Of a stretch of 36,026 nt of DNA, positions 1 to 36,026 are shown in pieces. The notes beneath the pieces are model-generated. The model was not told where the DNA came from. It searched no databases and worked only from the letters and a program-made list of their open reading frames with translations. How positions within the stretch are numbered: the first letter of the stretch is position 1; each line of letters begins with the position of its first letter. Source of the DNA: a virus. The stretch is from the IMG/VR virus record IMGVR_UViG_3300034375_009655, positions 1 through 36,026 of that record. One strand, given 5' to 3'. A program made the position numbers and the translations under genes.

Positions 1-60
1 TGTCTTGAAAACACTTGGTCGTGTGAAAGCGATGGGTTTCGATTACTCTGCTCTCCGCCA
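1..60 (+). tRNA. tRNA-Ser(TGA), 5' part outside the window
   Basis: The window opens inside the anticodon arm: loop CTTGAAA gives anticodon TGA. A long variable arm, a T-arm with canonical loop TTCGATT, and an acceptor strand ending GCCA follow. The long variable arm and G discriminator fit serine. The 5' half is not visible, so D-arm and acceptor pairing cannot be checked. Confidence 0.8.
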
Positions 61-72
61 TTTTTTATTTAA

Positions 73-147
73 CGGGAATGTGGTGCTAATAGAAACACGC
101 CTAGTTTGGGGCTAGGAGACGCGGTGCAAATCCGACATTCCCGACCA
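73..147 (+). tRNA. tRNA-Pro(TGG)
   Basis: Acceptor CGGGAAT pairs perfectly with ATTCCCG, followed by ACCA. Anticodon stem CCTAG/CTAGG closes loop TTTGGGG (anticodon TGG). C1-G72 is typical of proline tRNA. The D-loop has AG where GG is expected and the T-loop is TGCAAAT with G at position 55, so it belongs to the AG/GC elbow class. The outer T-stem pairs are weak. Confidence 0.85.
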
Positions 148-220
148 TTTTTATTGATATGTGACAGAAACGAATAATCAATACCGATTACGTATACATA
201 ATTACATATCATTTTTTCAT

Positions 221-298
221 TCCCAGTGGGCTGGCTTGGTGTTAAGCGACGGACTGTTAATCCGTTTAAGTGTGGATCGTAACCACAACTGGGAGCCA
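221..298 (+). tRNA. tRNA-Asn(GTT)
   Basis: Acceptor TCCCAGT/ACTGGGA plus GCCA. Stem CGGA/TCCG closes loop CTGTTAA (anticodon GTT). The D-loop keeps GG and the T-loop is ATCGTAA: U55 and C56 are kept while the 54/58 pair is swapped from T-A to A-T. A second tRNA-Asn(GTT) lies inside the giant RNA at 13770-13840. Confidence 0.9.
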
Positions 299-309
299 AT
301 TTTAATTAT

Positions 310-384
310 GGCCCGGTCATCTAATGGAAAGGATTCTTGGTTTTCAACCAAGCCATCGGAGTTCAATTCTCCGTCGGGCTACCA
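310..384 (+). tRNA. tRNA-Glu(TTC)
   Basis: Acceptor GGCCCGG/TCGGGCT (two G-U pairs) plus ACCA. Stem CTTGG/CCAAG closes loop TTTTCAA (anticodon TTC). D-loop has GG and T-loop TTCAATT is canonical. Confidence 0.92.
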
Positions 385-392
385 TTTTTCAT

Positions 393-481
393 GGATCTTG
401 TTCCTGCTGACTGTCTGTAAAACAGTTGTCAAAAAACGTGTAGGAAGTTGACTAAAGGAGCGTTACCTTCAAGATCCACCA
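393..481 (+). tRNA. tRNA-Tyr(GTA) with reduced D-arm
   Basis: Acceptor GGATCTT/AAGATCC is a perfect 7-bp helix plus ACCA. Stem ACTGT/ACAGT closes loop CTGTAAA (anticodon GTA). A long variable region follows, as expected for tyrosine. Only about 10 nt separate the acceptor from the anticodon stem, so a normal D-arm cannot form. The T-loop is the variant AGCGTTA. This is the one gene whose missing D-loop prevents assigning an elbow pair. Confidence 0.8.
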
Positions 482-487
482 TTTTAT

Positions 488-561
488 GCTTGGTTAATTT
501 AATAGCAAAATATCCGGCTGATAACCGGAAAACAGAGGAGCGTAACCTCTACCAAGCACCA
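488..561 (+). tRNA. tRNA-Ile(GAT)
   Basis: Acceptor GCTTGGT/ACCAAGC plus ACCA. Stem TCCGG/CCGGA closes loop CTGATAA (anticodon GAT). D-stem ATTT/AAAT closes D-loop AATAGCA, with AG in place of GG. T-stem ACAGAGG..CCTCT closes loop AGCGTAA. AG/GC elbow class with the 54/58 pair swapped. Confidence 0.9.
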
Positions 562-571
562 TTTTATTAAT

Positions 572-599
572 GCTACGGTGGCTGAGTCTGGTTTAAGGA
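572..599 (+). pseudogene. 5' fragment of a class II (Ser/Leu-type) tRNA
   Basis: The stretch reads like the start of a serine or leucine tRNA: a 7-nt acceptor strand GCTACGG, TG at 8-9, then GCTGAGT..GGTTTAAGG, close to the usual Ser D-arm. It then runs into AT-rich sequence ahead of the GIY-YIG gene. No downstream strand complementary to the acceptor (CCGTAGC) was found before the next tRNA. It looks like a remnant left when the endonuclease gene inserted. Confidence 0.55.
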
Positions 600-658
600 T
601 TTTTATTAAAAAGTTCAAATTGGTTCACTTATATTTGAACTATAACATATTTATATAC

Positions 659-1318
659 ATGAAACATTATGTATATAAAATAACGAATTTAGTAAATAAT
701 AAAATTTATATTGGTAAGCATTCAACTAATAATATTAATGATGGTTATATGGGGTCCGGTAAATTAATCAAACATGCTATTGAAAAATATGGAGTTGATA
801 AATTTAAAAAAGAAATCATGTTTGAATTTGAAACCGAAGAAGAAGCACTTCTAATGGAATCTGAAATAGTTGATTCTGTTTTTGTTTCTCGTCTTGACAC
901 ATATAACATAGCGGAAGGTGGACGTGGTAGTAATAGTCATATCGGAAAGGATTTGCTTAGCATTGGAGGTAAAAATGCATATTCATTAGGAAAATTAAAT
1001 GAGGGAAAATTGAAATTCATTGAATCATTAAAGTCTGATGCTGAACTGAGTAATGCATGGAAGAAAAAAATTTCAACAGGACTAAAACTTCAATGGGAGT
1101 TGAATGGTCACAATTGGATAGGAAAATCACATTCTGAAAAAACCAAATTGAAAATGAGTGAATCTCATAAAGGAAAACATGAGGGGGTTAAAAATTCTCA
1201 ATATGGAACTTGTTGGATTCATAATTTAGAATTGAAAGAATCCAAACGGATAAAAAAAGAAGAATTGTATGATTACATATCCGTTGGTTGGATAAAAGGT
1301 CGCAAAATGAAATTTTAA
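659..1318 (+). CDS. GIY-YIG homing endonuclease
   Basis: A 219-aa protein with the GIY-YIG nuclease signature at the N-terminus: VYKITNL, then KIYIGKH, and a Y-G motif in YMGSGKLIKHAI. These match the T4 Seg-type nuclease core. The C-terminal half is basic and carries a NUMOD-like DNA-binding stretch (GKSHSEKTKLKMSES). The start is placed at 659 because the conserved core begins there; an upstream in-frame ATG at 578 lies inside the tRNA remnant. A 9-bp inverted repeat (AGTTCAAAT/ATTTGAACT) precedes the gene. It sits between a broken tRNA and intact tRNA-Thr, as expected of a free-standing homing gene that targets tRNA loci. Confidence 0.85.
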   Translation: MKHYVYKITNLVNNKIYIGKHSTNNINDGYMGSGKLIKHAIEKYGVDKFKKEIMFEFETEEEALLMESEIVDSVFVSRLDTYNIAEGGRGSNSHIGKDLLSIGGKNAYSLGKLNEGKLKFIESLKSDAELSNAWKKKISTGLKLQWELNGHNWIGKSHSEKTKLKMSESHKGKHEGVKNSQYGTCWIHNLELKESKRIKKEELYDYISVGWIKGRKMKF

Positions 1319-1321
1319 AAT

Positions 1322-1396
1322 GCTGTCATAGTTTAATTGGCAAAACGACTGACTTGTAATCAGTTATTCCCAGATCGTGGCTGGGTGACAGCTCCA
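1322..1396 (+). tRNA. tRNA-Thr(TGT)
   Basis: Acceptor GCTGTCA/TGACAGC plus TCCA. Stem ACTGA/TCAGT closes loop CTTGTAA (anticodon TGT). D-stem GTTT/AAAC closes AATTGGCA, which has GG. T-stem CCCAG/CTGGG closes ATCGTGG, keeping U55 C56 but with the 54/58 swap. It begins 3 nt after the GIY-YIG stop codon. Confidence 0.9.
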
Positions 1397-1400
1397 TTTA

Positions 1401-1575
1401 GGTTATCGGAGTTCCTTGTCAATCCATGCTTATTGGGGTTAACTAAAACTGTGGTTATAATGTAGTACATCATAGACACGATTGAGTAAGGTGAGTAGCT
1501 TACTGCAGGTAGTTTACTCTTTATTATGATAAGCCAACTTACCACAGACATCAATAAGATTAAAGTCCGATAACC
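1401..1575 (+). ncRNA. Structured RNA unit A in the tRNA array
   Basis: A 175-nt unit flanked on both sides by tRNAs and followed by the same A/T spacer that follows tRNAs. It is closed by a 9-bp perfect helix (1401-1409 with 1567-1575). Nested inside are 1429-1435/1552-1558 (7 bp), 1449-1455/1541-1547 (7 bp) and 1484-1489/1514-1519 (6 bp). There is no anticodon arm, T-loop or CCA, so it is not a tRNA. I recognise no family. A folding comparison with relatives would be decisive. Confidence 0.45.
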
Positions 1576-1588
1576 ACAATTTATTTAC

Positions 1589-1665
1589 GGGAGTGTAGCT
1601 CAGATTAGTAGAGCGCTGGTGTGAAATACCAGAGGTCGTGATGGCGGAATTCACTGCTCCCACCA
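1589..1665 (+). tRNA. tRNA-Phe(GAA)
   Basis: Acceptor GGGAGTG/TGCTCCC plus ACCA. Stem CTGGT/ACCAG closes loop GTGAAAT (anticodon GAA). D-stem GCTC/GAGC closes AGATTAGTA (AG, not GG). The T-loop is GGCGGAA, with G55 and C56 and a G-G at 54/58. AG/GC elbow class. Confidence 0.88.
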
Positions 1666-1670
1666 TTTTA

Positions 1671-1810
1671 TTCCGGAAATAAGGTCACCCCGAGAACACG
1701 TGACCCGCTAAACTGTTCTCATAACTTTTCGGTTTAAGGTAATCCCCAAACCTAATCGGATATATTGCTCTGATTTTGCTCCTGATAAGAGTTAGTGAAA
1801 ACTGTCATAC
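1671..1810 (+). ncRNA. Structured RNA unit with H-type pseudoknot
   Basis: The 150-nt gap between tRNA-Phe and tRNA-Ala has no credible ORF. It contains a compact classical pseudoknot: GGTCAC 1683-1688 pairs with GTGACC 1700-1705, and GAGAAC 1692-1697 pairs with GTTCTC 1715-1720, with loops of 3, 2 and 9 nt. A further GGTTT/AAACC hairpin lies at about 1731-1756. This geometry resembles ligand-binding or frameshifting pseudoknots, but no known class is recognised. Outer boundaries are uncertain. Confidence 0.4.
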
Positions 1811-1818
1811 TTTTATTT

Positions 1819-1894
1819 GGGTTCACATGTTCCAAGGAGGCGACACTGCTTTGCAAGCAGAGTGTGGTCAGTTCGATTCTGACTGGATCCACCA
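1819..1894 (+). tRNA. tRNA-Ala(TGC)
   Basis: Acceptor GGGTTCA/TGGATCC (two G-U pairs) plus ACCA. Stem CTGC/GCAG closes loop TTTGCAA (anticodon TGC). T-stem GTCAG/CTGAC closes canonical TTCGATT. The D-loop region has GG, though the D-stem is poorly paired. Confidence 0.85.
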
Positions 1895-1902
1895 ATTTAT
1901 AT

Positions 1903-2075
1903 ATCTGTGTAGCCAACTGGTTAGAATTCTTAGTAACAAATCTTACAATACTAGTAATGGGGGTTGTAAAAAGTATTCAGGGATTTACATAATTAATACA
2001 TGTAACGGTTATGTAAATTGAAGGCGCTCGAGTGAGATCGAGAGAATGTAGGTTCAAATCCTGCCACAGGTGCCA
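1903..2075 (+). tRNA. tRNA gene with ~95-nt insertion in the D-loop, isotype unresolved
   Basis: Acceptor ATCTGTG (1903-1909) pairs over 7 bp with CACAGGT (2065-2071), followed by GCCA. T-stem GTAGG/CCTGC closes canonical TTCAAAT. The 5' D-strand GCC with AACTGGTTA matches a D-loop start. The 3' D-strand GGC appears only at about 2021, just before the arm CTCGA..TCGAG. About 95 nt of hairpin-rich sequence, including a 10-bp helix ATTTACATAA/TTATGTAAAT, separates them. The anticodon loop is 6 nt (GTGAGA), so the isotype is uncertain. It could be an intervening sequence or a fused structured RNA. Confidence 0.55.
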
Positions 2076-2085
2076 ATTTATATAT

Positions 2086-2161
2086 GGATAGTTAGTATAA
2101 TGTTTATTACATCGTGCTCTTAACACGAAAGATGAGAGTTAGAATCTCTTGCTATCCACCA
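2086..2161 (+). tRNA. tRNA-Lys(CTT)
   Basis: Acceptor GGATAGT/GCTATCC plus ACCA. Stem TCGTG/CACGA closes loop CTCTTAA (anticodon CTT). The D-loop has GT where GG is usual, and the T-loop is TTAGAAT with A56 instead of C56. The 19-56 pair is thus U-A instead of G-C (GU/UA elbow class). Confidence 0.88.
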
Positions 2162-2168
2162 ATTTCAC

Positions 2169-2322
2169 GATATGCTTACAGGGACCGAGAGTGCGATTAA
2201 TACGCCTCTATTACCCAAAGCTGCAACGAGTAGGTAATAGGAAGAAATACATGGAAACTCTAAGTTGCAGGAGATAACCATGAACTAGCAGACTGGATCT
2301 GGCCGGTTCCTGTAAGCATATC
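2169..2322 (+). ncRNA. Structured RNA unit B with 17-bp closing helix and pseudoknot
   Basis: A 154-nt unit between tRNA-Lys and the next tRNA-like gene. The ends pair over 17 bp (2169-2185 with 2306-2322, one G-U). Inside, TATTACC 2209-2215 pairs with GGTAATA 2233-2239, while CTGCAAC 2221-2227 pairs with GTTGCAG 2264-2270; the two helices interleave as a pseudoknot. GCG/CGC also closes a small hairpin near 2192-2206. It has no tRNA arms and no ORF. The family is unknown. Confidence 0.5.
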
Positions 2323-2335
2323 AAAATTTTATTAT

Positions 2336-2486
2336 GGGCAATGGATGGTCGGTATCATCATTGTTGGTTATCGAAACTCAAGTAAAGTGCTTGACTAACA
2401 TTTGAAAAGTTTTGATGATTAAGCAGCAATCAAATTAGTCACTTGATTGTGGGAATGAAAGGGGTTCGACTCCCGTATTGCTCTGA
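2336..2486 (+). tRNA. tRNA-like gene with ~75-nt insertion, isotype unresolved
   Basis: Acceptor GGGCAAT pairs perfectly with ATTGCTC (2477-2483). D-stem GATG/CATC closes GTCGGTAT, which has GG. T-arm AGGGG..CCCGT holds canonical TTCGACT. The 151-nt total is about twice a tRNA. Between D-arm and T-arm are extra helices: TGTTGGTT/GACTAACA, TCAAG/CTTGA, ATCATCA/TGATGAT and CAATCAA/TTGATTG. The 3' end reads TGA rather than CCA, and no clear anticodon loop with U33 is visible. Confidence 0.45.
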
Positions 2487-2493
2487 TTTTTAT

Positions 2494-2582
2494 GCAGGTG
2501 TAATCAAGTGGCCGACGATATCCGACTTTTAATCGGATGGAGTTTATCTCCCGCGTGGGTTCGAATCCCACTGCCTGCACCA
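2494..2582 (+). tRNA. Class II tRNA with TTT anticodon
   Basis: Acceptor GCAGGTG/TGCCTGC plus ACCA. Stem TCCGA/TCGGA closes loop CTTTTAA (anticodon TTT, lysine codons). T-stem GTGGG/CCCAC closes canonical TTCGAAT, and the D-loop has GG. A 17-nt variable arm with a GGAG/CTCC stem makes it class II, which is normal for Leu, Ser or Tyr but not Lys. The A73 discriminator and D-arm look leucine-like. Charging identity cannot be read from sequence alone. Confidence 0.8.
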
Positions 2583-2635
2583 ATTTATTATGATTGTATT
2601 TTAACTTTTAATCAAAAAGTTCAATATTTATATAT

Positions 2636-3406
2636 ATGAGTCATATTAAATTAAAGGAAATTCTATTGGAACGTAATTCTGACAAACGTAATGTTATGAA
2701 TGCAAATTATTTTATGTATATGGTTGAGAATTACAAGAAATATTTCAGAATTAAAGATGAAGAGTATGATTTTGATGACAAATCTGGATATGTGCTCTTT
2801 AGAACAAAGACTGGTTTAGATGTCGCTTCTGAATATAAATTGTATTCTAAATTTATTGGTAAATATAAAATTTTTAACGAAGAATCATATTCTGAATTTC
2901 TTAAAGGCATGGGATTTATAATTGAATATGATAGTTTCAATCAAGGTGATCGGGGTTGGTATGACCGCAATACCAAGGTTGTAGCGGTTAAAATAAAATT
3001 AACTCCAGAGGTTCGTTTAAAGTCAGAAGAAGATCAGTATGAGTTTTCTACTGATGTATTGGATAGATTAGTTAAAAAGGCTATTCTAGACGGTAAAAAT
3101 ACAATAGTTCATGAGTTTTCTCATTACATATCCGATCTTGAATCCAGCGGAAATGTTGGTAAAAGTTATAAAACTCCTAAAGACATTGAATATGATAGTG
3201 ATTTAGAGGAATTACAAGCTAGACTGATATCGGTGTTTGATGAAATTGAAGATAATTATGATATTGATCCTGATGGAGATCCAAAACGCTTTTTAGAATT
3301 TGTAATTGATGAATATGGTTCTGAGTTATATTACAATTCTGGTAATAAAGAATATAAAAAATCTTTAATAAAAAGAATATATCAATATTTCAATGAGTTG
3401 AAATAA
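2636..3406 (+). CDS. HExxH putative zinc metalloprotease, possibly virion-packaged
   Basis: A 256-aa protein with HEFSH at residues 159-163, the zinc-binding and catalytic motif of gluzincin-type metalloproteases. A helix beginning DLEELQARL about 30 residues later could supply the third ligand. The N-terminus IKLKEILLE resembles the capsid-targeting signature shared by several proteins in this window, with LxE as the possible cut site. It is a lone protein gene inside the tRNA array. The ATG sits right after an AT-rich TATATATATG stretch, and no Shine-Dalgarno sequence is visible. No exact family is recognised. Confidence 0.7.
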   Translation: MSHIKLKEILLERNSDKRNVMNANYFMYMVENYKKYFRIKDEEYDFDDKSGYVLFRTKTGLDVASEYKLYSKFIGKYKIFNEESYSEFLKGMGFIIEYDSFNQGDRGWYDRNTKVVAVKIKLTPEVRLKSEEDQYEFSTDVLDRLVKKAILDGKNTIVHEFSHYISDLESSGNVGKSYKTPKDIEYDSDLEELQARLISVFDEIEDNYDIDPDGDPKRFLEFVIDEYGSELYYNSGNKEYKKSLIKRIYQYFNELK

Positions 3407-3462
3407 ATATTCACCAACAATTTAACTTCACTCGTCGTTTATATTGGCGATACCAATTTTAT

Positions 3463-3552
3463 AGCAGAATGGTGTAATGGTAACATGTCAGGCTCATAAC
3501 CTGAAGAAACGGTAATACCGTGTTGGAGGTTCAAATCCTTCTTCTGCTCCCA
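3463..3552 (+). tRNA. tRNA with CAT anticodon and long variable arm (Met or Ile2)
   Basis: Acceptor AGCAGAA/TTCTGCT plus CCCA. Stem TCAGG/CCTGA closes loop CTCATAA (anticodon CAT). T-stem GGAGG/CCTTC closes canonical TTCAAAT, and D-loop AATGGTA has GG. A ~20-nt variable region forms an ACGGT/ACCGT hairpin, which is class II architecture on a CAT tRNA. Initiator hallmarks (unpaired 1-72, three G-C pairs in the anticodon stem) are absent. CAT could also be read as Ile2 if C34 is converted to lysidine. Confidence 0.8.
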
Positions 3553-3632
3553 ATTTATTTCCGATATGGGATTTGCCGATTTCATATTTGGAATAAACCC
3601 GACCGCTAATATTTTCACGGCAATGATTTGCG

Positions 3633-3707
3633 GGTTTTATAGTTTAGTGGACAAAACGCTGGTCGTGGAGATCGGAGACATAGGTTCAAATCCTATTAAC
3701 ATTTACG
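3633..3707 (+). tRNA. Degenerate tRNA-like gene
   Basis: D-stem GTTT/AAAC closes AGTGGACA (GG), and T-stem ATAGG/CCTAT closes canonical TTCAAAT. Stem CTGGT/ATCGG closes a 7-nt loop CGTGGAG, but position 33 is G instead of U. The acceptor GGTTTTA/TAACATT has one mismatch and the 3' end is TACG, not CCA. It may be a decayed tRNA (TGG or GTG could be read) or a tRNA mimic. The preceding 3575-3632 holds an AAACCCG..CGGGTTT pairing that competes with this acceptor. Confidence 0.45.
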
Positions 3708-3723
3708 GGATACTTTATTTTAC

Positions 3724-3801
3724 GGTCTGGAGGCCAAAGTAGGTCGAGGCACCCGCCTGTCACGTGGGAGAAAGCGAGTTCGAGTCTCGTCCAGATCGCC
3801 A
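3724..3801 (+). tRNA. tRNA-Asp(GTC)
   Basis: Acceptor GGTCTGG/CCAGATC plus GCCA. Stem CCCGC/GTGGG closes loop CTGTCAC (anticodon GTC). T-stem GCGAG/CTCGT closes canonical TTCGAGT. D-loop has GG. Confidence 0.9.
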
Positions 3802-3807
3802 TTTTAT

Positions 3808-3899
3808 GTTCGGTCTGACGAGTGTTGTACTTGTAACATTGGCTAGCTAAAAACGTGATTACGAGACGAATGTAGGTTAAACTCCTACGCCGGACGCCA
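3808..3899 (+). tRNA. tRNA-like gene with expanded anticodon arm, isotype unresolved
   Basis: Acceptor GTTCGGT/GCCGGAC pairs over 7 bp plus GCCA. T-stem GTAGG/CCTAC closes TTAAACT with A56. The D region reads AGTGTTG with GT, matching the GU/UA elbow class. The best anticodon stem is CTTGT/ACGAG, extendable to 7 bp with AA/TT, but it encloses about 26 nt instead of 7. That suggests ~19 extra nucleotides in the anticodon loop, and no anticodon can be assigned with confidence. Confidence 0.55.
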
Positions 3900-3907
3900 T
3901 TTTATAT

Positions 3908-3997
3908 GTATCGGTGACGGAACTGGCTAACGTAACAGGCTGCAACCCTGATGTCACTCTTTTGAGTGTAAGAGTTCAAATCTCTTCCGGTACTCCA
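3908..3997 (+). tRNA. tRNA-Cys(GCA) with long variable arm
   Basis: Acceptor GTATCGG/CCGGTAC plus TCCA. Stem CAGG/CCTG closes loop CTGCAAC (anticodon GCA). The variable region forms CACTC-TTTT-GAGTG, a true class II arm, unusual for cysteine. D-loop has GG and T-loop is canonical TTCAAAT. Confidence 0.85.
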
Positions 3998-4005
3998 TTT
4001 TTTTA

Positions 4006-4034
4006 TTGACAATTTTCAAAAATTCATATATAAT
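4006..4034 (+). promoter_or_regulatory. sigma70-type promoter
   Basis: TTGACA 4006-4011, 17-nt spacer, TATAAT 4029-4034: a full consensus match. The ATG at 4044 lies 9 nt after the -10 box, so the message would have almost no leader. Confidence 0.85.
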
Positions 4035-4043
4035 ATATTATAT

Positions 4044-4232
4044 ATGAAATCGTATATTATGATAATTTTACTTTCTTTAAATTTATTTTTTATAGATTTT
4101 TTCTATAAAAGTAAATACGATTATGATTTTGAATTACGTGGAATGCCGACATCCATTATAATAAATTGGGATGTTATGGAAATAGAAGGATTGATTCTAT
4201 ATGACTCAATTATGAATTTTAATATTTGTTAA
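4044..4232 (+). CDS. Small membrane protein, unknown function
   Basis: A 62-aa protein starting with a hydrophobic segment (residues 5-20, IMIILLSLNLFFIDFF) that could be a membrane anchor or signal sequence, followed by a short mixed tail. It has its own consensus promoter immediately upstream and sits alone among tRNA genes. No family is recognised. Confidence 0.55.
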   Translation: MKSYIMIILLSLNLFFIDFFYKSKYDYDFELRGMPTSIIINWDVMEIEGLILYDSIMNFNIC

Positions 4233-4245
4233 TTTCTGATCAGAA

Positions 4246-4280
4246 GGTAAGTTTGTGGGTCGCTCCCGTATCTTACCTAA
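4246..4280 (+). other. Hairpin after the small membrane gene
   Basis: AGGTAAG and CTTACCT pair over 7 bp around a ~20-nt loop, just downstream of the stop codon at 4232. No T-run follows, so it is not a typical intrinsic terminator. It may protect the mRNA 3' end or belong to the next tRNA-like unit. Confidence 0.35.
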
Positions 4281-4282
4281 CT

Positions 4283-4367
4283 AAGTTGTTAGTAGTAGTG
4301 TAGTAGGTGAGCACGCTTCGCGGTGAAAACGAGGAAGTCTGAGTTCAAGTCTCAGTGAAACCAGCTT
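4283..4367 (+). tRNA. tRNA-like gene, irregular
   Basis: A T-arm CTGAG/CTCAG with canonical loop TTCAAGT is clear, and GTAGTAGGTGAG resembles a D-loop with GG. AAGTTG (4283-4288) pairs with CAGCTT (4362-4367), but six extra nucleotides separate the T-arm from that helix. The anticodon region CACGCTTCGCGGTG forms only a short stem, possibly exposing TTCG. No CCA is encoded. It is either decayed or a tRNA mimic. Confidence 0.4.
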
Positions 4368-4382
4368 AAAGAATTTATTATG

Positions 4383-4460
4383 TTGTGCGAATCCGAAGTG
4401 GTCGAGGAACCAGATTGTGACTCTGGGAATTAGCGAGTTCGAGTCTCGTCGTACACCCCA
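4383..4460 (+). tRNA. tRNA-His(GTG)
   Basis: Stem CCAGA/TCTGG closes loop TTGTGAC (anticodon GTG). T-stem GCGAG/CTCGT closes TTCGAGT, and D-stem TCC/GGA closes a GG loop. The acceptor pairs TTGTGCG with CGTACAC except for T1-C72, followed by CCCA. A G at 4382 can serve as the histidine G-1 opposite C73. Confidence 0.85.
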
Positions 4461-4468
4461 TTTTAAAT

Positions 4469-4542
4469 GCGTCATTGGTGAAGTGTTATCACATTTGATT
4501 GCCAATCAAATATCGCTGGTTAGATTCCAACATGACGCACCA
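4469..4542 (+). tRNA. tRNA-Gly(GCC)
   Basis: Acceptor GCGTCAT/ATGACGC plus ACCA. Stem TTTGA/TCAAA closes loop TTGCCAA (anticodon GCC). D-stem GTGA/TCAC closes AGTGTTA (GT). The T-loop is TTAGATT with A56. GU/UA elbow class. Confidence 0.9.
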
Positions 4543-4551
4543 TTTTAACAT

Positions 4552-4626
4552 TCCGCTGTGGTTCTGGGAAACCGGGTGGGCTCCAAACTCACTGTCGAGA
4601 GGGTTCGATTCCTTCCAGCGGGGCCA
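4552..4626 (+). tRNA. tRNA-Trp(CCA)
   Basis: Acceptor TCCGCTG/CAGCGGG plus GCCA. Stem GTGGG/CTCAC closes loop CTCCAAA (anticodon CCA). D-stem GGTT/AACC closes CTGGGA, and T-loop TTCGATT is canonical. Confidence 0.9.
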
Positions 4627-4636
4627 TTTTATTTAT

Positions 4637-4710
4637 GGAGGTTTAGTGTAAAAGTAACACGTTGGGATTTGACCCCAAAGCCGGAGGAGCGTTACCTTCA
4701 ACCTCTGCCA
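4637..4710 (+). tRNA. tRNA-Gln(TTG)
   Basis: Acceptor GGAGGTT/AACCTCT plus GCCA. Stem TTGGG/CCCAA closes loop ATTTGAC (anticodon TTG). D-stem GTGT/ACAC closes AAAAGTA (AG). T-stem GGAGG/CCTTC closes AGCGTTA. AG/GC elbow class. Confidence 0.9.
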
Positions 4711-4714
4711 TTTT

Positions 4715-4789
4715 GGACTTGTAGTTTAGCGGTAAAACAGCGGACTCATAATCCGTCAGACATCGGTTTGAATCCGGTCAGGTCCACCA
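4715..4789 (+). tRNA. tRNA-Met(CAT) or Ile2
   Basis: Acceptor GGACTTG/CAGGTCC plus ACCA. Stem GCGGA/TCCGT closes loop CTCATAA (anticodon CAT). D-stem GTTT/AAAC closes AGCGGTA (GG). The T-loop TTTGAAT has T56, giving a G19-U56 wobble. Confidence 0.88.
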
Positions 4790-4798
4790 AATTTATAT

Positions 4799-4881
4799 GG
4801 GTGTGTGGTGGAATAGTATACACAGCTGTCTTAGAAACAGTGGCCTCGAGCATGCAGGTGCAACTCCTGTCACGCCTACCA
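4799..4881 (+). tRNA. tRNA-Leu(TAG)
   Basis: Acceptor GGGTGTG/CACGCCT plus ACCA. Stem GCTGT/ACAGT closes loop CTTAGAA (anticodon TAG). The variable region is long (class II), as expected. The D-loop has AG and T-loop TGCAACT has G55. AG/GC elbow class. Confidence 0.9.
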
Positions 4882-4890
4882 TTTTATTAT

Positions 4891-4966
4891 GGGCATATAG
4901 CTTAGTAGCTAAAGCAGCTGTTTTACACGCAGAAGATCGTAAGTGCGAGTCTTACTATGCCTACCA
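4891..4966 (+). tRNA. tRNA-Val(TAC)
   Basis: Acceptor GGGCATA/TATGCCT plus ACCA. Stem CTGT/GCAG closes loop TTTACAC (anticodon TAC). D-stem GCTT/AAGC closes AGTAGCTA (AG). T-stem GTAAG/CTTAC closes TGCGAGT (G55). AG/GC elbow class. Confidence 0.9.
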
Positions 4967-4971
4967 TTTCT

Positions 4972-5059
4972 AGAGAATAAAGAGTTAAGGTAACTTCACT
5001 GATTGGAAATCAGATGGTCGTTGAAAGGCGATTCGGATCGTGTCCGATGTTCTCTGCCA
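4972..5059 (+). tRNA. tRNA-Ser(GGA)
   Basis: Acceptor AGAGAAT/GTTCTCT plus GCCA. Stem CTGA/TCAG closes loop TTGGAAA (anticodon GGA). A long variable arm follows. D-loop has GG and the T-loop is ATCGTGT (54/58 swap, U55 C56 kept). Confidence 0.88.
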
Positions 5060-5183
5060 CGCCGGATTAGTATTTTAAACATTAATTCATTATAACGAAA
5101 AATAAAGAAATGCCAATGAAAAATTTCATTTAATTAAAATTTTAAATTTATTTATGTTTTTTGAGTGGAATCTAAAAGTATTA

Positions 5184-5199
5184 TATACTTATAAGTATA
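5184..5199. promoter_or_regulatory. 16-bp perfect palindrome before tnpB
   Basis: TATACTTATAAGTATA is a perfect 16-bp palindrome that ends one base before the tnpB ATG. It could be an operator or a hairpin occluding the start codon; it also contains -10-like AT sequence. Confidence 0.5.
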
Positions 5200-6291
5200 A
5201 TGATACGAAGTTCAAAACATATATTGAAATATCAAACTGAATTGAAATCTAATCAATTAAATGATTTATCGGTTGAATTTGAATTTTTGGTACAAAAATA
5301 TATTGATTTAATTTGGTCACGTAAGCTTGAACTTAAATTATTAATGTCATCAAAAGAATTACCATCTTCTAATAAAATAAAACATTCGCGTTGGAAACAA
5401 TTAGCATATAAAACTTCTAGTGAAATGGTTAGAAGTGTAATAAATAAAAAGACAAAGAATAAAACAAAACCAATTTATAAAAACATATCCATTAATATAG
5501 ATGAGCGATTTATTGATATAGAAGTTGGAAAATCAACTGAATTTGATGAATTTGTTAAATTGACACTTCCTTTTATGAAGGAAGGTGTTCGTAGAGCCAA
5601 CACTATAAAACTTCCTATACGACATCATAAACATTCAAATAAATTTAGATTAAGTAAAAAATGGAAACGTAAAAAAACAGTAAGATTGGAAAAACGGAAT
5701 GGTAATTTTTATATTTCATTTATGTGGGAGTGTGAAACTAAATCCACGTCAACCAATCAAAAAAAATCAATTGGATTTGATTGTGGTTATAAAAAATTAC
5801 TCGTTGATTCTTCTGGAAATGTATATGGAAAAGAACTTGAATTAATTTATAAAAAGATTTCAAATAAACAACAAAAGTCAAAAAACTTTAAAAAATCATT
5901 AACCGAAAGAAATAATAAAGTTAATGAGGTTATAAATTCAATTGATTTGTCAAACGTTGATGAAGTTATTGTTGAAAATTTAAAATTCGTAAAACATAAA
6001 ACTAAAGGAAAGATCCGAAAAAGTTTTAATAATAAATTACAAAGATGGATTTACGCTCAAGTTTTGAGAAAGTTGGAACAACGTTGTGAAGAAAATGGTA
6101 TTTTGTTTACAATGATAAATCCCGCTTATACATCTCAAACTTGTTCAAAGTGTGGTATCTCTGAATCTTCTTCCAGAGTAGGAGAGAAGTTTAAATGTAT
6201 CTCATGTGGATTTGAAATTGACGCAGATGAAAATGCTGCAATAAACATTCTACATAGAGGAGCCTATAGTCCCTCTACTTCAAAAACTTAA
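5200..6291 (+). CDS. tnpB: TnpB RNA-guided nuclease of IS200/IS605 family
   Basis: A 363-aa protein with a complete RuvC-like site: D194 in IGFDCG, E259 in VIVENL and D343 in DADENAA. A zinc ribbon with CSKC (315-318) and CISC (333-336) lies between the second and third acidic residues. The order and length fit TnpB, the compact ancestor of Cas12 that cuts DNA guided by a right-end RNA. The very basic middle (KKWKRKKT) suits nucleic-acid binding. All catalytic residues are present, so the protein looks active. No transposase partner is nearby. Confidence 0.92.
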   Translation: MIRSSKHILKYQTELKSNQLNDLSVEFEFLVQKYIDLIWSRKLELKLLMSSKELPSSNKIKHSRWKQLAYKTSSEMVRSVINKKTKNKTKPIYKNISINIDERFIDIEVGKSTEFDEFVKLTLPFMKEGVRRANTIKLPIRHHKHSNKFRLSKKWKRKKTVRLEKRNGNFYISFMWECETKSTSTNQKKSIGFDCGYKKLLVDSSGNVYGKELELIYKKISNKQQKSKNFKKSLTERNNKVNEVINSIDLSNVDEVIVENLKFVKHKTKGKIRKSFNNKLQRWIYAQVLRKLEQRCEENGILFTMINPAYTSQTCSKCGISESSSRVGEKFKCISCGFEIDADENAAINILHRGAYSPSTSKT

Positions 6292-6391
6292 TTTCATTGT
6301 TTTTCATTGAAATTGGTAACTATAATAGCAATACACTTCATTGGTAATGAAGCATCAGGGGAGCGTAACCCCTATCTGGCTCCACTTTTAT

Positions 6392-6467
6392 GTTCCCGTA
6401 GCTCAAAGTATAGAGCAAGTGGTTTCTACCCACTAGGTTACAGGTTAGAGTCCTGTCGGGAATGCCA
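6392..6467 (+). tRNA. tRNA-Arg(TCT)
   Basis: Acceptor GTTCCCG/CGGGAAT plus GCCA. Stem AGTGG/CCACT closes loop TTTCTAC (anticodon TCT). D-stem GCTC/GAGC closes AAAGTATA (GT). T-stem ACAGG/CCTGT closes TTAGAGT (A56). GU/UA elbow class. Confidence 0.9.
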
Positions 6468-6639
6468 TTTTGTCGTGCTATTTAACCAATAGCTAGTCGG
6501 AAACAACACCGATGATGAAACAACTGTGGTGGTTGTAAAAACTAATAACGTGATATCGTTCGGCTACGGTGGTCGTTAGGAAAACGCATGGAGAAAGGAT
6601 ACTTTCAATGAAGTGTGAGTTTTTGCCGGTGATTTATAT
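6468..6639 (+). ncRNA. Gap with structured-RNA potential (unit F)
   Basis: A 172-nt gap between two tRNAs with no credible ORF. It holds a GCTATT/AATAGC hairpin at about 6477-6493, a CAAC/GTTG hairpin near 6521-6535, and several alternative CACCG/CGGTG pairings spanning 6507-6631. No single fold is clearly best, and no CCA or T-loop is present. Spacing and setting resemble the other non-tRNA units in the array. Confidence 0.3.
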
Positions 6640-6712
6640 GGGAGCGGAACAAAGTTGTTGGCTGAGAATCATAATTTCATGCAGAAGGGAGCGTTACCCT
6701 TCGCTCCTTCCA
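6640..6712 (+). tRNA. tRNA with CAT anticodon (Met or Ile2)
   Basis: Acceptor GGGAGCG/CGCTCCT plus TCCA. Stem TGAGA/TTTCA closes loop ATCATAA (anticodon CAT). T-stem AAGGG/CCCTT closes AGCGTTA. The D-arm is compact (ACAA-AG-TTGT) and carries AG. AG/GC elbow class. This is the third CAT tRNA in the array. Confidence 0.8.
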
Positions 6713-6723
6713 TTTATAACAAT

Positions 6724-6925
6724 ATAAGGAAACTTATATTTCTCAGAACTTTTCGTGGTTCTGAGATTTACGTTAAACCCGAGCAATCGGCCCCATCGTC
6801 GGGAGACGGTGGAAATAAAAGACCTCGCACGCTTCAGTGTAACCTCCATCAGTGGGATTGCACAGCGAACCAGGTGACTTGAATTGACAAGTATCATTCT
6901 AACGACGGTTAGAAGATGAGGTTTA
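6724..6925 (+). ncRNA. Structured RNA unit G with GNRA tetraloops
   Basis: Two strong hairpins lead: ATAAG-GAAA-CTTAT (6724-6737) and a 9-bp helix 6741-6749/6758-6766. TAAACC (6774-6779) pairs with GGTTTA (6920-6925) and encloses a domain with an 8-bp helix 6793-6800/6805-6812 capped by GGGA, then ACTTG/CAAGT and CTAAC/GTTAG hairpins. GAAA and GGGA are GNRA tetraloops, typical of tertiary-folded RNA. No ORF or tRNA signature is seen. The family is unknown. Confidence 0.45.
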
Positions 6926-6946
6926 TTATTAATTTATTTTATAAAT

Positions 6947-7021
6947 GTGAGTAAGGTGTTGACAGATGCATGATGGGCTTCCACCCCATAGGATTCGGAG
7001 CGTTACCGAATACTCACACCA
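6947..7021 (+). tRNA. tRNA-Gly(TCC)
   Basis: Acceptor GTGAGTA/TACTCAC is perfect, plus ACCA. Stem ATGGG/CCCAT closes loop CTTCCAC (anticodon TCC). T-stem TTCGG/CCGAA closes AGCGTTA. The D region contains ACAGA (AG) but its stem is weak. AG/GC elbow class. Confidence 0.88.
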
Positions 7022-7022
7022 T

Positions 7023-7050
7023 TTAACAAAAATAACATATATACTATAAT
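7023..7050 (+). promoter_or_regulatory. Promoter for tRNA-like leader and acidic protein
   Basis: TTAACA 7023-7028, 16-nt spacer, TATAAT 7045-7050. The expected start falls at or next to the first base of the tRNA-like structure at 7057. Confidence 0.65.
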
Positions 7051-7056
7051 TATATA

Positions 7057-7129
7057 TGTTCTCTGGTGTAATGGTAGCACAAATTAATTTGATTGATTTG
7101 GTGTAGGTTCGACCCCTACGGGAACGAGG
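7057..7129 (+). tRNA. tRNA-like structure in the leader of the acidic protein gene
   Basis: Acceptor TGTTCTC/GGGAACG, D-stem GTG/CAC with a GG loop, and T-stem GTAGG/CCTAC around TTCGACC are all clear. The anticodon arm AAATT/GATTT encloses 9 nt (AATTTGATT) instead of 7, and the 3' end is AGGA rather than CCA. It lies between the promoter and the Shine-Dalgarno of the next gene, so it may be a tRNA mimic acting as leader RNA rather than a translating tRNA. Confidence 0.5.
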
Positions 7130-7138
7130 AATAAAAAA

Positions 7139-7144
7139 GGAGGG
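7139..7144 (+). promoter_or_regulatory. Strong ribosome binding site
   Basis: GGAGGG lies 4 nt before ATG 7149. This is the strongest Shine-Dalgarno seen in the window, where many genes have none. Confidence 0.8.
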
Positions 7145-7148
7145 AATT

Positions 7149-8669
7149 ATGAATGATGATAAAATAAATGAAGAATTTGATGAAATGACTGTATTGCAGA
7201 ATACTTCTGAAACTGATATGTCTGCTAAAGAATTTCAAGGAATAACTACTTCTGATAATATTGGTGAAGACGTTGATGAAGAAAGTTCTGATGTAATATC
7301 AAACACAATCGTTCATAATGAAGAATCTGAGGTTTCAATGAATAATTCTAATATAGAACCATTTGAAATTAAGAACGATGTGGATGATTCTTTTGAGTTG
7401 CCATCTGAAAATAATTTGTATGACTTGGATTTAAATGATATACACGTTGAACACGATAACAATGTTCATAATAATGATTCTTCTACTTTTAATGAAGTCG
7501 ATCAATTGGATATTGACTCAGATTCGATAAATGTTAATTTGGTTGATCAATTAGAAGCAATTTCAGCATTAAATAGCTCTTTTGAGAATAATGAAAGAGC
7601 GTTGCTTGATGTCGATGTTGTTGACTCTCGTGAAAAATCGGTTACAAACTCTGTTGTCACAGAAGATTCTGTAACCAGTATAAATGTATCAACTGAAGAA
7701 AATAATGATGCTCCGCCTATTCAAAAAGAAGAATCCGTTTCTATTGATGTAGTAACCGACAAACCAATAGAATCTACATATAATTCTGAAGATGAAGCCG
7801 ACACGATTTCTCAATCTGAAGATCAAATTAATTCCGTTGTTGAAAATATCGGCGGTGATGTTATTAAAGAAATCGTTGTTGATGATGAAATCGTTGATGA
7901 TGAAATCGTTGTTGATGAAATCATTGCTGATGATGAAATCGCTGTTGATGATGAAATCGCTGATGATGAAATCATTGCTGATGATGAAATCGCTGTTGAT
8001 GATGAAATCGCTGTTGATGATATATCAAATCAACCGACTGAAAATGACGATGAAATAAATGATATTGCAATCGATGACGAATCTACGATTTATAAATTTT
8101 CTGATACCACAAACCACGTCCTCAACTCAGGAAAAGGAAGCGGAAAACAACAACTCGTTTCAAATTTTGAAGAAGAAGTTGATACGGTTGATATTACAAT
8201 TCACAATTATAATCCTAGTAAGACGGATGGTAACGTTAAGTTATTGAAGGATGGTGATGTAATAAAAACAATTGACTTAGACGATGTTGTTTCTTCAAAG
8301 GGTGAAGAAACTTTTACTTTAAATTCCGACGAATCTTTTAATTCTATGGAAATTAATTATGAAGGAGGCCCAAATGCATTTCAAATCAGAGGAATTGATG
8401 CTACTGGGAAAATAGAAACATATTATGATGACGCTTCTTCGGAAGAAGAATTTTTCAACATGGAATCTTCCGAACAAGTTAATTCTACATCATGGGTTGA
8501 TGTCGTTGATGAAGAATCTGTGTATAATGATAACTTAGATACTGATTGGGTTAGTGGAACTGAATCAGATGACATTGACGAATCGCCTGATAGTTTGTTT
8601 GAACAATCTTCAGATAGTTCTGATGTAGAAGATTTTCATATTGACGATTTTAATATATTGGATGGTTAA
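7149..8669 (+). CDS. Long acidic repeat protein, unknown function
   Basis: A 506-aa protein that is extremely rich in Asp, Glu, Asn and Ser. Residues about 240-295 are a low-complexity array of DDEI(V/A/I) units. Residues about 345-430 look like a small folded beta domain (VDITIHNYNPS..GNVKLLKDGD), and the acidic tail resumes afterwards. There is no signal peptide or membrane segment. The strong RBS and dedicated promoter suggest high expression. The charge pattern fits a DNA mimic, a capsid-internal protein or a calcium-binding protein, but none can be chosen. Its stop codon lies inside tRNA-Ser(GCT). Confidence 0.75.
   Translation: MNDDKINEEFDEMTVLQNTSETDMSAKEFQGITTSDNIGEDVDEESSDVISNTIVHNEESEVSMNNSNIEPFEIKNDVDDSFELPSENNLYDLDLNDIHVEHDNNVHNNDSSTFNEVDQLDIDSDSINVNLVDQLEAISALNSSFENNERALLDVDVVDSREKSVTNSVVTEDSVTSINVSTEENNDAPPIQKEESVSIDVVTDKPIESTYNSEDEADTISQSEDQINSVVENIGGDVIKEIVVDDEIVDDEIVVDEIIADDEIAVDDEIADDEIIADDEIAVDDEIAVDDISNQPTENDDEINDIAIDDESTIYKFSDTTNHVLNSGKGSGKQQLVSNFEEEVDTVDITIHNYNPSKTDGNVKLLKDGDVIKTIDLDDVVSSKGEETFTLNSDESFNSMEINYEGGPNAFQIRGIDATGKIETYYDDASSEEEFFNMESSEQVNSTSWVDVVDEESVYNDNLDTDWVSGTESDDIDESPDSLFEQSSDSSDVEDFHIDDFNILDG
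7873..8022 (+). repeat. In-frame GATGATGAAATC repeat tract
   Basis: About ten copies of a 12-nt core GATGATGAAATC alternate with GTT, GCT or ATTGCT linkers, encoding the DDEI array of the acidic protein. Periods of 15 and 18 nt mix, so the tract could expand or contract in frame. Confidence 0.85.
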
Positions 8670-8747
8670 GCAGCTAGGAGCTGTCACTGTTTGCTAAACA
8701 GATGGAACGTGAAAACGTTTACGGATCGTGCCCGTAATCATCCGCCA
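8660..8747 (+). tRNA. tRNA-Ser(GCT), overlapping the end of a CDS
   Basis: Acceptor GGATGGT/ATCATCC plus GCCA. Stem CTGT/ACAG closes loop TTGCTAA (anticodon GCT). Long variable arm; D-loop has GG; T-stem TACGG/CCGTA closes ATCGTGC. The first 10 nt overlap the acidic protein gene, and its TAA stop covers tRNA positions 8-10. Confidence 0.9.
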
Positions 8748-8756
8748 TTTTTATCA

Positions 8757-8785
8757 TTGACAAACGTATATCAGTGTTATATAGT
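8757..8785 (+). promoter_or_regulatory. sigma70-type promoter
   Basis: TTGACA 8757-8762, 17-nt spacer, TATAGT 8780-8785. ATG 8792 lies 6 nt downstream, predicting a leaderless message. Confidence 0.8.
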
Positions 8786-8791
8786 TTAATT

Positions 8792-8884
8792 ATGAAACGA
8801 AGAAATATATCACTCACGCCAAATATAAATATAAATAAAATAATTTCAAAAAATAATCCAATTTCAGATGGATTGGTTAGATGA
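8792..8884 (+). CDS. Small 30-aa ORF
   Basis: Encodes a 30-aa Asn/Ile-rich basic peptide starting MKRRNISLTP. It has no recognisable domain. Support comes from the consensus promoter placed exactly for leaderless translation. It could also be a spacer transcript leading into tRNA-Arg(ACG) at 8905. Confidence 0.4.
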   Translation: MKRRNISLTPNININKIISKNNPISDGLVR

Positions 8885-8904
8885 AGAATTTGTAAATAAA
8901 TCAT

Positions 8905-8980
8905 GCTCCTTTAGTGTAATTGTAAAACACGATCCGCTACGGACGGATTAATATAGGTTAGAGTCCTATAGGGAGTGCCA
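8905..8980 (+). tRNA. tRNA-Arg(ACG)
   Basis: Acceptor GCTCCTT/AGGGAGT plus GCCA. Stem ATCCG/CGGAT closes loop CTACGGA (anticodon ACG, needing inosine at 34). D-stem GTG/CAC closes TAATTGTAAAA (GT). T-stem ATAGG/CCTAT closes TTAGAGT (A56). GU/UA elbow class. Confidence 0.9.
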
Positions 8981-9069
8981 CTTTTTAGTATTTTAATTTG
9001 TCTAAAGCCCAACAACCTTCATTATTATTGACAATGTAATTGGTATTTTGTTAGTTTTTTATTATATTT

Positions 9070-9678
9070 ATGTATATGATCAATTTTTTGAAAATGAATA
9101 GTTTGATTAAATTTATTATCATATTTTTGTTTTTTCAAACAATTCTTTTTTCTATAGACATTTTCACATTTAAAGAATCTTTATCGGAAGGACAAACTCA
9201 TGCAAAATGGATTGTTGGCAAAGAAAATGAAAGGTCTAAATATAAAATACGTTATCACTGGTGGAATAAATTTACAGACCATTCTTTTTTAATCTCACCT
9301 CCAAGTATTAAAAGCGATATATTGATAATTGAAGATGTAATTGATAAAACAATAACATTCTTAGAAGTTACTATTAATAAATTAAATGACTCTTATTCTG
9401 AAATGGATAAGGTATTTTGGATGGCATTAATGTATAAGGTTGGTTATTCTAATTTCAAAGATAGATCCATTGATATTAATGATATTATTTACGCCAGTAA
9501 CATTGAAGTTGAATATATAAAACTGAAAGAATTTTATAATTTGCCAACCGAAATTCCATCTTTCCAATCTGAAAAAGTTAATGATGTTGTAAAACGCTCA
9601 AATTCAAATTCTTCTTCTTTCAAAAATAACAATCCCAATAATTTAAAAGAAGATGTGAATGAAGTTTCTCCTTTATAG
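9070..9678 (+). CDS. Putative exported or membrane-anchored protein
   Basis: A 202-aa protein with an N-terminal hydrophobic segment (residues about 12-32, LIKFIIIFLFFQTILFS) fitting a signal peptide or anchor. A mixed alpha-helical region and an Asn/Ser-rich tail follow. ATG 9076 is an alternative start. A TTGACA at 9028-9033 lies upstream without a convincing -10. The 3' end overlaps the PEP-CTERM gene by 20 nt, so the two are probably co-transcribed and may work together at the cell surface. No family is recognised. Confidence 0.6.
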   Translation: MYMINFLKMNSLIKFIIIFLFFQTILFSIDIFTFKESLSEGQTHAKWIVGKENERSKYKIRYHWWNKFTDHSFLISPPSIKSDILIIEDVIDKTITFLEVTINKLNDSYSEMDKVFWMALMYKVGYSNFKDRSIDINDIIYASNIEVEYIKLKEFYNLPTEIPSFQSEKVNDVVKRSNSNSSSFKNNNPNNLKEDVNEVSPL

Positions 9679-11326
9679 TTTTTTACTTTTGTCGTTAAAA
9701 ATCTTCGGATCAATATCGACTTGGGATGGGGACACTGACTCAGATTGGGGAAATTCAGCCAATTGGGATGTTGCTCCGACTAATGATACTTCCACAGATA
9801 CTGCATTTTTTCCTAGCTCAATTGGAACTGATGTTATAACGATAGGTTCTGATTATTCAATTGGTCAACTTACTATCACCGACGCTGGAGATGATAATGA
9901 TTTAACTTTTTCCAATTCATCCGGTGATAATACTATTATAATAGGTGATTATGCTCCCACTACGATTCCAGAAGGAATCGGAACTTCACTGAGTCATTTA
10001 TACATTAAAGATTATGGTGACAACATAACCTTTAATACTAAAGTTCACTTTGTCGGCAATGGCACTACGTCAGATCGACATTTAATAAGTACGTCTGATA
10101 GCACAAACGCAACTCTCACGTTTAATAATGAAGTGTATGTTGACTCCAGTATTATGTTGGAAACAGTATCAACCGATCGCTTTCTAAATATTGGAAACAC
10201 TGGAACTGTTGTAAATTTTAATGATAAAATTCGCATATCTCAAAGTGGAGTCCCTATTTTAATATATAATAATGGAACGATCAATTTCAATACAGCATCG
10301 ACTGACATTGTGGGATCACATCTTAGGCTCCGAGGAAAGGGCACTTATAATTTCAATGTGAGCAATGCATTAAGCACTATTGATCTTAGGCCAGAACATG
10401 ACGCTGGTGGCGGTAGCACTCGTATTTATAATACATCAGCAGGTCTAATCCAGACAAATCGAATATTTGCAGGTTGGTCATTAGATACATCGAAGAGTAA
10501 TACGATCGGAGGTTCTCACTTAACTGGAACCTCCGAATGGTCAGGAGATATAGATATTGGAAGCTTTAATAAAGATACATTCTTTTCAGTTGATTTTAAT
10601 TTTTCCGCTGCAGGTAGCTCTACTGTGCTTTTTTCAGGCGGAGGTACGCCTTATAATAAAGACATTTATACCAATGCATTTAACTCAACCTTGAATAAAA
10701 TTGGCACTGGAACTGTAGTGTTCTCAGGTGCTAAGGATTTTGATTTAGGCAATGGTGGGGAAACAGTCTTTAACGTTACCGATGGAACTCTAAATCTAAA
10801 ACACTCAGATGCAATTGGATCTTCTAATATAATTTTAAACATTGAAGGAGGTATATTAGAGACTGACGATTCGGCTGATGAGGTTCTCCAATTATCTACT
10901 TATAAAGGTATATTAAATGAAAATGGAACATACATATGGGATATTATTGACATGGACGGAACAACCGCAGGTGTCCATTGGGATGTGTTGTCATTTAGCA
11001 ATTTATTAGACATTCAAGCTTCTTCATCAAGTAAATTTAATTTGGAATTGAATCGAGTTAATCTTGGCTCCGACAATTGGGATAATACTTCAGAATATTC
11101 ATTTAAAATAATGGAATTTGGAAGTATCAATAATTTCAATGCAGCATATTTTAATCTTGATACTGTTGACTTTGGATCTTCACCTGACGGATATTCTTGG
11201 AGGATAATAGAAGAAGGTGGTGCTTTATATTTAAAATATGGATATACACCCGAACCGTCTACTTGGATTATGGTTAGTTTAATTGGGGTTATTATTATAT
11301 GTCGTTTAAAAAAACACAGATATTAG
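9659..11326 (+). CDS. PEP-CTERM surface protein with beta-strand-repeat passenger
   Basis: A 555-aa protein. Residues 1-18 form a signal peptide (KFLLYSFLLLSLKIFGS). TWDGDTDSDWGNSANW is the typical opening of autotransporter-associated beta-strand repeat proteins. The body is Ser/Thr/Gly/Asn-rich beta-type sequence. The C-terminus has all three PEP-CTERM sorting parts: the PEP motif in TPEPSTW, a hydrophobic helix (IMVSLIGVIIIC) and a basic tail (RLKKHRY). In bacteria this tail is processed by exosortase, which the host would have to supply. It is an unusual gene for a phage and was probably acquired from the host. Confidence 0.85.
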   Translation: MKFLLYSFLLLSLKIFGSISTWDGDTDSDWGNSANWDVAPTNDTSTDTAFFPSSIGTDVITIGSDYSIGQLTITDAGDDNDLTFSNSSGDNTIIIGDYAPTTIPEGIGTSLSHLYIKDYGDNITFNTKVHFVGNGTTSDRHLISTSDSTNATLTFNNEVYVDSSIMLETVSTDRFLNIGNTGTVVNFNDKIRISQSGVPILIYNNGTINFNTASTDIVGSHLRLRGKGTYNFNVSNALSTIDLRPEHDAGGGSTRIYNTSAGLIQTNRIFAGWSLDTSKSNTIGGSHLTGTSEWSGDIDIGSFNKDTFFSVDFNFSAAGSSTVLFSGGGTPYNKDIYTNAFNSTLNKIGTGTVVFSGAKDFDLGNGGETVFNVTDGTLNLKHSDAIGSSNIILNIEGGILETDDSADEVLQLSTYKGILNENGTYIWDIIDMDGTTAGVHWDVLSFSNLLDIQASSSSKFNLELNRVNLGSDNWDNTSEYSFKIMEFGSINNFNAAYFNLDTVDFGSSPDGYSWRIIEEGGALYLKYGYTPEPSTWIMVSLIGVIIICRLKKHRY

Positions 11327-11339
11327 AATATTTATAAAT

Positions 11340-11477
11340 ATGGAAATATTACTATCGGCAATTCCAATTTCAATTGGAGCTATTGCATTTACAACATTAT
11401 TATTTTGTATATATAAATTTGAAATTAATTGGAAAGAAGACTGTGATCGTAGAATTTATAAAAACAAAAAAAAGTAA
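11340..11477 (+). CDS. Small membrane protein, 45 aa
   Basis: The peptide MEILLSAIPISIG... has one membrane-spanning stretch (residues 3-25) and a basic Lys-rich C-terminus. It begins 14 nt after the PEP-CTERM stop codon and is probably in the same transcript. No family is recognised. Confidence 0.55.
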   Translation: MEILLSAIPISIGAIAFTTLLFCIYKFEINWKEDCDRRIYKNKKK

Positions 11478-11485
11478 TTTTTTAT

Positions 11486-11513
11486 TTGACATTCTTGTAA
11501 CGTATGTTATATA
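11486..11513 (+). promoter_or_regulatory. sigma70-type promoter
   Basis: TTGACA 11486-11491, 16-nt spacer, TATATA 11508-11513 in a run of alternating TA, so the exact -10 is ambiguous. ATG 11522 lies 8 nt downstream. Confidence 0.65.
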
Positions 11514-11521
11514 TATAATAT

Positions 11522-11806
11522 ATGTTTAAGACCGACGAAGATGTTATTCTATTTATAGATTCATTAGATACAGGAAGCATATTACAATATAGCATTAATT
11601 ATGCTATGAAAAACCTTAATCACTACCTTACTCTTCAGTCTAAATGGATGGAGGAAGAAAGATACTTATTAGGTACTGTTATAAATCATAATCCATCGGA
11701 AATTGAGTTATTAGATGCATGGGAAACTCATTATAATGCCGAACGTTTTAGAGCGTTTTATGTGTTACGTTATCCTGAAAACGTGGAAAAAATACGTAAC
11801 AATTGA
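11522..11806 (+). CDS. Hypothetical protein, 94 aa
   Basis: Soluble, mixed-charge, predicted helical protein (MFKTDEDVILFIDSLD...). There are no motifs, signal peptide or membrane segment. It is expressed from its own promoter with essentially no leader. Function unknown. Confidence 0.6.
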   Translation: MFKTDEDVILFIDSLDTGSILQYSINYAMKNLNHYLTLQSKWMEEERYLLGTVINHNPSEIELLDAWETHYNAERFRAFYVLRYPENVEKIRNN

Positions 11807-11813
11807 AAAAAAC

Positions 11814-11841
11814 TTGACTTTTGGAAGTTTTGTGATATAGT
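11814..11841 (+). promoter_or_regulatory. Promoter for the tRNA-like RNA and tmRNA
   Basis: TTGACT 11814-11819, 16-nt spacer, TATAGT 11836-11841. The expected start near 11848-11850 is just ahead of the tRNA-like RNA at 11857. Confidence 0.75.
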
Positions 11842-11856
11842 TATAGGTAGTTCATT

Positions 11857-12021
11857 GAAATGACGGAACAAAAATAGAGACTTAACTGATATGGAGACAA
11901 TATCAGTTTGTTTTTCCGCCAAGTAGAAATCTGAGTCAACACTGAGTATTCGGGATTGATCAGTCTTAAAAGTCGAAAGAGAAAAACTTTGAACCGACGA
12001 GATTCGGCAGTCATTTCACCA
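11857..12021 (+). ncRNA. CCA-ended tRNA-like RNA upstream of tmRNA (unit J)
   Basis: An 8-bp perfect acceptor-like helix GAAATGAC/GTCATTTC (11857-11864 with 12010-12017) is followed by ACCA and the same ATTTAT spacer that follows tRNAs. Inside are CTGATAT/ATATCAG (7 bp), CGGAA..TTCCG plus CAAA..TTTG flanking it, AAAGT/ACTTT, and CCGA/TCGG where a T-arm would be. At 165 nt it is too long for a tRNA and lacks a T-loop or anticodon arm. It is followed at once by tmRNA, so both may be processed from one precursor. No family is recognised. Confidence 0.5.
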
Positions 12022-12029
12022 ATTTATAT

Positions 12030-12416
12030 GGGGGCGTTCTGGATTCGACTTTATGTTGAATAAATGTTTTGCAGGTAGTAGTTGGTCGGAAGGCTACTTA
12101 AAAATCCGATTAGTCTATAAATGGCGAAAGTAAACTTGTGGAGTTCCCTTCAAAGGAACTTGCTATTGCTGCTTAACCAGCAATCCGTGAAATTACCTAT
12201 TCCATCGGAGGTAAGAGTAACGTCAATTAGATGGAAACTTTGTTGAAAGTATAAAACAACTTGGGAAGAAGTGGAGAACCGACATAATTACCACCCGAAC
12301 CATTAGCGGAATACATGGAGTAGGTGAAGCAAACACTGAAGGAAAATAAGCTAAACTTGTAGACGAATATTTTGGATACATGAAACATGCGGGTTCGACT
12401 CCCGCCGCTTCCACCA
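12030..12416 (+). ncRNA. ssrA: tmRNA
   Basis: The 5' end GGGGGCGTTCTGGATTCGAC and 3' end GCGGGTTCGACTCCCGC followed by CGCTTCCACCA are hallmark tmRNA ends. Acceptor GGGGGCG pairs with CGCTTCC. The tag frame ends at TAA 12174-12176 and reads GESKLVEFPSKELAIAA if resume starts at GGC 12123. The acidic-hydrophobic tail LAIAA fits proteolysis tags. At 387 nt the length is normal for one-piece tmRNA. It would rescue stalled ribosomes using the phage's own tag. Confidence 0.95.
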
Positions 12417-12424
12417 TTTTTTTA

Positions 12425-12452
12425 TTGACATATTCTCATATGATGTTATATT
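12425..12452 (+). promoter_or_regulatory. sigma70-type promoter
   Basis: TTGACA 12425-12430, 16-nt spacer, TATATT 12447-12452. ATG 12459 lies 6 nt downstream (leaderless). Confidence 0.8.
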
Positions 12453-12458
12453 GATTAT

Positions 12459-13022
12459 ATGAGAATATTTTTAGATTTAGATGATACGTTGATTCACAGC
12501 GTATACAATCACAAAAACAACAAAAACCGAACATATATCCAATTCAAGGATGATGGCAGATACGGTTCTGTTGAAAGACCAATTGCAAAGGATCTCATTC
12601 AGTTTGCTAGAAGCATAGATCCAGACGTTAGCATTTTAACGACAGCTACTATGGATTGGGCTATGGCTTGGTCAAATGTATTTCAGTTTGGTTTTGATGA
12701 AAATCATATTTATGATCGTCATGCTTTTACAACATGGCGTACCTCAATATATGGCGGAACTGATATAATTTGGAATGAAAAGAGTTTAAATTTAAAACAT
12801 GCTGTTATAGTAGACAACAATCATTTAATTAATTTACATGATGCATCTCCTATACATAAAATGAATTTTTTATTTGGAGAAGATTTTGACGATGAAAATT
12901 GGATTCATATGAGAGCGTTCGATGGCAACGTTTCAGCGGATGCTTTAAAAGCTGATGAAAGGGCTTTAGATTTAACTCAGAAAAAAATCTTAGAAAGAGT
13001 TGAAAAAAGCTTGACAAATTGA
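12459..13022 (+). CDS. HAD-superfamily phosphatase
   Basis: A 187-aa protein starting MRIFLDLDDTLIHS: the DxDxT motif (D6, D8) of haloacid-dehalogenase phosphatases, close to the FCP/SCP variant LDLDETLVHS. TTAT near residue 61 is motif II, and HAVIVDNN near residue 113 is the DD/DN-type final motif. Its substrate is unknown; phage relatives act on nucleotides or on RNA/DNA ends. It is translated from a leaderless start and overlaps the first promoter of the downstream giant-RNA locus at its 3' end. Confidence 0.75.
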   Translation: MRIFLDLDDTLIHSVYNHKNNKNRTYIQFKDDGRYGSVERPIAKDLIQFARSIDPDVSILTTATMDWAMAWSNVFQFGFDENHIYDRHAFTTWRTSIYGGTDIIWNEKSLNLKHAVIVDNNHLINLHDASPIHKMNFLFGEDFDDENWIHMRAFDGNVSADALKADERALDLTQKKILERVEKSLTN

Positions 13023-13038
13023 AAACGTATGGTATAGT
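13011..13038 (+). promoter_or_regulatory. Tandem promoter 1 of the giant RNA locus
   Basis: TTGACA 13011-13016, 16-nt spacer, TATAGT 13033-13038. It lies inside the 3' end of the HAD gene. It is followed by ATACATAATCAAGAT (13042-13056), repeated after promoter 2. Confidence 0.75.
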
Positions 13039-13067
13039 AATATACATAATCAAGATAACTTCTTGAA

Positions 13068-13080
13068 TGTTCTTTAAAAT
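13068..13080 (+). promoter_or_regulatory. boxA-like antitermination sequence 1
   Basis: TGTTCTTTAAAAT resembles the boxA element of rRNA operon leaders (core GCTCTTTA or TGTTCTTTGAAA), bound by NusB-NusE to prevent premature termination on untranslated RNA. Confidence 0.5.
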
Positions 13081-13120
13081 AGTTAAATTAAAAAAAAAAT
13101 CAACTTTTCGTAAAAAAGAG

Positions 13121-13148
13121 TTGACAAATCAAAATATTATGGTAAGAT
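13121..13148 (+). promoter_or_regulatory. Tandem promoter 2 of the giant RNA locus
   Basis: TTGACA 13121-13126, 16-nt spacer, TAAGAT 13143-13148 (a TATAAT overlaps further on). It is followed by the same 15-nt repeat ATACATAATCAAGAT at 13152-13166, so this looks like a duplication of promoter 1. Confidence 0.7.
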
Positions 13149-13199
13149 ATAATACATAATCAAGATTTATTTTTGATTTAACGAAAAAAATTAATTTTC

Positions 13200-13228
13200 T
13201 TGACGCTTTTCGGTTTTTATATCATATA
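13200..13228 (+). promoter_or_regulatory. Tandem promoter 3 of the giant RNA locus
   Basis: TTGACG 13200-13205, 17-nt spacer, CATATA 13223-13228 in an AT run. TAATCAAGA at 13239-13247 repeats the core found after promoters 1 and 2. Confidence 0.6.
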
Positions 13229-13255
13229 TATGATAACCTAATCAAGAAATTGATT

Positions 13256-13268
13256 TGTTCTTTGAAAT
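13256..13268 (+). promoter_or_regulatory. boxA-like antitermination sequence 2
   Basis: TGTTCTTTGAAAT is nearly identical to the boxA found ahead of rRNA genes in many Gram-positive bacteria. It lies directly before the giant structured RNA. Confidence 0.55.
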
Positions 13269-13769
13269 TTTATATGGGCTGTATCAAGTCCTGTCTATGA
13301 TCTTACGATCCGTAAGTTAGACTAAATATTGTGTAGCGATACACTAAAAGGCAACAACCCGATTGTTGTCGTATCAAGGTATGGATACTTGGTGCTACTG
13401 ATGCAAGCTGAGTGTTGTAAGCCTCCGGTCCGCAAGCCGTGGGGATATACATGAAATTAGGGAATAACGGAAAATAGTTGGGACGAAATAACCAAAGGTC
13501 TTAATGAATCGTTAATAGCGAGTTTTCTACTGGACCGCAATCCGATATGTTATTCACGCAAACCTGGTGAATGTTAAACACAAAGAGTAGAACATTGGTG
13601 TGAGTGATAGAAAGCGAATGCTAATGTAAATTGTTATTTGAAGACGGGAGATTAACACCCTGAAACGAATAGGAACGGCTAACCCTTGTCTAAAGGAAGC
13701 TAGGGAGTAGTGTTGTATTTTTGGAGGAAACTCTGGAAGCAATTGACATCGCACTATTTCTGGGAAATA

Positions 13770-13840
13770 TTAATATTAACTCAACGGTAGAGTAATTGTA
13801 TGTTAAACAATCTGTTGTAGGTTCAAATCCTATATATTAA
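13770..13840 (+). tRNA. tRNA-Asn(GTT) embedded in the giant RNA
   Basis: Acceptor TTAATAT/ATATTAA is perfect. D-stem ACTC/GAGT closes AACGGTA (GG). Stem ATTGT/ACAAT closes ATGTTAA (anticodon GTT), and T-stem GTAGG/CCTAT closes canonical TTCAAAT. No CCA is encoded, unlike most array tRNAs, and the acceptor is all A-U. It may be released by processing or may serve as a structural arm of the host RNA. Confidence 0.85.
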
Positions 13841-14152
13841 ACGCACAAGTCGATGTCTTGGTAATCAGATAGTGGCCTTTTCCTTGTTGTCTTCGGACAC
13901 GACAAGGGCAGTGGATTCCGCAAGATGAAACTGATTCCTAATCCAAGTATTCATTATGGGACTAGCTATTTCATGGTGGTGAACAGACGGATAACATGGT
14001 TATCAACAAGAGTTATGGTGTTCTTTAAAAACGCCGGTCGTTGACGAATACCGAATGTAAATTTGGTGGATACGGTTTAAACCCTCCCAAGGGGAATTTA
14101 AGACCTAAAGATCGTCTATGTGAAGGGTAGTCTCACCTTAACTATAAATCAG

Positions 14153-14181
14153 TCTCTAATCCAAAAATTAGGGATTTTTTT
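14153..14181 (+). terminator. Intrinsic terminator of the giant RNA
   Basis: TCTCTAAT (14153-14160) pairs with ATTAGGGA (14167-14174) over 8 bp around CCAAAA, followed by seven Ts. It defines the 3' end of the giant RNA. Confidence 0.85.
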
Positions 14182-14203
14182 ATGCGTTCTGATATTTATC
14201 TTT

Positions 14204-15412
14204 ATGAGAAAAGTGGATTTGAAGAAAATTATAAAAGAATCAATCGGTTCGTTGATTTCTGAGACTGAATATTATTCAAAATTATTTGAATCGTATGAAG
14301 ATGAAATTTTTTGTGAAGAAGAGAATATCAGACTTTCTTCTCTGTTAGAAGAAAAGAAACTTCCTGAGGGTGAATTTGTTATTAATAAACCAAATTCAAA
14401 ACTCGTAGATATTCCTAGTTTTAATATACCTGCAGGTTGGACTTGTCCTGGTGCAGATTTATGTATGGCTAAAATTAAAAAGGGTGATGATGGTTCACGT
14501 AATATGGAAGTTGGTAAGAGTGCAGCATTAAAATGTTTTGCAGCTAATTTAGAACAACGTTATCCAGCAGTATACAATGCCGTTCAGCATAACTTTAGAG
14601 TTCTTAAAGATGCCAAATCCGCTGAACAAATTGCTCGTAAACTAATTCGTGCTATTAAGAAAGCTGATTTTGTAAAAAATAAATTCAGAATTCACGTTCA
14701 TGGTGACTTTTTGAATAAAGAATATTTTGATGCCTGGAGAATTGTTGCTAATTATATGCCAAGAATTCAGTTTTATGCTTATACTAAAAGCATTCATTTA
14801 CTTCCGAAGAAAGCTGATGATATGCCTTCCAACTTCAATATAACCTTATCGATGGGTGGTAAATTCGATAAAAGAACGGATGATATGGAAGGATATCACA
14901 AAGCACATATTGTAAAAACAAAAGAAGAAGCCGATAATCTTGGTTTGGAAATTGATTATGATGATTCACTTGCAAATTCAGGAAATAAAAGTTTTGCTTT
15001 GTTATTACATGGTGGTCAAATTGCTGGAACTGAAAATTCAAAATTGGTTACATTTTATAATTGGTTAACTCCTAAATTAAAATCGGCTGGTGCTTCTATT
15101 ACCGACGTAAAACGAATCAAAGCAAAAATGAGAGTTGCTGATATTGTTACGAAAATACTTCCTGATCAAGCAGAAGAAATCTATTCCAGAATTCATCGTT
15201 CTAAATTGTCACATTTATTTGATGATATTCCATCAAAACAAGATCTTTCTAAATTTAAAAATAGAAAGAAAACTCCAATTGATCCTGATAAATTGAAACG
15301 TGTGATAGATAAATTACCCAAGTCAGTTGTAAATAAATTAGAAGACATTGAAACTGAAGAAGATTTGATGTCTGCTATTCTTAAAATAAAACAAAACCTT
15401 AAAAAGTTCTAA
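14204..15412 (+). CDS. GP88-family phage protein, possibly virion-packaged
   Basis: A 402-aa protein. IPAGWTCPGADLC (C81, C87) with FRIHVHGDFLNKEYFDAW and FYAYTKSIH further on match the phage gene product 88 family, which has a conserved Cys-rich start and an HxxGDF...AYTKS core. Its function is unknown. Start ATG 14204 is preferred because the upstream ATG 14120 lies inside the giant RNA and its terminator. The N-terminus (MRKVDLKKIIKE) fits the capsid-targeting-like signature. The stop overlaps the next ATG (TAATG), so the two are translationally coupled. Confidence 0.65.
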   Translation: MRKVDLKKIIKESIGSLISETEYYSKLFESYEDEIFCEEENIRLSSLLEEKKLPEGEFVINKPNSKLVDIPSFNIPAGWTCPGADLCMAKIKKGDDGSRNMEVGKSAALKCFAANLEQRYPAVYNAVQHNFRVLKDAKSAEQIARKLIRAIKKADFVKNKFRIHVHGDFLNKEYFDAWRIVANYMPRIQFYAYTKSIHLLPKKADDMPSNFNITLSMGGKFDKRTDDMEGYHKAHIVKTKEEADNLGLEIDYDDSLANSGNKSFALLLHGGQIAGTENSKLVTFYNWLTPKLKSAGASITDVKRIKAKMRVADIVTKILPDQAEEIYSRIHRSKLSHLFDDIPSKQDLSKFKNRKKTPIDPDKLKRVIDKLPKSVVNKLEDIETEEDLMSAILKIKQNLKKF

Positions 15413-15819
15413 TGAAATTACAACTTACAAAATTAAACGAAGTAGATCGTGAAGACAAGGACATAGACGAACTTGTTAAGTTTGTTAAGTTTGTTGCTAA
15501 GAAGTTAGGCATCAAAGGCGACATGAAGATCACATTAGTTGGAAAAAACAGTGGTGATCAAGGAATGTCTACAGGTGGATTTGATGTATATAACAATCAG
15601 ATTTTAGCTAGAGAATATGGTAGAAGTTTGGTTGACATTATGAGAAGCATTGCTCATGAGTTAGTTCATTACAAGCAAAAAGAAGCTGGTAAATTTAAAC
15701 CTGGTGACAATATACCGAACATTGGTGGTGAAATTGAAGACGAAGCGAATGCTTTGTGTGGTCAACTTGTAAAAATGTATGTTGACGAAGAAGACAGTCG
15801 TTGGCTTTATACTTATTAA
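15412..15819 (+). CDS. HExxH metallopeptidase, possibly virion-packaged
   Basis: A 135-aa protein with HELVH at residues 82-86 and EIEDEANAL about 27 residues later, the usual spacing for a third zinc ligand. It belongs to the small phage or SprT-like metallopeptidases. The N-terminus MKLQLTKLNE is another example of the shared KLxxL.E signature. It is coupled to the GP88-like gene by an overlapping stop and start. The substrate is unknown. Confidence 0.75.
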   Translation: MKLQLTKLNEVDREDKDIDELVKFVKFVAKKLGIKGDMKITLVGKNSGDQGMSTGGFDVYNNQILAREYGRSLVDIMRSIAHELVHYKQKEAGKFKPGDNIPNIGGEIEDEANALCGQLVKMYVDEEDSRWLYTY

Positions 15820-15823
15820 AAAT

Positions 15824-16315
15824 ATGAATTATGTATTTGAAGAGTTGGTAGAATTTACAAATTTACTGTGTGAGTCTTTTAATGTAAATGATTTAATTTG
15901 TGAATTAGAATATGTGGATTCCGATGGAGATGTTTTTACTAGACGTAAAATTATTGGAAATTGGTATGTTGATATTATGAAAGGAGATACACAAACATTC
16001 GATGAATATCATTATGTTCATGGTGATTTGGTTGTATCATTTTCAAATAAACAGGACGGTGATAGGATTGTTTCATTTGGAAAATGGAATCCTAATGGTG
16101 AAATAACAACCGACACTAGCATTCCAGTTGGTAGTTCTCCATTACATACAATCAGAACCGTTAAAAAGGTATTGGATAAATTACCAAATTCAAATTACAC
16201 GTTTAATGCTGGAGACGAACGTTTGGAAAAATTTTATTCAGCATTAGTTAAAAAAGGATTGCTCTTGATCGATAAGGAATGGAATCTTGGAAACGACTAT
16301 CGTTATAAAAAATGA
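15824..16315 (+). CDS. Hypothetical protein, 163 aa
   Basis: Soluble protein starting MNYVFEELVEFTNLLCESF, an acidic-hydrophobic N-terminal helix that may be a divergent form of the shared N-terminal signature. ATG 15824 is chosen because the upstream ATG 15779 overlaps the metallopeptidase gene by 41 nt. Third gene of a three-gene cluster after the giant RNA. No family is recognised. Confidence 0.65.
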   Translation: MNYVFEELVEFTNLLCESFNVNDLICELEYVDSDGDVFTRRKIIGNWYVDIMKGDTQTFDEYHYVHGDLVVSFSNKQDGDRIVSFGKWNPNGEITTDTSIPVGSSPLHTIRTVKKVLDKLPNSNYTFNAGDERLEKFYSALVKKGLLLIDKEWNLGNDYRYKK

Positions 16316-16355
16316 TTTATCTAAAAAATCTTGGAATCTATTATTAAAAATAACA

Positions 16356-16384
16356 TTGACAAAGCACAATTGTTATGATATTGT
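16356..16384 (+). promoter_or_regulatory. Original promoter of the helicase gene
   Basis: TTGACA 16356-16361, 17-nt spacer, TATTGT 16379-16384. It drives the truncated first copy of the helicase start (ATG 16391, 6 nt downstream). Confidence 0.65.
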
Positions 16385-16390
16385 GCTATA

Positions 16391-16426
16391 ATGGATATAG
16401 AATTTTCAAAAGATCAAACTGCTTGA
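16391..16426 (+). pseudogene. Duplicated 5' end of the helicase gene
   Basis: Reads MDIEFSKDQTA then stop. The core EFSKDQ matches the start of the intact helicase at 17449 (MEFSKDQKNAMD), and the nucleotide match is 19 bp. This looks like the original gene start, cut off when the leftward endonuclease cassette inserted. Confidence 0.75.
16400..16418. repeat. 19-bp direct repeat, left copy
   Basis: GAATTTTCAAAAGATCAAA is identical at 17452-17470. The two copies flank the endonuclease cassette, and the left copy overlaps its stop codon. Confidence 0.9.
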
Positions 16427-17250
16427 TTTTTATATTCTAATATACGTTTTTTGTATTTTTCATTTTGCCATTTTATATTTCCTTTTTCATATTCCGATAA
16501 TATTTGGTTTTTATTTATATGACAATCTGATATTTTATATTTCATTCCTCTTTGCTCACACCATTTAATAGCGGCTTCTTTTTTAGCTTGATTTTTTGGA
16601 GAATTCATCAATTTTTTTGGTTTTATTTCAACTAGATATTTTCCATTTAATACAAAGTCGGCTGAATATGTTCTGTCTGTTGAGTTTTGATCTTTATATT
16701 GTATCCTAAATTTAGATTTTTCTGCGTTTTCCCAATCAATGTTGTATTTTTCAATTATATTAAGCCTGTATGATAATTCACGCAAACTTCTAAAAAACCA
16801 ACCTTTATACCAACCTTTCCAACCGTTGCCTGATTTTTGTGGAGCTGGCTTTCCATACATAGGATTGTTTTTTCCGCTTTGACTTATTGATCTTTTCTTC
16901 TGTATATCGTTCCACATTTCGTTAGCTTTTTCTTCACCGTGTTTTTTTATTAAAAAATATAAAACGGATTTTCCTGTCATAGCATTATTATCGCCACATT
17001 GATGGCTTTTTTTGTTTTTGTTCCATGGCGTATGTCCTTGTAATTTATTTGACATTTTTTTTCTGGATTCATTTGAATGTTTTTTCCCAAAAAATCCGTT
17101 TTTTTCTCCACATTGTTTTCCAATTTGACAACACCGTATACATTGTTTATTGAGTTTAACTGCCGTTTTAAAACTATAAATATTTGCATATAATTGATCG
17201 TCTCCGCAAGTTGGACAGTTCTTTTTATATTTTTTATTTTTTTCTTTCAT
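16414..17250 (-). CDS. Homing endonuclease with zinc ribbon, NUMOD3 and PD-(D/E)XK-like domain
   Basis: A 278-aa protein. An N-terminal zinc ribbon (CPTC..CIRC) is followed by NUMOD3-type repeats (GFFGKKHSNESRKKMS, NNPMYGKP). The C-terminal nuclease region has FRSLRELSYRL, then YSADFVLNGKYLVEIKPKK, giving E...D...ExK as in TnsA/Vsr-like PD-(D/E)XK homing enzymes. It lies opposite to its neighbours, between duplicated helicase 5' ends, which supports mobility. A small basic protein gene overlaps its start. Confidence 0.8.
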   Translation of the reverse strand: MKEKNKKYKKNCPTCGDDQLYANIYSFKTAVKLNKQCIRCCQIGKQCGEKNGFFGKKHSNESRKKMSNKLQGHTPWNKNKKSHQCGDNNAMTGKSVLYFLIKKHGEEKANEMWNDIQKKRSISQSGKNNPMYGKPAPQKSGNGWKGWYKGWFFRSLRELSYRLNIIEKYNIDWENAEKSKFRIQYKDQNSTDRTYSADFVLNGKYLVEIKPKKLMNSPKNQAKKEAAIKWCEQRGMKYKISDCHINKNQILSEYEKGNIKWQNEKYKKRILEYKNQAV

Positions 17251-17371
17251 GGTATCGCTCTCTTGCTTTTTTCTTTAATTTTTCCTTATTTCTCCAATAA
17301 TATTCCATTTGTCGCTTTTTTCTAGCGTTAATTTGTTCTTCTTCAGTTAGATATTTCTTTTTTCTTCCCAT
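17234..17371 (-). CDS. Small basic companion protein of the endonuclease
   Basis: A 45-aa highly charged peptide (MGRKKKYLTEEEQ...) ending RYHERKK, predicted to be one long helix. It overlaps the endonuclease start by 17 nt in another frame. Similar short Lys/Arg/Glu helical proteins often precede phage homing endonucleases; their role is unclear. A DNA-binding or regulatory role is inference. Confidence 0.6.
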   Translation of the reverse strand: MGRKKKYLTEEEQINARKKRQMEYYWRNKEKLKKKARERYHERKK

Positions 17372-17414
17372 ATACGAATATATATTATAAAAGTATAAAA
17401 AAAGTATAAAAAAC

Positions 17415-17442
17415 TTGACATTTTTGTTTTTTTATATATTAT
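17415..17442 (+). promoter_or_regulatory. Current promoter of the helicase gene
   Basis: TTGACA 17415-17420, 16-nt spacer, TATTAT 17437-17442. ATG 17449 lies 6 nt downstream. The inserted cassette therefore brought or rebuilt a leaderless start for the gene it interrupted. Confidence 0.75.
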
Positions 17443-17448
17443 TAACGT

Positions 17449-18597
17449 ATGGAATTTTCAAAAGATCAAAAAAATGCTATGGATAGTATAACCGATTGGT
17501 ATACTTCATATACACATCGATTACAATCATACTTGATGGGTGGTGCGGCTGGGGTAGGCAAGAGCACAATCATTTCACATCTTGATCAATATTTGATGGG
17601 TGTTAATATTGCTTATGTTGCCTATACTGGTAAAGCTGCCACTGTATTACGTAAAAAGATGACCGCATTGGGGGTTGATCCGTCTATGGTATCTACGATA
17701 CATGCGTTGATGTATAAACCTGTTATAGACGAAGCTACGAAGGAAATTATAAGTTGGAAAAAGAATAATAGTTTATCTGCTGATTTAATTGTTGTAGATG
17801 AAGCTAGTATGGTGCCAAAAGAGATTTATGTCGATTTATTATCATATGGAATACCTCTTTTATTTGTAGGCGACCATTATCAGTTGCCTCCTGTGTCAAA
17901 TGAGGATTTTAATTTAATGGAAGACCCATTTACCAAGTTAGAGACGCCTCATCGATTTGCGGCTGATTCTCCGATTGTGAAGTTAGCAACTAAGATACGT
18001 AATGGAGAATACATAAAGTATGGAAATCATGGTTCTGGTGTATCTAAGCGTAGAATGAGAGATGTTACAAAAGCGGAAGCTAAGGCATTTTTCCAAAGCA
18101 ACGAATTAAAACGTGGTGAATCGATTGTATTGTGTGGATTTAATAAAACACGTGTTAAGTTAAATGATAATATCCGTAAAACGTTTGGTTTCCCTGATGA
18201 TATGGTGGTTGCTGATGAACGTGTGATTTGTTTACGGAACAACAAGAAGTCTAATATACCTTTATTTAACGGTTCTATCGGAACGGTTAAGTTTATCAAT
18301 CATCGTTTTAAGAAAGCTTTCAAATGTATCATAGAGATGGATGGGTTTGATGATTTTTTCAAAGGCAACGTGTATAGTGATATATTTGGCGAACAAAAGC
18401 CCGATGTATTTAATGGTAGGGATTTAAAGACGCAGTGCTTTGATCATGGATACGCTATAAGCGTCCACAAGTCACAGGGAAGTTCTTGGAATAGAGTATG
18501 TGTATTTGAGGAACAGTGTGATCTGTGGGATAACATGCGTTGGTTATATACGGCGGTAACAAGAGCCGAAAACGAATTATTAATAATAAAAAATTAA
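17449..18597 (+). CDS. dda: SF1B DNA helicase, Dda/RecD2-like
   Basis: A 382-aa helicase. Motif I GGAAGVGKST (31-40), motif II DEAS (117-120), motif III GDHYQLPP (141-148), motif V SVHKSQGSSW and motif VI YTAVTRAE near the C-terminus are all intact. The length and motif set match T4 Dda, a 5'-3' helicase acting in origin melting and recombination. The right copy of the 19-bp repeat lies in codons 2-8. Confidence 0.88.
   Translation: MEFSKDQKNAMDSITDWYTSYTHRLQSYLMGGAAGVGKSTIISHLDQYLMGVNIAYVAYTGKAATVLRKKMTALGVDPSMVSTIHALMYKPVIDEATKEIISWKKNNSLSADLIVVDEASMVPKEIYVDLLSYGIPLLFVGDHYQLPPVSNEDFNLMEDPFTKLETPHRFAADSPIVKLATKIRNGEYIKYGNHGSGVSKRRMRDVTKAEAKAFFQSNELKRGESIVLCGFNKTRVKLNDNIRKTFGFPDDMVVADERVICLRNNKKSNIPLFNGSIGTVKFINHRFKKAFKCIIEMDGFDDFFKGNVYSDIFGEQKPDVFNGRDLKTQCFDHGYAISVHKSQGSSWNRVCVFEEQCDLWDNMRWLYTAVTRAENELLIIKN
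17452..17470. repeat. 19-bp direct repeat, right copy
   Basis: Identical to 16400-16418; lies in the first codons of the helicase gene. Confidence 0.9.
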
Positions 18598-18600
18598 ATC

Positions 18601-18629
18601 TTGACATTTTATAGTTGATATCGTAATAT
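18601..18629 (+). promoter_or_regulatory. sigma70-type promoter
   Basis: TTGACA 18601-18606, 17-nt spacer, TAATAT 18624-18629. ATG 18637 lies 7 nt downstream (leaderless). Confidence 0.75.
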
Positions 18630-18636
18630 TTGTAAT

Positions 18637-19380
18637 ATGTATTTATATTTATTAAAACTTAAAAGATATGATGGCTTTAAAATTGGAATAGCCAATGATA
18701 TATTCACCCGTATAAAACAACTTAATAAAAAAGAAATAGATGTCAATGAATCATATTTTGTTGAATCCGAAAATGAAAAATCCATTAAAAACTTAGAACG
18801 TCAATTATTAAGTGATTATGAAAATTTTAAATCGAATTTAAATGAATTATCATTATTCACATCGGGAAATACAGAAATAAGGTTATCGGCGTGTTTTGAT
18901 TTTGTTATATCCGACATTGAATATAAAATTTCTAAATTTCCACATCTTCAATTATCAGTTGTAAAAAAATTAAAAGAATTGATTCCCAAATCAATTAAAA
19001 TACCAACAACCAATGATTTTTTCTGTAAACCTAAGAGTGGTAAAATTTGTAAATTGGGACTCGGTAATATAAAACGTTGGTTTGAGAAATATAATATAAA
19101 TGCTGGTTGTTACGAACTTATTAAATGTAATGATCAACTTAGTTATATAAAAATTAGAATAAATATGTATTCCGATGAAATGTATGATGATATTAAATCA
19201 TGGAATTGTTCGGGAATTGAACTACGTAACTATAGAATGGTTAGTAGTATATATTGTAAACGTATTGATAATGGTTTTATTGAGTTTACTTTACCGATGA
19301 TTTATTGTCCTGATAAATTACGTGAAATTATATTGTCCACTGTTTCATATTATAATTTTGATCATAAAAAATTAAATTAA
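18637..19380 (+). CDS. T5orf172/GIY-YIG-like domain protein
   Basis: A 247-aa protein. The N-terminus YLYLLKLKRYDGFKIGIAND followed by FTRIKQLN matches the MUG113/T5orf172 branch of the GIY-YIG fold, where Y-L and KIG replace the classic motifs. Residues 100-247 show no known motif and may bind DNA. Free-standing between the helicase and an HNH gene, it may be another mobile endonuclease or a phage DNA-processing protein. Confidence 0.65.
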   Translation: MYLYLLKLKRYDGFKIGIANDIFTRIKQLNKKEIDVNESYFVESENEKSIKNLERQLLSDYENFKSNLNELSLFTSGNTEIRLSACFDFVISDIEYKISKFPHLQLSVVKKLKELIPKSIKIPTTNDFFCKPKSGKICKLGLGNIKRWFEKYNINAGCYELIKCNDQLSYIKIRINMYSDEMYDDIKSWNCSGIELRNYRMVSSIYCKRIDNGFIEFTLPMIYCPDKLREIILSTVSYYNFDHKKLN

Positions 19381-19383
19381 ATC

Positions 19384-19411
19384 TTGACATTTTTATAATT
19401 TTTTGTATTAT
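19384..19411 (+). promoter_or_regulatory. sigma70-type promoter with leader
   Basis: TTGACA 19384-19389, 16-nt spacer, TATTAT 19406-19411. Here a ~28-nt leader with AAGGA precedes ATG 19446, unlike the leaderless genes. Confidence 0.75.
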
Positions 19412-19445
19412 ATATTGCTGTAAGTAATACAAAAAAGGAAATAAG

Positions 19446-20099
19446 ATGACACAAGATATAATGAATAAGCCTATTGTATTACAACTAAACGGAAATTGGC
19501 AACCGATTGGTTGTAAGTCAGTAAAGGACGCAATCATAGCAATGACAAGTGTTGGCGAACAACCGCCTGCTCTTGCTTTAGACATATCGTATGAAAAGGG
19601 TGAAGACGGGGAATATGATTTCTCTACTCCAACTTACATGAATGCGGTTGGATGGGAAGATTGGACTCAACTTGAACCAAGGAATTACGATTTCGTAGTT
19701 CATTCGTCCAAGATGACGTTGCGTGTTCCTACGGTTATTATTGCTCCTAATTTCCGTAAAATGCCTTTATGTAAACCAAGTGCTACTAAAAGTAACATTT
19801 ACGAAAGAGATGGTGGAGTGTGTCAATATACTGGAAAGAAGTTAACAAAAGGAGCTGGCAATATTGATCACATTCATCCTCAAAGTCGTGGTGGTAAAAA
19901 CACATGGGATAATATGGTTTGGTGTGACAAAACATTAAATTCTATCAAGGGAGATAGAACTCCCGATGAAATGGGATGGACTTTAATCAGAAAACCCAAA
20001 GAACCGATTCCAGCTCCAATCTCTTTAAAGTATAGAGAAGCTAAACATCCTACGTGGATACCTTTTATCATTCCACAAGAAAATGCTGGGTCTAATTAG
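19446..20099 (+). CDS. HNH endonuclease
   Basis: A 217-aa protein with a C-terminal HNH core: IYERDGGVCQYTGKKL, then NIDHIHPQSRGGKNTWDN and NSIKGDRTP. The D-H pair in IDHIHP and the later N are the catalytic signature. The N-terminal 100 residues (VLQLNGNWQPIGCKSVKDA) match the region usual in this HNH subfamily. A clear AAGGA lies 7 nt before the ATG. The role could be mobility or DNA processing. Confidence 0.82.
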   Translation: MTQDIMNKPIVLQLNGNWQPIGCKSVKDAIIAMTSVGEQPPALALDISYEKGEDGEYDFSTPTYMNAVGWEDWTQLEPRNYDFVVHSSKMTLRVPTVIIAPNFRKMPLCKPSATKSNIYERDGGVCQYTGKKLTKGAGNIDHIHPQSRGGKNTWDNMVWCDKTLNSIKGDRTPDEMGWTLIRKPKEPIPAPISLKYREAKHPTWIPFIIPQENAGSN

Positions 20100-20117
20100 A
20101 TCCGGTATTTTTTATAA

Positions 20118-20146
20118 TTGACAAATGGTATAACTTGTAGTATACT
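20118..20146 (+). promoter_or_regulatory. sigma70-type promoter
   Basis: TTGACA 20118-20123, 17-nt spacer, TATACT 20141-20146. ATG 20154 lies 7 nt downstream (leaderless). Confidence 0.82.
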
Positions 20147-20153
20147 ATTTGTT

Positions 20154-20543
20154 ATGAGTATAAGTTATAGTGCTGTTGTATTAGATGAAGTATCTTCTAA
20201 TAGATTAAAACAAGAATTTGGCAATATGGTTCCTGATGGTTGGGAATATCTTGGCCATCACATGACAATCAAGATGGGTGAATTGCCTGTTATGTTTAAA
20301 AGCAGAATTGGAGAGTCTGTTGAATTGATTGTTGAAAAGATTGGAATGGATGATCGTGCTATGGCTGTTAAAGTTTTAGATGGTGGGTTGTCAACTAATA
20401 AGTTGCCCCACATTACATTGGCGGTGAATCGAAAAAACGGTGGCAAACCATTTCATTCAAATAAAATACCATTGGAAAACTTTAAAAGCGTTCATAACCG
20501 TATAAAGGTTATTGGATATATAAAAGAAATCCCTCATAAATAG
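20154..20543 (+). CDS. 2H phosphoesterase-like protein
   Basis: A 129-aa protein with two HxT motifs about 50 residues apart: HMT (36-38) in GHHMTIKMG and HIT (86-88) in LPHITLAV. These are the catalytic signature of the 2H phosphoesterase superfamily. Members include tRNA-splicing cyclic phosphodiesterases, LigT/ThpR, and phage Acb1, which destroys the cyclic nucleotide signals of CBASS defence. Size and phage setting allow either RNA repair or anti-CBASS roles. The start at 20154 follows from the promoter, as the upstream in-frame start 20118 overlaps the -35 box. Confidence 0.65.
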   Translation: MSISYSAVVLDEVSSNRLKQEFGNMVPDGWEYLGHHMTIKMGELPVMFKSRIGESVELIVEKIGMDDRAMAVKVLDGGLSTNKLPHITLAVNRKNGGKPFHSNKIPLENFKSVHNRIKVIGYIKEIPHK

Positions 20544-20553
20544 AAAGTTATAA

Positions 20554-20895
20554 ATGAAAACAATAAACAGTAAAGTAGAACAAATAAAAGAATATATTGA
20601 AGTTAAATTAAATGACAAAAATATAGATTATGATATATCATTAGAAACCGACGATGAATTAGGCGGCTATTGTTATAACATAACCACAAAATATGCCTCT
20701 TGCATATTCTCAGATTCTACTGTAACAGAAACTCCTTGTATTTACGTTCTTAATACAAATGTCATTCAATGGGGAATTGACGAAGGATTGACCGAAGAAC
20801 AAATGGAAAATCTAAAAGTATTCAAGCCGTTAAACAGCGTAGATGAAATGTTATTGTTTTTATCGACACAAAAATTAAAACCGTTAAACGTATGA
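20554..20895 (+). CDS. Hypothetical protein, 113 aa
   Basis: Soluble acidic protein (MKTINSKVEQIKEYIEVKL...) with a predicted alpha-beta pattern. No motif is recognised. Its stop overlaps the next ATG in an ATGA, so it belongs to the tightly packed cluster that runs to 22031. Confidence 0.65.
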   Translation: MKTINSKVEQIKEYIEVKLNDKNIDYDISLETDDELGGYCYNITTKYASCIFSDSTVTETPCIYVLNTNVIQWGIDEGLTEEQMENLKVFKPLNSVDEMLLFLSTQKLKPLNV

Positions 20896-21098
20896 TTAGA
20901 ATAACAACAAAATGTAAAAACTGCAACGATACTTTTCCGTCTGAATATCCGGTTGTTCCTGATGTTGGAAATATGATAGTATCAGCAGAAGAAAAGTTTT
21001 ATGAAGTTTCTAATTTCTATTTTACAACTTCACCGCTTGGTGTTGCTGAAATTATAATGGAGGTCGTTCCATTGAAATCTAAATTGGTATGTGGTTAG
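20892..21098 (+). CDS. Hypothetical protein, 68 aa, single CxxC
   Basis: Contains CKNCNDTF near the N-terminus, half of a possible zinc site, then a mixed beta sequence. It overlaps both neighbours by a few bases. Function unknown. Confidence 0.6.
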   Translation: MIRITTKCKNCNDTFPSEYPVVPDVGNMIVSAEEKFYEVSNFYFTTSPLGVAEIIMEVVPLKSKLVCG

Positions 21099-21463
21099 AG
21101 TTTATTGCTATATTATTATTTATGTTATTGATGTTTGTTTTTAATGGCTCCATTAAAAAACATAGAAAACAAATAAAAGAATTACAGAATGAATTACAAT
21201 CTGTAAAGAATTTGGATAATGATAATTTTAAAATTATTCAAAATAACTTCAATGACATTGAAAAGAAAATAGCGGATACTAATACAAGATTATCGACTTT
21301 AAAAAAAGAGGTTGATGTAAAGCATAAATCCGATTTATCCAATAAAATGTCTGTGTTACCTAATTCATATCACAATAAGTTACATTCAAATGAAAAAATA
21401 ACTTCTTTAGAGAAAGATATTGTTAAAATAAAGAAACAACTTAAAGATGAAAAACGTATTTGA
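21089..21463 (+). CDS. Membrane-anchored coiled-coil protein
   Basis: A 124-aa protein. Residues 2-20 (WLEFIAILLFMLLMFVFNG) form a membrane anchor. Residues 25-120 are a Lys/Glu/Gln-rich coiled coil. The arrangement resembles spanin or membrane-tethered scaffold proteins, but nothing specific is recognised. It overlaps the genes on both sides. Confidence 0.65.
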   Translation: MWLEFIAILLFMLLMFVFNGSIKKHRKQIKELQNELQSVKNLDNDNFKIIQNNFNDIEKKIADTNTRLSTLKKEVDVKHKSDLSNKMSVLPNSYHNKLHSNEKITSLEKDIVKIKKQLKDEKRI

Positions 21464-21623
21464 AAAAGAATATTTAAAAAATCATACTCGTCAATATATT
21501 CAAACTTTGAGAGTTGAACTTGATAAAACAGAAAGTGATTGGGTTAAAGACAAGATATTGCAATTAATCGCTATTGGAGAATTAGAATTAGAAGGATATA
21601 ATCAAGATGCAGAATCAAACTGA
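21447..21623 (+). CDS. Small hypothetical protein, 58 aa
   Basis: MKNVFEKEYLKNHTRQYIQT..., a charged helical peptide. It starts inside the 3' end of the coiled-coil gene and ends inside the next gene, with overlaps of 17 nt on each side, the same packing seen through this cluster. No family is recognised. Confidence 0.5.
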   Translation: MKNVFEKEYLKNHTRQYIQTLRVELDKTESDWVKDKILQLIAIGELELEGYNQDAESN

Positions 21624-21909
21624 AACACCTAAAGATAAAACATTAAAAGAAAGAGCGGAAGATTTAATTAAAAGTGCCGAAGCTAGCGAATGGTTATTAA
21701 TTTCCGCTGAAGAATATCAGGAGAAATTTGAGTTAAGCAATGCTGCTATGCGAGTTGTCGCTAGTATGAGTTGGAAAGACCGTTTATTCGGAATGAAAAA
21801 ACTATTGAAACAATATTTGATTCAACTTAGTGAAGTTGATCAGATGTATCGAAAGAAAGAAGCGGAATTGCAGAAAAAAATGAGGAAAGATTTGGGAATT
21901 GAAAAATGA
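21607..21909 (+). CDS. Hypothetical protein, 100 aa
   Basis: Predicted all-helical charged protein (EDLIKSAEASEWLLISAEEYQEKF...) ending in a Lys/Glu coiled stretch. GAAGGA lies about 15 nt upstream of the ATG. Function unknown. Confidence 0.6.
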   Translation: MQNQTETPKDKTLKERAEDLIKSAEASEWLLISAEEYQEKFELSNAAMRVVASMSWKDRLFGMKKLLKQYLIQLSEVDQMYRKKEAELQKKMRKDLGIEK

Positions 21910-22031
21910 AGATATATTTAGCTAAACCGGTAAGATCATTTAAATGGGCATTAAAGTATTGGTATCCTAAACGATTGACTTTAAAAGAAAACAAAAAAAG
22001 AGTTCATGCTTGGTTGTGGTGGAATTTTTAA
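21906..22031 (+). CDS. Small basic protein, 41 aa
   Basis: MKIYLAKPVRSFKWALKYW... followed by Trp-rich HAWLWWNF at the end. It overlaps the previous stop as ATGA. Basic and aromatic; function unknown. Confidence 0.5.
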   Translation: MKIYLAKPVRSFKWALKYWYPKRLTLKENKKRVHAWLWWNF

Positions 22032-22038
22032 AAAAAAC

Positions 22039-22065
22039 TTGACTTTTTGTATTTTTTGGTATAAT
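22039..22065 (+). promoter_or_regulatory. sigma70-type promoter
   Basis: TTGACT 22039-22044, 15-nt spacer, TATAAT 22060-22065. ATG 22077 lies 11 nt downstream, giving a very short leader. Confidence 0.65.
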
Positions 22066-22076
22066 ATATATGTTAT

Positions 22077-22373
22077 ATGAAAAAAGAAACCAAAGTAAAA
22101 ATCCGAAAGATTGAACATCTTGATGATGCTAATTATAAAAGTAATTCTGCATCAGATCAAGAAGCCGGTTATATGACAGAGGGGATACCTGACAATTATG
22201 AGGTCGAGGGGGTCTTGGTTGAGGATGTTAAGGTTGGAAGTTGTATCGAATTGCATAGAAATAAACGAAATGGAGTTTCTGCTATAGGATACTTTAGAAC
22301 TTCACAGATAAAAGCAATTTCAGATAATATTGCTAAAACGCAAAACTCATATTATATTATAGAAGAAATTTAA
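22077..22373 (+). CDS. Hypothetical protein, 98 aa
   Basis: Mixed-charge protein (MKKETKVKIRKIEHLDDANY...) with a likely small beta domain (VEGVLVEDVKVGSCIELHRN). No family is recognised. It is followed by a gene with a proper Shine-Dalgarno. Confidence 0.6.
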   Translation: MKKETKVKIRKIEHLDDANYKSNSASDQEAGYMTEGIPDNYEVEGVLVEDVKVGSCIELHRNKRNGVSAIGYFRTSQIKAISDNIAKTQNSYYIIEEI

Positions 22374-22386
22374 AAAAGGAAAAAAT

Positions 22387-22998
22387 ATGGGATGTGATAT
22401 ACATTGTTATGGAGAAATAAAAAAAGATGGTAAATGGGAAAAAGTAGGAACTGAATTTTTAAGTTGCTATTACGATTCCGAAAAACCTGGCGTTTTTGAT
22501 AAATATACGGATGAATTATATGAAGGTCGTAATTATGATTTGTTTGGTATACTTGCTGGCGTTCGTAACTCTTGTCTAGAGACGATAGATTTTGCTCGTG
22601 GGATTCCTTCTGATGTTTCTGACGAAGTTAAAACCCATGTAGATTATTGGGATACCGATGGTCATAGTCATTCACATTTAACTGTTAAAGAAGTATTGGA
22701 ATATGATTGGGATCAATCGTATGTTTCGGATAATTCTGTCTATCTTGATGAATATGCTGGGTATACTGAATATGAAACTTCTCTTGATTGGGTGGATTTT
22801 GAATATATCGAAGCGTCAGAAGCGGAAAAACTATTAAATGGTGAAATTGCTAGAGATCCTAATAAAGAATATGTTGTTATGTTGACTGAACGCATCCCTT
22901 ACAAAGAACTTGTGGGAGGTAATTTTTTCGACAACATTAATAAATTAAAAGAACTTGGTGGAGAAGAAGCCAGAATAGTATTCTGGTTTGACAGTTGA
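22387..22998 (+). CDS. MGCDIH-family phage protein
   Basis: A 203-aa protein starting MGCDIHCYGEIKKDGKW, the signature of a widespread phage and prophage family of unknown function. The Cys-Asp-His start and conserved YEGRNYDLFGILAGVRN support membership. The rest is very acidic with several Asp/His clusters (WDTDGHSHSH) that could bind metal. AAGGA lies 7 nt before ATG. Confidence 0.75.
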   Translation: MGCDIHCYGEIKKDGKWEKVGTEFLSCYYDSEKPGVFDKYTDELYEGRNYDLFGILAGVRNSCLETIDFARGIPSDVSDEVKTHVDYWDTDGHSHSHLTVKEVLEYDWDQSYVSDNSVYLDEYAGYTEYETSLDWVDFEYIEASEAEKLLNGEIARDPNKEYVVMLTERIPYKELVGGNFFDNINKLKELGGEEARIVFWFDS

Positions 22999-23041
22999 AC
23001 TAAATAGAAATTAACGGAAACCCTAAGATATAGTTTATAAG

Positions 23042-23257
23042 ATGAATAAAATAGTTTTAACCTTTTTGATTTTCAGTTGTTTGTTTTTAAATGGTTGTGT
23101 GTTGGTTGGAATAAAATTAATGACTGATATCAAAGAACATAAACAAGAAAAAAATCGTAATAACGTGATTTCAAGCGGATATAAATTAAAATTGACAGAA
23201 GAAGGTCGGTTAATTTATGTTTCAAAACACAATTCTAATTATATTGACGTTAAATGA
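23042..23257 (+). CDS. Putative lipoprotein, 71 aa
   Basis: Signal peptide with lipobox LNGC (C19), then a short charged domain. A TATAGT at 23029-23034 lies 7 nt before the ATG, consistent with the leaderless pattern, although no good -35 is seen. Phage lipoproteins often act in superinfection exclusion; that is only a possibility here. Confidence 0.7.
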   Translation: MNKIVLTFLIFSCLFLNGCVLVGIKLMTDIKEHKQEKNRNNVISSGYKLKLTEEGRLIYVSKHNSNYIDVK

Positions 23258-23553
23258 GTCTAACTGTTAAAAATGGAAAAGGAAACGTCCCTAATAAGGG
23301 TCGTAATTTGTCTAGCGAACGTGAAGGATATGATCGTATTGATTGGTCGGATAAACGAACTAGCTATCATTGGATGAATCATCCTGATTTTGAAGGAATT
23401 GATCTTATAGATCCTGATGGTTGGGATAGAGAAAATCTTGAATATTCTTTTAACGAAGAAAAAATTGATAGGTTTGAGTTTATTCATCGTATTAACAACT
23501 CAACTTGCCATTTGTCACAAAAAACTCTTGACAAATTAAATGTATATAGATAA
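23254..23553 (+). CDS. Hypothetical protein, 99 aa
   Basis: Soluble, aromatic and acidic protein with conserved-looking IDWSDKRTSYHWMNHPDFEG and DPDGWDR. Overlaps the lipoprotein stop as ATGA. No function is assigned. Confidence 0.62.
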   Translation: MSLTVKNGKGNVPNKGRNLSSEREGYDRIDWSDKRTSYHWMNHPDFEGIDLIDPDGWDRENLEYSFNEEKIDRFEFIHRINNSTCHLSQKTLDKLNVYR

Positions 23554-23564
23554 TATGTATATTC

Positions 23565-24020
23565 ATGAGAATAGTGACATCAGCAGGAATATTAATTAAA
23601 AGCGGAGATAAATTTTTATTAGCACATTCAACTGGTCAAAAAATTGATAAAGGTTGGGGTTTGCCTAAAGGTCGTGTAGAAGAAGGTGAAACTGAGGAAC
23701 AAGCGGCTATAAGAGAGACTAAAGAAGAATGTGGATTGGATGTAAAGGAATCTGACATAAAATATTTGACTGAAGTATCTTATAATTCAAAAGATGAAAT
23801 AGGAAGCATGAAAAAGACGTTAAAAATCTTTTTATATGAAACCGACGAATCCTTACAGAATGAAAAATTTTATTGTTCAACTTACTTTAATCCACCTTGG
23901 TCAAAAAATAAGAACGTCAAACTTCCTGAGGTAGACAAATTTAAATGGGTAACGGCTAAAGAAGGTCGTTCTGGTGCAATGAATTCAATTAAAAGAATAT
24001 TTGATGTTTTTTTAAATTGA
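23565..24020 (+). CDS. Nudix hydrolase
   Basis: A 151-aa protein with a complete Nudix box at residues 36-58 (GRVEEGETEEQAAIRE, then TKEECGL), matching GX5EX7REUXEEXGU. The preceding GWGLPKG is the usual lead-in. Such enzymes hydrolyse nucleoside diphosphates linked to another moiety; phage members act on dNTP analogues, ADP-ribose, NAD or mRNA caps. The specific substrate cannot be read here. Confidence 0.88.
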   Translation: MRIVTSAGILIKSGDKFLLAHSTGQKIDKGWGLPKGRVEEGETEEQAAIRETKEECGLDVKESDIKYLTEVSYNSKDEIGSMKKTLKIFLYETDESLQNEKFYCSTYFNPPWSKNKNVKLPEVDKFKWVTAKEGRSGAMNSIKRIFDVFLN

Positions 24021-24045
24021 CAAATAAACAAAAATAATATATAAT
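24017..24045 (+). promoter_or_regulatory. sigma70-type promoter
   Basis: TTGACA 24017-24022, 17-nt spacer, TATAAT 24040-24045, a perfect consensus. ATG 24052 lies 6 nt downstream (leaderless). Confidence 0.88.
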
Positions 24046-24051
24046 GGTTGT

Positions 24052-24261
24052 ATGAGTATAAAAGAATTTGACGTAGATGATTTGATTTATTTTGCTTCTA
24101 GGTGTCTAAATATAGATGATCCGATTGAAATGAAATATCACAAAGATAGGTTTGAACTTGTGCTTGAATCTTATTGTTCAAGCAGACAAAATGACAAAGA
24201 AATCGTAAAAAAGTTACAAGAAGAATATGCCAGTAAAGAAAGCAACAAAGAAAACAGCTAA
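24052..24261 (+). CDS. Hypothetical protein, 69 aa
   Basis: Acidic helical protein (MSIKEFDVDDLIYFASRC...). It overlaps the clamp-loader gene by 35 nt. Leaderless first gene of a replication and nucleotide-metabolism operon that continues to 26587. It may be a small partner of the next gene; function unknown. Confidence 0.6.
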   Translation: MSIKEFDVDDLIYFASRCLNIDDPIEMKYHKDRFELVLESYCSSRQNDKEIVKKLQEEYASKESNKENS

Positions 24262-24730
24262 AAAGAAAGCAACTGGTCCAAAGAAGAAATCTTTATGGGA
24301 TCATTTGAATGCTGTCAAGTTTGATCAGAAAAAAGATTATTTTGATACATTAAATGATCTTGACAGATCAACTTGGAACAGTTGGATGATTTTAAGAGCG
24401 TTATCTTATACTGAAGACTATTTGTTGATTGCTAATGAGTTGAATAAATTCTACAATTTGAAGCCTGAACAATTATATCGTATATTGATTGATGTTTTAC
24501 CGAAACAGAAAACATTTGATAAATTTATCAATGGTAAAAACGAAGGAAAATATAATAAAACTGCTTTAAGTATTTTAAAATCTTACTTTGAAATTTCGAG
24601 TAGAGAAGCGTTGTATTACATGGATATGTTTTATAGTTGTGAAGTTGGATTGACTGATTTATCGGAACTTTTACGGAAACATGGAAAATCGGAAAAAGAA
24701 ATTGAAGAAATGTTATGTGTGAATCAGTAA
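24227..24730 (+). CDS. 62: Clamp loader small subunit, T4 gp62-like
   Basis: A 167-aa protein. After a Lys/Ala-rich N-terminal tail (KKATKKTAKKKATGPKKK), the sequence LWDHLNAV, ILRALSYTEDYLLIANELN and DVLPKQKTFDKFI follows the pattern of T4-type gp62 proteins. Size is right (T4 gp62 is 187 aa). gp62 pairs with ATPase gp44 to load the gp45 clamp; those genes are not in the window. Identification is by pattern only. It overlaps both neighbours. Confidence 0.6.
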   Translation: MPVKKATKKTAKKKATGPKKKSLWDHLNAVKFDQKKDYFDTLNDLDRSTWNSWMILRALSYTEDYLLIANELNKFYNLKPEQLYRILIDVLPKQKTFDKFINGKNEGKYNKTALSILKSYFEISSREALYYMDMFYSCEVGLTDLSELLRKHGKSEKEIEEMLCVNQ

Positions 24731-25212
24731 AGAAAAATAGATTTTTTAAAGCCGTCGATAAAATTGAAAGAAGAGATTTATCTAAACCAAGTGTATTTCT
24801 TGCTGGTAGCATCGATGGAGGTGAAGCTCATGATTGGCAAGAAAGAGTAACGACAAAACTAAAATTCTCTCATTGTAATATATTCAATCCTAGACGTGAG
24901 GAATGGGATGAATCTTGGGAACAATCTTTAAATTCGGCAAACTTTTATGAACAGGTTAATTGGGAGATTGATGCTTTGGAAGAAGCTGATGTGATTGCTT
25001 TGTATTTTGCTGATGGAAGTAAATCTCCAATTTCTTTATTGGAGTTTGGTATGTTTGTTAAGTCAAATAAACTTGTGGTATATTGTGATGATTTTTATCG
25101 AAAAGGAAACGTTGATGTGGTGTGTCAGCGGTTTGGTATACCTGTGTTTACTGATGAAGAGTCTTGGATTTCTTGTATAAAAAGAAAGTTGAAATTATGT
25201 GTAAAAAAGTAA
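24715..25212 (+). CDS. Nucleoside 2-deoxyribosyltransferase-like protein
   Basis: A 165-aa protein. VFLAGSIDGGEAHDWQERV, then NPRREEWDESW, QVNWEIDALEEADVIALYF and SPISLLEFGMFV match the 2-deoxyribosyltransferase-like fold, with the catalytic Glu in LLEFG. Phage members exchange bases on deoxynucleosides or act in modified-base pathways. It lies between clamp loader and dNMP kinase, supporting a nucleotide-metabolism role. Confidence 0.78.
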   Translation: MCESVKKNRFFKAVDKIERRDLSKPSVFLAGSIDGGEAHDWQERVTTKLKFSHCNIFNPRREEWDESWEQSLNSANFYEQVNWEIDALEEADVIALYFADGSKSPISLLEFGMFVKSNKLVVYCDDFYRKGNVDVVCQRFGIPVFTDEESWISCIKRKLKLCVKK

Positions 25213-25805
25213 TTGGCATTTGTGGTGTAGCCAGAAGCGGAAAAGATTCATTTTGCAATCTTGCTTGTGAGATTCTTAAAAAAGAATATGGTTTAATTGG
25301 AACACGTTATGCTTTAGCGGATGCTTTAAAGGATGATATGCGGGATTTCTTGTTTGATAAAGTGGGAATTGATGTGTATACAACAGACGATGATGAAAAG
25401 AAAATCATACGCCCTCTATTAGTTGAATATGGTCGCTGTAAACGGATTCAAACTAAAGCTAGGTATTGGACATCCAAAGTAGAGAAACAAATCCGTGACG
25501 ATGAATTTAGTGACATTGCATTTGTAACTGACGTAAGATATGCTGAATATGAATTAGATGAATTGCAATGGATTCGTAAAAGCATGGGTGGTAAACTTGT
25601 TCACGTTTCAAGATACGATTTAAATGAATTTAATGAGAAGGTATTTATTAAACCACCAAATATAGATGAAGAAAGAAACGATCCTATATTATGGCAACAT
25701 GCTGATGTTAAATTTCAATGGAAAAATGTAACAAAAAATGATGAACCTGATTGGGGTTATATGAAATCTGAGATCAAAAATATCATTAAAACTTTAATTG
25801 ATTGA
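25197..25805 (+). CDS. 1: Deoxynucleoside monophosphate kinase, T4 gp1-like
   Basis: A 202-aa protein with P-loop GVARSGKDS near residues 10-18, ALADALKDDMRDFL and LLVEYGRCKR in the nucleotide-binding region, and VTDVRYAEYELDEL. This pattern fits phage dNMP kinases that phosphorylate dGMP, dTMP and modified dCMP to diphosphates. ATG 25197 is chosen over 25164 because the conserved core starts there, and it overlaps the upstream stop. Confidence 0.82.
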   Translation: MCKKVIGICGVARSGKDSFCNLACEILKKEYGLIGTRYALADALKDDMRDFLFDKVGIDVYTTDDDEKKIIRPLLVEYGRCKRIQTKARYWTSKVEKQIRDDEFSDIAFVTDVRYAEYELDELQWIRKSMGGKLVHVSRYDLNEFNEKVFIKPPNIDEERNDPILWQHADVKFQWKNVTKNDEPDWGYMKSEIKNIIKTLID

Positions 25806-25808
25806 TTT

Positions 25809-26081
25809 ATGGAAATAGATTATAAACGAATAAACTTCACTAAAGAAGAAGTTGAAGTCATGAACGAATGTGAACCTTGGAGAAATCTTGTTTTGGGTTC
25901 TCCTGAGTATAAAAAAAATAAAGCATTGGTTGATAGTGAAAATAAATTGAAAGAGTATGCTAATAACGATGATCCATATGAGGATATCGTCGTTAAAGTT
26001 TTGGAAGAAATGGTTTGTTCTGTAATTGGAATTTCATTAGGGATTGTTCTTGCTAAATCAGTAATGTATTTTATTTTCTAA
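25809..26081 (+). CDS. Small membrane protein, 90 aa
   Basis: A charged N-terminal 60 residues precedes one C-terminal membrane helix (MVCSVIGISLGIVLAKSVMYFIF). The stop overlaps the next ATG as TAATG, coupling it to dCMP deaminase. Function unknown. Confidence 0.6.
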   Translation: MEIDYKRINFTKEEVEVMNECEPWRNLVLGSPEYKKNKALVDSENKLKEYANNDDPYEDIVVKVLEEMVCSVIGISLGIVLAKSVMYFIF

Positions 26082-26587
26082 TGAAACCTCCTTGGGATAC
26101 ATATTATTTGTCACAATGTTTTTTGTTAGCACAACGTAGCTTAGATCCCAATACTAAGTGTGGTGCTATGATAGTATCTGAAGATGGCAGAGTGTTAAGT
26201 CAGGGTTATAATGGCCCATTAAAGGGAATTGACGATGACGTTGTTCCGCTTGAGCGGCCTACTAAGTATTATCACATGATACATGCTGAGGAAAACGCTA
26301 TATTGTCGTATAATGGATCGTATCAAGATATTAAGGGTTCTACTATATACATAACAGGAAGTCCGTGTCACAAGTGTCTGAGGATGATTATACAAAAAGG
26401 TATCGGAACGATTGTATATCCGAGTGATTTTCCTATTACAAAATGTCAGGATGATGCTGATTTAAAAGCTGCTGAGTTTATGGTAGAGCAAAGCGGAATA
26501 CGAATACGTCCTGTTGAAGTTATGAATTCTATATTCAAAATGTTTGACAAAACAAAATTTTATATGTCTGAAAAGTTGAATAATTGA
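26081..26587 (+). CDS. cd: dCMP deaminase
   Basis: A 168-aa zinc deaminase. HAEEN (68-72) supplies the zinc His and the proton-shuttling Glu, and SPCHKC (95-99) supplies two zinc cysteines. The sequence TKCGAMIVSEDGRVLSQGYNG is typical of the family. It converts dCMP to dUMP for thymidylate synthesis, fitting the DHFR gene downstream. Confidence 0.92.
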   Translation: MKPPWDTYYLSQCFLLAQRSLDPNTKCGAMIVSEDGRVLSQGYNGPLKGIDDDVVPLERPTKYYHMIHAEENAILSYNGSYQDIKGSTIYITGSPCHKCLRMIIQKGIGTIVYPSDFPITKCQDDADLKAAEFMVEQSGIRIRPVEVMNSIFKMFDKTKFYMSEKLNN

Positions 26588-26613
26588 TCATATATACGAT
26601 ATGTATATGTGAC

Positions 26614-26952
26614 ATGAAAAACACAAATCAACTTGAGATGTGTCAGAAGGATATTTTAAATTTATTTGCTACTCAAAGCAGAGAGGAAACATTTGAATTT
26701 ATCAAGAAGATCGCTAATGGGCGAGAATATCCGACTGAATTTGCTGGAGAATTAATTGGAAAACTGGAGGATTATATTGAGGAATGTCAAGAAGCGATCC
26801 GTGAAGCTGAATTGCTTGAATATACCGACGAATATGGAAACATATTAAATAAGGGTAAATATAAAGTTTCAAACCGACCAAAATATATCAGCAAACCGCC
26901 TAAAGCAACAAAATATATGGATGATCCATATTCTTTGATTGATTTACATTAA
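26614..26952 (+). CDS. Hypothetical protein, 112 aa
   Basis: Acidic helical protein (MKNTNQLEMCQKDILNLFA...) ending in a Lys/Pro-rich tail. An upstream TTG at 26584 could extend it by ten residues. Last gene before the hairpin at 26976. No family is recognised. Confidence 0.58.
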   Translation: MKNTNQLEMCQKDILNLFATQSREETFEFIKKIANGREYPTEFAGELIGKLEDYIEECQEAIREAELLEYTDEYGNILNKGKYKVSNRPKYISKPPKATKYMDDPYSLIDLH

Positions 26953-26975
26953 ATTTGATTAAAACGTTTTTTAGG

Positions 26976-27006
26976 GACTATATATAATAAGAAAGGTTAT
27001 ATAGTT
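26976..27006 (+). promoter_or_regulatory. Hairpin presenting a Shine-Dalgarno in its loop
   Basis: GACTATATA (26976-26984) pairs with TATATAGTT (26998-27006) over 9 bp. The loop TAATAAGAAAGGT carries the AAAGG ribosome binding site of the gene at 27010. The stem would bring the distant site close to the ATG or control access to it. Confidence 0.5.
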
Positions 27007-27009
27007 CTT

Positions 27010-27726
27010 ATGAGTTTTTTTGATTTTAGCGAAGAAATAGATTATCCAATTTATTTTACGGAATGCACTACGCCGGTTCACAACGAGTTATTACGGAATA
27101 CAATAAATGACTATCATAGTTATTGTTCTTTTGTAACTCCGCCCACAAGGCGTATAAACTGGCTTATATACGAAACAAAGACAACCAATCTAATCGGAGC
27201 AATTGGTTTGTCTTCTTGTGTCCTTGCTATAAAATGTAGAGATTCTTATATAGGTTGGAATAAAGACGCTCGTATGAAAAACAGCAACAAAGTAGCTAAC
27301 AACTACAGATTTTGTTTGATACCAGGCGTAACAGATTTAAAAAATGTGGGTAGCATGGCATTAAAATTGTTGCGTGAGGAAGGAGCTAAACGCTGGAAGT
27401 CTAAATACGGTGATGATCTGATTGGAATTGAGACATACGTGGAACGTATTGACAACGAAGAGTTACATAGAAGTGGCGCTGTATATAAGGCATCAAACTG
27501 GACACATGTTGGGGATAGTATGGGAACAAGTATAAAGAAAGCACCATTAAAACTTTGGCGTGCAGAGGATAGTGCAAGAGGCAGGTTGGCTCGTAAAAAT
27601 CCAGAAGCTGCCTGTGAAAAATATGGTTATGGAAAAAAAGGTTATGTTACAACACCATCCAAGCAAAAAATGGTATTTTTCAAACCTTTAATGCGAGATT
27701 GGAGAAAACATTTACTAAATCATTGA
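27010..27726 (+). CDS. DUF4338 (DruA-like) protein
   Basis: A 238-aa protein. RINWLIYETKTTNLIGAIGLSS, YIGWNKDARMKNSNKVANN, YRFCLIPGVTDLKNVGSMAL, IGIETYVE and YKASNWTHVGDSMG follow the DUF4338 pattern. DUF4338 is the domain of DruA, the core protein of Druantia anti-phage systems, and is also found near transposons. Its molecular activity is not established. As a phage gene it could be a co-opted defence component, an inhibitor, or a mobile-element protein. Confidence 0.68.
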   Translation: MSFFDFSEEIDYPIYFTECTTPVHNELLRNTINDYHSYCSFVTPPTRRINWLIYETKTTNLIGAIGLSSCVLAIKCRDSYIGWNKDARMKNSNKVANNYRFCLIPGVTDLKNVGSMALKLLREEGAKRWKSKYGDDLIGIETYVERIDNEELHRSGAVYKASNWTHVGDSMGTSIKKAPLKLWRAEDSARGRLARKNPEAACEKYGYGKKGYVTTPSKQKMVFFKPLMRDWRKHLLNH

Positions 27727-27728
27727 TC

Positions 27729-27998
27729 GTGGCTAGGTCAAAGAAAACACGCAAAAAGATTTGCGGTAAATGTATAATTTGTAAAGAGTCTAACCAAAAA
27801 GTGTTAGATATACATAGAATTATTCCTGGTTGTGAAGGAGGAACATATATTGGTGAGAATTGCGTAACTTTATGTGCTAATTGTCATAGAAAAGTCCATC
27901 ATACAGATGAAATAAAAATCGAAGGTTGGGTAATGTCAACAGCAGGAATGCTTTTACATTGTCATATAGACGGCGAAGAAAATTATTTAAAGTCTTGA
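27729..27998 (+). CDS. HNH endonuclease, small
   Basis: About 89 aa from GTG 27729 (TTG 27699 or 27723 are alternatives). A basic start (ARSKKTRKKICGKC) leads to a zinc-supported HNH core: CIIC, LDIHRIIPGCEGGTYIGEN, and LCANCHRKVHH. H-x-R...N...H order is intact. Directly follows the DUF4338 gene and may work with it. Confidence 0.75.
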   Translation: MARSKKTRKKICGKCIICKESNQKVLDIHRIIPGCEGGTYIGENCVTLCANCHRKVHHTDEIKIEGWVMSTAGMLLHCHIDGEENYLKS

Positions 27999-28023
27999 CA
28001 TTTTATAAAAAATGTGTCATATA
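27995..28023 (+). promoter_or_regulatory. Promoter of a very short transcript
   Basis: TTGACA 27995-28000, 17-nt spacer, CATATA 28018-28023. ATG 28030 is 6 nt downstream, and the intrinsic terminator at 28086-28116 would end the transcript after about 85 nt. Confidence 0.65.
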
Positions 28024-28029
28024 TTAAAT

Positions 28030-28071
28030 ATGAACGATAATATTAGATTTTCTCAATGGGAGTTAGGTTAG
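28030..28071 (+). CDS. 13-aa leader-type peptide
   Basis: Encodes MNDNIRFSQWELG. It is placed exactly like the leaderless genes and is followed by GAGTTGG..CCAACTC-type pairing and a terminator. It could be a tiny expressed peptide, or the unit could be a small RNA. Existence as a gene is uncertain. Confidence 0.35.
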   Translation: MNDNIRFSQWELG

Positions 28072-28085
28072 AACCAACTCTAAAG

Positions 28086-28116
28086 AAAGGTTGATCGTCA
28101 TTGATCAACCTTTTTT
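28086..28116. terminator. Intrinsic terminator between convergent units
   Basis: AAAGGTTGATC (28086-28096) pairs with GATCAACCTTT (28103-28113) over 11 bp around GTCATT, with T-rich sequence after it. It ends rightward transcription and may also stop the leftward lysozyme message. Confidence 0.85.
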
Positions 28117-29026
28117 ATTTTACGTTTCTCATCATATTGACGAGATAAACGCCACGTCTTTTAACTTGTCTATACCATTTACTATCCACCATTTCATCAG
28201 CTGCTGTTTGAAAATCCATATTTTGAATAGCTGTTCTGAAATTTTTAAATTTGGATAGTCGTGTTTTTCCTAAATTGAAAGACATATCCAAAAGCACCAT
28301 TTTTGCCTGTGCTGGTAAACTATCGTAATTTGGAAATAAAGACCTCACATCTTTTTCAGCTTTATGTAAAGAATATTTGTATAAGTTGACGATTCCTTTT
28401 TTAGATAACTTAGATTGGCCACTTTTTAATTTGCCAACGTCAACGCCTTGTTTTTTTAAAACTCTAATGTTATCTTTATCGTCTAAATTAAATCCGACTC
28501 CAATTGTTGGATGTCCGACACTATCTTTATATACTTTGGTTTTTATACCTTCGTGATCAGCAATTTGTTTAAACAATTGTTCATAATCAACTGTTTCTGC
28601 TTTCGCTGGTAAGAATGATGCTGCTCCTAAAGCAGCTGTCGCCATAGCCTTTTTAAAGTTCATTTCTTGTAACGGTTCTTTGAAGATTTTATTTTTTACT
28701 ATATTATCAGAATTTAATGCTTTGGAGAAGGCTTGTGCTGACATATCTCCTATCGGATTTCCCATCACGAATTTAATTTGCGGATGGTTGGATTTTATCC
28801 AATCTAGCATTCTTGGTATAACCTTTGTTCCTCTTATTGGATTTAAGTTTGCGTCTTTTTGTGCTGATACCGATGTTACAAAAGCATTCACGCCATCTTC
28901 GGTTGGTATCATATTATCGTCTATTATTACATAGTCAAACTTTCCTCCGTCTGGAAGATCTACCGTTTTAGACATTAACTCTAAATCTTCTTCTGTTGTC
29001 TCAATTAATTCTCGTAACCTCTTCAT
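28115..29026 (-). CDS. GH24 lysozyme with N-terminal prodomain, likely virion-packaged
   Basis: A 303-aa protein in three parts. Residues 1-10 (MKRLRELIET) match the capsid-targeting-like signature. Residues 20-115 form an unknown domain (FDYVIIDDNMIPTEDG). EPLQE (117-121) is a possible LxE cleavage site, followed by MNFKKAMATAALGAASFLPAKA, which looks like a secretion signal. Residues 145-303 are a T4-type lysozyme with E159, D168 and T174 in HEGIKTKVYKDSVGHPTIG. It may degrade peptidoglycan during entry rather than at lysis. Leftward. Confidence 0.85.
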   Translation of the reverse strand: MKRLRELIETTEEDLELMSKTVDLPDGGKFDYVIIDDNMIPTEDGVNAFVTSVSAQKDANLNPIRGTKVIPRMLDWIKSNHPQIKFVMGNPIGDMSAQAFSKALNSDNIVKNKIFKEPLQEMNFKKAMATAALGAASFLPAKAETVDYEQLFKQIADHEGIKTKVYKDSVGHPTIGVGFNLDDKDNIRVLKKQGVDVGKLKSGQSKLSKKGIVNLYKYSLHKAEKDVRSLFPNYDSLPAQAKMVLLDMSFNLGKTRLSKFKNFRTAIQNMDFQTAADEMVDSKWYRQVKRRGVYLVNMMRNVK

Positions 29027-29030
29027 AAAA

Positions 29031-30149
29031 TTAAAATCTTGATTTTTTCATTGTTGGTCTGATATCAACGTCTTTATATTGTTTTAGATATTCAACAACA
29101 CTTTTTAATACATTGATAGTCATCTCAACATCCGCTAAAGCATTATGCCATCCTGTTGGTTCTATTCCAAATGCTTTGGCTATAATTCCCAAACTCATAG
29201 TCAGTCTTTCCGTTCCACGTTTATCTGTTTTGACAAATCTTTGACGGAACTCTTTAGCTGCAACATCTTCTGAATTTTTTAAATATTGTAGTAGCGGAGT
29301 TAATACATTCTTAGTTAGTGTAAGTGTATCTGCTACTTTTACATTTGCTGGAAATCTTAGGTTATACTTTCTTGCTCTTGACACAACAACTTTCATATCA
29401 AATCTAGCATTTTGTGCCATCAAAACAACATTGTCGAATTTTCCAACAAATTGAATAAACTTTTCAATTAGTTCTTTTTCTTCGATAAATTCTGCTGTAG
29501 GTTCGTCGTATCTAGTTAAATCCATTGCCATTTTAGGAGTAAAGAACTTATCTTTGTTGATCTTCATGTCTTTCCAATTGACAGGTTTCTTACTATAACG
29601 TTTCTTTTTTCGTTTAAGACTACCTTTTTCACGTTTAACATAATCTTTAAATTCAGCGGAATATGGCGAAGTGGTGACACGTTTTGAATCTGGTCTAAGA
29701 TTTGCTTTGAAATTCATTTTATCTAATGTTTCAAAACTATCACCGTCTATTGCCATAGCTGCCAACTCTGTAAGTTGAATATAGTCAATGTTGGTATGTA
29801 AACCAAGAGTTTCCGTATCCAGTAAAATTATAGTTTTTCCTTTATATTTATCGGTAAACTGATTAAGCATGTCACCGACTTTGACGCTCACTAAATTTTG
29901 TTCGTCGATGTGAATTTTCTTTAGGTGAGTATAATACCGTGGGTCTTCGTATAAATGATCAAGTGCTATTTCTTTAGCGATCTCTTCGTCGGTAGTATGT
30001 TCTTTTTCTACTTCAATTCCCATTTCCAATTCAGATTGAATTAGTTCAACGTCGGAATTGTGTTTATCAGCGATTGACTGAACATCATGTTTATCAGCCA
30101 ATCCGCCTGATACTTTATCTTCGGTTATTAAATGTTTTAACTTGATCAT
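29031..30149 (-). CDS. DEDDh 3'-5' exonuclease with DUF5661-like N-terminus, likely virion-packaged
   Basis: A 372-aa protein. MIKLKHLITE (1-10) is the clearest capsid-targeting-like start, and LITE offers an IxE cut. Residues about 17-80 (VELIQSELEMGIEVEKEHT, IALDHLYEDPRYYTHLKK) match a helical phage domain of DUF5661 type. The nuclease has DTE (111-113) in LLDTETLGL, AQNARFDMK, and WHNALADVEMT supplying His and the final Asp, so the DEDDh set is complete. An Arg/Lys-rich insert (SLKRKKKRYSKK) is notable. It overlaps the upstream nucleotidase as ATGA. Confidence 0.82.
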   Translation of the reverse strand: MIKLKHLITEDKVSGGLADKHDVQSIADKHNSDVELIQSELEMGIEVEKEHTTDEEIAKEIALDHLYEDPRYYTHLKKIHIDEQNLVSVKVGDMLNQFTDKYKGKTIILLDTETLGLHTNIDYIQLTELAAMAIDGDSFETLDKMNFKANLRPDSKRVTTSPYSAEFKDYVKREKGSLKRKKKRYSKKPVNWKDMKINKDKFFTPKMAMDLTRYDEPTAEFIEEKELIEKFIQFVGKFDNVVLMAQNARFDMKVVVSRARKYNLRFPANVKVADTLTLTKNVLTPLLQYLKNSEDVAAKEFRQRFVKTDKRGTERLTMSLGIIAKAFGIEPTGWHNALADVEMTINVLKSVVEYLKQYKDVDIRPTMKKSRF

Positions 30150-30775
30150 AATAATTTATTAATTTCATTGATCGTTTGTGAAGTTTCTTTGTGAATCACA
30201 CCCAAACCACCGGCTTCCACGAATAATTCAATATTTTCACTTAGATCGTCAATCAATAAATATCCATCATCAGCAAAAATGTGTTTTTCTTTACCGATGT
30301 TTGTAATGTTAAACTTATAATCACCTAATTCATTATTAGCTAACCATTTTTGTTTTCCGTTTGATGCTGAATCGCCGCTTCCGGCTGTCAAAATCTCAAT
30401 TGGAACATTCAGAGACTTTACAAATTCAACGAGTTCTTTTCCTCCTGGCTGCCATTCCATTGTAGACCAAAACTCTTCTCCTGCGAATACAATAAGCTTC
30501 CATGCTGGATTACACATCAATTTTGTTTTAAACTGGTTTTTTATAATTGGGTATATATTTTCACCGGAATTTAAGGCTTCCTGACGAATTTCATTTGCGG
30601 TTTTGTCGAAATCATCTTTTCCAATTCCTAAATTTTCCATTTTATTTTTGGAAATCAATCCCTTAGAATTCATAACTCTATCCCACAGAACATCATCCTT
30701 TGCGATGCTATGATATTGTTTATCAAAGTTACATAAACAACCATCCATATCCAAAAAAATCTTTTTAATTTTCAT
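30146..30775 (-). CDS. HAD-family 5'-nucleotidase-like phosphatase
   Basis: A 209-aa protein starting MKIKKIFLDMDGCLCNFD: the DxDGxL motif (D9, D11) of 5'(3')-deoxyribonucleotidases. ILTAGSGDSASNGKQKW provides motif II and Lys, and YLLIDDLSEN provides the acidic motif. It probably dephosphorylates nucleotides. The start is set at 30775 because the promoter -10 covers the upstream in-frame ATG at 30790. Confidence 0.78.
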   Translation of the reverse strand: MKIKKIFLDMDGCLCNFDKQYHSIAKDDVLWDRVMNSKGLISKNKMENLGIGKDDFDKTANEIRQEALNSGENIYPIIKNQFKTKLMCNPAWKLIVFAGEEFWSTMEWQPGGKELVEFVKSLNVPIEILTAGSGDSASNGKQKWLANNELGDYKFNITNIGKEKHIFADDGYLLIDDLSENIELFVEAGGLGVIHKETSQTINEINKLL

Positions 30776-30781
30776 ATTATC

Positions 30782-30810
30782 AATATACATTTAAATTTAT
30801 AAAAAGTCAA
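30782..30810 (-). promoter_or_regulatory. Leftward sigma70-type promoter
   Basis: On the minus strand TTGACT (30810-30805), 17-nt spacer, TATATT (30787-30782). ATG 30775 lies 6 nt downstream (leaderless). It drives nucleotidase, exonuclease and lysozyme. Confidence 0.8.
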
Positions 30811-30846
30811 CAACAAAAATAAAAAACTTTTTTGGGTTTTTTTGAC

Positions 30847-30875
30847 TTGACATTTATAGTTATATTTGATATACT
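30847..30875 (+). promoter_or_regulatory. Rightward sigma70-type promoter
   Basis: TTGACA 30847-30852, 17-nt spacer, TATACT 30870-30875. ATG 30881 lies 5 nt downstream (leaderless). Back to back with the leftward promoter. Confidence 0.82.
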
Positions 30876-30880
30876 AAATT

Positions 30881-31150
30881 ATGGTTACTGAACAAAATGA
30901 AATTGTACCAAGTCGTTTTCGATTTGGATATTCTGAGAAATGTGGACGTCCTGCTATCATCTATAAAGAGACAGGGGAAGTTTACGAGTCATTTTCACTT
31001 AATTGTGATGAATTGTTGGTTGTTCAGCGACTTGCTGAGATTCGAGATGATGAGGAAATTAGGGCAAAGATAGTTGCTGGAACATCGTTAGATACTACGC
31101 AGAATAGTGGGTTATATACAAACGTTGAACAATCTGGACTAATTATCTAA
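30881..31150 (+). CDS. Hypothetical protein, 89 aa
   Basis: Soluble acidic protein (MVTEQNEIVPSRFRFGYSEKCGRPAIIYKE). The RFRFGYSEKCGRPAIIYK stretch looks like a small beta sheet. First gene of the DHFR operon, one nucleotide before the folA start. No family is recognised. Confidence 0.62.
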   Translation: MVTEQNEIVPSRFRFGYSEKCGRPAIIYKETGEVYESFSLNCDELLVVQRLAEIRDDEEIRAKIVAGTSLDTTQNSGLYTNVEQSGLII

Positions 31151-31151
31151 T

Positions 31152-31670
31152 ATGAAAGCAATCGTCGCGGTATCGAAAAACAATGTAATAGGAATTAATG
31201 GTAAGCTACCTTGGGAATATCCCGACGATTTAAAATTTTTCAGAGAAAAGACCTTAGATCAGCACGTTGTCGTTGGTCATAAGACATTTCTGAATATGCC
31301 TACATTGAAACGTCGTCATGTAAATGTATTATCAAGAAATTATGATGTTGCTTTTGAAAAATATCTTGGAAATGATATCAGCATTAGAAAAAAAAGATTG
31401 CAACATTTAATTGATAACAAAACATATTTTGTTAAAGATTCTTCTTTTTTATATAAAACCACGTGGGTAATTGGTGGTGCTCAGATATATTCATTATTAT
31501 CTGATCAAATATCAGACATTTACATATCACGTATTCCTGAGACTATATCTTATAAAAAGACAGACGATGTTGCTTTTTTTCCTGATATATTAAATGATTT
31601 TTATCATTCTAATGTGATAAAACGTGATGGGTTTCATGTTGATCATTATCAATGTTATAAATCACGATGA
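31152..31670 (+). CDS. folA: Dihydrofolate reductase
   Basis: A 172-aa enzyme. MKAIVAVSKNNVIGINGKLPW is the DHFR start, the acidic active-site residue lies in WEYPDDLKFF, and VVVGHKTFLNMP and TWVIGGAQIYSLL are the NADPH-binding loops. It regenerates tetrahydrofolate for thymidylate synthesis. Length and motifs are complete. Its stop overlaps the next ATG. Confidence 0.95.
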   Translation: MKAIVAVSKNNVIGINGKLPWEYPDDLKFFREKTLDQHVVVGHKTFLNMPTLKRRHVNVLSRNYDVAFEKYLGNDISIRKKRLQHLIDNKTYFVKDSSFLYKTTWVIGGAQIYSLLSDQISDIYISRIPETISYKKTDDVAFFPDILNDFYHSNVIKRDGFHVDHYQCYKSR

Positions 31671-32011
31671 AATCTGATTTATTATACAATTATGTAGTTG
31701 ATGTTGTTTCTGTTTATGACGGCGACACAATTACCGTTGATATACATGTTGGGTTTGGGATTGTATTGACTAATCAGAAAATAAGATTATATGGAATAAA
31801 TACTCCTGAAGTTCGTGGGGAGGAACGTGAACGTGGATTATTTGTTCGTGATTGGTTACGTGATAAAATTTTGGGTAAAACTGTAATACTAAAGACTATT
31901 AAAGATAAAAAAGGGAAATATGGTCGTTGGTTGGGAATTATATACACTGATGATTGTTTAGATAGCATAAACAATATTTTGATTTCTGAAGGATTAGCAA
32001 AAAGTTATTAA
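31667..32011 (+). CDS. Thermonuclease (SNase-like)
   Basis: A 114-aa protein with the staphylococcal nuclease core: VYDGDTITVDI (metal-binding Asp), IRLYGINTPEVRGEE (catalytic Arg and Glu), and GKYGRWLG. No signal peptide is present, so it acts inside the cell, perhaps on host DNA. Short but includes all catalytic residues. Confidence 0.88.
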   Translation: MKSDLLYNYVVDVVSVYDGDTITVDIHVGFGIVLTNQKIRLYGINTPEVRGEERERGLFVRDWLRDKILGKTVILKTIKDKKGKYGRWLGIIYTDDCLDSINNILISEGLAKSY

Positions 32012-32016
32012 TTTTC

Positions 32017-32044
32017 TTGACTTTTTCAAAATTTGTAGTATACT
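32017..32044 (+). promoter_or_regulatory. Promoter of the Hsp20 gene
   Basis: TTGACT 32017-32022, 16-nt spacer, TATACT 32039-32044. Confidence 0.78.
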
Positions 32045-32050
32045 TATTGA

Positions 32051-32135
32051 TGTTGACGCTCAACGAGGTCAGCAATGCCGGTTGCCAAATGGGATCGGTA
32101 TTATAGTATAAAATATATAAACAAAAGGAATAAAA
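32051..32135 (+). promoter_or_regulatory. Structured 5' leader of Hsp20
   Basis: About 85 nt, unusually long here. It contains GTTGA/TCAAC and GCAAT/GTTGC hairpins, then an AU-rich tract leading to AAAAGGAATAAAA before the ATG. Small heat-shock genes often carry RNA thermometers in their leaders, so a temperature-responsive structure is possible. Confidence 0.45.
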
Positions 32136-32624
32136 ATGACTATGCTTATTAAGCGTAATGCTAACGGTGGCGTGCCAACCGTATTTGATGAATTGCACGA
32201 TATGATGAACAATGCTTTTAATGATGGAGCATTTGGGCCGGAATTCACAAAGAATTTTTTCGGCATTGATTTTAACAAACAATCTTATCCAAAAACCGAT
32301 CTCATAGACGATGGTGATTGTGTTTTATTTGAAGTTGAGATTCATGGGTTGACTAAAGATGACGTTTCTGTTGATTTGGAGCCTTCCGACAATAGGAATG
32401 AAAGTTATCTGGTAATTTCTGGTGGAAAAAAAGAAACCGACAAAAACGACAAACGTAATTACATTCGTAAAGAGATCAAGCGTTCCGCATGGCGTCGCTC
32501 TTGGGTTTTATACGAAGATCAGTATGATGTTAGTAAGATTAAAGCTGATGTAAAAGATGGAATGTTGGTTGTCAGTGTTGCAAAGGTCAAAGACCAGAAA
32601 AAGAAATCTACAAAGATTCTGTAA
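32136..32624 (+). CDS. Small heat-shock protein, Hsp20 family
   Basis: A 162-aa alpha-crystallin-type chaperone: FEVEIHGLTKDDVSVDLE opens the core domain, RKEIKRSAWRRSWVLYEDQYD follows the usual R-S-F pattern, and DGMLVVSVAK ends it. Holdase activity on unfolding proteins is expected; T4-like phages of several groups encode such proteins. Clear Shine-Dalgarno AAGGAA lies 7-8 nt before the ATG. Confidence 0.9.
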   Translation: MTMLIKRNANGGVPTVFDELHDMMNNAFNDGAFGPEFTKNFFGIDFNKQSYPKTDLIDDGDCVLFEVEIHGLTKDDVSVDLEPSDNRNESYLVISGGKKETDKNDKRNYIRKEIKRSAWRRSWVLYEDQYDVSKIKADVKDGMLVVSVAKVKDQKKKSTKIL

Positions 32625-32658
32625 AAATACTATTGGTTAAGTTTGGTTATATTTATAA

Positions 32659-32687
32659 AAAGGCGGAATTAAATTTCCGTCTTTTTT
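32659..32687 (+). terminator. Intrinsic terminator after Hsp20
   Basis: AAAGGCGGAA (32659-32668) pairs with TTCCGTCTTT (32675-32684) over 10 bp, ending in a T-run 32682-32687. Confidence 0.85.
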
Positions 32688-32688
32688 A

Positions 32689-32716
32689 TTGACAAAATCA
32701 AAAAAACCACTATGGT
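32689..32716 (+). promoter_or_regulatory. sigma70-type promoter
   Basis: TTGACA 32689-32694, 16-nt spacer, TATGGT 32711-32716. ATG 32724 lies 7 nt downstream (leaderless); the in-frame ATG at 32712 is inside the -10 box and cannot be used. Confidence 0.75.
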
Positions 32717-32723
32717 AGATAAC

Positions 32724-33029
32724 ATGAATATCAAAATGAAACGTTATTTTCAAAGCGTCATCAACAAGAGAAATCTTGAGATTGATGCCTTGAAGAAAAT
32801 GAACGAAGAACAAAACGATCAGTTGAAGGATTTGACTTGTCGTTTAAAACATTCTGAGGAAGTCAATGATGTGTTGGTTGATGAAAATAACGCAAGAATT
32901 GTGGCGGATGCTAAGACAACTCAAGAATTAGAAACTAAATTATTACAATTTAGAAAACAACAAAAGATTAATATGTGTTGTATTGGTCTTATTTTAACAA
33001 TAACATCTTTGATTTTTATATTTGGGTAA
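32724..33029 (+). CDS. Tail-anchored coiled-coil protein
   Basis: A 101-aa protein: residues 15-75 are a Glu/Lys/Asn-rich coiled coil, and residues 82-101 (CCIGLILTITSLIFIFG) are a C-terminal membrane anchor. Function unknown; the topology suggests a cytoplasmic coil held at the inner membrane. Confidence 0.65.
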   Translation: MNIKMKRYFQSVINKRNLEIDALKKMNEEQNDQLKDLTCRLKHSEEVNDVLVDENNARIVADAKTTQELETKLLQFRKQQKINMCCIGLILTITSLIFIFG

Positions 33030-33078
33030 TTTCGTTAGATGGAATTGATTAAATCATGTTCGTGTAATATGTATTATA

Positions 33079-33321
33079 ATGAATATTAAATTACAAAACT
33101 TAATCGAATCTACCTATGGGGATAGATTGCCTAATGATAGGTCGCCAACCAAAGAATATGATATTCAGCTTGATCAAGAGATTATGGCTGAACTACAATC
33201 GTCATTTACAAATTTCATGAAGCGTCATGGAAAAAAGATGATGTCGGAAGAAAGAATGGATTTTCTTCAAGAGAGCAAAAAACTTTCTGACTTTATGTGG
33301 CATTTTATTGAAAGAGAATGA
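33079..33321 (+). CDS. Hypothetical protein with capsid-targeting-like N-terminus
   Basis: An 80-aa protein starting MNIKLQNLIESTYGD, a close match to the shared KLxxLIxE signature. The remainder is a charged helix (EIMAELQSSFTNFMKRHGKK). Size and composition resemble T4 internal head proteins. It overlaps the next gene as ATGA. Confidence 0.6.
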   Translation: MNIKLQNLIESTYGDRLPNDRSPTKEYDIQLDQEIMAELQSSFTNFMKRHGKKMMSEERMDFLQESKKLSDFMWHFIERE

Positions 33322-33512
33322 AACGTTGGAGTAGAGAATATTATATAAAGAACTTCAAAGAAATGGCTACGTGGAAGAAAATCATGTTAGTTGTTATGGT
33401 TTTGCTTTGTTTGTTCGGTGTTGGTGGGTTAACATTTTGGAAACAGGATGATGCTTTGGATTGGTCTGAGAAACCGCCGGTGTATGGAGTTCAGAAAAAA
33501 ATTGAATTTTGA
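33318..33512 (+). CDS. Small membrane protein, 64 aa
   Basis: One membrane helix (residues 21-40, KIMLVVMVLLCLFGVGGLTF) with a basic N-terminal side and acidic C-terminal side. Coupled to the preceding gene. Function unknown. Confidence 0.6.
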   Translation: MKRWSREYYIKNFKEMATWKKIMLVVMVLLCLFGVGGLTFWKQDDALDWSEKPPVYGVQKKIEF

Positions 33513-33513
33513 G

Positions 33514-33541
33514 TTGACTTTTTATAATTTTGTGGTATAGT
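33514..33541 (+). promoter_or_regulatory. sigma70-type promoter
   Basis: TTGACT 33514-33519, 16-nt spacer, TATAGT 33536-33541. ATG 33549 lies 7 nt downstream. Confidence 0.75.
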
Positions 33542-33548
33542 TTTAATT

Positions 33549-33581
33549 ATGATTAATTTATTTAGAGATTTCGGTCAATAA
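33549..33581 (+). CDS. 10-aa leader-type peptide
   Basis: Encodes MINLFRDFGQ from the leaderless position of the promoter. The real gene at 33622 follows 40 nt later, so this may be a leader peptide that brings ribosomes onto the message. Confidence 0.35.
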   Translation: MINLFRDFGQ

Positions 33582-33621
33582 GCTATCGGTGACAATTAAG
33601 TTGCTTATAGTCTTATTGATT

Positions 33622-34014
33622 ATGAGAGACAAAAATTATAGACGGCATCAAGACCGTCGCATTAAAAATAAACACATTCAACGATTGAGAGATGAAAGTC
33701 GTTCGGATTGGGGAGATCAAACCGACATTGATTGGTTTAATTTGCTTGATCATTTAAATGAAACTGAATATTCGGTTTTCTTTTGTTACGGAAAACATCA
33801 CGTTTCAAAAATAAAATCAAAAACCGACGATGCTTACTATGCTGATCGGTTGATTGAATATTTGGGAAAAAGTAAACAACATAACAAATGTCACAGTTGG
33901 TTTAAACGTTATAAAAGTAGAAAACGTCGTGCTAAAGAAATAGATAGAATGAGACATGAGGATTATGAAAACATTCCTCAATTCAAAAGACATTGGGATT
34001 GGGATTGGGATTAA
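33622..34014 (+). CDS. Basic hypothetical protein, 130 aa
   Basis: Very basic, His/Arg/Lys-rich protein (MRDKNYRRHQDRRIKNKHIQ) with a WDWDWD end. A GTG at 33589 could extend it by 11 hydrophobic residues. Possible DNA- or RNA-binding; no family is recognised. Confidence 0.58.
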   Translation: MRDKNYRRHQDRRIKNKHIQRLRDESRSDWGDQTDIDWFNLLDHLNETEYSVFFCYGKHHVSKIKSKTDDAYYADRLIEYLGKSKQHNKCHSWFKRYKSRKRRAKEIDRMRHEDYENIPQFKRHWDWDWD

Positions 34015-34066
34015 AGAAGCTTTAAGAAAACATAAAATAAAACAATATCGTGAAAGTAGAGATTGA
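33965..34066 (+). pseudogene. Partial copy of the gene at 34370
   Basis: A 33-codon reading frame ending EALRKHKIKQYRESRD, matching NALRKHKIKQYKIQ at the end of the gene at 34370-34549. The nucleotide match is 29 of 30 (34019-34048 with 34508-34537). It looks like a 3' remnant left beside the inserted HNH gene. Confidence 0.6.
34019..34048. repeat. 30-bp direct repeat flanking an HNH gene
   Basis: Matches 34508-34537 with one difference (A for G at the sixth base). The HNH gene lies between the copies. Confidence 0.88.
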
Positions 34067-34373
34067 ATGTGGTAAATGTCCGATTTGTGGTCGTTATATG
34101 AACAAGAAGAATTCCAATCTTCATCATTTGACGCCGAAATTAAAAGGCGGTAAAACTACACAAGAAAATATGGTAAGATTGCATATTGTATGTCATTCAA
34201 AAATACATTCATTATGGTCAGAATCCCAACTAATGTATGATTATGATACAATAGAAAAAATAATGCTTGATGAACGAATGATAAAATTTGCAAAGTGGAT
34301 ATCAACAAAAAACCCAAATGACAATTTCACAAACAAAATGACCAAAACCCACAAAAGAAAAAAACGTAAATGA
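34050..34373 (+). CDS. HNH homing endonuclease
   Basis: About 107 aa from GTG 34050. KCPICGRYM provides zinc cysteines, and LHHLTPKLKGGKTTQENMVRL and CHSKIHSLW give the H-H...N...H core. A Lys/Thr-rich tail ends it. Flanking direct repeats and a partial copy of the neighbouring gene mark it as mobile. Confidence 0.8.
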   Translation: MKVEIECGKCPICGRYMNKKNSNLHHLTPKLKGGKTTQENMVRLHIVCHSKIHSLWSESQLMYDYDTIEKIMLDERMIKFAKWISTKNPNDNFTNKMTKTHKRKKRK

Positions 34374-34549
34374 ACTTTGAGTTTGAGTATAACAAAAACA
34401 TGTTTTTATATGACATTGTTACCGGTGAGTTAATTTCAAAAGAATTTGGAATGGTTATAACTTATTGGGTTCAAAAGGAAATTAAACATAGTAATGAATT
34501 TAAAAATGCTTTGAGAAAACATAAAATAAAACAATATAAAATACAATGA
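34370..34549 (+). CDS. Small hypothetical protein, 59 aa
   Basis: MNFEFEYNKNMFLYDIVTGE... ending in a basic helix (ALRKHKIKQYKIQ). It overlaps the HNH gene and the following lipoprotein gene by 4 nt each. Its 3' end is duplicated upstream of the HNH gene. Confidence 0.55.
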   Translation: MNFEFEYNKNMFLYDIVTGELISKEFGMVITYWVQKEIKHSNEFKNALRKHKIKQYKIQ

Positions 34550-34740
34550 ATAAAATATTATTAACATTATTAACATTAGCAATGGTAGGTTGTGCTACAC
34601 CAAACGTAATCACCGAAACTGATAAGTGGATCAAGGTGAAAACCGATGATCATGAGGTTTGGATTGATCAGAGGCGTTTGTCGTTAATACCTCCTGGTTA
34701 CAGACATTATAGTGAAATTCAAACTCAAAATCCAAGGTAA
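34546..34740 (+). CDS. Putative lipoprotein, 64 aa
   Basis: Signal peptide with lipobox MVGC (C16), then a short domain (KWIKVKTDDHEVWIDQRRL). Second lipoprotein of the window. It starts in an ATGA overlap. A superinfection-exclusion role is possible but unproven. Confidence 0.7.
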   Translation: MNKILLTLLTLAMVGCATPNVITETDKWIKVKTDDHEVWIDQRRLSLIPPGYRHYSEIQTQNPR

Positions 34741-34743
34741 AAT

Positions 34744-35049
34744 ATGCACTATGACGATGAAACCGTGTTAAAAGCTGGAACACTTGAAGTTGTTATATAC
34801 AAACATAATGATTGTGATGGTGGTTATGAACTTGATTTGTGTTCAATTCAGGATTGTGCTTATATAAGACCATACGATCTTCAGCAATTTTTAGCTAGAT
34901 GGGATCTATATTACGACGAACAACTTAGAGAAATTGAACCTGAAACGTTTTATTCGTTTCATTTCAAAATAAACAGTAGCGGCTATGGTATGCCTGAGTT
35001 TGTTTCATTTGAAAAAGTTGACGATTCTACTTTTTCACGATTACATTAA
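34744..35049 (+). CDS. Hypothetical protein, 101 aa
   Basis: Acidic, aromatic protein (MHYDDETVLKAGTLEVVIYKHNDCDGGYELDL). AAGG lies 9 nt before the ATG. The pattern suggests a compact alpha-beta fold. No family is recognised. Confidence 0.62.
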   Translation: MHYDDETVLKAGTLEVVIYKHNDCDGGYELDLCSIQDCAYIRPYDLQQFLARWDLYYDEQLREIEPETFYSFHFKINSSGYGMPEFVSFEKVDDSTFSRLH

Positions 35050-35058
35050 AAAATGATA

Positions 35059-35093
35059 AAAAGCGAAGAAATTTAAAAAATCTTCGCTTTTTT
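35059..35093 (+). terminator. Intrinsic terminator
   Basis: AAAAGCGAAGA (35059-35069) pairs with TCTTCGCTTTT (35081-35091) over 11 bp and runs into Ts. Confidence 0.85.
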
Positions 35094-35094
35094 G

Positions 35095-35124
35095 TTGACT
35101 TTTTATAAAAAGTGTGACAATATT
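35095..35124 (+). promoter_or_regulatory. Promoter of the last gene
   Basis: TTGACT 35095-35100, 18-nt spacer, AATATT 35119-35124 (TATTAT overlaps at 35121). ATG 35131 lies 6 nt downstream. Confidence 0.55.
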
Positions 35125-35130
35125 ATAACC

Positions 35131-36026
35131 ATGAATAAGAAAATCACAATAAAAAACCTTCCATTATTTGAAAAATTTATTGCCAAATTAAACCGAAAGG
35201 CTAAAAAGTTTGGCATAGATGAACTTACGTATTCCATCGAGAAACGTCTTGTTCCTGTTGGTGTTCACAAACAAGAAGTGTTGGAAGTTGTTTTGGATGG
35301 TTCACCATTTGAAATGAATGGTTGGAGTTATGTAGCGTCTGCTGAAGATACTCCTAATGGGAATATTATTCGTAAAAACTTTAAATCCAAAGATTTACGT
35401 GTTCCTGATCGTTATCATGAGGTTCATAACATTTGTGAACATTGTAATTGTAAACGTAAACGTAAACTTACATATGTATTACGTAACGATGTTGAAGATT
35501 CGTGGAAGATGGTGGGTTCTTCTTGCATGGAAGATTTCATCGACGGTTCTAAAAATGCTTTTAAATTCGTGGATTCATTGGATGAACAAATTGAAAACTA
35601 CGTTAAAACCGAAAAATCTTCTGTAACTAAAGAAGGTTTGCCATATGGAATGGTATACGACAACTTAACCACGTTGACATTTACAGCTCTTGCTATTGAA
35701 AAATATGGATGGGTGTCTTCAGGAGAAGCTTATGCTAATCACACTCGTTCCACAAAGGTCGCTGTGTATGAGTTAATGAGTGGTCGTAATGAACATTCAA
35801 AGTTTGTAAATAAAGACCATCAAGCGTTAGCAATGGACGCAATTAAGTGGGTTAATGAATATGATGAATCTTTATGTGATAACTACATGAAAAATTTAAA
35901 AACGATTGTGAAAAATGGATATTCTCCGTATTCCCAATTGGGATATTTGGTGTCTATCATTAACACATATCAACGAAAGAAGTCTGAAAATAAAAGAAAA
36001 GATTTATCTTTGTCTAAACACGTTGG
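35131..36026 (+). CDS. Zinc-finger phage protein, 3' end outside the window
   Basis: At least 298 codons, open to the window edge. A distinctive HNICEHCNCKRKRKLTYVL zinc site and DSWKMVGSSCMEDFIDG recur in a phage and plasmid protein family of unknown function. The central part is mixed alpha-beta (LTTLTFTALAIEKYGWVSS). Leaderless start after its own promoter. Confidence 0.7.
   Translation, partial: MNKKITIKNLPLFEKFIAKLNRKAKKFGIDELTYSIEKRLVPVGVHKQEVLEVVLDGSPFEMNGWSYVASAEDTPNGNIIRKNFKSKDLRVPDRYHEVHNICEHCNCKRKRKLTYVLRNDVEDSWKMVGSSCMEDFIDGSKNAFKFVDSLDEQIENYVKTEKSSVTKEGLPYGMVYDNLTTLTFTALAIEKYGWVSSGEAYANHTRSTKVAVYELMSGRNEHSKFVNKDHQALAMDAIKWVNEYDESLCDNYMKNLKTIVKNGYSPYSQLGYLVSIINTYQRKKSENKRKDLSLSKHV

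Follow-up and report, generated by a model that had tools for sequence, protein, structure and literature searches.

Covarying replacement of the elbow pairs 18·55 and 19-56 in tRNAs of a viral array, other phages and bacteria

In this work, we analysed the tRNA genes of a viral DNA stretch of 36,026 nucleotides (IMG/VR record IMGVR_UViG_3300034375_009655, positions 1 to 36,026; referred to as the window) together with a collection of about 1,950 distinct tRNAs taken from contigs of viruses and bacteria, and found that in many of these tRNAs the two elbow pairs, G18·Psi55 and G19-C56, are swapped for other matched pairs. The altered elbow bases are compensated pairs, as their covariation shows, and variation at 18·55 is independent of that at 19-56. 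Both pairs have been described as invariant or universally conserved (PMC6337575, PMC7912444, PMC4810234).

Window cloverleaves were re-derived in three ways, with an arm scanner scoring no elbow base, with ARAGORN and with Rfam. Among the 28 scorable tRNAs, positions 18-19 and 55-56 combined as GG/UC (15 tRNAs), AG/GC (8) or GU/UA (4), with one wobble exception. This confirms the initial annotation, which had the two loops changing together, at p = 6.6e-11 (the exact probability of the D-loop/T-loop matching given the margins), a value weakened by related tRNAs, since the calculation assumes independent genes. Twelve scorable tRNAs therefore depart from GG with T54-Psi55-C56 as AG/GC or GU/UA, and one as GG/UU. 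All genes named in the following lie on the plus strand. The AG/GC tRNAs are Pro(TGG) at 73..147 (T-loop TGCAAAT, with A18·G55 and G19-C56; Rfam tRNA 33.5 bits at 74-143, alignment), Ile(GAT) at 488..561 (AGCGTAA; Rfam 56.3 bits, arm scanner, alignment), Phe(GAA) at 1589..1665 (GGCGGAA, with G54, G58 and a U53/U61 mismatch; Rfam 38.5 bits, arm scanner), Gln(TTG) at 4637..4710 (AGCGTTA; Rfam 46.9 bits, arm scanner), Leu(TAG) at 4799..4881 (TGCAACT) and Val(TAC) at 4891..4966 (TGCGAGT), both recovered by all three methods, Gly(TCC) at 6947..7021 (AGCGTTA; arm scanner) and Thr(GGT). The latter is split by a TnpB element (5074-6323) into a 5' part at 5061..5073 and a 3' part at 6324..6384 (AG with AGCGTAA), and forms a clean AG/GC cloverleaf at the empty site, with the element removed. 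The GU/UA tRNAs comprise Lys(CTT) at 2086..2161 (TTAGAAT, U19-A56), Gly(GCC) at 4469..4542 (TTAGATT) and Arg(ACG) at 8905..8980 (TTAGAGT), again recovered by all three methods, and Arg(TCT) at 6392..6467 (TTAGAGT; Rfam 62.6 bits, arm scanner, alignment).

Glu(TTC) at 310..384 (GG with TTCAATT; ARAGORN, arm scanner) is canonical. The separate exchange at 54/58 that had been noted earlier is seen, with GG and U55-C56 retained (ATCGTNN), in Asn(GTT) at 221..298 (ATCGTAA; ARAGORN, arm scanner), Thr(TGT) at 1322..1396 (ATCGTGG; ARAGORN, Rfam, arm scanner) and two serine tRNAs, Ser(GGA) at 4972..5059 (ATCGTGT) and Ser(GCT) at 8660..8747 (ATCGTGC), both from ARAGORN with a further fold check. The sole exception to strict matching is the CAT tRNA at 4715..4789 (Rfam 67.4 bits, arm scanner), which pairs GG with the T-loop UUUGAAU (TTTGAAT in the DNA) and thus carries a G19·U56 wobble. 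The RF00005 cloverleaf was found above the gathering cut-off for the Ile, Lys-CTT, Gly-GCC, Gln, Leu, Val, Arg, Phe and Pro tRNAs of the window. It was not found at this level for a Tyr(GTA)-like RNA at 391..479 (T-loop AGCGTTA, without recognisable normal D-arm; fold and sequence reading), the gene at 3808 and a CAT tRNA-like gene at 6640..6712 (T-loop AGCGTTA, D-arm without clear assignment; arm scanner, fold). Most of the AG/GC and GU/UA assignments of the initial annotation hold, while GU for 3808 and AG for 6640 are unproven, since these D-arms are not assignable; its AG/GC glutamine tRNA is the one at 4637, a second one at 7057 being canonical. RAGATH-21, tried as a family for these tRNAs, was rejected, with a weak resemblance (E = 0.43) and no gathering-level match in ten array loci.

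The wider collection was partly gathered with particular T-loop sequences as queries, and its loci are enriched for altered elbows. In it, two pairs account for 18·55, G·U and A·G, each of the four Watson-Crick pairs is found at 19-56, and all eight combinations are present. Mutual information between 18-19 and 55-56 is concentrated on 18-55 (0.78 bits) and 19-56 (0.24 bits), with about 0.01 for the crossed pairs and shuffle maxima of at most 0.04, and independent segregation of D-loop and T-loop changes was not seen across hundreds of contigs. The three elbow classes originally proposed are in reality two modules, one for each pair and independent of the other, to which 54-58 is added as a third site. 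UC at 55-56 occurs with GG in 1427 of 1451 tRNAs, GC with AG in 329/345, UA with GU in 67/73, UU with GA in 40/49 and UG with GC in 9/9; in small samples, AC goes with GG (4/7), AA with GU (3/5) and AU with GA (2/4). With the search T-loops left out, 75 AG/GC tRNAs stand against one AG/UC among those with 7-nt D-loops, the subset in which the placement of 18-19 is least ambiguous. The change at 54-58, from U-A to A-U or G·G, mostly accompanies A18·G55: A-U is found in 141 and G-G in 50 of 345 GC loops, compared to 64 and 5 of 1451 UC loops. An elbow-less tRNA of the mitochondrial type is ruled out by the retained pairwise covariation.

Viral arrays mostly mix both kinds of elbow, with a median of 12.5% of tRNAs altered at 55-56 in these enriched loci. 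Searching other phages for the unusual T-loops, as had been suggested, was successful for AGCGTTA, present together with AG in the Gly-TCC tRNA of the cultured Xanthomonas phage Kintu, which is similar to Gly-TCC of the window; for TTAGA it led to E. coli phage SUSP2 and Pseudomonas phages PPAT and K4, whose Arg genes are canonical. A Gly-TCC gene of recognisable common descent is found in the other state, GG/TTCGATA, in Aeromonas phage 44RR2.8t. In phage C1, which infects Caulobacter CB15, Arg-TCT combines GA with UU. Neither megablast nor distant BLAST returned a close cultured relative of the array, no plasmid matched it, and the Dda-like helicase, used as a handle for relatives, retrieved no locus.

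Alternative elbows also occur sporadically, as single cases, in ordinary tRNAs of streamlined bacteria (Saccharibacteria, Microgenomates, SAR11). In a Saccharibacterium, the apparently sole Cys and Gly-GCC tRNAs are of this kind, and in a SAR11 single-cell genome the apparently sole Phe and Val-GAC tRNAs. Judging from these housekeeping genes, tRNAs with alternative elbows very probably work in translation. Across Patescibacteria, a tRNA-like match to the alternative tRNA-Cys was obtained in only 4 of 287 genomes, which confines it to some Saccharibacteria.

Two Verrucomicrobia genomes contain two tRNA sets each, one scattered and one in an array linked to RtcB. In the first, 29/29 scattered housekeeping tRNAs are canonical and 22/22 in the single array alternative; in the second, the numbers are 31/31 and 18/18. 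One alternative array covers 16 amino acids, and an RtcB or TROVE gene adjoins the array in at least seven genomes, counting verrucomicrobial and other bacterial arrays. In the window, about 25 of the ORFs were compared with Pfam or PHROGs, and neither RtcB nor TROVE was among them; as a general partner of phage arrays they were rejected, with RtcB in 1/24 and TROVE in 2/24 viral records.

In the model we propose, these are real tRNAs in which A18·G55 stands in for G18·Psi55 and/or a different Watson-Crick pair for G19-C56, frequently along with an adjusted 54-58 pair and base 60, so that D- and T-loop would still interlock and the re-paired tRNAs would serve translation. In phage arrays and RtcB/Ro60-linked bacterial arrays, such tRNAs would most likely have been kept because they may stay functional while their canonical counterparts are under attack, or are taken over, by factors reading the canonical elbow or T-loop. 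As the best explanation overall, a compensated, working elbow kept in arrays for use under such attack is given a probability of roughly 0.5; the protective purpose taken for itself falls somewhat short of even odds. Evasion of nucleases fits the phage arrays, the verrucomicrobial arrays adjoining RtcB or TROVE, and a known toxin whose cleavage site in the T-loop lies between T and pseudouridine (PMC9086364). The single alternative elbows of streamlined bacteria, for which no attack need be assumed, the scarcity of RtcB and TROVE in viral records and the mixed composition of most viral arrays count against it. More tentatively, bacteria and phages might maintain a second, elbow-re-keyed tRNA set parallel to the normal one, which would survive enzymes directed at the canonical elbow, serving as an inducible reserve with RtcB and Ro60 in Verrucomicrobia and sustaining late translation in phages. 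If true, this would add a new layer to tRNA-targeting immunity.

A serious rival to the protective reading is compensated, near-neutral drift, in which tRNAs of phages and small genomes have few users, the fold is selected and the letters wander among equal pairings. It does occur, as seen from the sporadic housekeeping cases in streamlined bacteria, and both the mixed arrays of most phages and the two states of related Gly-TCC genes agree with it. However, the all-or-none split in the two Verrucomicrobia is not expected from gene-by-gene change, unless the arrays are long separate lineages, and AG/GC requires at least two changes while mismatched intermediates are rare in the collection. As a general account, drift is possible but falls short of an even chance. 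Relaxation around host modification, by which tRNAs would fold without TrmA (m5U54) and TruB (Psi55) and phage tRNAs mature without host enzymes, is unlikely. From their letters, A54/G55 loops cannot take m5U54 or Psi55, G55 tRNAs necessarily escape TruB, and GU/UA loops are devoid of C56, but TTC is retained by many phage tRNAs of the same arrays and TruB is present in 8/8 tested bacterial genomes bearing alternative tRNAs. The earlier interpretation, selection for an alternative elbow, is supported in part, namely for the compensated pairs; TruB loss is rejected as the origin of the altered elbows. Even less probable is a role outside translation, feeding another aminoacyl-tRNA pathway as does the staphylococcal cell-wall tRNA-Gly, a dedicated tRNA escaping EF-Tu (PMC9976931), given the apparently sole bacterial genes and the array spanning 16 amino acids. 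Misalignment or chance, suggested by the D-arms of 3808 and 6640, is refuted for the main classes by uninformative crossed positions and by 7-nt D-loops, where GC goes with AG in 149/155 and UC with GG in 381/386 cases.

With canonical class I/II tRNA (RF00005), the re-paired tRNAs share the cloverleaf, U8, A14, U33 and, in most, an encoded CCA, many scoring above the gathering cut-off, and differ in the swapped elbow pairs. The T-loop of tRNA-Pyl from Methanosarcina mazei, UUAGAUU, has the letters of window Gly-GCC (PMC6337575); tRNA-Pyl, however, is without the 18-55 and 19-56 pairs, whereas the Gly-GCC D-loop provides a matching G18-U19. Metazoan mitochondrial tRNAs likewise depart from GG/T-Psi-C, with the elbow interaction lost there (PMC4810234) and kept here, as indicated by covariation. 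Eukaryotic initiator tRNA also has a non-U-A pair at 54-58, namely A54-A58 (PMC7912444), compared to A-U, G-G and C-A here, mostly with A18·G55. Phage tRNAs evading anticodon nucleases are likewise altered or supplied against tRNA-targeting defence, but by changes in the anticodon loop, the terms T-loop, D-loop and elbow being absent from both texts (PMC10264068, PMC11555353). The rsr-yrlBA-rtcBA RNA repair operon (PMC7790460) connects tRNA damage with RtcB/Ro60, genes of which also adjoin the bacterial arrays here, and the Anabaena trn operon (PMC10272220) is an array of tRNA genes that stays silent until translational stress induces it; whole arrays with alternative elbows, as seen here, are not described for either system in the parts of these sources considered. 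The literature searched, including that on phage and patescibacterial elbow variants, contained no prior report of re-paired elbows.

The elbow is read by RNase P, RNase Z, the CCA enzyme, the L1 stalk, T-boxes, TruB/TrmA and nucleases. To our knowledge, covariation evidence for G18·Psi55 and G19-C56 has so far been lacking because both are taught as invariant; with every Watson-Crick pair now found in nature at 19-56, and with an alternative solution for 18·55, the elbow pairs gain direct evolutionary support. The tRNAs concerned further constitute a ready-made set of natural elbow variants, which makes it testable which of these readers recognise letters and which shape. In phage Kintu, the alternative tRNA is unannotated while the flanking tRNAs on both sides had been called with tRNAscan-SE, and such genes may therefore be under-counted.

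The tRNA genes of the window were located with ARAGORN, Rfam and a purpose-written arm scanner limited to 7-nt T-loops and mostly to genes with encoded CCA. Since the scanner scores stems, U8, A14, A21, U33 and CCA, while bases 18, 19 and 54–58 are unscored, the association between D-loop and T-loop is not made by the method. Denoting elbows by D-loop bases 18–19 and T-loop bases 55–56 (canonical GG/UC), we observed 15 GG/UC, 8 AG/GC, 4 GU/UA and a single GG/UU (CAT tRNA, 4715) among 28 scorable tRNAs. Given the margins, the probability of this matching is 6.6e-11, a figure that any kinship makes too small, since genes were treated as independent. The co-change of both loops proposed in the initial annotation is thus seen in the window, and its class assignments hold for most tRNAs, genes 3808 and 6640 being unscorable and left out of the count. 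A Tyr-like gene (391–479) carries an AGCGTTA loop and lacks an ordinary D-arm. BLAST searches found no cultured close relative of the window, which is a viral fragment of 36 kb from IMG/VR.

The tRNA-Thr(GGT) is interrupted in its D-arm by a TnpB element (5061–6384; element extent about 5074–6323, transposon ORF 5200–6291). Joining the flanks at the empty site yields a clean AG/GC tRNA (GCCGGAT TA GTAT AATAGCA ATAC A CTTCA TTGGTAA TGAAG CATC AGGGG AGCGTAA CCCCT ATCTGGC T CCA). A group I intron was rejected, since the flanks of the TnpB ORF within the element are too short.

For a wider collection, viral contigs and GTDB genomes were scanned with a pattern of T-loop, T-stem bases and CCA only (GGAGCGTTACC N11 CCA), and viral contigs additionally with a TTAGAGT version. 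The D-loop is absent from the pattern and its state is therefore an independent read-out; the searches favoured alternative loops, so that frequencies in the collection are not prevalences. Counting distinct CCA-bearing tRNAs among the matches listed, T-loop UC was accompanied by D-loop GG in 1427/1451, GC by AG in 329/345, UA by GU in 67/73, UU by GA in 40/49 and UG by GC in 9/9, with few examples of the remaining three combinations (GG with AC in 4/7, GU with AA in 3/5, GA with AU in 2/4). The AGCGTTA-type and TTAGA loops highlighted initially occur elsewhere with matching D-loop partners, and all combinations of G·U or A·G at 18·55 with G-C, A-U, U-A or C-G at 19-56 were found. With the search T-loops excluded, the tRNAs with 7-nt D-loops among the matches listed still comprised 381 GG/UC, 75 AG/GC, 11 GA/UU and 2 GU/UA, with about 4% misfits. 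For 572 tRNAs with 7-nt D-loops among the matches listed, mutual information between the two loops, the check suggested by the initial annotation, amounted to 0.784 bits for 18-55 and 0.235 bits for 19-56, compared to 0.009 and 0.010 bits for the crossed pairs 18-56 and 19-55 and shuffle maxima of at most 0.040. Pairs 18-55 and 19-56 are therefore separate modules, and of the three elbow classes proposed initially the matched changes stand while the classes themselves dissolve. Older suppressor-tRNA selections on the elbow region exist, and overlap with the present findings is possible.

A third site follows the elbow state. Among the matches listed, 54-58 is U-A in 1338/1451 UC loops, and A-U in 141/345 and G-G in 50/345 GC loops, with A60 replacing the pyrimidine in most loops with swapped 54-58. 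At 18·55, two purines (A·G) take up more room than G·Psi, and it is plausible that the rearranged 54-58 pair accommodates A18·G55.

Alternative elbows were also found among bacterial housekeeping tRNAs. In a Saccharibacterium (41 tRNA matches), the sole tRNA-Cys found is AG/AGCGTTA and the sole Gly-GCC GU/TTAGAGT, while a partial SAR11 single-cell genome carries Phe as AG/TGCGATT and Val-GAC as AG/AGCGTTA, its remaining 15 scored tRNAs being canonical; the calls of sole genes come from draft genomes. Since Cys and Phe codons need reading, alternative elbows must work in translation, barring a missed second gene, and their use in translation is strongly supported by this gene content. TruB was found in 8/8 tested bacterial genomes.

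Among named phages, a Gly-TCC gene with AG/AGCGTTA lies unannotated in Xanthomonas phage Kintu (record 42678–42752), flanked by annotated tRNA-Trp and tRNA-Arg genes. Its closest matches are Gly-TCC genes of Aeromonas phages (73–78% identity), one of which, in 44RR2.8t, has GG/TTCGATA; judged from these genes, one Gly-TCC lineage occurs in both elbow states. Caulobacter phage C1 (host CB15) carries Arg-TCT with GA/UU and Burkholderia phage BcepSaruman Leu-CAA with GC/UG. Across the array loci L001–L359, a base 56 other than C is enriched in Arg tRNAs (20/145 versus 66/1637, p 7.8e-6, among the matches listed).

At least eight Verrucomicrobia MAGs include contigs with arrays composed wholly or almost wholly of alternative tRNAs; such contigs may be misbinned, although the pattern recurs in independent MAGs. 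Array neighbours are of chromosomal type, e.g. an aminotransferase, an IMS-family DNA polymerase and an esterase. In one genome, 29/29 scattered tRNAs are GG/UC and 22/22 array tRNAs, covering about 16 amino acids, are alternative; in a second, 31/31 fetched housekeeping tRNAs are canonical and 18/18 array tRNAs alternative. Compensated drift, the main rival explanation, accounts well for single alternative-elbow cases and less well for this clean split of two tRNA sets in one cell, although such a split would also arise if the arrays had evolved apart for a long time. The covariation shows the elbow to be retained through alternative, matched contacts. We infer that tRNAs with alternative elbows were favoured in arrays because factors acting on the canonical elbow or T-loop would spare them. 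One existing enzyme of this sort is CdiA-CT E479, whose cut in the T-loop falls between T and pseudouridine (PMC9086364). Phage-encoded tRNAs are known to restore translation against tRNA-cutting defences and to bear protective changes in the anticodon loop (PMC11555353, PMC10264068; neither mentions the elbow), whereas the changes reported here lie in the elbow.

Among the bacterial array loci, RtcB lies about 0.1 kb from, or within, the arrays of L381 and L385 and a few kb or less from those of L378 and L380, while TROVE (Ro60) is in or adjoining the arrays of L378, L382, L384, L387 (mixed rather than all-alternative) and L388, the latter having RtcB as well. By rough estimate, chance alone would place RtcB or TROVE this near one array of a 4–8 Mb genome on the order of once in a hundred cases, linkage in bacteria having been examined at these arrays. 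The Ro60-RtcB operon of Salmonella is turned on by damaged tRNAs (PMC7790460), and a tRNA array of Anabaena is induced under translational stress (PMC10272220).

Further RNAs accompany the window array. A GIY-YIG homing-endonuclease-like ORF (578–1318; region 571–1318) comes after an isolated Leu/Ser-type tRNA 5' half (GCTACGGTGGCTGAGTCTGGTTTAAGG), for which no matching 3' half was found within the window. Class II tRNAs at 2494–2582, 3463–3552 and 3908–3997 have anticodons TTT, CAT and GCA; a long variable arm is unusual for Lys, Met and Cys, and anticodon switching from Ser/Leu/Tyr-type tRNAs is possible. Two tRNA-like genes with canonical T-loops contain about 60–90 extra nt, apparently in the D-loop (1905–2075) and the anticodon arm (2335–2490). 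Structured RNAs between the tRNAs (1405–1580 and 2176–2330, with closing stems of 9–10 bp, and 6475–6620) gave no gathering-level Rfam match. The RAGATH-21 consensus (RF03097; UUAAuAGAAA ... CGGaUGCAAUUuCCG) resembles a tRNA with an AG/UGCAA elbow and weakly matches tRNA-Pro (75–141; E 0.43, Rfam). A tmRNA lies near the array (12030–12416), as also in array loci L051, L058 and L108, the last with T-loop TGCGACT (G55). Profile searches additionally revealed an NLI-interacting-factor-like (HAD) phosphatase (12459–13022), a weak match to tRNA_lig_CPD (2H phosphoesterase-like, 20118–20543) and a DruA-like ORF (27010–27726).

What the first reader, a model, noticed from the sequence alone, without database searches (positions are those of the whole stretch)
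5061..6384. TnpB element splits a tRNA-Thr(GGT) gene inside its D-loop
The two halves rejoin into a perfect tRNA: acceptor GCCGGAT/ATCTGGC, D-stem GTAT/ATAC, D-loop AATAGCA identical to tRNA-Ile. The insert carries TnpB with a complete active site and no TnpA. As TnpB guides are read from the sequence next to the right end, its guide should match the tRNA-Thr gene itself and attack intact alleles in co-infecting phages, acting like a homing system. If the element also contains a self-splicing intron (an IStron), the tRNA could still be made.
Basis: partly seen in the sequence, partly recalled or inferred. Interest (0 to 1): 0.85.

Follow-up and report, generated by a model that had tools for sequence, protein, structure and literature searches.

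The report
TnpB element inside phage tRNA-Thr gene
A 1,250-base selfish element that carries only an RNA-guided DNA-cutting enzyme has landed inside a threonine tRNA gene of a phage, and its predicted built-in guide points at uninterrupted copies of that same gene, so it probably spreads much as homing endonucleases do.

Summary
5061-5073 and 6324-6380 rejoin into a cloverleaf tRNA-Thr(GGT), and no other place in the window offers the required 11 pairs. The insert is 5074-6323 (1,250 bp) and encodes one TnpB (363 aa) with the RuvC D-E-D residues and zinc ribbon. No transposase gene is present in the 36-kb fragment. A family search found 44 related loci in phage contigs. Five carry an IS607 serine-recombinase TnpA, so this is an IS607-derived, TnpA-less element (not IS200/IS605). 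Family comparison fixes the right end at ...GTAACTAT|. It reveals an omega-RNA scaffold with a covarying pseudoknot, and a target motif RGTRT on the left (here TTAGTAT in the 5' D-stem). The predicted guide is therefore AATAGCAATACACTTCATTG, i.e. the tRNA-Thr gene itself. The occupied right junction reads ACTAT, not RGTRT, so the element should spare itself. Homing into intact alleles is the best explanation, but it is inferred: no orthologous empty allele, cleavage or guide RNA was seen. The IStron idea is not supported (158 nt non-coding, no intron family match). This is a new member of a known kind with an unusual site and a well-defined, testable guide and target.

The parts
5061..5073 (+). 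5' part of tRNA-Thr(GGT): acceptor GCCGGAT, TA, D-stem GTAT; its last bases TTAGTAT contain the predicted target (TAM-like) motif RGTRT
   Evidence: motif shared with L009, L013, L017, L018, L041
5074..6323 (+). Inserted IS607-derived TnpB-only element, 1,250 bp, 25% GC (window 33%)
   Evidence: right end fixed by family comparison; left end fixed by tRNA continuity; size and GC
5074..5199 (+). Left end, 126 nt non-coding, AT-rich, with imperfect inverted similarity to the right end
5200..6291 (+). TnpB RNA-guided nuclease, 363 aa; RuvC D194, E259, D343 and zinc-ribbon C315/C318/C333/C336 invariant in family
6255..6277 (+). omega-RNA stem-loop inside the tnpB 3' end (TAGAGG...CCTCTA); apical loop ATAGT at 6266-6270
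   Evidence: covariation
6319..6323 (+). ACTAT: element right end, pseudoknot partner of ATAGT, last bases of the guide-RNA scaffold
6324..6343 (+). Predicted guide AATAGCAATACACTTCATTG (also D-loop to anticodon stem of tRNA-Thr); length of about 16-20 nt is assumed
   Evidence: guide position inferred from known TnpB biology
6324..6383 (+). 3' part of tRNA-Thr(GGT) from D-loop to CCA
4972..5059 (+). tRNA-Ser(GGA), upstream neighbour
6392..6467 (+). tRNA-Arg(TCT), downstream neighbour

Best explanation
An IS607-type mobile element that has lost its serine-recombinase TnpA inserted after the motif TTAGTAT in the D-stem of a phage tRNA-Thr(GGT) gene. Its mRNA end folds into an omega-RNA whose last scaffold bases are ACTAT, and the guide is the adjoining tRNA sequence AATAGCAATACACTTCATTG. 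TnpB with this RNA should cut intact alleles (RGTRT followed by the guide match) in co-infecting or sister phage genomes. Repair from the occupied copy would then spread the element (homing or gene drive). The occupied copy is spared because its right junction reads ACTAT and its left flank is separated from the target sequence. Moves to new sites need TnpA in trans, from related elements that still carry it. Shown here: insertion, ends, family, conserved RNA structure, target motif. Inferred: RNA expression, cutting, homing, trans-mobilisation.
For: tRNA rejoining. 44 related TnpB loci in viral contigs. IS607 TnpA confirmed above cut-off upstream of tnpB in L017, L023, L027 and L041, also read in L025. 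Copies in one phage or in related phages share sequence up to GTAACT[A/G]T and then diverge. Stem-loop plus pseudoknot: 97% of cells paired, 7 pairs with two-sided changes, covariation score 0.456 against 0.195 shuffled, 0/500. Independent insertions restore interrupted genes and show the same left motif: L009 AGTAT (160-aa ORF restored), L018 GGTGT (169-aa HNH ORF restored), L017 GGTGT (87-aa ORF), L041 GGTAT. Active-site residues invariant. The only guide match in the window is the tRNA 3' half, whose flank ACTAT fails RGTRT. TnpB copies 94-96% identical lie in phages that share little else (mostly 72-85%), so the family is recently mobile. Contig G012 carries both an autonomous (L017) and a TnpA-less (L013) copy. 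Published precedents: TnpB as gene drive in plasmids (PMC11870625); IS607 reRNA with required pseudoknot (PMC10711439).
Against: No phage with the orthologous intact tRNA-Thr allele was found, so neither the empty site nor homing is directly seen. The closest intact tRNA-Thr targets have the motif AGTAT but 3 mismatches to the guide. Several family members have no recognisable right end and may be decayed or domesticated. The target motif comes from sequence, not a TAM assay; the interrupted-gene cases are few, and L016 has ATTAT instead.
Confidence: 0.72

Rival explanations
1. A plain transposition passenger: the IS607-derived element landed in the tRNA by chance through TnpA in trans, and TnpB now only prevents its loss or does nothing selective in this phage.
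For: Most family members sit in unrelated genes or between genes, not tRNAs. IS607 TnpA relatives exist in the family. Insertion in a tRNA was seen once in about 40 loci.
Against: Active site and guide-RNA structure are conserved across the family although TnpA is usually absent, so TnpB and its RNA are under selection by themselves.
Confidence: 0.2
2. IStron: a self-splicing intron within the element lets the tRNA be made.
For: Group B IStrons are IS607-type and occur in phages (PMC4227781).
Against: Only 126 + 32 nt are non-coding. No group I or II intron in Rfam even at E <= 5. The shortest IStron that I saw in the part of the survey table read is 1,378 nt, longer than this 1,250-nt element. 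The right end ACTAT is explained by the guide-RNA pseudoknot.
Confidence: 0.02
3. Domesticated TnpB used by the phage as an exclusion weapon against relatives carrying intact tRNA-Thr, with no gain of the element itself.
For: Intact tRNA-Thr arms with the motif AGTAT are common in other viral contigs.
Against: Even the closest intact genes found differ from the guide by 3 positions, so only near relatives would be cut. Those also carry homologous flanks for repair, which makes homing the likely outcome.
Confidence: 0.06

Closest known systems
IS607-family elements (serine-recombinase TnpA + TnpB), e.g. ISXfa1
   Same: TnpB relatives here carry IS607 TnpA (NF033518). The right end encodes an RNA with a stem-loop whose loop pairs with the five bases flanking the guide, as described for ISXfa1/ISDra2 (PMC10711439). 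A dinucleotide is shared between left flank and right end.
   Different: TnpA is absent in the window copy. The shared dinucleotide is AT or GT (RGTRT ... CTRT) instead of the published GG, and the matched base covaries with the pseudoknot loop.
TnpB-only IS elements of phages (e.g. the IS200/IS605-type ISCaje elements in Campylobacter phages CP220 and CPt10, PMC2853527)
   Same: TnpB without TnpA, in virulent-type phage genomes, at different places in related phages.
   Different: Different transposase lineage (IS607 here). This insertion is inside a tRNA gene.
T4 SegB and other free-standing homing endonucleases at phage tRNA regions
   Same: A nuclease gene within a phage tRNA cluster that would bias inheritance of that region. 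SegB is cited here from the paper title in the reference list of PMC2853527; that paper itself is not held.
   Different: RNA-guided and reprogrammed by its insertion site. It interrupts the tRNA gene that it targets instead of lying beside it.
TnpB gene drive in plasmids (PMC11870625)
   Same: TnpB reads its guide from its own insertion site and removes empty copies.
   Different: Shown for plasmids, not phage genomes.

Membership tests
TnpB RNA-guided nuclease | RuvC-like D-E-D triad and zinc ribbon | tested here: met
   D194, E259, D343 and four Cys invariant in an alignment of 10 members; NF040570 113.3 bits, cut-off 100
TnpB RNA-guided nuclease | omega/re-RNA scaffold at the right end with pseudoknot to the guide-flanking bases | tested here: met
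   covarying stem-loop and pseudoknot over 24 sequences
TnpB RNA-guided nuclease | RNA-guided cleavage next to a TAM | not testable with these tools
   motif RGTRT inferred only from insertion sites
IS607 family | serine-recombinase TnpA | tested here: not met
   absent from the window record; present in relatives L017, L023, L027, L041. Hence 'IS607-derived', not an autonomous IS607 element
IS607 family | matching dinucleotide at both junctions, no longer target duplication | tested here: met
   TAT at both junctions (5071-5073, 6321-6323); AT or GT matched in L009, L013, L017, L018, L041; the published dinucleotide is GG, so the letters differ
IS200/IS605 family | Y1 tyrosine TnpA | tested here: not met
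   no PF01797 in the record; every TnpA read next to relatives is IS607-type
IStron | group I intron within the element | tested here: not met
   no Rfam intron at E <= 5 in 4960-6480; 158 nt non-coding
Homing element (works like) | spreads into intact cognate alleles by cutting and repair | not testable with these tools
   no orthologous intact allele found; no mixed-infection data

The most novel reading that the evidence does not exclude
A phage-borne lineage of IS607-derived, transposase-less TnpB elements works as RNA-guided homing elements. The target dinucleotide (AT or GT), the right-end base and the pseudoknot loop base co-evolve, and the constant C of the right end (CTRT against target GTRT) distinguishes self from empty site. 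In this phage the lineage uses a tRNA gene as its homing site.
Probability: 0.4. Interest if true: 0.7.

Novelty: new member of a known kind. Interest (0 to 1): 0.5.

Why it matters
It gives a concrete, testable case of TnpB without its transposase acting as a homing nuclease in phages, with predicted guide, target motif and self-protection rule. The wider family offers a natural set of compensatory changes linking transposition core, guide-RNA fold and target motif.

Tried and rejected
Single-protein searches of viral contigs with TnpB, two core phage proteins and an exact tRNA-Thr segment gave no close relative of this phage; 11 tRNA-matching contigs also lacked a homologue of a window protein, so the orthologous empty allele is missing. 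A search for the same right end directly before a tRNA D-arm in other viral contigs gave 4 hits, none with a TnpB or an ARAGORN tRNA. Scanning family loci for other split tRNAs found none; the L023 hits are its intact tRNA-Pro being clipped. ARAGORN cannot see tRNAs with this D-loop, so split tRNAs of that type could be missed. Searches for empty sites of the relatives in related phages found only TnpB copies. Database homologues of the restored L018 HNH protein mostly stop near the junction (reaching residue 145-156, junction at 152), and the restored L009 protein has no hits, so these restorations rest on open frames only. IStron rejected.

Full report
What is there. The window is a 36,026-base virus record, probably a fragment, with a dense tRNA array from about 74 to 8980 and a tmRNA at 12030. 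Between tRNA-Ser(GGA) and tRNA-Arg(TCT) lies a 1,250-bp, 25% GC insert (5074-6323) holding one gene, tnpB (5200-6291). The flanks rejoin as GCCGGAT-TA-GTAT | AATAGCA-ATAC-A-..., a tRNA-Thr with anticodon GGT that folds as a full cloverleaf. Only one position of the window, 5061, fits all 11 acceptor and D-stem pairs of the 3' half. The D-loop AATAGCA and T-loop AGCGTAA are the same as in the tRNA-Ile at 488-558. In other viral contigs 70 tRNA-Thr(GGT) genes show the uninterrupted arm AGTATAAT[A/G]GCA; the best matches the joined gene at 55 of 73 positions.

What family. The protein passes the NCBIfam model for RNA-guided TnpB (113.3 bits, cut-off 100). An alignment search found 44 related loci in viral contigs. 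Relatives L017, L023, L027 and L041 carry an IS607 serine-recombinase TnpA above cut-off upstream of tnpB. L025 has one by reading, and L012 a truncated one. Most others have tnpB alone. The window has neither an IS607 nor a Y1 TnpA. The element is therefore IS607-derived and TnpA-less, not IS200/IS605.

Ends and guide RNA. Copies in the same phage or in related phages are alike up to ...GTAACT[A/G]T (or GCTGACTGT in the G021/G022 group) and then diverge, which places the right end of the window element at 6323. A stem-loop inside the end of tnpB (TAGAGG/CCTCTA) and a pseudoknot between its loop (ATAGT) and the element's last five bases (ACTAT) are supported by two-sided changes in 24 sequences: 97% of cells pair, with 7 pairs changed on both sides, and no shuffle in 500 reaches the covariation score. 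In L017 and L018 both sides have changed together (ACAGT/ACTGT), the loop change being a silent TAT-to-TAC. This is the layout published for IS607 reRNAs, in which the five bases flanking the guide pair with the loop of stem-loop 1 (PMC10711439). The guide is thus predicted to begin at 6324: AATAGCAATACACTTCATTG, the tRNA-Thr sequence itself.

Target motif. Where an interrupted gene can be rejoined, the bases before the insertion are AGTAT (window, L009), GGTGT (L017, L018) or GGTAT (L041); L013, mapped by alignment to its relatives, gives AGTAT. The consensus is RGTRT, and the A/G before the last T matches the A/G of the right end in each of these. L016 (ATTAT) departs from it. For further loci the junction was picked by the motif, so they are not independent. 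A matching dinucleotide at both junctions is the IS607 rule; the published dinucleotide is GG, here it is AT or GT. In the window the only match to motif plus guide is the right junction, which reads ACTAT instead of RGTAT, so an occupied allele should be spared.

How it most likely works. TnpB and its RNA would cut intact tRNA-Thr alleles of sister phages, and repair from the occupied copy would spread the element, as with homing endonucleases; TnpB has been shown to act as a gene drive in plasmids (PMC11870625). The phage already carries other homing-type nucleases, including a GIY-YIG gene in the same tRNA array. Copies 94-96% identical in phages that otherwise share only scattered stretches at 72-85%, and the joint presence of autonomous and TnpA-less copies in contig G012, suggest recent mobility and possible help in trans. 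Expression, cutting and homing are not shown.

What does not hold. There is no sign of an IStron, so the tRNA is probably lost. No sister phage with the intact allele was found, although the tools may hide very near records. Insertion in a tRNA is the exception in this family: none of the other loci scanned rejoins into an ARAGORN-detectable tRNA, and the preference, if any, is for the motif rather than for tRNAs.

Noticed in passing
window 488-558, 4637-4707, 6639-6711, 6948-7022 and tRNA-Thr: Several tRNAs have odd T-loops (AGCGTAA, AGCGTTA, ATCGTAA, TTAGAGT instead of TTCRANY) and D-loops without GG (AATAGCA). D-loop A18 often goes with T-loop G55 and G18 with T55 (L048 is an exception), hinting at an altered tRNA elbow. 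ARAGORN misses some of these; the two ranges from 6639 on are read by eye only.
   Followed up: partly
window 656-1318: GIY-YIG/NUMOD3 homing-type endonuclease gene between tRNA-Ile and tRNA-Thr(TGT) in the same tRNA array.
   Followed up: no
window 16414-17250, 19446-20099, 27699-27998, 34050-34373: Further HNH or endonuclease-like genes: the phage is rich in candidate homing nucleases.
   Followed up: no
L018 2735-4210: A relative of the TnpB element apparently sits inside an HNH endonuclease gene; joining the flanks restores a 169-aa frame.
   Followed up: partly
L010, L011, L012, L014, L029 and G021:72524-73699 (contigs G021, G022): Six TnpB copies, 82-84% identical in protein to the L011 copy, on two contigs of one metagenome; the five aligned share the same right end with different flanks, i.e. 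different predicted guides.
   Followed up: partly
L013, L016, L018, about 150 nt upstream of tnpB: Small open frame that looks like a ribbon-helix-helix protein in the place of TnpA, ending at the tnpB start.
   Followed up: no
L039 (contig G024): tnpB reads through two TAG codons; the phage may recode TAG.
   Followed up: no
window 9659-11326: 555-aa autotransporter-like protein that ends in a PEP-CTERM-like motif (PEPSTW...), unusual for a phage; no Pfam hit.
   Followed up: no
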